The notes under the pieces: model-generated
The model's database searches: none
Told to the model about the DNA's origin: nothing
Seen by the model: the letters and a program-made list of their open reading frames with translations, nothing else
Position numbers and translations under genes: made by a program
IMG/VR virus record: IMGVR_UViG_3300008221_000015
Coordinates: 1-36,310 of that record
DNA from: a virus
Length of the DNA stretch: 36,310 bases
Direction: 5' to 3' (one strand)
In this document: positions 1 through 36,310 of the stretch, one piece after another
Position numbering within the stretch: the first letter of the stretch is position 1
Layout: every line of letters starts with the position of its first letter

Positions 1-2
1 CC

Positions 3-944
3 TCAGACAAATATGACCTTCGCCAGCGCGCAATTCTGGTGAAGGTTAACACCTCACTATTCGGCACCCAGAAGAAAGACAAGGATGCAACGGCTTCCAC
101 TGCCGATCAGTATGGAGCCAGCGTCGATCAGGTGGCCGTGACCAAGTCGATCATCAATCGGAAAAATCCTTTGTTCAAGAATATCGACAAGATCAAGGGT
201 CAGATACGCAACTCGCATCTGGCAATGACAGGTTGCTGGAACGATGATTTTCGCATCATCACAACCAAAAAATACACCATGTGGCGCTCCACAATGGATG
301 AGTTGATCAGCGATTTCAATGATGCAGTCGATCAATTCGTCAGAGCCAGATCAGATATTATCGCTGAGGCTCAGGACAACCTTGGCACTCTGTACGATCC
401 CAGCCTCATACCAACAGCGGACGAAATGCGCGAAGCATTTTTCGCAGGTGTCGAGACTGAGGTGCTACCGGATCGTGGTAACACAATGCTTGATCTCGAT
501 AAGGTCCAGATGGACCGCATAGTGGCAGACGCCAACGCCGCCGATCAACAGCGGATCGAGACCCTTGCGACAGAGACACACGACAAAGTCCGCAGGGAGC
601 TTAAGAACATGATCGATGCGCTTAAGACCTACGGAGACGCCTTGCCCGATACCAAACGAACAAGCACATTTCGCGACAGTTTGGTGAAGCGTATGGCAGC
701 TTTAGCTGACACGTTGCCAGCTCTGAATATCATGGGATGCCCAAAGCTAGACAAACTAGCCAAGGATATCGCCGCAGAGCTGACAGTCGTAAGCTCCGCT
801 GAGTTGCGGGGTGACGCAGTCAAGGGTGATAACAAATCAGCGGAGAGGGCAGAGGCTGAGGCATCAAACAAGCGTGAGGCAACAGTCAAAGCCGCCGAAA
901 ATATTCTGTCTGATCTGGACGGGGTCTTCGGCAACACTGCCTGA
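3..944 (+). CDS. Conserved phage protein of a MoxR/VWA cassette (5'-partial)
   Basis: The reading frame is open to the left edge of the window, so the gene starts upstream. The GTG at 39 has no Shine-Dalgarno sequence, and the residues before it (DLRQRAILVK) continue the protein naturally. The product is soluble, mostly helical and ends in a charged, Ala/Glu-rich tail. It resembles, from memory, a conserved phage family whose N-terminus reads like RA-LV-L-IS-W, found between a MoxR-type AAA+ ATPase gene and a VWA gene in several phages, including N4-like ones. The next gene, 32 bases downstream, is a VWA protein, which supports this. The ATPase would lie left of the window. The molecular role is unknown; a partner in an ATPase-driven remodelling complex is inferred. 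Confidence 0.75.
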   Translation, partial: SDKYDLRQRAILVKVNTSLFGTQKKDKDATASTADQYGASVDQVAVTKSIINRKNPLFKNIDKIKGQIRNSHLAMTGCWNDDFRIITTKKYTMWRSTMDELISDFNDAVDQFVRARSDIIAEAQDNLGTLYDPSLIPTADEMREAFFAGVETEVLPDRGNTMLDLDKVQMDRIVADANAADQQRIETLATETHDKVRRELKNMIDALKTYGDALPDTKRTSTFRDSLVKRMAALADTLPALNIMGCPKLDKLAKDIAAELTVVSSAELRGDAVKGDNKSAERAEAEASNKREATVKAAENILSDLDGVFGNTA

Positions 945-976
945 CCAATACTCACAATCAATGGGAGATATCGATC

Positions 977-2332
977 ATGAAAAATACACCAGAAAAACGT
1001 GCGCTCGACAAACTGGACGTTGGCCGCAAATTTATCATGCGAAATCAAGCCTTCTTTGCATCACTTATGCTGGGCCTCGACATGCAACAAGATGACAAAG
1101 TCGAGACGATGGCGACCAACGGCAAAAACTTGTTATGGTGTGCGGACTTCGTTGCTAACCAATGTGATCAGGACAAAGTATCGTTCATCATTTTGCATGA
1201 AATCTTGCACGTAGTCTTCAAGCACCACCTGCGGCGGGGCAACCGTGATCCACGTTTGTGGAATAACGCCGCCGACTATGTGATCAATGCCCAGATCGTC
1301 AATATGGGCTTACGCTACAAGATGACTGTTGATCAGTTCCGCAGGTCCAGCAGCCGTTGGTTAAGAGAGATTGCCCATTACGTGAGACCTGAATATAAGA
1401 TGCCTGAAGATGGCCTGTTCGATCCCAAGTATTTTGGTATGACCACTGAGGAGGTATACAACCTGCTCAAAAAAGAGGGTGACAAAGAGGCTGATAATAA
1501 GAGCGAGGCAAGCTCAGGTGTAGGAGGAGAGACCCAGCCCAGCGAAGAGACCCAGCCCAGCGAAGAGACCCAGCCCAGCGAAGAGACCCAGCCCGATCAA
1601 GGTGCAGGGGATTGTCCTTGGGGTGGCGTGTCCGATGCTACAGGCGAAGACGGTGAAGCCCTGACGCCGGATGAGCTACAAGAAGTCGAGCGTGAACTGA
1701 CCCGCCAGATCAGTACGGCGGTCAGTATCGCCAAGGGACGGGGGCAGTTGCCCAGTGGATTTGCAGATGCGATATCCGCTGACAATGCACCATCTCAAGA
1801 TTGGTCAGATATTATACAAGCCAGTTTGCAAGATGATGCCCCTAGCGACTTCTCGTTTTCCAAGCCTAATCGTTTTTATATGGACGGCGACATCATCATG
1901 CCGTCAGTCGAGCGAGATGGTATGGGTCCAATTGCAATATTCGCAGATGCATCAGGCAGCGTATCATCTGGAGAGTTCGCCCAGTTCATGAGCGACATCT
2001 CAGCGATCTGCGAGGAGCTTAACCCTGAAAGCGTGATGCTCATCCAGTTCGATACAGACTGTGCCGAGCCTGAGTATCTGGAGAGAGGCGATACGCCTGA
2101 GCTGGTACGCCGCAAGGATGGCGGCACGACATTCTCTGCCCCCTTCAAATACGCAGAGAAGCATGACCTGCTTGATGACCTCGAAGCCATCATCGTATTC
2201 ACCGATGGCGGAGACAACCAGTACGCCGATGAGCCTGATTGCAAAGTGATCTGGGCAACCACTGGTGCCTTCTGGAACGGCAAGCCACCTTACGGCGAAG
2301 TCGTAAGCGTTACCTTTAACAAAGCCGCATAG
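977..2332 (+). CDS. Metallopeptidase-like / VWA-domain protein (DUF2201 type)
   Basis: The 451-residue protein has two parts. The N-terminal part carries a zinc-peptidase-like motif HEILH (residues 74-78) followed by KHH at 82-84, as in the DUF2201 N-terminal domain. The C-terminal part is a VWA-like fold with a MIDAS-type DASGS at 324-328 and TDGGD at 409-413. A low-complexity acidic linker (about 170-205) holds ETQPSE repeats. The start is supported by GGGAG nine bases before the ATG. Such proteins pair with MoxR AAA+ ATPases (RavA/ViaA-like systems) and are thought to act in chaperone or metal-insertion complexes. The upstream gene is the cassette partner. Whether the peptidase site is active in the phage protein is unknown. 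Confidence 0.85.
   Translation: MKNTPEKRALDKLDVGRKFIMRNQAFFASLMLGLDMQQDDKVETMATNGKNLLWCADFVANQCDQDKVSFIILHEILHVVFKHHLRRGNRDPRLWNNAADYVINAQIVNMGLRYKMTVDQFRRSSSRWLREIAHYVRPEYKMPEDGLFDPKYFGMTTEEVYNLLKKEGDKEADNKSEASSGVGGETQPSEETQPSEETQPSEETQPDQGAGDCPWGGVSDATGEDGEALTPDELQEVERELTRQISTAVSIAKGRGQLPSGFADAISADNAPSQDWSDIIQASLQDDAPSDFSFSKPNRFYMDGDIIMPSVERDGMGPIAIFADASGSVSSGEFAQFMSDISAICEELNPESVMLIQFDTDCAEPEYLERGDTPELVRRKDGGTTFSAPFKYAEKHDLLDDLEAIIVFTDGGDNQYADEPDCKVIWATTGAFWNGKPPYGEVVSVTFNKAA
1529..1594 (+). repeat. 18-bp in-frame tandem repeat in the VWA gene linker
   Basis: Three perfect copies of an 18-base unit (gagacccagcccagcgaa) start at 1529, 1547 and 1565, followed by a 12-base partial copy. Each encodes ETQPSE. 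The perfect identity suggests recent expansion by slippage, so linker length may vary between related phages. Confidence 0.95.
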
Positions 2333-2333
2333 C

Positions 2334-2360
2334 TAATCGGGGAGGCGGGAACGCCTCCCC
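2334..2360 (+). terminator. Strong hairpin after the VWA gene
   Basis: A perfect 9-bp stem (GGGGAGGCG at 2339-2347 with its complement at 2352-2360) is closed by a GGAA tetraloop of the GNRA type, starting six bases after the VWA stop codon. No U-tract follows, so it may be an RNA-processing or stability hairpin, or a partial terminator. Almost the same sequence recurs at 31207-31230. Confidence 0.6.
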
Positions 2361-2386
2361 TCATCTACTTAAAAGGAACCACTATC

Positions 2387-2617
2387 ATGACGCAACTACA
2401 CGTAACCCACATCGTTCGCGCTTTAGAAAATGTATATTTATGCTCCAGTACTGAGGATAGATTAGCTTTGACCTACAACGCATGGAACCAATTCATGCAA
2501 TCCCGTGGCACGTTATCTTTACCATTTAACATAAGATTAAGTGAAAGCAATGTGATTAATATGCAGGGTGACCAAGGTGTAGTCATCACAGACGCGAGCA
2601 ACATAGGGAGAAAATAA
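2387..2617 (+). CDS. Hypothetical small phage protein (76 aa)
   Basis: I do not recognise this protein. It is soluble with no clear motif. AAAAGGA lies nine bases before the ATG and gives a good ribosome binding site. It begins a run of short plus-strand genes, and its stop is one base before the next start codon, which suggests co-transcription and coupling. Confidence 0.7.
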   Translation: MTQLHVTHIVRALENVYLCSSTEDRLALTYNAWNQFMQSRGTLSLPFNIRLSESNVINMQGDQGVVITDASNIGRK

Positions 2618-2618
2618 A

Positions 2619-2879
2619 ATGATTTATATTGTAACAAACGAAGCAGGAAAAGGCATCAGATTGATCACGGCCTTCGAAGACAAAGCAGACTTCGCGCAAT
2701 ATGCCGATGACGTGACCGCCTATACCAGCACCAATATCCTGCGATCAGACAACATTGATGATATCTGTCATAAGCTTATGGATGCAGGTATGGGCTTTGG
2801 GATGCGGCAGCACAACCGCATAAGCAGGAAAGAAGCAAAGCGTCATGTCAGCCAAGGTGTGAAGAGTTGTGGAATGTAA
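2619..2879 (+). CDS. Hypothetical small phage protein (86 aa)
   Basis: I do not recognise this protein. It begins with a short hydrophobic strand (MIYIVTNEAGKG) and ends in a basic tail. AGGGAG precedes the ATG inside the end of the previous gene. It is followed by a 254-base stretch without a gene that is rich in hairpins. Confidence 0.7.
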   Translation: MIYIVTNEAGKGIRLITAFEDKADFAQYADDVTAYTSTNILRSDNIDDICHKLMDAGMGFGMRQHNRISRKEAKRHVSQGVKSCGM

Positions 2880-2883
2880 CAGA

Positions 2884-3120
2884 TTAAGGATACGCGCTGG
2901 GTAGTGACCAGCTAGTCGGCAGTCCCACACTGTGACGATGGAAGCGGGTTCAAGACCCGCAGACAAGGGCTTGCTCAGATGAGCCGGGGATAGGCTTCGT
3001 TAGTTAGGTGTGTGGAAACTTTAAAGAAGCACACCTAACCCTAGATATTCAAAAGTTCCCCAGCGCTATCGGGGACGATAGCGCTGGGTGGATTTCCACG
3101 CAAGATAAATAATTAAATAT
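2884..3120 (+). ncRNA. Structured non-coding region / possible 5' leader RNA
   Basis: No convincing ORF lies here, but there are six stem-loops in about 195 bases: GCTGG/CCAGC (2896-2912); a bulged 7-bp stem (2915-2936); a T-arm-like GCGGG/CCCGC with loop TTCAAGA (2944-2960); GCTC/GAGC (2973-2984); a perfect 10-bp stem (3003-3012 with 3030-3039); and a perfect 13-bp stem with a GGGA (GNRA) loop (3059-3088). TGGAAA in the loop at 3013-3018 can pair with TTTCCA at 3093-3098, giving a possible pseudoknot. It lies directly upstream of the Shine-Dalgarno of a 32-residue peptide. It could be a regulatory leader or a small RNA. A canonical tRNA cannot be drawn. The strand is inferred from the neighbouring genes. 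Confidence 0.4.
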
Positions 3121-3133
3121 AAGGAGAACAATC

Positions 3134-3232
3134 ATGACTACAACTGTAAAATTTTGCTGGCTTTTCCTGTCACTATCGGCGGGCTTTACGATAACTGTAA
3201 TTTTAGTACTACTCGATGCGTTTGTTTATTAA
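3134..3232 (+). CDS. Small hydrophobic membrane peptide (32 aa)
   Basis: A short ORF begins MTTTVKFCWLFLSLSAG and continues with a hydrophobic stretch to a TAA. A strong AAGGAG (3121-3126) sits eight bases before the ATG. Nearly the whole peptide could span the membrane once. It is placed just after the structured region at 2884-3120. I do not recognise a family. Small hydrophobic early phage peptides can act on host membrane proteins or as superinfection or toxic peptides, but nothing here shows which. Confidence 0.55.
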   Translation: MTTTVKFCWLFLSLSAGFTITVILVLLDAFVY

Positions 3233-3274
3233 GACCGCCCACACCCCCAACCAAAACAAGAAGGAAACAAAATA

Positions 3275-3484
3275 ATGTATATCAACAAATTATCCATCGA
3301 AGCTTTCAACGATTATCAAGTCAAAGGTAAGAAGCCCCAGTCAGATAAAATTGCTACGTTTTCTTTCCACGAAAACATGGGCTACGACAGTGAAAAACTT
3401 GAACCCCTGTTAGATGCGGTTAAAGACCTACACCCCTTTGACCCTGTACGCCTTGTTGTATCGTATGAAACCGATAATGCTTAA
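3275..3484 (+). CDS. Hypothetical small phage protein (69 aa)
   Basis: I do not recognise this protein. AAGAAGGAAAC precedes the ATG at a usual distance. The composition is mixed and soluble with no membrane segment. It belongs to the run of short plus-strand genes and is separated by 42 bases from the membrane peptide upstream. Confidence 0.65.
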   Translation: MYINKLSIEAFNDYQVKGKKPQSDKIATFSFHENMGYDSEKLEPLLDAVKDLHPFDPVRLVVSYETDNA

Positions 3485-3510
3485 CCCCAATAGCCAGCGG
3501 GAGATCACTT

Positions 3511-3702
3511 ATGAAAAACAAAAATACTTGGGATGCACTCTCTCCAAACTTTGCAGAGAAAAGCGATTGGAGCGAAGCCGTCCGCTTGGTAGGCCAAGCT
3601 GTAGATATAGCCCGTCAAAAACTATATCAAGATCGTTCTCAAGGAGCAATGGAGACCGCCGAAAGATTAGAGACCGCATGGAAACTACTTCAGCAGAGAT
3701 AA
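3511..3702 (+). CDS. Hypothetical small helical protein (63 aa)
   Basis: I do not recognise this protein. It is predicted helical (SDWSEAVRLVGQAVDIARQK, then AMETAERLETAWKLLQ), so probably a two-helix hairpin. GGGAG lies upstream of the ATG. Twenty-six bases separate it from the gene before. Confidence 0.65.
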   Translation: MKNKNTWDALSPNFAEKSDWSEAVRLVGQAVDIARQKLYQDRSQGAMETAERLETAWKLLQQR

Positions 3703-3718
3703 GGGAGAATATATTATA

Positions 3719-3907
3719 TTGGTAAAAATCAAACCCATCCAACCTACGCCCCGTAAAGTATCCAGAGAAAACCATCACAAAGGCCAGACCGCCAGCAACG
3801 ATAACCGCGCACTGGTAACAACCAACATCCCTACCACCTCACCCACAACCAAGCCAGTTATCTACGCAGTGACTGATCGAGGTACTTTACTCGACATAAT
3901 CGTATAA
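3719..3907 (+). CDS. Hypothetical small basic protein (62 aa, TTG start)
   Basis: Translation would begin at a TTG, with AAGGGAGA (about 3701-3708) at acceptable spacing. The N-terminal half is basic and Pro/Thr-rich and probably disordered, ending in a short hydrophobic strand (VIYAVTDRGTLLDIIV). I do not recognise it. The TTG start lowers confidence, but the frame fills the gap between two well-supported genes. Confidence 0.5.
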   Translation: MVKIKPIQPTPRKVSRENHHKGQTASNDNRALVTTNIPTTSPTTKPVIYAVTDRGTLLDIIV

Positions 3908-3925
3908 CAAGGAGTGATCACTATC

Positions 3926-4243
3926 ATGATTAAAATGAACAGCGAACTCAACCCGGTGACCAAGGCGGTCATCAAACGTATCCGCGATTGGTGTGACGAC
4001 TGCTTGAACACCAACAGCCTACTCACCGACCAACATCACGGCATCGATGGTATCGAATACCATCGTGATGAAACGGGCAAGCTAACCTTCACAACATTAG
4101 ACATCGACAGGGATGAAGAAAACCAAGAAAGAACACATCCGTTCTTCCTGATCCCGCAAATGCTTATTGCAAGCACCAGCCTCGCATCAAGTAATGAAAT
4201 ACACGAAGCACTTGATGATCACTTCAAGCAAAAGGACACCTGA
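3926..4243 (+). CDS. Hypothetical acidic phage protein (105 aa)
   Basis: The ATG at 3926 is preferred because AAGGAG (3909-3914) lies eleven bases before it; an in-frame GTG at 3914 overlaps that site and is unlikely. The protein is soluble and rich in Asp, Glu and His, with a central segment HHGIDGIEYHRDETGKLTF that looks like a beta hairpin. I do not recognise a family. It ends three bases before the next start. Confidence 0.65.
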   Translation: MIKMNSELNPVTKAVIKRIRDWCDDCLNTNSLLTDQHHGIDGIEYHRDETGKLTFTTLDIDRDEENQERTHPFFLIPQMLIASTSLASSNEIHEALDDHFKQKDT

Positions 4244-4246
4244 ACC

Positions 4247-4435
4247 ATGACCAACAATGCCCGTGAACTCATAGCCACATTGTCTGACCCTAAATACCTA
4301 AACATGTATCGGGCATTCAATAAGATGATTGACCGCGCAAATGATCCAGCATTCAAAAAAATATGGACATCCAAACGTGGACAGGTTGCACGATTGGCCG
4401 ACCAATGTTTACTAGAGGAAACTAAAAATGCTTAA
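4247..4435 (+). CDS. Hypothetical small helical protein (62 aa)
   Basis: I do not recognise this protein. It is helical and slightly basic (KMIDRANDPAFKKIWTSKRG). AAAAGGAC precedes the ATG. Its end overlaps the start of the ribbon-helix-helix gene by eight bases, so the two are probably translationally coupled. Confidence 0.65.
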   Translation: MTNNARELIATLSDPKYLNMYRAFNKMIDRANDPAFKKIWTSKRGQVARLADQCLLEETKNA

Positions 4436-4589
4436 CCCTATTAAGAAGAAAAAAGATATCCGGGTCACTGTACTGGTTAAACCCGAGCTACACCCTCGTC
4501 TAAAAGCTCTAGCTCTTTCAGAGGAGCGATCTGTTTCCAAAGAAATAATCTCTCTCATCAAACAAGCTCTCAAGGAAAAAAACCTATGA
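4428..4589 (+). CDS. Ribbon-helix-helix (Arc/CopG-like) DNA-binding protein, 53 aa
   Basis: The 53-residue ORF has the RHH pattern: a basic N-terminus, one beta strand (IRVTVLVK), a first helix (PELHPRLKALALSEE), then RSVSKEIISLIKQALKE as the second helix. Proteins of this fold dimerise through the strand and place it in the DNA major groove; phage examples include Arc and Mnt. AGAGGAA lies before the ATG at 4428. The stop overlaps the next start as ATGA. It could control this early cluster, possibly at the repeats in the nearby intergenic region, but no target is proven. Confidence 0.75.
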   Translation: MLNPIKKKKDIRVTVLVKPELHPRLKALALSEERSVSKEIISLIKQALKEKNL

Positions 4590-4849
4590 ATAATAAAACT
4601 CAAGTCCACGTATTAGCTATCAACCCTCGCGCCCAGATCGTAGCCGACAACAGGCAATGGATTGTGCAGGTCCGAAGTAAAGCTTCAGCCCCTTGGAAAT
4701 CCAAACACTTCATCAGCTCAACAAGAGGCGTCTTGCTTATGACCCTTGATGAAAACAAGATACATCCGACCGACAAAGGCAAAGACGCCATCCACGCCCT
4801 ACCTAACACATATAAACTATGGGCGGATGAACACCTAGCCGCCGCCTGA
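4586..4849 (+). CDS. Hypothetical protein (87 aa) coupled to the RHH regulator
   Basis: I do not recognise this protein. It starts within the stop codon of the RHH gene (ATGA overlap), which implies coupled translation and perhaps a shared role. The sequence has several beta-strand-like segments (QVHVLAINP, QWIVQVRS, GVLLMTLDE) and an acidic, Ala-rich end. It is the last gene of the plus-strand cluster; a strong hairpin follows 19 bases after its stop. Confidence 0.65.
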   Translation: MNNKTQVHVLAINPRAQIVADNRQWIVQVRSKASAPWKSKHFISSTRGVLLMTLDENKIHPTDKGKDAIHALPNTYKLWADEHLAAA

Positions 4850-4868
4850 ATACGCCTACTAACCCCTT

Positions 4869-4906
4869 GGCCTGTATCTGGGGTATCCAAACCCCAGATA
4901 TAGGCC
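4869..4906. terminator. Long hairpin after the left plus-strand operon
   Basis: A 15-bp stem (4869-4883 with 4892-4906, one G-U pair) encloses an 8-base loop, 19 bases after the last gene of the operon. There is no U-tract on either side, so it may work as a factor-dependent or bidirectional terminator between converging operons. Confidence 0.5.
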
Positions 4907-4977
4907 AACACCCCTCTAAACGGCTCCTAGCCGCTCCTCCACCCCTACCAGAAACAAAATCATGCAAAATATCCACT

Positions 4978-5222
4978 ACCCCCTTAATTTTCAAGGGGGC
5001 ATCGATAAGGGGGCAACTCAAGCCCAAGCTCACCAAGGCTTTGACCCTTGTTGCCCTATATACCCCCTTAAAATAATAGGTATAGGTAAGAATATAAATA
5101 ATAATACCCGCCGCCGTGCCGTGCGTGTCCAGAGTAGCGGGGTGAGATTATCAAGGGGGTAACGGGTCAAAAGAGGCAATCTTAATGATATCAACAGCTT
5201 ACGCCTTTTTTATTGCCCCCTC
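4978..5222. other. Candidate replication origin: G5-core repeats plus AT-rich stretch
   Basis: Most of the 400-base gap between converging operons (4850-5249) is covered by this element. A motif close to YAAGGGGGYA occurs six times: plus strand at 4992-5001, 5006-5015 and 5152-5161; minus strand at 4978-4987, 5061-5070 and 5214-5222 (the last with GAGGGGGCA). Copies 1 and 2 form a hairpin, and GGGCAAC (5011-5017) pairs with GTTGCCC (5050-5056). An AT-rich run (5067-5106) could unwind. The prim-pol gene ends just beside it. This is the arrangement of an iteron-type origin, but it could also be a regulator-binding cluster. The origin role is inferred. Confidence 0.4.
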
Positions 5223-5249
5223 ACTGCCCCCACTACCCCGTTTATATTT

Positions 5250-7418
5250 TCAATCCCACTCGATTTTATGCCCAAACCACTTTTCAAAACCCTCACGGCA
5301 GTATTCCAATTCAGAAAATACATAAAAATATTGACGTTTATTGTTTCTCATAAGACGCGATCTAGTAACATTACTACCAAGCATATCATTTAAACGCCTC
5401 CCAAAAGCCCTCCCCGACTGTGAGTAACGAAAGCCGTGATCCCGTGAATAGTCCCTATATATCTCATATAAATCCTGACATAAGACATCTACAGGCCATA
5501 ATTCGCCATCTTCAAAACCGGTTTGGGTGCCTGATATAGCGCCTTCCATCAAGCATTCATGTAACCACTTAGCTTCGATATCCAGAGTTTCCTCTTTCTG
5601 GTCAGCCAATGCTTGGGTCTTTGGCGGTACATGCACCAGCGTTTGATCCACATCCATCAATGACAATGCCGTCATTAAGCATTTAAACCCGTGGTTATCT
5701 TCACCCTCAAGCTGGTCATAAATAGCCTTGAAGTACGCCTTGTCTCCACGCATTAATGCGAGACATGCGAATACGCCGAAACGTCTTTCATCTACTGTGG
5801 CGGGGATGGCCCATGCGTTGTTGGACGTTATGTAAATTCTTGCGAAGTTGCGTACCATGTAAGGCTCGTAACCTTTACGCTCGATTGCGTGATCTTTACC
5901 TGTGATCACATGCTTGAGCTTTCCCTCTGCGGCTTTGTCTCCGGCCCAGAAGGCTTCCTCAAACTGGAACGCAAGCGCGCTCTCCATGTGCGAGTTGAAC
6001 TGCCCCAAGAGCATACGCTTCTCAGCAGTAACTATGTAATTGTCCCGCATCAAGGCACCGATTACATCAAAGATAAGAGACTTCCCCACACCCTTTTTAC
6101 CTGTGACAACGATAGCGGTTTCAGGCTTCTTCCAAGGATATTGGATAAGATGCGCGAAGTGATTGATCACCCACTTGTATGATTTTATATCGCCGCCGCA
6201 TACGACATCACGTATGTGTTTTAGATATTTATCACAGCCAGCCTTGGCGTCTTCCAAGGTCATTCCATATATAGGCTGGTGTGTGAAGCCCCGCCAATGG
6301 TTGTACTTACCATGCACGGGGCCGATGACTTGCGGATCGAATGTAAAGCCACGATAGGTGCGGCGTTTCTCAGACATGATCCAAGCTCTGGATATGTATA
6401 CCTTCTTATCATCGTCATCTATGAAGTAATCCGCGACAGTCATGCCGTGGAAGGTTTTCTCACCATATGTCGTGAATCGGGGACGGCCATTCGGGCCGAT
6501 GTATTCTTCGCCAATGACATGCGAGGTGCCGATGGCTATGTAAGAGAACCTCTGATAAAAGCGTTCCATTGCAGACAGTGTTCGTTTTACTACAGGGCCA
6601 CTATCTGGCTCGTCAGCGAACTGAGCTTCAGCCGTATCACGGCCAATCTTGGAGGACGAATACTTATAAGCGTTCCCTACTTTGACTTCTAATTCATTTA
6701 TATCCCACGGCGGCTCGCACCTGTCATTCCATCCAGCCTCTATCATGAGCATCTCAAGACATTTAGTTTCCGATATACCCATGTCGCGTACCCGTGCAGC
6801 CACACCAAATGCCGTGGCGTCACCGCCTGATCCCTCAATGGATATATGCGCGTGTTGATCTAGGTATTTCTTGGCTGACTTGATGTTCTCAGGTGTGTCT
6901 AAATCCCCCACAGGAATATCATGTTCGTCTTCACGTACTTTAGCTTTGTTGCATATAGCTATAAGCCCATCAGGTGCCTTCAACATTTGTGCGCCAATAG
7001 TTATAACCTTATAAGCCACGCCATCTAATTCACTTCCGGGGCCGACTACATATCCGCCCAATCCTCTTATATCTACGCCGTCGCATATACTGCTGGCGGA
7101 GTTGGATACATCTACATCTGTTTCATAATAAAGATGCCGCCCACCTGATGGAGTCTTTACTTGGAACGGACTCTCTTTGATGCCCAACGCAGTCCAGTTG
7201 GCCTCCCCGTCAAACTCTTTCATATCGATATCCACGACCAATAACCCACCGCCTGTGGCGACGCCGATGTTATAATCTTTACCATTGGCCCAAGCTTTAC
7301 CATCAGGCTTGGCTTCTTTCTGCCACCCACCTGCGTAAGGCTTTTTATCATTAGGACGTAATCTAAATATATTAAAACTTTTAGCAGCCAATGCTGCTGC
7401 AAACTTTTTCCTGATCAT
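5250..7418 (-). CDS. Bifunctional prim-pol / superfamily 3 helicase
   Basis: The 722-residue replication initiator has two enzymes. The N-terminal archaeo-eukaryotic primase (prim-pol) domain shows the metal-binding VVDIDMK (62-67), SGGRH (91-95) and DIRG (116-119). The C-terminal half is a DUF5906/D5-like SF3 helicase with Walker A GKKGVGKS (about 440-447) and a later acidic Walker-B-like EEAFW. Such proteins prime DNA synthesis and unwind the template. It is last in the replication operon, and its ATG overlaps the polymerase stop (ATGA), so translation is likely coupled. Length and motif order are typical for phage prim-pol helicases. Confidence 0.93.
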   Translation of the reverse strand: MIRKKFAAALAAKSFNIFRLRPNDKKPYAGGWQKEAKPDGKAWANGKDYNIGVATGGGLLVVDIDMKEFDGEANWTALGIKESPFQVKTPSGGRHLYYETDVDVSNSASSICDGVDIRGLGGYVVGPGSELDGVAYKVITIGAQMLKAPDGLIAICNKAKVREDEHDIPVGDLDTPENIKSAKKYLDQHAHISIEGSGGDATAFGVAARVRDMGISETKCLEMLMIEAGWNDRCEPPWDINELEVKVGNAYKYSSSKIGRDTAEAQFADEPDSGPVVKRTLSAMERFYQRFSYIAIGTSHVIGEEYIGPNGRPRFTTYGEKTFHGMTVADYFIDDDDKKVYISRAWIMSEKRRTYRGFTFDPQVIGPVHGKYNHWRGFTHQPIYGMTLEDAKAGCDKYLKHIRDVVCGGDIKSYKWVINHFAHLIQYPWKKPETAIVVTGKKGVGKSLIFDVIGALMRDNYIVTAEKRMLLGQFNSHMESALAFQFEEAFWAGDKAAEGKLKHVITGKDHAIERKGYEPYMVRNFARIYITSNNAWAIPATVDERRFGVFACLALMRGDKAYFKAIYDQLEGEDNHGFKCLMTALSLMDVDQTLVHVPPKTQALADQKEETLDIEAKWLHECLMEGAISGTQTGFEDGELWPVDVLCQDLYEIYRDYSRDHGFRYSQSGRAFGRRLNDMLGSNVTRSRLMRNNKRQYFYVFSELEYCREGFEKWFGHKIEWD

Positions 7419-9304
7419 TTTCTATACCTTCTTCCTTGCCAACCTTCAGCAGCCAGAGGCAGACCATCTGCCCATGCTGGCACTTCAGCCATAATATTTT
7501 CAAACTCTTTTACCCCACCACCTTCATGTAGGTGCGCGACTAACTCATCATGAACATGCATACATACTTTGTAGCCAGCAGCCTCGACACGTACCAAAGC
7601 CTCAGCCAGTAAATCTCTAGCAATGGCTTGGGTGATGTTTTCGGCAATCTTGCCGCCATATGTCGAAAGCCTTTCGACTTTATGTGTGTATGTATTCTCT
7701 CCCATATAGGTAATGGCTTTACCTTTACCCCACGGCTTGTCGATTGTTTTTATTTTTGCCAAGGGGAAACACATCAAGCGCCCCGAAGGTATCTTCATCC
7801 ACAGATGCCCATGGTGATATTGAAATATTGTTCGGCCAACTCTCATCTTATCGCCGGGATGCGTTATGGCTCTTTGCGCGGCGCGATCTAAATCGTACCA
7901 CCAGTTGACGATGTTTTGATTGGCGTCCCGCCACGCCGCAACAATCTTTTCAACCTGTGCATCTTGTAGCTTCACCCCATACCCACTTGCCATAGCATTA
8001 AATGCACCCTTGGCTCCTTGGTAGCCCAGTGCAAGAATAGCCACCTTACCCACTTGACGTTGATCTTTAGTGACCTCTTCATACTTGACACCATAGATGT
8101 CAGCGGCGGCGATCTTATATAAATCCCGACCCTCTATAAAAGCATCAATAACTTTATCTTCCCCAGCCAGCCACGCCAAAGCACGGGCCTCAATAGCGGA
8201 GAAGTCAGCGCACACAAGTTCTGCACCTTTATTAGCGGCGATCATTCCACGCAGACAGTCCGACACATCTTGCAAGCTCGACATATCGCCATCATCAATA
8301 CGCCGTTCGATCTCTTTTTGTGAACAGGTTGGGCGAGGAAAGTTTTGCGGCTGGACCCTACGGCCCGACCATCTGCCTGTGGACACCGCACCATAGAATT
8401 GAAAGATGCCGCGCATCATATTGTCGTCCATAGTGCCTATCTTAAAGGCGTCTAGCTTTCTAGTGGATGTCTTGGCAAAGTCGCGCCTCAATATAAGAGC
8501 CTCTAACACAACGCCTTCTTTGGTATCTATAGCGTCAATCAAAGATTCTTTAGCAACGGATGCTAAGTTGGCGAATCTCTTGAGGTTTACTAAGTCAGCG
8601 CAACTCGTGACTTGGCCGTTTGACACTCTTACCATCTCATTATTCAAACGGATGCGTTCTTGTTTGCACCAACCAATAAGGCCGTTGACTGAAGTTAGAT
8701 CAACAGGCACACCACGATTATTAATTTCTTGGTCAAGCACCCATAACGCCTGTTCTTTATCACTTAATGGCCTGAGTTTACCAGCCAGTTTGCGCTCAAC
8801 TTCGACATCTTGTTTGCAGTAATTATGTAGTTTTTCTAATCGCGCTGGAACATCCCACCAAGTAAGGGGGTTTACTTTGCGCGGCTTCGCCATACGTAAC
8901 ATGAGTGAGTAGCCCTGCTGATCTTTAGATATATCTAAACTCATGGCAGAAGCGCAGCGATCCAAACCAAGAGGCAAGCTCATAGCTCCAGCCATCATCA
9001 TGGTGCAGCGGCATTGTGATGCTTTTATTTTGGGCCAATTATATCGAGGGGCCATGATGTGATTCCAAATAGCCAACTCAAATGATGCGTTCCACGCACC
9101 TAGTAATCCCCCAGCCTCAACATGCTTACGTATATTTGCTGGCAAATCTTCACCCATGACCCATAGCTCAACAGGCTGGTCATCAAATGCGTATGCCATA
9201 CACCAAGCATCTGTGCTTGGGTCTTCCGCATATATATGAACGCCACGTTTTGGTAGGTCTACTTTACTGCGGGTCTCGAAATCTACTCTCAGCATTTCGG
9301 GCAT
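7415..9304 (-). CDS. Family-A DNA polymerase with 3'-5' exonuclease
   Basis: This is the replicative polymerase. The exonuclease domain shows VDFET (about 7-11), NASFELAIW and YCKQD as Exo I-III. The polymerase domain shows motif A DFSAIEAR (about 367-374), motif B RQVGKVAILALGYQGA and motif C MHVHDELV near the C-terminus. No 5'-nuclease domain is present, as usual for phage PolA of about 600 residues. The start at 9304 is preferred: GGAAG lies six bases before it, but touches the alternative ATG at 9310. A hairpin separates the gene from the SSB gene upstream. The gene order matches replication modules of several podo- and siphoviruses. Confidence 0.93.
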   Translation of the reverse strand: MPEMLRVDFETRSKVDLPKRGVHIYAEDPSTDAWCMAYAFDDQPVELWVMGEDLPANIRKHVEAGGLLGAWNASFELAIWNHIMAPRYNWPKIKASQCRCTMMMAGAMSLPLGLDRCASAMSLDISKDQQGYSLMLRMAKPRKVNPLTWWDVPARLEKLHNYCKQDVEVERKLAGKLRPLSDKEQALWVLDQEINNRGVPVDLTSVNGLIGWCKQERIRLNNEMVRVSNGQVTSCADLVNLKRFANLASVAKESLIDAIDTKEGVVLEALILRRDFAKTSTRKLDAFKIGTMDDNMMRGIFQFYGAVSTGRWSGRRVQPQNFPRPTCSQKEIERRIDDGDMSSLQDVSDCLRGMIAANKGAELVCADFSAIEARALAWLAGEDKVIDAFIEGRDLYKIAAADIYGVKYEEVTKDQRQVGKVAILALGYQGAKGAFNAMASGYGVKLQDAQVEKIVAAWRDANQNIVNWWYDLDRAAQRAITHPGDKMRVGRTIFQYHHGHLWMKIPSGRLMCFPLAKIKTIDKPWGKGKAITYMGENTYTHKVERLSTYGGKIAENITQAIARDLLAEALVRVEAAGYKVCMHVHDELVAHLHEGGGVKEFENIMAEVPAWADGLPLAAEGWQGRRYRK

Positions 9305-9330
9305 AAGCATCTTCCATAATAGATAGAAAT

Positions 9331-9356
9331 AAGGGGAGGCGGATATGCCTCCCCTT
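9331..9356 (-). terminator. Hairpin with U-rich tail between SSB and polymerase genes
   Basis: A perfect 10-bp stem (AAGGGGAGGC at 9331-9340 with its complement at 9347-9356) and 6-base loop lies between the SSB stop and the polymerase start. On the minus strand it is followed by TTATTTCTATC. It is a likely partial terminator that would give more SSB than polymerase mRNA. The stem core matches the hairpin at 2339-2360. Confidence 0.55.
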
Positions 9357-9367
9357 CAGTCTTAGTT

Positions 9368-9982
9368 CTAGATGAAGTCGTCGTCGTCGTTGTCATCCGC
9401 ATTAATGGGAACGACATTAGTAATATCTTCCGCTTCAGCGCTATCCTCTTCATCATCAAAATCTGAGTTCGGATCAGTTGACCCGCCACCCAAAGCATCC
9501 CCGGCTTTAACGAGTAGAACATTGCCCATGTAGAAAGTGACACCTGAGTTGCCGTCAACTTTAAAACCTTTGGCAGCCAGCATAACTTTTACATAGTCCC
9601 CGGACTTAATCTCATCAGCTTCTACTTTATGCATGACACCGCCGACTTTGCGGACAACTTTCGGGGCTGTGCCATAAGTCGATACATTTATATATTGACC
9701 ACCTTCCTCATGGCCGTCCTTACCATCTTGGTCTTCACCATCGCGGAAGGGCCAACCTGAGCCTTTAGCAAGTTTCTTCTTCTTTACACCTGAAGGCATT
9801 TTTGCTTCAGAGCCGTAGAAGTCCATAGCTGCGTCCCATGCGGCATCTTCAAGGGCTTCAAGGTCTTCACCCGGAGCGAAGATCAACATTGCAGAGTACT
9901 TATCTTTGCCATTGTTGGCCTTCTCAGGAGTGTGAAGTCTGGCATAACTTAACCTTGCCAGTGGCGTTTTGACTTGAGACAT
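9368..9982 (-). CDS. Single-stranded DNA-binding protein (DUF2815, T7 gp2.5-like)
   Basis: The 204-residue protein has the OB-fold layout of DUF2815: an N-terminal segment (TPLARLSYARLHTPEK), Lys/Gly-rich middle strands, and a final strand before a long acidic tail ending DDNDDDDFI. Acidic tails with a terminal aromatic residue recruit replication partners in phage SSBs. AAAAGGAAG precedes the ATG. It follows the DUF2800 nuclease gene by 24 bases. A hairpin after its stop may limit downstream transcription, fitting the high SSB amounts a phage needs. Confidence 0.88.
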   Translation of the reverse strand: MSQVKTPLARLSYARLHTPEKANNGKDKYSAMLIFAPGEDLEALEDAAWDAAMDFYGSEAKMPSGVKKKKLAKGSGWPFRDGEDQDGKDGHEEGGQYINVSTYGTAPKVVRKVGGVMHKVEADEIKSGDYVKVMLAAKGFKVDGNSGVTFYMGNVLLVKAGDALGGGSTDPNSDFDDEEDSAEAEDITNVVPINADDNDDDDFI

Positions 9983-10006
9983 ACTTGTCTTCCTTTTCAG
10001 TCTTGG

Positions 10007-11164
10007 TTAATCGTCAGCAAAATCGCTGACTGTACCTGCGGACACTTCATCAGCAGGGTCACTGTCCGGCACCATCTTGTAGCCGGAACTCTCGGAAACC
10101 ACCAGTTCAGCCATCTCAGCGCGCTGATCCTTGGTGAGTAATTTCTCCATTTGAGCTGGCGATAATAAAACAGGTTCTTTAAACATGTCATCGTCATCTA
10201 AGCCAAGCTCAACTAATCCTCTTATTGTAATGGCAGGGTCTGTCCACTTACGAACGGGACGCTTATCTACCAATTTGTATCCGCTCACAGGTTCGCCAGC
10301 CTCAAGCATACTTCTGGCTTTGCTTTCTATGGCATTGAGATATGTTTTTATAATAGGCGACCATCTCAAAACTTCAGCAAGAGCGTTGTCCCCCATGATC
10401 GATACATTTGGCAATTCAAGATTGCCTTCTTCATCAAAATCTACCATCGCCTTTTCAAGTGCCATACTCTCCAACTCTTTACAAGCCGACCTATGCTTAC
10501 ACCACTGGCATTGTTTCTCACCGGGGATGCGCGGAGCGTCTTCTGCTTCAGTCGCTATGGCTGCGGCTCTGAGTACTTTCGCCCAATCCTTTAAGTATTG
10601 GCGGGACACAGTCCAGCGTTTAACTGGGTCAGCTACACGAGGTTGGACGATGATCATCTCAATCTCTTCGACCTTCTTCTGCGGGTCCATTTCTAAGAGT
10701 GCGCCCAGTGCGTAATATAATAACTGTACGTTATCTTCTGCCTGAACTACTCCACGACCATACTTAAAATCATAGATATTAAGTTTAGTCTTAGTGCAAA
10801 GCGCCGCATCGTTGGTGCCAAATAACCCCGGATGGATTTTAGTAAGATCAACTTTCGTTTCTATATGTATCTTATTCGTCTTCATATAGTTTCGATCCTC
10901 CCGCACAACATCCAGATAAAGCTGGACGCCACGCGCCATCTCACCATCTACCTCAAAGGTCATGCCCTCGACCTTAATCTTCTTGCCAATAAATTTCTTA
11001 GCGTCTTGCCCGACACGTAAACATTTCTCAGCCAACTCATGGGCGGCTGTGCCTTGAGCGGCGTACTTGTTTGTGTCGCGAGGATAATCTTTTTCAGCAT
11101 TAACGCTGCCGGGGCAAGGCATCCATCTATGCGCTCCTGATGCGCCTTTGTTAGAGTGTTCCAT
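10007..11164 (-). CDS. DUF2800 PD-(D/E)XK nuclease (RecB/Cas4-like)
   Basis: The 385-residue protein shows the RecB-family nuclease core: GTAAHELAE (38-46), GTNDAAL with D119, YDFKYGRG with D132 and K134, and QLLYY (147-151). Three cysteines at 219, 222 and 228 (CQWCKHRSAC), with an N-terminal C17 (MPCPGS), could bind an iron-sulfur cluster as in AddB and Cas4. Family members are found beside SSB, PolA and SNF2 genes and are presumed to process DNA ends in replication or recombination. The start overlaps the SNF2 stop (TAATG). Confidence 0.87.
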   Translation of the reverse strand: MEHSNKGASGAHRWMPCPGSVNAEKDYPRDTNKYAAQGTAAHELAEKCLRVGQDAKKFIGKKIKVEGMTFEVDGEMARGVQLYLDVVREDRNYMKTNKIHIETKVDLTKIHPGLFGTNDAALCTKTKLNIYDFKYGRGVVQAEDNVQLLYYALGALLEMDPQKKVEEIEMIIVQPRVADPVKRWTVSRQYLKDWAKVLRAAAIATEAEDAPRIPGEKQCQWCKHRSACKELESMALEKAMVDFDEEGNLELPNVSIMGDNALAEVLRWSPIIKTYLNAIESKARSMLEAGEPVSGYKLVDKRPVRKWTDPAITIRGLVELGLDDDDMFKEPVLLSPAQMEKLLTKDQRAEMAELVVSESSGYKMVPDSDPADEVSAGTVSDFADD

Positions 11165-12459
11165 TATCTGCCTTCCATATGTTTAGTAAATAAATCCATC
11201 CATTCGGCTCGGCCTTCGACACGAGCCACAACCACATCATCCAACGTGTTGTCGCACACCAACGTGGTGATTGTGACCTCATGCTGCTGTCCTGTGCGCC
11301 ACAATCTTCCAATGGCCTGTTCTTTTTGGTCCCGTGACCAGACAGGATGGAAGAACAATGCATCATGCGAGACATTCTGGAGGCCGTCCACACCGTGAGA
11401 TAAACTGCTGATCTGGGCGATAAGAACTTCACCCTTACCGCTGATGAAGTCATCAATATTAGCCGACAACTGTTTACGAAATACCTGATTTAGGCGCGCA
11501 CCTTGCTCCACATATTCGTAGAAGATTACACAGGGCCGCTTACGCGCTAACCACCAATCCACCGCCACATCAATACGTGCGCCATCATACTTAAGCACGG
11601 CCTTGGCCTCGTTGTAGACAAACCCACTGGAAAGCTGACGGAGCTTGCCATCGCGGACGGCTGCGTTAACTGCGGCGACATCACCCACAAGCATGTGCTT
11701 CTTCATCTTTTTGTACGCGACACGGGTTGCGTCTGGCATATCAAACCGAATGAACTCTTCTGTGAGCTTAGGCAGGTCTGCTTCTTTGGTATCCCCAACC
11801 ATGTGAACCAGCTTCGTGATCTGGCTCAGTATGAGAGCGGAGGAGCCTTCTTTGAGGGTCCAGTTGTAGCCCATGTAATCTGAATAGAAATACTTGTTGA
11901 GGTAGTTGTTCTTGTTGGTGCCAAAGGCTTTGCCCTTATCGACACGCCGACACATAGTGAATAGCTTCTCGAAGTCTTGGCTGACGGGGGTGGCGCTCAT
12001 ACCGACACGCCAGATAAAGCAGTCGCCGCGCACCTTGGTGTTCAGACCCTTGGTCTGTCGGCCAGCGGCCTTTGATAGCTCATCAATAATGATGCCGTCA
12101 GCGTAGTGATCTTGGTTGAGCAGCCACTCTAGGTTGTTGAGGGATACCACAATAACACCAATGAATGGCAGGTCTAACTTGGCAGAACGTATCTCTGGTT
12201 CACCCGTTAAGTCTTTTACGATCAGCCCCTTCAAATGCGGCCACTTCGCCACTTCCTTGGGCCACACGCTGACCACCTTGGCTGGACACGCCACGATGAC
12301 GCGCTTCAGCTTTCCCGCTGCAAGTATTCTCTGGATAGCACTCAAACAAATGACTGTCTTGCCAGCGCCTGTGGGGGCTACCAATAGAGTTGTCTTACGA
12401 GTACTTAGGCGCTCAATGGCCTCAACCTGTTCGGGTTTTAACGATTTCTCGGATAACAT
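11164..12459 (-). CDS. SNF2-family DNA helicase/translocase
   Basis: The 431-residue superfamily 2 ATPase has Walker A APTGAGKT (about 28-35), a DEAH-type box written DELS (126-129), SATP (155-158) and a motif VI AIGRLWRTGQ near the C-terminus. Family members translocate on double-stranded DNA; phage versions of this size are short and lack extra domains. It lies between a VRR-NUC nuclease (38-base overlap upstream) and DUF2800, a conserved trio that probably acts on branched or broken DNA during replication. Confidence 0.92.
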   Translation of the reverse strand: MLSEKSLKPEQVEAIERLSTRKTTLLVAPTGAGKTVICLSAIQRILAAGKLKRVIVACPAKVVSVWPKEVAKWPHLKGLIVKDLTGEPEIRSAKLDLPFIGVIVVSLNNLEWLLNQDHYADGIIIDELSKAAGRQTKGLNTKVRGDCFIWRVGMSATPVSQDFEKLFTMCRRVDKGKAFGTNKNNYLNKYFYSDYMGYNWTLKEGSSALILSQITKLVHMVGDTKEADLPKLTEEFIRFDMPDATRVAYKKMKKHMLVGDVAAVNAAVRDGKLRQLSSGFVYNEAKAVLKYDGARIDVAVDWWLARKRPCVIFYEYVEQGARLNQVFRKQLSANIDDFISGKGEVLIAQISSLSHGVDGLQNVSHDALFFHPVWSRDQKEQAIGRLWRTGQQHEVTITTLVCDNTLDDVVVARVEGRAEWMDLFTKHMEGR

Positions 12460-12715
12460 TATCTATCTGATCCTTGTTGTCCACTACGTGGACCTCTATT
12501 CCGACTTGTTTGAACTTGGCAATCTGTCTAGCTTGTAATGCGCTTAATCGTCCCTTCTTGTTCGGGTTCTTTAGTTCAACGAGAACTACTCGACCCCCGT
12601 AGGCTATCATAACATCTGGGCAACCTCGTTGCCCCTCAAACTTAATCTTTCTCCAGAGAATACCTTCTTTAGTGCAAGCACTTTTGAAGTATCTCTGAAG
12701 CGACCCTTCAGTCAC
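12422..12715 (-). CDS. VRR-NUC nuclease
   Basis: The 97-residue protein is a minimal PD-(D/E)XK nuclease of the VRR-NUC family: GCPDVMI with D34, VLVELKNP with E47 and K49, and a helix with Q61 (LSALQARQ). Stand-alone phage versions cut branched DNA and commonly sit next to SNF2 genes, as here. Its start lies within the end of the HTH gene, and its end overlaps the SNF2 start by 38 bases, which implies coupling. Confidence 0.92.
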   Translation of the reverse strand: MTEGSLQRYFKSACTKEGILWRKIKFEGQRGCPDVMIAYGGRVVLVELKNPNKKGRLSALQARQIAKFKQVGIEVHVVDNKDQIDNVIREIVKTRTG

Positions 12716-12923
12716 CTAGAGGCAGCTTTTGCTGTCCCCTCATCTTTAACGCATATGAAAATATACGGTCCAACGTCACATCTGTAACCTTGGTTTCAGG
12801 GTCTAATAATTTGCTGTAAAAGTTAGGATTATTAAATAAGTCTCGACCTATTCTACTGGGCGAGATGTCAAACTCTTTCATGAGGCTATCCATCTCTTCG
12901 ATAGCGGCGGCTTTAATACCCAT
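12708..12923 (-). CDS. Small helix-turn-helix protein, first gene of the replication operon
   Basis: The 71-residue protein has a helical pattern, MDSLMKEFDISPSRIGRDLF followed by NNPNFYSKLLD and VTLDRIFSYALKMR. It resembles small HTH proteins, common in alphaproteobacteria and their phages, that read SPTRLGREA-GDPNFV-L-G-SLRT-DRV. AAGGA lies nine bases before the ATG. As the promoter-proximal gene next to a palindrome at 12955-12967, it is a candidate for an autoregulator of the divergent promoters. Binding is inferred, not shown. Confidence 0.65.
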   Translation of the reverse strand: MGIKAAAIEEMDSLMKEFDISPSRIGRDLFNNPNFYSKLLDPETKVTDVTLDRIFSYALKMRGQQKLPLGD

Positions 12924-12935
12924 TAATTCTTATCC

Positions 12936-12963
12936 TTGACTTCCGAAGTGTGGGGTGTAACAT
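12936..12963 (+). promoter_or_regulatory. Putative plus-strand promoter for the nucleotide-metabolism genes
   Basis: TTGACT (12936-12941) and TAACAT (12958-12963) are spaced by 16 bases, a good sigma70-like pair. It would start transcription near 12970, about 30 bases before the ATG at 12999. The TTG of the -35 box could be misread as a start codon. Confidence 0.45.
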
Positions 12964-12967
12964 ACAC
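12955..12967. promoter_or_regulatory. Palindromic operator candidate GTGTA-ACA-TACAC
   Basis: A perfect 5-bp inverted repeat with a 3-base spacer covers the -10 box of the plus-strand promoter. It also covers TATGTT, a possible minus-strand -10 (12959-12964), whose weak -35 (TTGTGC, 12982-12987) is 17 bases away. A protein bound here would control both operons. Confidence 0.4.
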
Positions 12968-12998
12968 GTCAAATTATAAAAGCACAATAGAGAAAATT

Positions 12999-13319
12999 AT
13001 GTCTAACCCTAAGAAGCAATATGGAGATGCAAAAGCCAGTTTAGGTTTGATACCCAAGGTTTCTATGGAGGCACAGGCCGCCGCCCACCAGTTAGGCGCA
13101 GATAAGTACGGGCCGTGGAACTGGCGGGACGATCCGGTGGAGGCTATGACTTATATCAACGCAATGTTGCGTCATATCCAAGAGTGGAAAGAGATCGAAG
13201 ACAATGATCCTGACACCACTAAATCTCATCTAGGTAATGTCATGGCATGTTGCGCTATAGTTTTAGACGCTCAAGATTTTGGTACGCTCATTGATGATAG
13301 ACCACGAAGGAAGGAGTAA
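12999..13319 (+). CDS. dATP/dGTP diphosphohydrolase-like protein (DUF5664)
   Basis: The 106-residue protein carries the family signature GADKYGPWNWRDDP, then a helix with LRHIQEWKEIEDNDPDT and HLGNVMACCAIVLD, as in DUF5664. Relatives hydrolyse dATP or dGTP, and one group (MazZ) supplies dGMP for 2-aminoadenine synthesis in Z-genome phages. The start is the ATG at 12999; the in-frame upstream TTG at 12936 belongs to the promoter. It heads a plus-strand cluster of small genes. A role in shaping the nucleotide pool is likely, but a modified genome is not shown because no PurZ-like gene is in the window. Confidence 0.8.
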   Translation: MSNPKKQYGDAKASLGLIPKVSMEAQAAAHQLGADKYGPWNWRDDPVEAMTYINAMLRHIQEWKEIEDNDPDTTKSHLGNVMACCAIVLDAQDFGTLIDDRPRRKE

Positions 13320-13320
13320 A

Positions 13321-13479
13321 ATGAGTGATGTTGCTCAAGCAATGGTGAAGGCTTTACAAATAGAAAACCAGCGGTTGCGTACCGCTTTAGAAGAAATCCG
13401 CGACATCGCCGCTATATCTGAAGGTGTTGAGTTCTACGCAATGCTGGCTGAAAGGGCTTTGAAGGATGCTCAAAGCTGA
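13321..13479 (+). CDS. Small coiled-coil phage protein (52 aa)
   Basis: The ATG at 13321 has AAGGAG four bases upstream, so it is preferred over an in-frame upstream GTG at 13279. The protein is one long amphipathic helix (VKALQIENQRLRTALEEIRD), suggesting a coiled-coil dimer, with a short C-terminal helix. I do not recognise a specific function. Its end overlaps the next gene by 14 bases. Confidence 0.65.
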   Translation: MSDVAQAMVKALQIENQRLRTALEEIRDIAAISEGVEFYAMLAERALKDAQS

Positions 13480-13699
13480 CGGTCTGGACAATGCTATAAT
13501 CGGCGTTGGATCACGCTGCGGCCAGAAAGACCTGCTCGTTTATGATGTTGGTAAGATCATTGAAATCTTGATGGAACGGGACGCCATGACATATGATGAT
13601 GCCGAAGAGTTCTTTGAGTTTAACATCGGCGGCGGGTGGCACGGTGAAGAGACGCCGATCTGGATGAGGCCGTATGATATAGAAGAAGGAGACGGATGA
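13466..13699 (+). CDS. Conserved phage hypothetical protein (77 aa)
   Basis: The sequence pattern (MLKADGLDNAIIGVGSRCGQ, VYDVGKIIEILMERD, MTYDDAEEFFEFNIGG and W-GE-TP) matches a small protein family seen in many tailed phages from memory. Its function is unknown. It overlaps its upstream neighbour by 14 bases and its downstream neighbour by four. Confidence 0.75.
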   Translation: MLKADGLDNAIIGVGSRCGQKDLLVYDVGKIIEILMERDAMTYDDAEEFFEFNIGGGWHGEETPIWMRPYDIEEGDG

Positions 13700-13920
13700 T
13701 GGATTTAATTTTGGTTTTTATGGTTTCAGTTGGCAGCTTATTCGGAGTTGATAACCAAGAATTTTTTGAGACTGTCGAAGAGCAAGTAGCACAAGGCGCT
13801 AAGTGGCATTACGTTGGGAAGTCTCCGTTGGACCCCGATGCAAAATCTATTCCGGCTCAAACGTGTGATGATGTCTGTGATGAACCATATATTTTATGGA
13901 AGCTTAAATTAAAGAGATGA
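13696..13920 (+). CDS. Hypothetical small protein with N-terminal hydrophobic segment (74 aa)
   Basis: The first 18 residues (MMDLILVFMVSVGSLFGV) are hydrophobic and could be a signal peptide or membrane anchor. There is no positive n-region before it. The rest is soluble with two close cysteines (TCDDVCDE). I do not recognise a family. The start overlaps the previous stop. Confidence 0.6.
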   Translation: MMDLILVFMVSVGSLFGVDNQEFFETVEEQVAQGAKWHYVGKSPLDPDAKSIPAQTCDDVCDEPYILWKLKLKR

Positions 13921-13926
13921 GACCAC

Positions 13927-14151
13927 ATGACGGAGATTAAATTTGTTACCTCTGAATACCACGATGGTCAGACCGCGTATCATCGCGGTCAGGCATTAAC
14001 ATCAAACCCATATCTACAGTCTGCAAAACATATCGGACAGTTGTGGTATTGGGATAGGGGGTTTCAAGACGCCTTAGCGGATGACATGAGGGCTATTAAG
14101 CAGATGATATTGTATGCTGCTGGGCCAATAGACAAGGAGACTATGAATTGA
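13927..14151 (+). CDS. RMF/CrpP-like small phage protein (74 aa)
   Basis: The core AYHRGQALTSNPYL followed by LWYWDRGFQDAL resembles the ribosome modulation factor / CrpP-like pattern (AY--G----NPY----W--G--DA). Host RMF dimerises ribosomes in stationary phase; similar small proteins occur in many phages, where the role is unclear. The match is by eye over about 40 residues. The stop overlaps the next TTG start. Confidence 0.5.
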   Translation: MTEIKFVTSEYHDGQTAYHRGQALTSNPYLQSAKHIGQLWYWDRGFQDALADDMRAIKQMILYAAGPIDKETMN

Positions 14152-14447
14152 AGTATGTAGATGCATTATTTGGCGAAATGAAAGACGCCTACACTGTGCT
14201 AAGAGGACAGACTTCTGTGCTTGATGCTAACGACACCGCTCTTGTTTTAACTGAGGACGATAGTCTTCAGTTGTTCTTGCCTGAAAACGGAGAAATATCT
14301 GATCGGGCATTAGCTTTGGTGGAGATATATAACTCCCTTTGTCGAGACAAAGCTGGGGTGATAACAGAGGTAGGCCACCCAATAGTTGAAAACATTCCTT
14401 ATGAAGGATTTACTCAACCTTTTATAGATAAGATGAAATCCAGATGA
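14148..14447 (+). CDS. Hypothetical phage protein (99 aa, TTG start)
   Basis: I do not recognise this protein. It begins with a TTG that overlaps the previous TGA (TTGA), a coupling junction, and ends in an ATGA overlap with the next gene. The sequence is soluble and acidic (TALVLTEDDSLQLFLPENGE). Confidence 0.6.
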   Translation: MKYVDALFGEMKDAYTVLRGQTSVLDANDTALVLTEDDSLQLFLPENGEISDRALALVEIYNSLCRDKAGVITEVGHPIVENIPYEGFTQPFIDKMKSR

Positions 14448-14728
14448 CTGATGGACTTGAATTAAAACCCGCTATGGTCTTCCAATATTCAAACGATCCC
14501 AAGGCCACATGTTATGCCAAGCTGATTATGCCAGATGGTAGGTTCAGTAACTTTGAAATAGATCGTGATATGGCGCACCTCATGATGATAGAGCTATTGC
14601 ACCACATGAAACGTCAAGAAGGAATTATTGCCAATGCCCCCGAAAACTTACCAACCGCGTCGCTACCCAGACCGCAAACAGGAGACGGCCAAGACCCCGC
14701 CAAAAACCTCAAAGAGCGCAGAACCTGA
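14444..14728 (+). CDS. Hypothetical phage protein (94 aa)
   Basis: I do not recognise this protein. Its first 70 residues look folded (beta strands followed by a His/Met-rich helix MAHLMMIELLHHMKR); the last 25 are Pro-rich and probably disordered. That tail overlaps the next gene in another frame for 95 bases. Confidence 0.6.
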   Translation: MTDGLELKPAMVFQYSNDPKATCYAKLIMPDGRFSNFEIDRDMAHLMMIELLHHMKRQEGIIANAPENLPTASLPRPQTGDGQDPAKNLKERRT

Positions 14729-14891
14729 GACTGCGCCAACATTGGCTGAAACGGAGTCGGGGTTTAGATTGGGAGTTGAAGCTGCATGTGAGCGTGTGGC
14801 GAAGAACTCTCGATTAGGCGTTAAGATGTCTACAGGTATGACGATGGGTGAAGATATCGCCAATCACATTCGTAAAGACCTGCTGGGTTAA
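14634..14891 (+). CDS. Hypothetical phage protein (85 aa), overlapping start
   Basis: The N-terminal 40 residues are Lys/Pro/Arg-rich and disordered, and are encoded within the end of the previous gene. The C-terminal 45 residues (GFRLGVEAACERVAKNSRLG, MGEDIANHIRKDLLG) look folded and resemble short phage proteins seen elsewhere. AAGGA lies upstream; a TTG at 14628 is an alternative start. It is the last gene of this cluster, converging on the late operon 17 bases later. Confidence 0.6.
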   Translation: MPPKTYQPRRYPDRKQETAKTPPKTSKSAEPETAPTLAETESGFRLGVEAACERVAKNSRLGVKMSTGMTMGEDIANHIRKDLLG

Positions 14892-14908
14892 CGTATTGAA
14901 TTGCGCGG

Positions 14909-17900
14909 CTACTGTTGCAGAGTACGCGAAAGCTGACGTACCAGCCGCCTACGTCTCCTAAATTCATCAGCAGTCTCTCTATCAATAAGAGTTTTCGCTC
15001 TTTTGGTAGCGCCTTTGAGGAAGGTGTTGCCAAGTTTCCACTTCGGAGCTTCTTTGCCACGGGCCAGAGCGTTCGAGTATTTTTTAGATAGATTTGAAAC
15101 TCTCAATATTTTTCTAATTTGCTGATTACTCAAACCTGATTTCCGTGCAGCGTTAACAATTTGCATCATATCGTTATATCCACGAACCCTGATATCATTA
15201 GCACTCTTGAAGGCAGAGGCTAAAGCATCATCATCGACAGGATTGATATCTGAAGCCGCTTTATATAGATAAGAGTTTGCATTGCTCAGTTGTTCTTTAA
15301 AGTTGCTCACGCGATAATACATGGCGAACTTCGGATCGAAGGTGGAAAGTCTCACACCGAAGGTGGCAGCGATTTCATCTTCAAGTTTGTAAACTCTACC
15401 TTGTGAGGTTTTCTTATCGAAGGCAGCTTTATATATGCGAACAATCGGAGACACAACCCCCGGCCCTAATGTAGTGATCAGATGTTCTGCGATATCCGCA
15501 GATTGGTCCAGACCCGGCGCATCCGGGTTGAATATTGGCGCGCCACTGCGTATTTTACTATTAGAGACTAATTCAAATATGGAACCAGCGGCAATATCCA
15601 ATCCAAAGAAAGGCTTCCATACCTCATTAACGGCTCCGGCAAGGCTATCTCCCCAAGGTTGGTTACGCATCAGCGCAACGAGTGGCTTGTGAAAAATATT
15701 ATAAGGATCGACAAACGATAAATCTATCGTTCGCATCCTGCCGTCATCATCGCGCCCCAAATAAGCAATCGCTGAGTTTTCAGCCCAAGGACTTCCTAAC
15801 TTCCGCATTGCTTCTTCTTCGTCGTCATCTACTCCATAAAGTGCTGCGGTCATACTCGCAGCCGCTCCAGCCCATGCGTGAGCAACCGCCATTCCAACCA
15901 TACGTTTGTAAGCTAATGGTCTCAGGTCTGGGTCTTTCAAATCTGATTGGATGAGCTTTATATTGTTTATAGATGTTCTGATTATCTCAGACGAGAACGC
16001 AACAAACGAACCAACAAGCGGGAACCTACCCAACGCCTTCATGCCCTTACCCGTTAACGAGTAAGTCGGAACGGTATCGCGGGTTCGTTTGGCGGCCATT
16101 GCCTCGATTTCTTGAATTGACAAGTTGGGTTTAGCTTGAGCTAGTTGCGCCTTGGTGCCTTCATAAGCAACTATCTTCCAGAAATCATCTGAAGCACGGT
16201 AAACTTTTTTAATATTATCATTCCACCTCTTGAGCGTATTCTTGGCTATTTTCGCTGGAGCGCTATACCCAGTAGCGTTATCTATCGCGGCAAAGACTTG
16301 CTGGCTATCATCCAACAAATCCTGAAGCAACCCAGCGTTAGGTGTATCATAAAGCACACCTTTCTTAACAAGATCACGGTAGTATTCCACAGAGCCACCC
16401 TCTCTTGCTCGGATTTGATCCGTCACAGTTTGCATAGCTAACTTCATATACCTTAAATCAAACGTACCGCTTTGCATTACAAAGAAGGGTGCAGACATGA
16501 AGTTTCTGACTTGAGTTGCTGGCGAAAGAACGACCTTGCCATATTTAATAGCGCCGTTGATGCCAATGACGTTGTTCAGATACTGCGGTAGCGAACTTTT
16601 TCCAAGGGCATCTTCTAAAGCCTGTTTAACTTCCGGCGTCGTGAACATACCGTTAAGTGGCTCCATAACCTTAGAAGAGTTCCCAGCTAATTTGGCAGTT
16701 GCCTCTGGTGGACGACGAGGGTCTCCTTCTTCGAAAAGAAAATTACCGTCACCTTTTTCTTTGAGTACATTTAGAAAATGAGTGTTGTGGATGAGACGGT
16801 TCATCTTTAACATTGTTCGAGCATAGTTCACATCAGCGTCGGTATTCTCACCTAACAACGCTCGTATTTCCGGGGCAATATTCTTGCGGCCCATCAGTAT
16901 AGTTAAATCTTTAGCACCAAGAGTGGACTCTTTTATTAATCCCTCCATATTCATAAATGCGGTCTTATCACCTTTAACGAGTTCGTTTAGTTTTAATTCA
17001 GCCACATTGTAGTCGCCGTCATATTGAGTTGCTAAATAATTAAGCGCAGCAACGGTCACTTCTGGGGGTAGTTTAGTAAACCAGTTTGGATCGGTGAAGA
17101 CTTTATAAGAGCGGGAAACATAAGTGCCTTTATTATCCACGATGGTCTTTTCAAGAGCTTCCGCACGAGCAGCGGCAAGGTCGCCTCCTTTAGCTTTGTA
17201 CTCTTCATCTAAGGCTCTTGAACCTTGAGCTTGTTCGCGAAGTTCTCTTATCTGTGTTTTCAGTATTTTCACATAGCTGTCCGACATTGCATCGATGTCT
17301 TGACGCATTTTAAACACAGCTCCCCGTATTGCTGGGTCAACATTTACACTTTCATCGCCATGTAAGAGGGCGTCGATATTATTTTTCTGTTGAGAAGTTA
17401 GAAAAAGATAATGCTTTCCGTAAACTTTCTTGACCGCTGTCTCAAAAGACTTAAGCGATCTCATAACAATATCATCACCTACACGGAACATCCCGTCGCG
17501 CATGACTTTAATATCAAGCACTCCTTCTGGCAACAAGCCGCCCGGAGATAGCCAGCGTTTTCTATACTTATTAGCTTTATTCCAGATAGTCTTATCTTTT
17601 TCGGTAAGTCTATCTTGAACACCTTGTTCAAAACTGTTCAGGTTCGTAACAGAGAACTTAGGATCGCTACGATCATATTCTTCATTAAATACAGATTTAA
17701 TATCGTCACGATTGAACAGCCCATAATTTATAGGGTTCATATTAGAGATAGGATCACTAGGACGTTCTACGACTGCAAAGCCGTCAAAGCCATTTTCTCG
17801 TAGCATCTTTGTAAAATAGAATGGTTCTATGATATCCCAAGCGCCCTGTTTTAGTCTTTTTAGCATTCCGTTTAGTTCGTAAGGCTCGATTCGCGGACCA

Positions 17901-20900
17901 ATACCATCAAGTACAGAAAAAGGGTTGGCAGCAACTGTTTTAATATGTTGCGTCCCTAACTCAATATGCTCTGGGTCTCTAAAATCAAATATCTTCTTAG
18001 GAGACATGAATACGGGAAAAATCCGTGGACGCTTCTGGATGGGTGCAAAATCGCCTTCACTATTTAATTCGCCTTCATAGGATGTTTCATACTCTCCGAT
18101 GAAATCTTCAACAAAATCTGGTGACTCACTTACAAAGGTTGCCTCTGATTTATGTTTCATAGCTATCACATCAAAATCTTCTCTAGCGCCAAAATACAGA
18201 ACTTTAGGATCGCCAGAGCCGTCTTCATTTAGAGCTTGTTTGGATGGGTTCTTAAACCAGTTTCTAAAATTATCTGTGTTTATTGGCCCAGCAACAGAGA
18301 ACTTAGTTAACGGAGTTTCATTTTGTCCTCGTCCATCAACTTCTGCACTAGTTGGGTCAACCCCGATAGCACTTTCGGATCGTTGAGATCGAGCATCTTG
18401 TCCAGTGATGGCTCCTGCTCCAGTTCCTCCGCTTCGATCTCTTGCAGCTCCTCGGACTTCATTATTCTGTCTCCCTAAAATTCTAGTAAAAGCAGTGTCA
18501 TAGCTCTCATTGAGTGAACTTTCAGGTATTACAGGGACACCAGCTTCATTCACATCCAACTTCAACCTAAGCGCGCCCCAAAGTTCTTTTTCAGGATACC
18601 ACAACATAGCTTGCATGTCCGCCATTGTCATTCGCACCCCACGTTCGGCCAGTATCTCTAACGTCCGCGCCCCAGCAGCTTCGATCTGTCTGCGTTGAGT
18701 GCCGTTGGCTACTTGATCAAGGGGTTTAGCTAAGTTCGTGACTATTGTCTTAGCGGCTCTAGCCCAAGTAGGTTGTAGCTCGGCGGGGATTTCCTCTGAG
18801 TTACTGACGCTGACGAGGCGGTGATATTCTTTAGTCCACACACTTAATGCGCGCTTGGCATAATCGAGCAAAGCCTTATCATTATTGTTGTATTCTGGCT
18901 TCCAGACTTCAGGGATTTTGATGCCTTGCAGATCGGCAGCGATCTCTTTGGCTTCGACCAACTCCGCAGCGAGGCGTTTAGTTTCTTCAGTGAACGCTTT
19001 CTTGGTGGCAAACTCTGTAACGGGTATCGTCTTGAATTGCTCTAATTCTTTTTCCAACAAGCGGACGTAAGACCGTGCAGCCTCGACGTGATCCTCGACG
19101 CCTTGCTTACGAGACCTTGACCGGACGATAGCGCGTTTAAATCTGTCGCGCTGCTCAGGAAGCGCGCTTGGGTTTCCTATACTCTTCCCGGTCAGACGGC
19201 CCCATGTGCGGCGCATCCATAGATCGATGGTCAGTGGGTTAAAATTCTGATTGAGGTTTTGCCAAAATCCATTACCAATTTTTGGGCCAAGGATTGAGGA
19301 GCCATAAACTACGGCGTCCATAGCGGTCTGCCCGGGAGTGGTGTATGGGATGCCCAAGCTCCTGAACTCGGTGACCCAATCTTTAACAGTCATGCTTCTG
19401 CGAAAAGTCATGTCGAGTTGAGCGAGTTTCTCAGGGAAAGTCTCGCCGGGCATACGGTCAAGCGTAACCCCAAACTTCTTGAAGTTTTTCGCCATAGCTT
19501 TTTGTTTATCGCCAGTCCCGTAAGACTCCAACATATGGAATTTACCCGCTTTGACACGCTTTACCATATCACCAAAGGCTTTATCAGTGGCGATAGCGTT
19601 GGCGTCCACGGCGAGGTTCTGTGAGGTCACCGCCATGATGTAGGTGAAGACAAACCGGGCATTAGCCGCAGTACCGAAGCCCGCTTCAGCAGCGGCAGCA
19701 TCGTCAGCGATCATTGGGTATTTCACTTTAACTACATCGAGGGCGCGGTCTAGTGCGCCAGAGTACCAATCGAAGGCGTTGCTACTTCCTGCAAACCCTA
19801 GTTGGACTTCAGCGGCCATGAGTGTGGCAACTTCTTCAATCCGCTCAGGCGACAATTCTGCCTTCATATCAGTAACGGCTTCGCCTTCGAAGGCTGTCTC
19901 CAGCCAACGGGCGGCATCTTGGTTACCACCTTTCATCCGCGCAGCAGGAATAGCGCCGGGACGGTAGATAGGATTGACCCGCGCTGCCATTGCAGGGGAT
20001 AGCCCAAGACTGGCAGGATCAGCTTGAAGTAACTGTTGGCCGGGGGCTACTGAGTATTTTGTACCTTCAGTGTTGTCATAAACGAGGCTCTGCCCATCCC
20101 CGGACGTTCCTGTTCCTCGGCCAGACCTTTCCGCAACGCTGTCGCGTACGGACCGTTTCCAAGGCCCGCGCTCTCCAACTCCTCCAACAGTGTTGGAGTC
20201 GGTGTCGGGGTTGGTGAGGGCTTCTGCTGTCTCATCGTATGTTCCTTCTCTACCTAGCGCAGCGATATACTTAGCGGCTCTCGCGCTGCCTATGTTAAGT
20301 TCGTTTACTCTTTGTACTATTACATCAAGCTCCGCAAGAGTGTCAAGTTTGTTCTGTCGTACGTCTGCTTCCGACAGGCCGGTATACTCTGGCACCCAGA
20401 TAAACCGTATACCTTCATACCCTTCGGTGTCGCTCGTAGCATCGTTGGATTGAAATGCTGTGTAACCTTGGACATTTGTAGTCTGGAGTTGGTCAATAAA
20501 CTCTTGGACCTCTTCCAATGTCCGGCCTGTGGTGCCGCCCATTGATTTAGGATAGAAATAGATTGTCAGACCGGGGCGGACGTTATCACCATCGTAGTCA
20601 AGCGGCACTTCCACAGCGGCAAAAGCGTCTGTTTGTTTATTGCGCTTCGCAGCCAACATAACTTCAGCGGCTGCGTTGTTGACGCCTGTCATACCCTCGC
20701 CGCCGGGGAAACTAGCGTCGAAACTAACAGATAGTTCTTGGAAGTCGCCATACATGCCTTGGGCGGCTGAGTTGGTTACTCGTGCGCCGTGGGTCTCGGC
20801 AGCTTCTTTCATAGGTTGACTCAGTTCGCGGATGACCTTCTGGCGAAGGCCGCCACTGGTCGCAAAGGTTTGCCGGGCCAGATAGGATATCTCCTCCTTG

Positions 20901-23900
20901 AGGCGCACAACAGATGCATCCATCTGCAATTGGTCGTAAGCAAGTCCTGCGAAGAACCTGAGCTGTCCTTCAGACTTATTGGCAGCAATCACATCATCCA
21001 AACGTGAAGTCATCTCACCGTCAGGGAAGATGACGCTTTGTGGCATCGGGATGATATCTTCTTGATCTTGAGCCTTCAGTTCACTTGGTAAATCAGACGG
21101 AGGATTCTCGCCCCACCTGTGCGTGTCGTGGATCATTATTACAGGGATCAAGTCGAATCCCAGCATTTCAAGCGCCCGTACCCTATGGCGTCCTTCATGG
21201 CCGTTAACTTGTCCTAACGTCCCGTCACGCCCGCCATCCATTATAAGACGAGGGAGTTCATTCACCAACATTCCCCGGTCAATGTTGTCAGCGTAAACTT
21301 TCACTTGGGTAGGGTTGCGTAGATTACGCAGCGACATAAGCCTGTATTCGTCCGGTGTCATAAACACCAGCGTGGACCTGCTCTTATCATTAACCGCATC
21401 TCTGAGTTGAGCGTTGACCCCGTCGCCATCGAACAGATTAAATATCTGAAGCTTCTTTAGCTCCTTGACCTTATCCTGTGGCGACATCTTCTCAATTTCT
21501 TGAACGGGGGCTATAGAGAAGCGCGGTACTGTGCTTGGTGGCGAACGCCGCGCCTCTTGCATTCTCATATACTCTTGAATATCGTTCTCAGATGCTACAT
21601 CTCCAGCGTTCTTGCCATCTTTGCGATCCATAGGATAGAACGTCACGATAGCGGCATACTTGACTCTATCTTTGGTGTACTTCTCCAGCCCCAACACATA
21701 TACAGTGCCGTCGCTGGGGTCTTTCCAAGTCATTTGGTAGTCAAGGTCGCTTCGTTCAGCGGGGTCTTTCGCTACATATCTTCTTACTCGATGATCTTTA
21801 CTGCCTTTTATATACGACTTCTCAAGCATACCCTTTAGTTTGATAGACATCTCTCTAACACTGCCAAAGCGAGCTGCTTTGGCTACGATATGCTCGCGTC
21901 CAAAACCTGCACCGTTTTGATCGACGCCTTGCAAAAGAACAACCGGCAGCGGCTCACCACTATCCAACCAAGCCATACCTCGTGTGTCTTCATTTAAGCT
22001 CTCATCGACTCTAGAAGATACAGCGGGAGCGAATTGTGTTGCGAGTTGATATTCGTAATTATCTAACACTCGACCCCAACGACGCACAGAAAACTTCGGA
22101 GCTTGCTTCTCTTCATCCCAATTAGGATCATCGATATAAGGCTCATCAACTCTGAAGGCGTCTTTGTTTATAGCAGCAGAGGATTGAGCCAAATTTTGTG
22201 CATCAAGATCATTCGCAGCGGCAAAATGTCTAATAAGGGGTTTCTTAAACTCACCCTTGATCTGACGATATACTTTAACGCCGTATTGCCTCATATATGG
22301 CTGGTCAATACGGGGAGGCGCTACGTCTGGCCCTCCTAGCGTGATCGGAGCTACATCTTGTTCCGCAGCTTGAGTGTGGCGATCAGTGTCTTCTTGCATC
22401 ACTTCGTCGTGGTACGCCTGAACCTCTGGCGAGACTTCTTCATTAAACGCAGCCTCAACCTTCTTGACCTCGTCGTGCAGTTGGGTGTCGGACATGGCTC
22501 TAGCCACGGAGTACATAACCGAGCTAGAGATCAGTTCTGTTTCTGGGTCGCTACGAATATACTGTTCGTAGGTTTTCAGGAACATCGGCTGAATTTGTCC
22601 GGCTTCCAGCGCGATACCAGATGCTTCCTTACGGTCAACGAAGCCCCCGCCCCATTCTTTGGAGAGCATGAAGCCTTCCGTTATATATCTCGCTTCGTAA
22701 TCTTCGGGGATTTTACCATCCTCTAAGGCTTGGTTTCGGAGGCTGGCGTGTTCTTGCCCCGGAAACCCTATAATGGTCTTGCCTCTGTAGGTGAGCGCAG
22801 GTGCAGTGAGCGCCTTTGGTTGGCCTTCTGCAACGCTATATTGTACATGATCGGAGGCCAGACCTTCAGTCGCCACACCGTCACCCTGCAAAGTGCCAGC
22901 GTCAATCTCGCCAAAGATATCACTTACATTACGAGCGCCGTTCTCTTTGAAGAACCCGCCCAGTGTAGTGAAGAACTTAACGATCCTACGGAACAGGGAT
23001 GCGGGTTTGCCAGTCGCTATGGACGGGTCTTTAGTCCAATCCCTGAATAACTCTGCAACCGCTTCTTCTTCAAGTTCAATCTTCGATAAGTTAGGTTGAG
23101 ACGCCTTTACGTCATCAAAATAAGTCCACTTGGTCTGACCCTCGCCAAACATTCTGAACCCTTCCGGGCGGGTCTTACTAGTTGCCATGCGGGTGAGGAT
23201 ACTCATATCACTATCATTAAGTACGCCTACACCTTTAAGCGCATGGATTTGCTCATGGGATAAGACATCCAATAGGTTCTGAAGGACAACACTATCGATC
23301 AAGTGGGCAGGTGTGTCTTGTGGCACCTTATCCACAGCGACATCCAAGCCAACGTAGATCATCTGATTGACGTATGCGCCTTCTGTGCCTTCTGGAGCTG
23401 CGGACTTTGCGCCGAGGGCTGTTCTGACGCTATTAACTACATTGATCGGGATGCCCAGCTTTTGCAAACCACGGCGCTCATTTACTTGTTCCAAAGCCTC
23501 GCGGATACGAGTTACCGAGGCACTTGAGACTGGGCCGTTTTTAGTGCGCTCTCTGACTTCGGCGGCGTACATCGCAGGGTCAGCCGCCATGCCGCGCAGA
23601 TCGGCGGAAGTAGTCGGCACACTCATGTTCTTGTCGCGGCCCGTCTCAGGGTTACGCATACGGCGGGTCACCTTGGAAGGAGCCTTAGCGTAGCGTTTAG
23701 CGTTCTCCTGAGCTTCAGCAAGATTATTATGGACGCTGATTACTTCTTCAGCGCCTGTATCTAAAGCGCTTGGCTTTTTCGGTTTAGCGATTACATGGTA
23801 GCCAATCTCTCTGACTGGGCGGCCATTTTCATCGCGTCTGAGGTTGCCCTCTTCATCCGTTGCAGCAACCGTTCGCTCTTCAACGGTAAAGTCTTGCTTG

Positions 23901-26251
23901 TTATCCATCGCAGCAATGGGTTTGGCGTCTGGAACACTCTCGTTGGCGGGGATGAACTCCTCGCGCATCAAACGGTTATCAACCAGATAGCTGCCTTTTT
24001 TCTTAGCGTTAGGCCGAATCAACCCGATACGTTCCATTTCATCACGAACGTCTTCTATCTCTTGCGAAGATTTACTTGGAAAGACCTCTTTCATCAGCGC
24101 CTGTGTGTATCTTGGCTCGCCAATGTTTCCCTTGGAAGATTTATTGTTGTTCAATACGCGCTTTACAGCTTCGTTAAACTCACCGTGGGTAAAGCTTTGC
24201 TCGCGCTTGTTGATCAGGTCTTTTGGCTCACCCTCAAACGCTCCGTCAGGAATAGCGTTTAGCGTTTCTCTCATACGGATCAAACGGAAAGGGCTGGCTT
24301 CGGCCAACGTGTCGGCCCCAGTTATGTATTTTACTAACGCGTTAAATGAATTTGTGCCTGTCTTTATATTTTTCTGTTCGGCCAGTGCAGTTACATCTTG
24401 TTCAGTAATACTGTTGTAAAGCTCGGTGGTTGGACGCCGAGACCTACGGAGTTTCTGGAGTTCTTCAGCTACGATCTCAGGGTTCTGCCCTGTGACTTCA
24501 CCTTGTTTGGCGAGCGCTTCTAATTCTTCAATCGTGTAGCTGTTCTGTTCTGTGGTCACGTCACCTTGACCAGCTTGACGATCTGTAAGGGCTTGAGCGA
24601 GAGCAGGAGCAACCATCTCCCCCGCCTCACGAGCCGCTTTCTCAGCCGCCACCTTCTCTTGGATAAGACCTTCAATCCGGGCCGTGATTTCCTTCTTTTT
24701 ATCCTTTACAGCATCCTGCTCATCGAACAGTCGCTGCGCTTCAGCCTTATCACCACGATCCAGAGCCTCGTTGGCTTCTGTCCCTAGCCTTGCGGCCTCA
24801 GCGTCAAGCGCCTTTTCTTGGTTGCCAAGCCCTAACACCTCTTGTACGACGCGCTCACCTTGTTGCTTCGAGATGCTGGCGGAATTGGCCGTCAGGTCTT
24901 CCGGCGTGTAACGCTGACTTTGGAGGGCGTCATTAGCGATTTTTACGTCGTTAAGCGTCTTACGTTGCGCTTCGTTATACCCGGTTTGCTCAGGGTCCAT
25001 CGCCTCATCGATAAGCCGCTGTTCGTTGCGATCATTAAACTCCCCCTCAGTGGCATTAGCCCGGCGCTGCACGGTTTCTGTGCCACTGGTCTCTGTGTCA
25101 CCGTTGATCGGCTCCAGTTGAAGTTCAGGTCTGGCTTCTATCCGTAATGGTGCGTCTCTGGCAGGTATAGCCCCCACATACTCAGCTAAGTCTCTTTCCT
25201 GCCCAGCCAATCTCTGCGCTTGCTCGGCGTTCTTCTGTTCGATCATATCATAGGTGTTGGCTAAACCTTTTTTAGTTCTAAGAACACTGACCCCACCGCC
25301 AACACCACCGAAGCCAACGCCTAAGAGTCCGCCTAATACAGCGGCCTCTACATATTCTTTAAATGCAGCAGGTTCTGTAACATCAAGACCAGCTTGAGCG
25401 CGTTCCAGCATCTGCTGACCAACTTCTGTAACAGCTTCCGTTAAGCCGCCAACCGCAGCAAATTTACTAACGCGCCCAGCCATACCTTTAGCGGTAAGTT
25501 TCTCGACACCCCCCATGACCAATTCAGAAACTTGTCTTGATGCCATACGTCCAGCGCCGGGAATCAAATTCAACACAGGTAGGATTAAGCCTTCAAGACT
25601 GCCTTGTAGCGCAGCCGCGCTTGCTGCCTTGAGACTTTCGATCTCGTCGGGGTCAGTGATGTCATTCTCTTGTATTTGACGCTCGACGTTCATACCGAAG
25701 AACGTAGGCAATCCAGCAACCGCGCCACCAACGACGGCTCCAGCGAGCCGCGCACCCGGAATAGGGATGGGGGCCGCAGCTAAAGCGCCAGCTACCGCAC
25801 CACTACCAATGATCCCCATATCAGGAATGCTCTCCCCCAAGGTCTGGGGAAGCACATCAGTGAACAGCGTTTCGGCGGATTGAAGATACTCGCCTCTACC
25901 AAATTGGTCTGTTACATCGTCCAGCGAAGCCCGGTAGCGCTGATTATATTCGTCCTCAGACATCTGGCTTTTAAGGCTGTCTAATTCCTCCTGTGATCGG
26001 CCAATAGCTGCACCCACTGCTTCGGGGGCGCGGCCAAGGCGCTCAACTCCGCTTCCTAGACCGCCGAAGAACGAGCCTCGATCTATGTCGGGGAAGAGAT
26101 CAGGGCGCGCAGAAACTAACTCCGGGTCAGGGTTCGCATTGTCGTGGTTCGGAATAATGTCGTTCTCAATAGTGGAGACAATCTCATCATCCGTCATTTC
26201 GTCGGGGAACTGAATGGCCCCAACACCTGCGATATCAATAGAGCGAGGCAT
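14909..26251 (-). CDS. Giant polyvalent virion protein (3780 aa)
   Basis: One uninterrupted ORF covers 31% of the window. The N-terminus (GAIQFPDEMTDDEIVSTIE) and glycine-rich hydrophobic segments (about 147-187 and 303-320) are typical of large phage proteins injected with the DNA. A coiled coil follows (about 480-560). Further segments, listed separately, are a HEQIH metallopeptidase-like motif (999-1003), a PBECR-like region, a ParB-like region, an ADP-ribosyltransferase-like domain and an LPD38-like C-terminal region. Seven [FY]S[VI] tripeptides sit in linkers. The family is the polyvalent proteins of phages and conjugative elements. It is last in the late operon, after two ejection-type genes, as T7 gp16 or N4 vRNAP genes are. 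No RNA polymerase or lysozyme motif was found. Confidence 0.85.
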   Translation of the reverse strand: MPRSIDIAGVGAIQFPDEMTDDEIVSTIENDIIPNHDNANPDPELVSARPDLFPDIDRGSFFGGLGSGVERLGRAPEAVGAAIGRSQEELDSLKSQMSEDEYNQRYRASLDDVTDQFGRGEYLQSAETLFTDVLPQTLGESIPDMGIIGSGAVAGALAAAPIPIPGARLAGAVVGGAVAGLPTFFGMNVERQIQENDITDPDEIESLKAASAAALQGSLEGLILPVLNLIPGAGRMASRQVSELVMGGVEKLTAKGMAGRVSKFAAVGGLTEAVTEVGQQMLERAQAGLDVTEPAAFKEYVEAAVLGGLLGVGFGGVGGGVSVLRTKKGLANTYDMIEQKNAEQAQRLAGQERDLAEYVGAIPARDAPLRIEARPELQLEPINGDTETSGTETVQRRANATEGEFNDRNEQRLIDEAMDPEQTGYNEAQRKTLNDVKIANDALQSQRYTPEDLTANSASISKQQGERVVQEVLGLGNQEKALDAEAARLGTEANEALDRGDKAEAQRLFDEQDAVKDKKKEITARIEGLIQEKVAAEKAAREAGEMVAPALAQALTDRQAGQGDVTTEQNSYTIEELEALAKQGEVTGQNPEIVAEELQKLRRSRRPTTELYNSITEQDVTALAEQKNIKTGTNSFNALVKYITGADTLAEASPFRLIRMRETLNAIPDGAFEGEPKDLINKREQSFTHGEFNEAVKRVLNNNKSSKGNIGEPRYTQALMKEVFPSKSSQEIEDVRDEMERIGLIRPNAKKKGSYLVDNRLMREEFIPANESVPDAKPIAAMDNKQDFTVEERTVAATDEEGNLRRDENGRPVREIGYHVIAKPKKPSALDTGAEEVISVHNNLAEAQENAKRYAKAPSKVTRRMRNPETGRDKNMSVPTTSADLRGMAADPAMYAAEVRERTKNGPVSSASVTRIREALEQVNERRGLQKLGIPINVVNSVRTALGAKSAAPEGTEGAYVNQMIYVGLDVAVDKVPQDTPAHLIDSVVLQNLLDVLSHEQIHALKGVGVLNDSDMSILTRMATSKTRPEGFRMFGEGQTKWTYFDDVKASQPNLSKIELEEEAVAELFRDWTKDPSIATGKPASLFRRIVKFFTTLGGFFKENGARNVSDIFGEIDAGTLQGDGVATEGLASDHVQYSVAEGQPKALTAPALTYRGKTIIGFPGQEHASLRNQALEDGKIPEDYEARYITEGFMLSKEWGGGFVDRKEASGIALEAGQIQPMFLKTYEQYIRSDPETELISSSVMYSVARAMSDTQLHDEVKKVEAAFNEEVSPEVQAYHDEVMQEDTDRHTQAAEQDVAPITLGGPDVAPPRIDQPYMRQYGVKVYRQIKGEFKKPLIRHFAAANDLDAQNLAQSSAAINKDAFRVDEPYIDDPNWDEEKQAPKFSVRRWGRVLDNYEYQLATQFAPAVSSRVDESLNEDTRGMAWLDSGEPLPVVLLQGVDQNGAGFGREHIVAKAARFGSVREMSIKLKGMLEKSYIKGSKDHRVRRYVAKDPAERSDLDYQMTWKDPSDGTVYVLGLEKYTKDRVKYAAIVTFYPMDRKDGKNAGDVASENDIQEYMRMQEARRSPPSTVPRFSIAPVQEIEKMSPQDKVKELKKLQIFNLFDGDGVNAQLRDAVNDKSRSTLVFMTPDEYRLMSLRNLRNPTQVKVYADNIDRGMLVNELPRLIMDGGRDGTLGQVNGHEGRHRVRALEMLGFDLIPVIMIHDTHRWGENPPSDLPSELKAQDQEDIIPMPQSVIFPDGEMTSRLDDVIAANKSEGQLRFFAGLAYDQLQMDASVVRLKEEISYLARQTFATSGGLRQKVIRELSQPMKEAAETHGARVTNSAAQGMYGDFQELSVSFDASFPGGEGMTGVNNAAAEVMLAAKRNKQTDAFAAVEVPLDYDGDNVRPGLTIYFYPKSMGGTTGRTLEEVQEFIDQLQTTNVQGYTAFQSNDATSDTEGYEGIRFIWVPEYTGLSEADVRQNKLDTLAELDVIVQRVNELNIGSARAAKYIAALGREGTYDETAEALTNPDTDSNTVGGVGERGPWKRSVRDSVAERSGRGTGTSGDGQSLVYDNTEGTKYSVAPGQQLLQADPASLGLSPAMAARVNPIYRPGAIPAARMKGGNQDAARWLETAFEGEAVTDMKAELSPERIEEVATLMAAEVQLGFAGSSNAFDWYSGALDRALDVVKVKYPMIADDAAAAEAGFGTAANARFVFTYIMAVTSQNLAVDANAIATDKAFGDMVKRVKAGKFHMLESYGTGDKQKAMAKNFKKFGVTLDRMPGETFPEKLAQLDMTFRRSMTVKDWVTEFRSLGIPYTTPGQTAMDAVVYGSSILGPKIGNGFWQNLNQNFNPLTIDLWMRRTWGRLTGKSIGNPSALPEQRDRFKRAIVRSRSRKQGVEDHVEAARSYVRLLEKELEQFKTIPVTEFATKKAFTEETKRLAAELVEAKEIAADLQGIKIPEVWKPEYNNNDKALLDYAKRALSVWTKEYHRLVSVSNSEEIPAELQPTWARAAKTIVTNLAKPLDQVANGTQRRQIEAAGARTLEILAERGVRMTMADMQAMLWYPEKELWGALRLKLDVNEAGVPVIPESSLNESYDTAFTRILGRQNNEVRGAARDRSGGTGAGAITGQDARSQRSESAIGVDPTSAEVDGRGQNETPLTKFSVAGPINTDNFRNWFKNPSKQALNEDGSGDPKVLYFGAREDFDVIAMKHKSEATFVSESPDFVEDFIGEYETSYEGELNSEGDFAPIQKRPRIFPVFMSPKKIFDFRDPEHIELGTQHIKTVAANPFSVLDGIGPRIEPYELNGMLKRLKQGAWDIIEPFYFTKMLRENGFDGFAVVERPSDPISNMNPINYGLFNRDDIKSVFNEEYDRSDPKFSVTNLNSFEQGVQDRLTEKDKTIWNKANKYRKRWLSPGGLLPEGVLDIKVMRDGMFRVGDDIVMRSLKSFETAVKKVYGKHYLFLTSQQKNNIDALLHGDESVNVDPAIRGAVFKMRQDIDAMSDSYVKILKTQIRELREQAQGSRALDEEYKAKGGDLAAARAEALEKTIVDNKGTYVSRSYKVFTDPNWFTKLPPEVTVAALNYLATQYDGDYNVAELKLNELVKGDKTAFMNMEGLIKESTLGAKDLTILMGRKNIAPEIRALLGENTDADVNYARTMLKMNRLIHNTHFLNVLKEKGDGNFLFEEGDPRRPPEATAKLAGNSSKVMEPLNGMFTTPEVKQALEDALGKSSLPQYLNNVIGINGAIKYGKVVLSPATQVRNFMSAPFFVMQSGTFDLRYMKLAMQTVTDQIRAREGGSVEYYRDLVKKGVLYDTPNAGLLQDLLDDSQQVFAAIDNATGYSAPAKIAKNTLKRWNDNIKKVYRASDDFWKIVAYEGTKAQLAQAKPNLSIQEIEAMAAKRTRDTVPTYSLTGKGMKALGRFPLVGSFVAFSSEIIRTSINNIKLIQSDLKDPDLRPLAYKRMVGMAVAHAWAGAAASMTAALYGVDDDEEEAMRKLGSPWAENSAIAYLGRDDDGRMRTIDLSFVDPYNIFHKPLVALMRNQPWGDSLAGAVNEVWKPFFGLDIAAGSIFELVSNSKIRSGAPIFNPDAPGLDQSADIAEHLITTLGPGVVSPIVRIYKAAFDKKTSQGRVYKLEDEIAATFGVRLSTFDPKFAMYYRVSNFKEQLSNANSYLYKAASDINPVDDDALASAFKSANDIRVRGYNDMMQIVNAARKSGLSNQQIRKILRVSNLSKKYSNALARGKEAPKWKLGNTFLKGATKRAKTLIDRETADEFRRRRRLVRQLSRTLQQ
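15302..16564 (-). other. LPD38-like C-terminal region of the giant protein
   Basis: Residues about 3230-3650. KVVLSPATQVRNFMSAPFF, then IKKVYRASDDFWKIVAYEG, FPLVGSFVAFSSEIIRTSI and GVDDDEEEAMRKL follow the order of the large polyvalent-protein-associated domain found at the C-terminus of many giant phage proteins. It has amphipathic and hydrophobic helices (MVGMAVAHAWAGAAASMTAA). A structural or membrane role during ejection is inferred. Confidence 0.6.
17657..18229 (-). other. ADP-ribosyltransferase-like (ART-PolyVal) segment of the giant protein
   Basis: Residues about 2675-2865. It opens with KVLYFGAREDFDV, where the family usually has YHGT, then ATFVSESPDFVEDFIGE, IFPVFMSPKKIFDF and FDGFAVVE. 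It ends with INYGLFNRDDIKSVFNEEYDRSDP, close to the common ending Y-VFNPNQIKSA-N--FDPNDP. It is a likely mono-ADP-ribosyltransferase effector; the first motif is altered (YFGA for YHGT), so activity needs testing. Confidence 0.65.
21092..21424 (-). other. ParB/sulfiredoxin-like segment of the giant protein
   Basis: Residues about 1610-1720. NGHEGRHRVRALEMLGFDLIPV (motif GHEGRHR at 1684-1690) matches the ParB-N GxxR motif and the hydrophobic strand after it. ParB-like domains in polyvalent proteins can act as nucleases or ATP/CTP-binding modules. The activity here is unknown. Confidence 0.6.
21617..21919 (-). other. PBECR-like RNase segment of the giant protein
   Basis: Residues about 1445-1545. 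FGREHIVAKAARFGS, a basic stretch (KSYIKGSKDHRVRRYVAK), YVLGLEK and a final VTFYPMD follow the order seen in phage Barnase-EndoU-ColicinE5-RelE-like nucleases. The match is by eye and tentative; another small alpha+beta domain is possible. Confidence 0.35.
22997..23374 (-). other. HExxH metallopeptidase-like segment of the giant protein
   Basis: Residues about 960-1085. LLDVLSHEQIHALKG contains HEQIH at 999-1003, and a conserved acidic helix (EEAVAELFRDW) lies about 65 residues later and may give the third zinc ligand. This spacing is seen in metallopeptidase domains of polyvalent proteins. It may process the protein itself or host targets. Confidence 0.6.
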
Positions 26252-26264
26252 TTATTTACCCTTT

Positions 26265-28274
26265 TTAATTCTTAACAAATACACCGTTCACAATGCTCCC
26301 CGTAGATGGGACGCGAGAACTCGTACCCCCACCTAACCTAGCTATTATAAACGATTGCCCCAGTTGTTCATTGCCGCCAAGAGCGGTGAAGTTCTGTAAA
26401 ACGAGGTTGGAATACTCTGCCATAGCTTTTTCGTACCCTTTTCCTTCATTATCAGTTGGTATCGGCATCTCCATCGTCTTTCCAGCCGCTGACATCGCTT
26501 GCCCCCATTTTTTATCTTGAACAGTTAACGCTTTATTCAATGAAGGGTTCAAGTTGCTTTCAAGAAGGCTCGCCGCTTTTATGTCTTCCGGCTTATTACT
26601 AGAACTAAGTCTAATAAACTCGTTAACTAACTGAAGCTCTTTAGGTGGCAACTTAGCGATTCTTTCTCTGCTCTCTAGAGTCTCTTTGGTTTGTTCAGCC
26701 GTAGCCGCTCTGGTAAGATCATTTTCAATAGCGCCAGCTCGCAGGGTACGTATAGATTGCTCTTCTCTAGCTTTAATTTCCTGTTGTTTTACAAGAGCGC
26801 TGTTTTCTGCGATCTTGATATTGTTGTTGGTCTCCACAGCGGATTGCACACCTTGAGCAAACTTATAGCTCTCATCAGCGCGTACAGCCTTGAGGTTTTC
26901 TTGAAGTCCAATCATGGCGGTATTAGCATCAAACAGCTTATCTTCACGGGCTGTGATGTCTTTTTGACTTGCATTATAATCATCCAAGCCAACCATAGCT
27001 CCTTGAGCTATATTTGACAGCCCGTACTGAGACGTACCCGCCGCAGCACCAAACCCAGCTTTGGCAAGCGCCATCCATTTGTTGGCGTCAGCGTCGCTCT
27101 TAATATCATCTTCTCGTGCGGTCAGCTTGGCAGCTTGATCGGCGTAAGGGTCGCCCTGTTTGTTCAATTCAGCAAGTTTATCAGCTAATGTTTGCTTATA
27201 ATCAAAAGAACTGTCCAAATTTAAGCTACTAGGCATAGCTGCTGCGCCGCCCGCGCCGCCCGCGCCGCCCGCGCCGCCCGCGCCGTTTGCGCCTAAACCA
27301 GATAAAAAAGCTTCTTGCTTGGCCTCGGCTTGCTGAAGCGGTGTCATTGGCGGTTCGGCGGTAGCGCCATTACCGTCAAATGGCCGAGGAACTCCTCCAA
27401 AATCGGCAATGGTATAATCTGTAGAGCGTTCACCATTGTATCTGGGGGTAATGGGAGCAAAATCGTAATCCCTTGTGCGTCCCTGTGGAACGTATGGGTC
27501 TTCCGCGTCAATCGAAGTACGGGTTGGCACGTAAGGGTCCGCAGATGGGTCTCCTTCTCCTATTCCAAGCCTTGCCGTTGCTGTAAATTCGTAAGGATTA
27601 GCATCCATATAAGCATTTCTTACAGGCAAGTTGTAAGCCGCGCGTTGAGCTTGTCCTTTGGGGTTAAGTACCGCGCTAGAAGAACTTGAAGGGTCTGGGC
27701 GCTCTAGGCGTTCCGGGTCATTTATAGAGAAAAACTCACTTCCGGGCGCAGGTTCGAAGATACCTCTACCCGGAGGTAGCGGTGGCGCGTTTCCTGTTAG
27801 TCGATTAATAAAAGGTATGGTACTAACAAAATCTGTTGGCCCGAATGCTCCGGCCATAGTGCGGCGCGAACGTATCCCTCCGCCATTAGCGAACCCTTGA
27901 GGTTGCATCTGAGCATTGCCCGGCAAACCTTGAGGAGTAGCGCCTTGCATGATGCCCGCTGCTGAAGGATCAGCCATCGGGGGCATCTGCAAGGCGCTTT
28001 TAGACGCCGGGGGAGGCGTCGGGGAGATACCTTGTGCAATACCGGTTGGAGCCATTTGGCTAGACATAACGCTGCGAAGCAAGTCTTCTTGAACCGTAGA
28101 CGCAGGAGGCGGCCCTGACGCATCTACCTTATAGCGCTCACGCAAGTCAGCACGGCGTTTAGCCTCTGTAGAAATAAGGTATAAAGGCATCTGGCCTGAA
28201 GGCTGCTGCATCTCAGAAGCGATCTGGATATCAGATAAGTTTTTGAGGGCTTCCTGCTGTTGAATAATGTTCAT
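26265..28274 (-). CDS. Ejection-type virion protein (669 aa)
   Basis: The N-terminus (MNIIQQQEALKNLSDIQIASEMQQPSG then PLYLISTEAKRRADLRERY) matches a protein conserved in marine podoviruses from memory. A Pro/Gly-rich, disordered middle (about 60-340) is followed by a glycine/alanine repeat and a long helical, coiled-coil C-terminal part. AGGAT lies before the ATG, inside the previous stop. With the genes on either side it probably forms the internal core or ejection apparatus. No enzyme motif is visible. Confidence 0.7.
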   Translation of the reverse strand: MNIIQQQEALKNLSDIQIASEMQQPSGQMPLYLISTEAKRRADLRERYKVDASGPPPASTVQEDLLRSVMSSQMAPTGIAQGISPTPPPASKSALQMPPMADPSAAGIMQGATPQGLPGNAQMQPQGFANGGGIRSRRTMAGAFGPTDFVSTIPFINRLTGNAPPLPPGRGIFEPAPGSEFFSINDPERLERPDPSSSSSAVLNPKGQAQRAAYNLPVRNAYMDANPYEFTATARLGIGEGDPSADPYVPTRTSIDAEDPYVPQGRTRDYDFAPITPRYNGERSTDYTIADFGGVPRPFDGNGATAEPPMTPLQQAEAKQEAFLSGLGANGAGGAGGAGGAGGAAAMPSSLNLDSSFDYKQTLADKLAELNKQGDPYADQAAKLTAREDDIKSDADANKWMALAKAGFGAAAGTSQYGLSNIAQGAMVGLDDYNASQKDITAREDKLFDANTAMIGLQENLKAVRADESYKFAQGVQSAVETNNNIKIAENSALVKQQEIKAREEQSIRTLRAGAIENDLTRAATAEQTKETLESRERIAKLPPKELQLVNEFIRLSSSNKPEDIKAASLLESNLNPSLNKALTVQDKKWGQAMSAAGKTMEMPIPTDNEGKGYEKAMAEYSNLVLQNFTALGGNEQLGQSFIIARLGGGTSSRVPSTGSIVNGVFVKN
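27246..27285. repeat. 9-bp tandem repeat coding for a glycine/alanine run
   Basis: About four copies of a 9-base GC-rich unit (gccgcccgc) encode GGAGGAGGAGGA in the 669-residue virion protein. Perfect repeats of this kind slip easily, so the number may differ between isolates or be an assembly weak point. Confidence 0.85.
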
Positions 28275-28278
28275 TAAA

Positions 28279-29328
28279 TTATCCTAATGCCTTTGCCAAA
28301 CCAAGCCCACCAACGCCAAGACCAAGCAACTGGCTCATTTGGCTGGGAGGCGCGTTATATGTAGTGGTCTCTTGTGTTGGCGATATTGGCACACCACGTA
28401 AGATACCGCTATAGAAGTTAAGTTGATTACGATCATAATCACGTTGGTTAGTGAAGTCTGTATACGCTGTATCCAGCCCAGCCTGTGTTTGTTCATCATA
28501 CGCACCACCAATACCAGCCTGTGTTTTAGCCCGATTGAACGCCAGTGCGTCATTCGCCACACCTTGTGCGCGAAGCTGTTCCGCACCCGTAAGCTGCCCT
28601 TGGCGGTTGCCGGAGAAAATCTCTGTGTTAAGCGCATCTCTTTGAAGGCGTTGAGCATTCTCTTGACTGAACATGTCTGCGCCACTCTGATAAGCCTGTG
28701 CCAAGCCCTGAGCATCCATCTCATTGAGCTGGAGATTACGCTCACGGTTGGCGATCTGATCATTAACAAAGCGCCTGTCACCACCGAAAGCTCCAGCGGA
28801 CATAGCTTGGTCGTTTCTCATTAATTGTTGTTCTTCAAAGTTTTGATTAGCGCGTACCTTTTGGGCGTCCAGTACATTCGTTATGTACGGGTTCATGTAT
28901 TGCGCGGCTACGCCAGTGTCTGTGAATGAGGCTAGATCGGCGTATTGACCTTGGTCTCCGGCACCAGACGCGATATTACTTAGAGCGCCTTCAGCCGTTG
29001 TAAACGCCTGTGGTGTTCCAGCTTGAGCCTGTGTTCTCATAGCATCGAAGCCCGCCGTGGTGTCGTCACCAAACTCAGCTATCCTCTGGCCCCCATAAGG
29101 AGTGTACTCTGTAAGACTTGCGTCTTCAGTGCGATCCAGTAGACCAGTAAAGTAAGGTTCTGCGTACTCAGGCAGATTACTTTGATTAACCGTAGATGAT
29201 GTTGGGGCCGGAGCTGGAGCGCTGCCGCCGCCGCCTTTGCCGAAACAAACACCGCGAAACAACATGTCTCCGCGATCATTGTCTGACCAATCTTCAAGGC
29301 CGTCATTCCATATATCTTTATGCAGCAT
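28279..29328 (-). CDS. Virion/ejection-type protein (349 aa)
   Basis: The ATG at 29328 (MLHKDIWNDG) is preferred: AGGAGA lies just upstream and the overlap with the GNAT-like gene is only 11 bases. A longer in-frame start at 29397 would overlap it by 80. A Gly/Pro/Ala-rich N-terminal segment (GKGGGGSAPAPAPTSS) precedes a helical body with the recognisable motif AMSAGAFGGDRR and LPEYAEPYFTGLL, seen in tail or ejection proteins of many podo- and siphoviruses. The exact role is not known. It sits between the GNAT-like and 669-residue genes in the late operon. Confidence 0.7.
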   Translation of the reverse strand: MLHKDIWNDGLEDWSDNDRGDMLFRGVCFGKGGGGSAPAPAPTSSTVNQSNLPEYAEPYFTGLLDRTEDASLTEYTPYGGQRIAEFGDDTTAGFDAMRTQAQAGTPQAFTTAEGALSNIASGAGDQGQYADLASFTDTGVAAQYMNPYITNVLDAQKVRANQNFEEQQLMRNDQAMSAGAFGGDRRFVNDQIANRERNLQLNEMDAQGLAQAYQSGADMFSQENAQRLQRDALNTEIFSGNRQGQLTGAEQLRAQGVANDALAFNRAKTQAGIGGAYDEQTQAGLDTAYTDFTNQRDYDRNQLNFYSGILRGVPISPTQETTTYNAPPSQMSQLLGLGVGGLGLAKALG

Positions 29329-29767
29329 TTTTCTTCTCCTCTTCCTCGATAGCCTCGAAGTTCTTTTCACATACCAGATAAGGCGCGTCCCAGCCATACT
29401 TACCTAAGAATTTCTTCCATCCTACGCGCCCTGTAGTCTCAAGCCCAGAACAACCATACTCTTTAGCGTAGCTTTCTAGAGTGTTCAAAAGCTCTTCATG
29501 CCATGCCTCTATGTTTGTCCCACCAATAAACATAAGATTAAGCATCTTTTTCAGCGGATAGTTCTCGATTCGGGTAACCAATGCACCTTCCGGCGAGTTA
29601 TCATCATCGAAGAACATCCATAACTGGCGTTCTTCTGTTAACAATAACTGCCAAATGCTTTCCATATCTTCGCGTCCGTGAGCCATTTCAATCGATTCTG
29701 CCAAATGACGCTCTACGTCCGGCGCAACAATATCGAAGGCTTCAAGTGGGATATATGAGACTCTCAT
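29318..29767 (-). CDS. GNAT-like phage protein (149 aa)
   Basis: The layout (a helix with HLAESIEMAHGREDMESIWQ, LWMFFDDDNSPEGALVTRIENYP, LNLMFIGGTN, then LNTLESYAKEYGCSGLETTGRVGWKKFLGKYGW) matches small GNAT-fold proteins encoded among late genes of phages and gene transfer agents. A clear acetyl-CoA loop is not seen, so catalysis is uncertain. Its ATG overlaps the stop of the 942-residue gene by four bases. Confidence 0.65.
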   Translation of the reverse strand: MRVSYIPLEAFDIVAPDVERHLAESIEMAHGREDMESIWQLLLTEERQLWMFFDDDNSPEGALVTRIENYPLKKMLNLMFIGGTNIEAWHEELLNTLESYAKEYGCSGLETTGRVGWKKFLGKYGWDAPYLVCEKNFEAIEEEEKKNAA

Positions 29768-32592
29768 GATTGATTAGGCTGCTTTCCATTAGTTGCCATA
29801 ACGATCTCGTCCAAATTATCTTTGCCTATCTTCTCCACTGTAGTACCCGGCAAAATATACTCACCGTCCGCGACACGGATATCTTCAACAGGCTTTCCGT
29901 TTTGCGTTATTTTCGCCGGGATGCTGTCAGAAGTTTCAGTGCCGGGGCCAGTGATCATGCCGCCCAGACCTGCATCTTCACGCTGGTCTAAAGATTGTTC
30001 GGCAATTACTTGGTTACGAAGCTGCATGAAAGCCTCATCACCGTACACTTGCACGAACTGGCCGATAGCTTTCTGTGGCTCAGGATGTTGTCCTGCAATG
30101 GCGGCTTTAGCGTTTGTAATAATAGGGTTCTCTTGTTCAGCGCCATCTTCTATTCCGCCGCCACGAGCATAGCCTCCTCTATCGCCTGTGTCGTTGCCCG
30201 GATTGTCACTCTCATCACCGCCCGTTGTGCCGTCTGGAGAACCTCCACCTGCGGAGCTTCCTCCACCAAAAGAAGCAGTGCTTCCAACGGGGGTGGCAGG
30301 AGGAGGAGTGTTATTCTGATTAAAAGCGTTTCCAAGCACACTCGTTACTGTGGGTGCGCCTGTGGCTTGTTGCACAGCATTAGTAATCCCATTAAATGCA
30401 CCCATGCCAAAGCCCCCCGTAAGCGCGCCGAGAGCAGTCATACCGAGGACTTCACCGACACTAATAGGATCATTTGGTGGTCCGGGGTTAGGCCCAGCCA
30501 TAGGGCTACCTTCCGGTTGACCGAAATCGGTATCGTTTGCTACATCGTTCACATCAGAAGGGTCAGACTCTGGATCATCTCCGCCAGAAGCAAGTATTTT
30601 CGGGACTTTGGGCATAAGCGCAGCAAGGCCGCCTGTGGCAAAACCCCGATTATATGTACTTATTGGACTTAGGTATGATCGCTCTGGATCGAAACCGGGT
30701 CTGTATCCAGCGGGCGCATCCACGAAGCTGCGGGCAACACCTTGCTTCTGGGAGGGGCGCTTTGCGTAAGTCCTCCCCGCAGTCGTAAAGTCAGGGATAG
30801 CGGGTTGTGGTGCCGGATTTGATAGCGATCCAGTGCCGCCGCCTAATAATCCAAGACCTGCTGCGGTTGTAGCTATTGGGTTGCCAGTGATTGCGTTGTT
30901 TACGCTTTTATTAAAACCTTGGTCTTTAAGATAGCTTAACTTATCGAAAAAGCCCTTCTCAGTGTAGGCGGGGTTAGTGATCGTATCTGGCCCAATCGCA
31001 GCAGGTAAGTTGTTGAAGGCTGTAACGCCTCTATCAAACATATTGGGTTGCGCGTACTTTGGCGGCCCTGCGGATTGACTCAAATCAAAATTTGGTCGGT
31101 ATATACCATCAAGTGTACTATTTAGTCGCGCGTTGGATGTAACTTCAGATGGCATAGAAGGTATAGTATAGCCTTTCAATGCATTGCCCACTGGCATTCC
31201 CGCATTTAATCGGGGAGGCGGGAGCGCCTCTGACCCAAATGCAGCAGGATTCACATTATAGTTCCTTGCTGCATAAATGGACGGCCCACCCCTAGGAATA
31301 GGTGTTGGCAAAGAGGAGATGTCGTTAACAGTTGGAGCCACCGAAGCCATAGGGTTTGGCCCGCCGACGTTGCCGAAGTTTAAGTAGGAGGACGACGGCG
31401 AAGCCACAGATGCAATATCAGGGCTGAGACTCATCAGTCCGTCAGAACCGGAGCCTACGGGTACGCCCATAATCGTCTGACCAAGTGCTGGATCGACTGC
31501 GGCGTTTGCGGCAATATCTACATACGCGCCTTCAGGGCCACTAGCAAGAGCGGCGGCATCGGTGCCGCCAGCGGCGTTCATCATACCCGCCGTGCCGTAA
31601 CTCAATAGACCACCAGCTAACGCTGTTTTGAAGTCATCACCTTGTGCTAGAGACCCGGCGAACGAGCCTAGACCAGCGCCTAGAGCGGCGTAGCCCATAG
31701 CTCCGCCTAGATAGGAGCCTCCCATAGCAGCTAATAAAGGTAAAAATGCTTCAGGTTGGCCTGTATCGGGGTTGGTAGTTAGTTCGCCCGTGGGGGACAT
31801 TTTGGCAAGCGCGTCAACCTCTATGGGGTTCATATGAACCAACATTGTGTCGCCATACCGGCCCTTTGAGGCCATATCCTTGCCGACTTCTTGTCTATTC
31901 ATTCGCTTACCCTCATCATATAATATTTTTCCGGCTTTGTCGGACAACTCTCGACGCGCATCTTCCCCTCGTTTTAATATACTTCTAGCTCCATCACTTA
32001 CCGCACGGTTATCCTTATCAGAAACGGGTTCGCCGTTATTCCCTCCGAAAGTACTATATTTAAAAAAACGGTCTTTCTCTTTGCGGGTGCCGTATTTATT
32101 AGTTAAATATGCCAGTGTCTCTTCTCTAGATTTAGGTGAACCATATTTGTAATCTTGAGCGCGCATAGCGATTTCATTTCGGCGGCGACCGATTGGTAAT
32201 TGACGAAATCCGATACGGTCTTGATCGAGATTAGCTAGTGCGCCTATTCCCGCATGTCCGTATTCATGAGCCATAGTTTGATTAACGTCTCTCGGAGTTT
32301 TACCATCTTGATTCGCTAAAGGTATCGCTACTGTTGGTTTTGTTAAATCAACGGGGCTGCCTTTCATATACCCTACTCTGCTAAGGTCTTTCTCTATATC
32401 TCCTCCTCGAAGATATAATCCATCAGCGTTGATTGGATACTTAAATAATGTAGTCATCTGATCGACGCCAACACGATCTAAACCCAAACCGACCAAAGGG
32501 TTGTTCTCTGAAGATCGCAAGATAGCTTGTGCTAACTCATCGTTGAGTTGACCTACTGCACTGGCTTTTTTAGTTGCGCTGTCTTCAGCCAT
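29764..32592 (-). CDS. Virion protein with N-terminal metallopeptidase domain (942 aa)
   Basis: Residues about 30-170 form a zinc-peptidase-like domain: MAHEYGHAGIG with HEYGH at 109-113 and a downstream SREETLAYL (E157/E158) as the likely third ligand. A Gly/Ala-rich hydrophobic region (about 290-350) and long Pro/Gly/Ser-rich disordered stretches follow, with GFATGG and GYARGG motifs. The C-terminal 60 residues (GPGTETSDSIPAKI, VADGEYILPGTTVEKIG) are a module common in podovirus tail and ejection proteins. AAGG precedes the ATG. The peptidase may cut virion proteins or open a path into the cell; this is inferred. Confidence 0.7.
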   Translation of the reverse strand: MAEDSATKKASAVGQLNDELAQAILRSSENNPLVGLGLDRVGVDQMTTLFKYPINADGLYLRGGDIEKDLSRVGYMKGSPVDLTKPTVAIPLANQDGKTPRDVNQTMAHEYGHAGIGALANLDQDRIGFRQLPIGRRRNEIAMRAQDYKYGSPKSREETLAYLTNKYGTRKEKDRFFKYSTFGGNNGEPVSDKDNRAVSDGARSILKRGEDARRELSDKAGKILYDEGKRMNRQEVGKDMASKGRYGDTMLVHMNPIEVDALAKMSPTGELTTNPDTGQPEAFLPLLAAMGGSYLGGAMGYAALGAGLGSFAGSLAQGDDFKTALAGGLLSYGTAGMMNAAGGTDAAALASGPEGAYVDIAANAAVDPALGQTIMGVPVGSGSDGLMSLSPDIASVASPSSSYLNFGNVGGPNPMASVAPTVNDISSLPTPIPRGGPSIYAARNYNVNPAAFGSEALPPPRLNAGMPVGNALKGYTIPSMPSEVTSNARLNSTLDGIYRPNFDLSQSAGPPKYAQPNMFDRGVTAFNNLPAAIGPDTITNPAYTEKGFFDKLSYLKDQGFNKSVNNAITGNPIATTAAGLGLLGGGTGSLSNPAPQPAIPDFTTAGRTYAKRPSQKQGVARSFVDAPAGYRPGFDPERSYLSPISTYNRGFATGGLAALMPKVPKILASGGDDPESDPSDVNDVANDTDFGQPEGSPMAGPNPGPPNDPISVGEVLGMTALGALTGGFGMGAFNGITNAVQQATGAPTVTSVLGNAFNQNNTPPPATPVGSTASFGGGSSAGGGSPDGTTGGDESDNPGNDTGDRGGYARGGGIEDGAEQENPIITNAKAAIAGQHPEPQKAIGQFVQVYGDEAFMQLRNQVIAEQSLDQREDAGLGGMITGPGTETSDSIPAKITQNGKPVEDIRVADGEYILPGTTVEKIGKDNLDEIVMATNGKQPNQS
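31207..31230. repeat. Near-identical copy of the 2334-2357 hairpin sequence within coding DNA
   Basis: Twenty-three of 24 bases match positions 2334-2357 (the difference is A at 2351, G at 31224). Here the sequence lies within the gene of the 942-residue virion protein and encodes EALPPPRL. It keeps most of the stem. Confidence 0.7.
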
Positions 32593-32604
32593 TCTTAGAG
32601 TACC

Positions 32605-32919
32605 TTACGGTGTTGAAACTGTTACAGTTCCTATCGATGTTGTGCCGACAAAAGTGTCTGCGTATGCGTGTCCTGTCTGAACAATCTTTAATATACCACT
32701 ATCTGTAAACACATCGCCAGTTCTTAAACCTGCTCCATTCTCTTGTGTGCTAGAAAGGTTAATAGAGGTAAAGTTCCTTTGACGTGTTGAATTGAGTACG
32801 TCGATAGCGTTTTCAAGCGCCGTAACAAGCTGGTCAATGTAATGCGGCGATATCTCCGCCGCACTTGATCTAGGTAATCTCGGTATGACTACTTCTCTAT
32901 CCGTGACTTTACCACTCAT
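32605..32919 (-). CDS. Conserved small virion-region protein (104 aa)
   Basis: The pattern VIPRLPRSSAAEISPHYIDQLVTALENAIDVLNS followed by LRTGDVFTDSGILKIVQTG and a C-terminal GTTSIGTVTVSTP recurs next to the stabilization protein gene in marine podoviruses from memory. It has an N-terminal helix and a C-terminal beta part. A small structural or chaperone role is likely but not shown. ATGA overlap with the gene before. Confidence 0.65.
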   Translation of the reverse strand: MSGKVTDREVVIPRLPRSSAAEISPHYIDQLVTALENAIDVLNSTRQRNFTSINLSSTQENGAGLRTGDVFTDSGILKIVQTGHAYADTFVGTTSIGTVTVSTP

Positions 32920-34784
32920 CGGCGGCCATCCTGTCTAACTTCGAGACGGGTCGTACCTTCTTGCCAACGCACCCCCGCTGTAGTGTTTTCGATGCGGTAT
33001 ATGAAGCTCCGACCTCGTGTACGTATATGAACGTGTTTGGTATACTCTTCTATAGGTGAAGACGCTGATCTCGTGACGGCGTTTGCGTCACCAGTGCGTG
33101 TGCCTCCACCGGGATAGTCTTTCGGGGTCAATGTCATAGTTACGCTTGGGTTAGTCGCAGATGAGCCTGTAAACTTCATATCAGGCAAAATACGTCTAGC
33201 GAACATAAACTGATAGCCGTCGCCCGAATCTAATTCAAATGCATCGCTTTCGATGTAAGAATTAATAGCCGTCACCGGGGTTGTGGAGCCATCATCGACA
33301 CCGACTTCATGGTTGTAGAGCTTATTATCTGTAGAAGCGGCAACAGGATATTGATTAAAAGTACGGTCAATCCAAGCGGTACGGACTAAAGTGCCACCAT
33401 ACCATATTTGTTGACCGTAATTATAAGTAACATAATGGCTTATCTCATTTCCTGTTGTTGGATAAAACCACGAGATTTCGCTCTCGCCACGGTTAGAAGC
33501 TGCGAAAACTTTTGAATTTTGACCTCGATTCAGGTTAAGAAATACATCATCTCGAAGGGAGCAAGGAAGCATCTTGGTGGTGCCGTCATATAGATAGAAG
33601 TTTTGTGACCCCATCCAATAGACAATCTCATCCATCTCCAACATCGCGTTTGGTCCCATGATGCTTGTGTTGGATGATAGTAATTTAGTACCAAAGAAAA
33701 ATGGCGCGCCTATATACGATACAGCGTGTAGAGCGGTGTTTGTCCAGACCAGAGTGTCGCGTTTAGTGGCTAGTCCTGTGATTATTTCTGAGCCAACACT
33801 TAGACGGAGAGACCCGGCAGCGTTAGTGGTGTCGGGGGTCCATTCTGTAAGACTCTCGCTGTCAGAGTATCTTATTAAAAGGGTATCTTGTGTCCCGATA
33901 TCATCAACTGGGTCACACGCAAGAGCCAGCACTTGGCGGCTTTCAGAAGAGACAATTAACTTTCTGGCTATTGTTGGCGTTCCAGACGCTCCTGAGAGAC
34001 TGGATAAACTAACAGCTCTTGTGGTAAGTCCGTTCGTAGCATCCCACGTAAAAATACCGCCGTTGCGAACATTGGCGAGTAAATCTTCACCATAGTTAAT
34101 AAGTGACCATAGCCGTAGCTGCCCTGATGCAGCGGACCCTCCGGTGGAAGAAGACCCGTACCCTTCTGAGCCATAGGTGTCAACACCCCACCCTGTGCCA
34201 AAGACGACTGTGTCTAGTCCAATATTTATTTGATACGCCGCGACGACGTTTGCTCCGCCTTTTGAACCGGACACACTGGCTGAGGCAGCGGAAGCTGTGA
34301 TCACATACGTGTTAGCGTTGGTAATGCTGTCAATAACATATTCAGCGTTAAGCACCGCAGCCGTCAAAGCGGAATCGCCAGTAGAGGCTGTTCCTGAAAA
34401 GGTCACAAAGTCCCCCACAACTGCGCCGTGACCAGTGTCAGTAACAGTAACGGTAGTGGAACCGGACGAAATAGCAAAAGGGTTGTTGTTTATGGTACTC
34501 GAAGCTCGAATCGGAGTGATATCGTAGTAAGAAGTCCCCGTCTCAACATACAGCTTACTCTGCGTTCCAAGGCCGAAGCGATTCGTCCCGTCAAGCCCGG
34601 ACCATGCATTCAGCGCGCGGCACGTACCTATGAAAGTGCTTGCGGAGTAGTTCGCCCAGCCGCCGATATTCTCAGGAAATCCCATACGAAAGCGCACTTT
34701 ATCGCTATCATTCCACGTATTGTTTCCGTAGTCCGTACCTTCTTTATTAACGCCGGGCTTAAATTGAAGTTTAACTAAGGGCAT
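32916..34784 (-). CDS. Tail stabilization-type protein (P22 gp10-like)
   Basis: The 622-residue protein begins MPLVKLQFKPGVNKEGTDYG and WNDSDKVRFRMGFPENIGGW, the signature of the beta-rich 'stabilization protein' of marine podoviruses, related to the P22 gp10 tail accessory factor that closes the portal. The rest is beta-strand-rich with Thr/Ser/Gly turns, as expected for a beta-propeller or tail hub. An inserted Ser/Thr/Ala segment (about 95-180) resembles an Ig-like domain. The start overlaps the previous stop (TAATG). Confidence 0.75.
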   Translation of the reverse strand: MPLVKLQFKPGVNKEGTDYGNNTWNDSDKVRFRMGFPENIGGWANYSASTFIGTCRALNAWSGLDGTNRFGLGTQSKLYVETGTSYYDITPIRASSTINNNPFAISSGSTTVTVTDTGHGAVVGDFVTFSGTASTGDSALTAAVLNAEYVIDSITNANTYVITASAASASVSGSKGGANVVAAYQINIGLDTVVFGTGWGVDTYGSEGYGSSSTGGSAASGQLRLWSLINYGEDLLANVRNGGIFTWDATNGLTTRAVSLSSLSGASGTPTIARKLIVSSESRQVLALACDPVDDIGTQDTLLIRYSDSESLTEWTPDTTNAAGSLRLSVGSEIITGLATKRDTLVWTNTALHAVSYIGAPFFFGTKLLSSNTSIMGPNAMLEMDEIVYWMGSQNFYLYDGTTKMLPCSLRDDVFLNLNRGQNSKVFAASNRGESEISWFYPTTGNEISHYVTYNYGQQIWYGGTLVRTAWIDRTFNQYPVAASTDNKLYNHEVGVDDGSTTPVTAINSYIESDAFELDSGDGYQFMFARRILPDMKFTGSSATNPSVTMTLTPKDYPGGGTRTGDANAVTRSASSPIEEYTKHVHIRTRGRSFIYRIENTTAGVRWQEGTTRLEVRQDGRR

Positions 34785-35128
34785 TACGCTTTCCCTACTT
34801 TACCGTTGATCTTATGGTCTAACATTCTATCGTCACCTACAACGCGGCGCAATTCATGGTTACTAATCTTAGAAGAAGGAATGTATTGCCAAGTTCTACC
34901 AAACTCGCCGTTACGTTCAAAGATTGTTTCCCGCAGCCCGATATGGATAATAACCACTTTCTCGCCATCAAGAATGCACGTTTCCATCGGCTCGAAGCCC
35001 GGCGTAACCTTCCATTTCCAAGCGGCTATTACATCTGATGCCCAATCTCGAATAGCTAAACCAGCAGTGACGGTTATTATAAACCCCACCCACGCAACCC
35101 AACCACTTGGTAATTCTATCTCAGGCAT
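34784..35128 (-). CDS. Membrane protein with MscS-like beta domain (114 aa)
   Basis: One N-terminal membrane segment (about 9-26, WVAWVGFIITVTAGLAI) is followed by PGFEPMETCILDGEKVVIIHIGLRETIFE and YIPSSKISNHELRRV. This matches the pattern of the MscS channel beta domain (F--GD-V-I---G-V--I-LR-T and IPNS-L). The pore helices of MscS are absent. Similar short proteins occur in the late genes of marine podoviruses from memory. The role is unknown. It starts directly after the stop of the 59-residue gene. Confidence 0.6.
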   Translation of the reverse strand: MPEIELPSGWVAWVGFIITVTAGLAIRDWASDVIAAWKWKVTPGFEPMETCILDGEKVVIIHIGLRETIFERNGEFGRTWQYIPSSKISNHELRRVVGDDRMLDHKINGKVGKA

Positions 35129-35308
35129 TTACACGCTCTTAATAACAAGACCAACAAGAAGCAGTATGATAGCACTTGTTGTAGACATAAGGATAAACTC
35201 AATACGTTTTAGACGAGCGTTGACTGCGGTAAACTGCAACTCGGTATTCTTACTACGCTCTTCACATACACGCTCGTGTGCTTCAAGACTTATATCTTTT
35301 TTAGCCAT
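35129..35308 (-). CDS. Small tail-anchored coiled-coil membrane protein (59 aa)
   Basis: A charged, helical N-terminal part (LEAHERVCEERSKNTELQFT then NARLKRIE) leads to a C-terminal membrane segment (FILMSTTSAIILLLVGLVI). The order resembles XhlA-like phage membrane proteins. It overlaps the previous gene by eight bases and abuts the next start. Its place among membrane-protein genes next to a holin-like gene suggests a part in lysis or membrane attachment. Confidence 0.7.
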   Translation of the reverse strand: MAKKDISLEAHERVCEERSKNTELQFTAVNARLKRIEFILMSTTSAIILLLVGLVIKSV

Positions 35309-35522
35309 CTTTCACTGTCCTTATGTAATCTAAAACGTACCCTAAAGCCGATGGAAAATCTCGTTCAACTCTTCTTTCAACTTCTTCAATAGATGCAGCT
35401 TGGAACTCAAAGTAATTTACTTCTTCAAACCCATCAGAAATGCCAAAGTTATTATTCCAATCATCACCACCTCTGATGGTGTCTCTTACACGCTTGTTGT
35501 ACACACCAATTTCGTACAGCAT
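35301..35522 (-). CDS. Hypothetical phage protein (73 aa)
   Basis: I do not recognise this protein. It is soluble and acidic, with a short beta start (MLYEIGVYNKRV) and a helical end (SIEEVERRVERDFPSALGYVLDYIR). The ATG directly follows the previous TAA, so translation is probably coupled. Confidence 0.65.
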   Translation of the reverse strand: MLYEIGVYNKRVRDTIRGGDDWNNNFGISDGFEEVNYFEFQAASIEEVERRVERDFPSALGYVLDYIRTVKDG

Positions 35523-36002
35523 TTAAGAAGTTCCAGCTACAAAACGGTTTATCCAAATCAGATACCCTGCTCCTCCTGCTAAAATAAGAACAGCTATTAG
35601 TTTACCAAACTCTCCTAACCAATACGTAACTCGATCCCAAAATTCTTTGTCTGCCTGTTGTTTTTCTTTTAAAGCTTTAACTGCTTTAACCTTGTTTTCT
35701 TCAGCAATGTTTAAACGCCGTGTACGTTCTTCTTTAATTGCAGCCCATGTACCGAAGCCAAACTTATTATCTATGTCTATCTCTAGATTACGCATCCTAG
35801 TTTGATTGTTACGATCTTCAATAACGTCAGCAACAACTGACTTTATACTAGCGTCACCTTCATCTTTCTTTGCTTTCTTTGCTGCCTTTTCTGTGTGACT
35901 AAAGAGTTGCTCTATTGAACCAGCAATATCCTTAATATCAGTAGCGGACTCTAGTAATTTCTTTGCTCCTGCAATGGCAAGGCCAATTGTGATTGGGTCC
36001 AT
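35523..36002 (-). CDS. Phage protein with coiled coil and C-terminal membrane anchor (159 aa)
   Basis: The start (MDPITIGLAIAGAKKLLESATDIKDIAGSIEQLFS) and the Lys/Ala/Glu-rich helical middle match a type of protein seen in many marine phages from memory. The C-terminus has one membrane segment (LIAVLILAGGAGYLIWI). AGGTGG precedes the ATG. It lies between a holin-like gene and other small membrane proteins. The function is unknown; a spanin-like or membrane-associated lysis role is possible but unproven. Confidence 0.65.
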   Translation of the reverse strand: MDPITIGLAIAGAKKLLESATDIKDIAGSIEQLFSHTEKAAKKAKKDEGDASIKSVVADVIEDRNNQTRMRNLEIDIDNKFGFGTWAAIKEERTRRLNIAEENKVKAVKALKEKQQADKEFWDRVTYWLGEFGKLIAVLILAGGAGYLIWINRFVAGTS

Positions 36003-36010
36003 ACGTCCAC

Positions 36011-36310
36011 CTACTTCTTGCTCTGCAAGCTACGGTCCCCAAACCACCATGTAACAGCAGAAGAAGTCATGAACAATATTGAGTCGATCACGCCAGCTTT
36101 CATGGCAAAATCGTTGGTTGTGAAGTATATCCCTCCAACGAGGATGAGAAGAAACCCCGTGAGTACAGGGCGTACAAGACGAAGCACATCCACCACCCAA
36201 CGATGAGGCTTACCCATACCCGCATCATGGGCGTAGGAGGCGGTTCGGAGTTCAGCGGATGTTTCGGCAGCGGTGATCGCAAGTTCGTTTTCAGTCTCAG
36301 CGGTCTTCAG
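36011..36310 (-). CDS. 3TM holin-like membrane protein (5'-partial)
   Basis: The frame stays open to the right edge of the window, so the gene begins outside; the ATG at 36217 is internal. The visible part has a helical N-terminus (ETENELAITAAETSAELRTA), GKPHRWVVDVLRLVRPVLTG, two membrane segments and the ending WWFGDRSLQSKK. This fits the 3TM phage/GTA holin superfamily, whose members end in WWFG-R. Holins open the inner membrane for endolysin at lysis. No endolysin is visible in the window. Confidence 0.7.
   Translation of the reverse strand: MKTAETENELAITAAETSAELRTASYAHDAGMGKPHRWVVDVLRLVRPVLTGFLLILVGGIYFTTNDFAMKAGVIDSILFMTSSAVTWWFGDRSLQSKK

What the first reader, a model, noticed from the sequence alone, without database searches (positions are those of the whole stretch)
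2884..3120. Hairpin-rich non-coding region ahead of a 32-residue membrane peptide
Six stem-loops lie within about 195 bases, including a perfect 10-bp stem and a perfect 13-bp stem with a GNRA loop, plus a possible pseudoknot (3013-3018 with 3093-3098). A T-arm-like hairpin (2944-2960) and a D-arm-like one (2896-2912) are present, but no acceptor stem. This density is not explained by a gene and may be a regulatory leader, a small RNA or a tRNA-derived element.
Basis: partly seen in the sequence, partly recalled or inferred. Interest (0 to 1): 0.65.

Follow-up and report, generated by a model that had tools for sequence, protein, structure and literature searches.

The report
Folded spacer in a phage operon
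A 254-base non-coding stretch between two phage genes contains two unusually stable RNA hairpins just before a tiny membrane-peptide gene; it most likely acts inside the phage's own messenger RNA (processing, stability or translation), which is ordinary, and no relative of it could be found to prove more.

Summary
The gap 2880-3133 lies between an 86-aa gene and a 32-aa single-TM peptide gene inside a co-directional early operon of an uncultivated podovirus-like phage. It is non-coding and folds better than shuffled sequence on the + strand (z = -4.8, 0/200). All the excess comes from the 3' part: 3001-3104 has z = -7.3 (10-bp and 13-bp GGGA-capped hairpins), whereas 2881-3000, with the D-arm-like and T-arm-like hairpins, has z = -0.1. 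The proposed pseudoknot is present but only marginally better than chance (p about 0.03). There is no Rfam, tRNA or tmRNA match. The 5' part is GC-rich (57.5%), and its T-arm resembles a tRNA-Cys T-arm of a distant relative, so a decayed tRNA is possible. No homologue was found in about 2.2 Mb of viral loci searched with a covariance model, so there is no covariation evidence for or against. Best reading: a cis-acting intercistronic mRNA element, a stable structured block followed by an AU-rich, unstructured ribosome-binding site. In support, hairpins sit at the DUF2201 stop in all seven genomes examined, and relative L003 has a different structured spacer before a small TM protein at the matching place. 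Function is inferred, not shown. Low to moderate interest.

The parts
2619..2879 (+). upstream ORF, 86 aa, unknown function; its stop ends at 2879
   Evidence: ORF list; no Pfam or PHROG match
2880..3133 (+). non-coding intercistronic spacer, 254 nt
   Evidence: no gene on either strand; fold z = -4.83
2881..3000 (+). GC-rich 5' part (57.5% GC against 43-44% in the flanking genes) with D-arm-like 2896-2912 and T-arm-like 2944-2960 hairpins; possible tRNA remnant
   Evidence: z = -0.11; GC; tRNA-Cys similarity
3003..3039 (+). 10-bp perfect stem, 17-nt loop
   Evidence: z = -3.8 for 3001-3045
3013..3018 (+). 5' strand of possible pseudoknot (TGGAAA)
   Evidence: complementary to 3093-3098; duplex energy p about 0.03
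3059..3088 (+). 13-bp perfect stem with GGGA (GNRA) loop; extends to about 19 bp with one bulged U (roughly 3053-3095)
   Evidence: fold of 3048-3097: -31.6 kcal/mol, z = -7.78
3093..3098 (+). 3' strand of possible pseudoknot (TTTCCA)
   Evidence: (I3)
3103..3120 (+). AU-rich, unstructured stretch (AGATAAATAATTAAATAT) leading into the Shine-Dalgarno
   Evidence: 3105-3133 is 17% GC; 0.18% of 29-nt windows are this AT-rich; mostly unpaired in the ensemble
3121..3126 (+). Shine-Dalgarno AAGGAG, 7 nt before ATG 3134, predicted accessible
   Evidence: sequence; pairing probabilities
3134..3232 (+). 32-aa single-TM peptide MTTTVKFCWLFLSLSAGFTITVILVLLDAFVY
   Evidence: ORF; mean hydropathy 2.38 over 17 aa; no family match

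Best explanation
The spacer is a cis-acting intercistronic element of a polycistronic early mRNA read from the + strand. Its 3' part, two very stable hairpins that may be tied by a pseudoknot, forms a rigid block. That block is a candidate for nuclease processing and then 5'-end protection of the downstream mRNA. It is followed by an AU-rich, unstructured ribosome-binding site that lets the 32-aa membrane peptide, and perhaps the genes after it, be translated independently of the upstream DUF2201 section. Shown here: non-coding gap, significant + strand structure confined to 3001-3104, SD predicted accessible, operon context. Inferred: that it is transcribed, processed and affects stability or translation. 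The 5' part (2881-3000) is probably a passive or decayed insert, possibly tRNA-derived.
For: 3001-3104 folds far better than chance (z = -7.3). The GNRA cap occurs on the + strand only, and + strand z is stronger than - strand z. The block sits inside a run of + strand genes, 39 to 4849. There is no U-tract after the 13-bp hairpin, so it is not a plain terminator. The SD and AU-rich stretch are predicted open. Intercistronic hairpins are habitual in this phage group: one lies at or just after the DUF2201 stop in the window and in all six related contigs examined. Relative L003 (primase 59% identical) has a 206-nt structured spacer (z = -3.3) before a 61-aa TM protein at the matching place.
Against: No homologue and hence no covariation. 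L003's spacer has no significant sequence similarity to it (21 of 300 shuffles score as high). Relatives L005 and L007 have small TM ORFs in the same operon without such a spacer. No transcript data. The pseudoknot is marginal (p about 0.03).
Confidence: 0.45

Rival explanations
1. A discrete structured non-coding RNA of the phage (trans-acting, for example an antisense or protein-sequestering RNA) made from, or processed out of, 2880-3104.
For: Raised GC of the 5' part (57.5%) and strong 3' structure; no coding content.
Against: No promoter-like or terminator-like signal on the + strand in the gap; no Rfam family; no relative in any collection searched; the 5' 120 nt fold no better than shuffles.
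Confidence: 0.18
2. Decayed tRNA (tRNA-Cys-like) plus two unrelated intercistronic hairpins: the gap is a relic, without a function as a unit.
For: T-arm with T-loop consensus; GACGAT-(4-nt insert)-GCGGGTTCAAGnCCCG shared with the tRNA-Cys of related phage L087, which lies just after DUF2201 there (score 32, null 20.7 +/- 2.7); raised GC.
Against: No acceptor stem, poor anticodon arm, no U33; ARAGORN and Rfam tRNA models negative. The similarity covers about 23 nt and is inflated by the generic T-loop, and it was tested after the T-arm had already been singled out.
Confidence: 0.17
3. Type I toxin-antitoxin-like unit: a structured leader restrains a toxic hydrophobic peptide, with an antisense RNA from the other strand.
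For: Peptide size and hydrophobicity fit membrane-associated type I toxins (under 60 aa, hydrophobic; PMC8309996). A weak minus-strand promoter-like match at 3228-3200 points into the leader.
Against: Promoter-like sites are fewer than in shuffles (1 against 3.3). The SD is predicted open rather than sequestered. The peptide lies inside an operon, and the leader is absent in relatives whose operons carry small TM ORFs.
Confidence: 0.08
4. DNA-level site (protein-binding palindromes, replication or recombination site) rather than an RNA element.
For: Perfect inverted repeats fold on both strands; local GC skew changes sign near 3100.
Against: GNRA loop and pseudoknot pairing favour RNA; no direct repeats or iterons nearby; no similar element in relatives. 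Copies of the palindrome in bacterial genomes sit mostly in terminator-like A/T-flanked hairpins. The whole-window skew mostly follows gene direction.
Confidence: 0.12

Closest known systems
T7-type intercistronic RNase III processing hairpins and stem-loop-plus-AU-rich gene leaders of phage mRNAs (own knowledge)
   Same: stable hairpin between co-directional phage genes, followed by an open AU-rich stretch and a strong SD
   Different: no sequence relationship tested or seen; processing not demonstrated; a possible pseudoknot and a long GC-rich 5' part are added
T4/RB69 gene 32 translational operator (pseudoknot followed by UUAAA/UAAA repeats and SD; PMC535899)
   Same: structured, possibly pseudoknotted block 5' of an unstructured AU-rich stretch containing UAAA/UUAAA and the SD
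   Different: the downstream gene is a 32-aa membrane peptide, not a single-strand-binding protein; the pseudoknot is larger (10-bp stem, inserted 13-bp hairpin) and unproven
HDV-like self-cleaving ribozymes (own knowledge of the fold)
   Same: strand order P1-P2-P3?-P1'-P4-P2' can be drawn on 3003-3099
   Different: the P4-P2 joining strand is TGGA with no catalytic C, P1 is 10 bp instead of about 7, no Rfam match
tRNA / phage tRNA genes
   Same: T-arm with consensus loop; local similarity to the L087 tRNA-Cys
   Different: no acceptor stem, no canonical anticodon arm, no ARAGORN or Rfam tRNA match

Membership tests
tRNA | 7-bp acceptor stem closing D, anticodon and T arms | tested here: not met
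   no complement to 2961-2967 upstream; ARAGORN default negative and relaxed calls are low-scoring; no Rfam tRNA match at E <= 10
tRNA | T-arm with G53-TTCRA-C61 loop | tested here: met
   GCGGGTTCAAGACCCGC at 2944-2960
tmRNA (permuted) | tRNA-like halves pairing around a tag ORF | tested here: not met
   the ARAGORN low-threshold hit joins distant pieces by treating the excerpt as circular, and 85 low-threshold hits appear across the window at -ps70; the Rfam tmRNA match is a 17-nt fragment of 6.1 bits
Intrinsic terminator | GC stem followed directly by a U-tract on the + strand | tested here: not met
   no + strand site in 2880-3133
HDV-like ribozyme | catalytic C in the P4-P2 joining strand and about 7-bp P1 | tested here: not met
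   joining strand TGGA, P1 of 10 bp; no Rfam hit
Type I toxin-antitoxin | hydrophobic peptide shorter than 60 aa | tested here: met
   32 aa, one TM stretch
Type I toxin-antitoxin | antisense RNA gene overlapping the toxin mRNA | tested here: inconclusive
   one weak minus-strand promoter-like match, not above chance
Type I toxin-antitoxin | leader sequesters the SD | tested here: not met
   SD mostly unpaired in the predicted ensemble; some type I mRNAs are controlled in other ways
T4 gene 32-type translational operator | pseudoknot 5' of an AU-rich UAAA/UUAAA stretch with the SD | tested here: inconclusive
   possible pseudoknot p about 0.03; AU-rich stretch present with two TAAA
T4 gene 32-type translational operator | downstream gene encodes the single-strand-binding protein that represses it | tested here: not met
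   the downstream gene is a 32-aa TM peptide
Intercistronic RNase-processed mRNA hairpin | stable hairpin between co-transcribed genes | tested here: met
   z = -7.3 to -7.8, inside a co-directional gene run; co-transcription itself is inferred
Intercistronic RNase-processed mRNA hairpin | mapped cleavage ends or altered mRNA half-life | not testable with these tools
   needs RNA-seq or primer extension

The most novel reading that the evidence does not exclude
A new class of phage structured RNA: a pseudoknotted, GNRA-capped leader controlling small membrane peptides in the DUF2201-primase early operon of these podoviruses, with a sequence-divergent counterpart in L003, acting as a protein-binding translational switch or a type I toxin-antitoxin-like control.
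Probability: 0.12. Interest if true: 0.55.

Novelty: new member of a known kind. Interest (0 to 1): 0.25.

Why it matters
If the block controls the membrane peptide, it would be a handle on how these uncultivated podoviruses regulate small early host-facing proteins. If it is only an intercistronic hairpin set, it documents a habit of the group: the hairpin at the DUF2201 stop is kept in all seven genomes examined although its sequence is not.

Tried and rejected
tRNA: ARAGORN default and relaxed, Rfam permissive, negative apart from a local T-arm similarity. Permuted tmRNA: relaxed ARAGORN hit is an artefact of circular wrapping and low threshold. Rfam riboswitches and ribozymes: nothing at gathering or credible at E <= 10. 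HDV-like fold: topology can be drawn but no catalytic C. Intrinsic terminator: no U-tract. Replication origin: no repeats, skew tracks gene direction. Homologue searches: blastn against phages and plasmids; primase and DUF2201 relatives; flanking small proteins; covariance model R1 over 1.40 Mb (window and relatives) and over 0.78 Mb of contigs sharing the 15-nt loop; exact motif patterns. None found. Six genome hits to the palindrome are bacterial hairpins, mostly terminator-like.

Full report
Setting. The window is a whole IMG/VR virus record of 36,310 bases. It carries replication genes on the minus strand: a VirE-type primase at 5250-7418 whose relatives are annotated DNA primase or virulence-associated protein E, a PolA-like polymerase and others. 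It also has a 3,780-aa ORF and a run of plus-strand genes from 39 to 4849 that includes a DUF2201 metallopeptidase/VWA protein. The finding lies inside that plus-strand run, between an 86-aa ORF ending at 2879 and a 32-aa hydrophobic ORF starting at 3134.

Observation. The gap is 254 nt without a gene; six-frame segments find no convincing relative among related phages. On the plus strand it folds to -89.1 kcal/mol, z = -4.83; minus strand z = -3.90. Cutting the region in two shows that the excess is all in 3001-3104 (z = -7.33) and none in 2881-3000 (z = -0.11). The 10-bp and 13-bp stems are perfect, and the 13-bp stem is capped by GGGA. The pseudoknot pairing 3013-3018 with 3093-3098 exists, but 3% of shuffles pair as well, and the loop has an alternative partner at 3052-3060. 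So two of the six stem-loops carry the signal. In a window-wide scan the place ranks among the top structured sites, below the 18-bp hairpin at 4867-4908.

The 5' part. It is GC-rich (57.5% against 43-44%). Its T-arm-like hairpin has a consensus T-loop, and a match of all but one position, with a 4-nt insertion, to about 22 nt of the tRNA-Cys of related phage L087, which sits directly after DUF2201 there. Shuffled targets never reach that score, but the similarity is short, rests partly on the universal T-loop, and was tested after the T-arm had been singled out. There is no acceptor stem and no tRNA call. A decayed tRNA is possible, not shown.

Relatives. Primase searches gave relatives at 53-63% identity and DUF2201 searches gave others. 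None contains the element by blastn or nhmmer or by the covariance model R1. Pattern scans in viral contigs gave nothing, or chance loop matches that R1 does not support. Phage and plasmid blastn were negative. L003 has, at the matching place, a 206-nt non-coding spacer with z = -3.3 before a 61-aa TM protein, without sequence similarity to this one. L005 and L007 have small TM ORFs without such a spacer. In the window and six related contigs a stable hairpin sits at or just after the DUF2201 stop, so intercistronic hairpins are a general habit here.

Mechanism. The arrangement is a rigid 3' structured block, then an AU-rich 17% GC stretch, then AAGGAG 7 nt before ATG. The stretch is unpaired in the predicted ensemble and rare for this genome. 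This suits an mRNA element that marks a processing or stability boundary and leaves an open ribosome-binding site. It resembles T7-type intercistronic hairpins (own knowledge) and, in layout only, the T4/RB69 gene 32 operator, a pseudoknot followed by UUAAA/UAAA repeats and the SD (PMC535899). It is not a member of the latter, since the downstream gene is no SSB and the pseudoknot is unproven. Type I toxin-antitoxin control fits the peptide's size (PMC8309996) but lacks a credible antisense promoter and a sequestered SD.

Verdict. Real structured non-coding spacer, narrower than reported; most likely an ordinary cis-acting intercistronic mRNA element. The tRNA remnant, separate ncRNA and DNA-site readings remain open at lower probability.

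Noticed in passing
window 4867-4908: 18-bp near-perfect hairpin (z = -8.6 for 4860-4960) between the converging plus and minus operons; the ARAGORN tRNA-Pro call at 4868-4957 (-) overlaps this hairpin and is probably false.
   Followed up: partly
window 2339-2360; L003 about 15365-15390 (-); L084, L085, L086, L087, L089 at the DUF2201 stop: A stable hairpin lies at or just after the DUF2201 stop in the window and all six related contigs, sequence-divergent; loops include GGAA, GCAA and GTAA.
   Followed up: partly
L003 17873, 16820, 15347 (-); L086 6909, 11695; L084 9360; L085 9336; L087 9361: The motif ACTATGTG recurs in intercistronic spacers or hairpin loops of the relatives, several directly after DUF2201, though its total count in all loci is at chance level; possible promoter or RNA-binding site, not seen in the window's spacers.
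   Followed up: partly
L087 9378-9453: tRNA-Cys (GCA) gene directly downstream of DUF2201 in a related phage.
   Followed up: partly
window 9331-9356 (-): 10-11 bp hairpin (AAGGGGAGGC/GCCTCCCCTT) in the short spacer between the 204-aa gene at 9368-9982 and the polymerase gene; its stem resembles the GGGGAGGC hairpin after DUF2201 at 2339-2360.
   Followed up: no
window 1528-1594; L003 about 16100-16215 (-): In-frame short tandem repeats in the linker of the DUF2201 protein, with different repeat units in the two phages (ETQPSE in the window, DDGDDDNNG in L003).
   Followed up: no
window 2381, 3128, 3920: Three gene starts share ACTATCATGA-like sequence around the ATG (family D5).
   Followed up: no
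window 14909-26251 (-): Single 3,780-aa ORF, about a third of the genome record.
   Followed up: no
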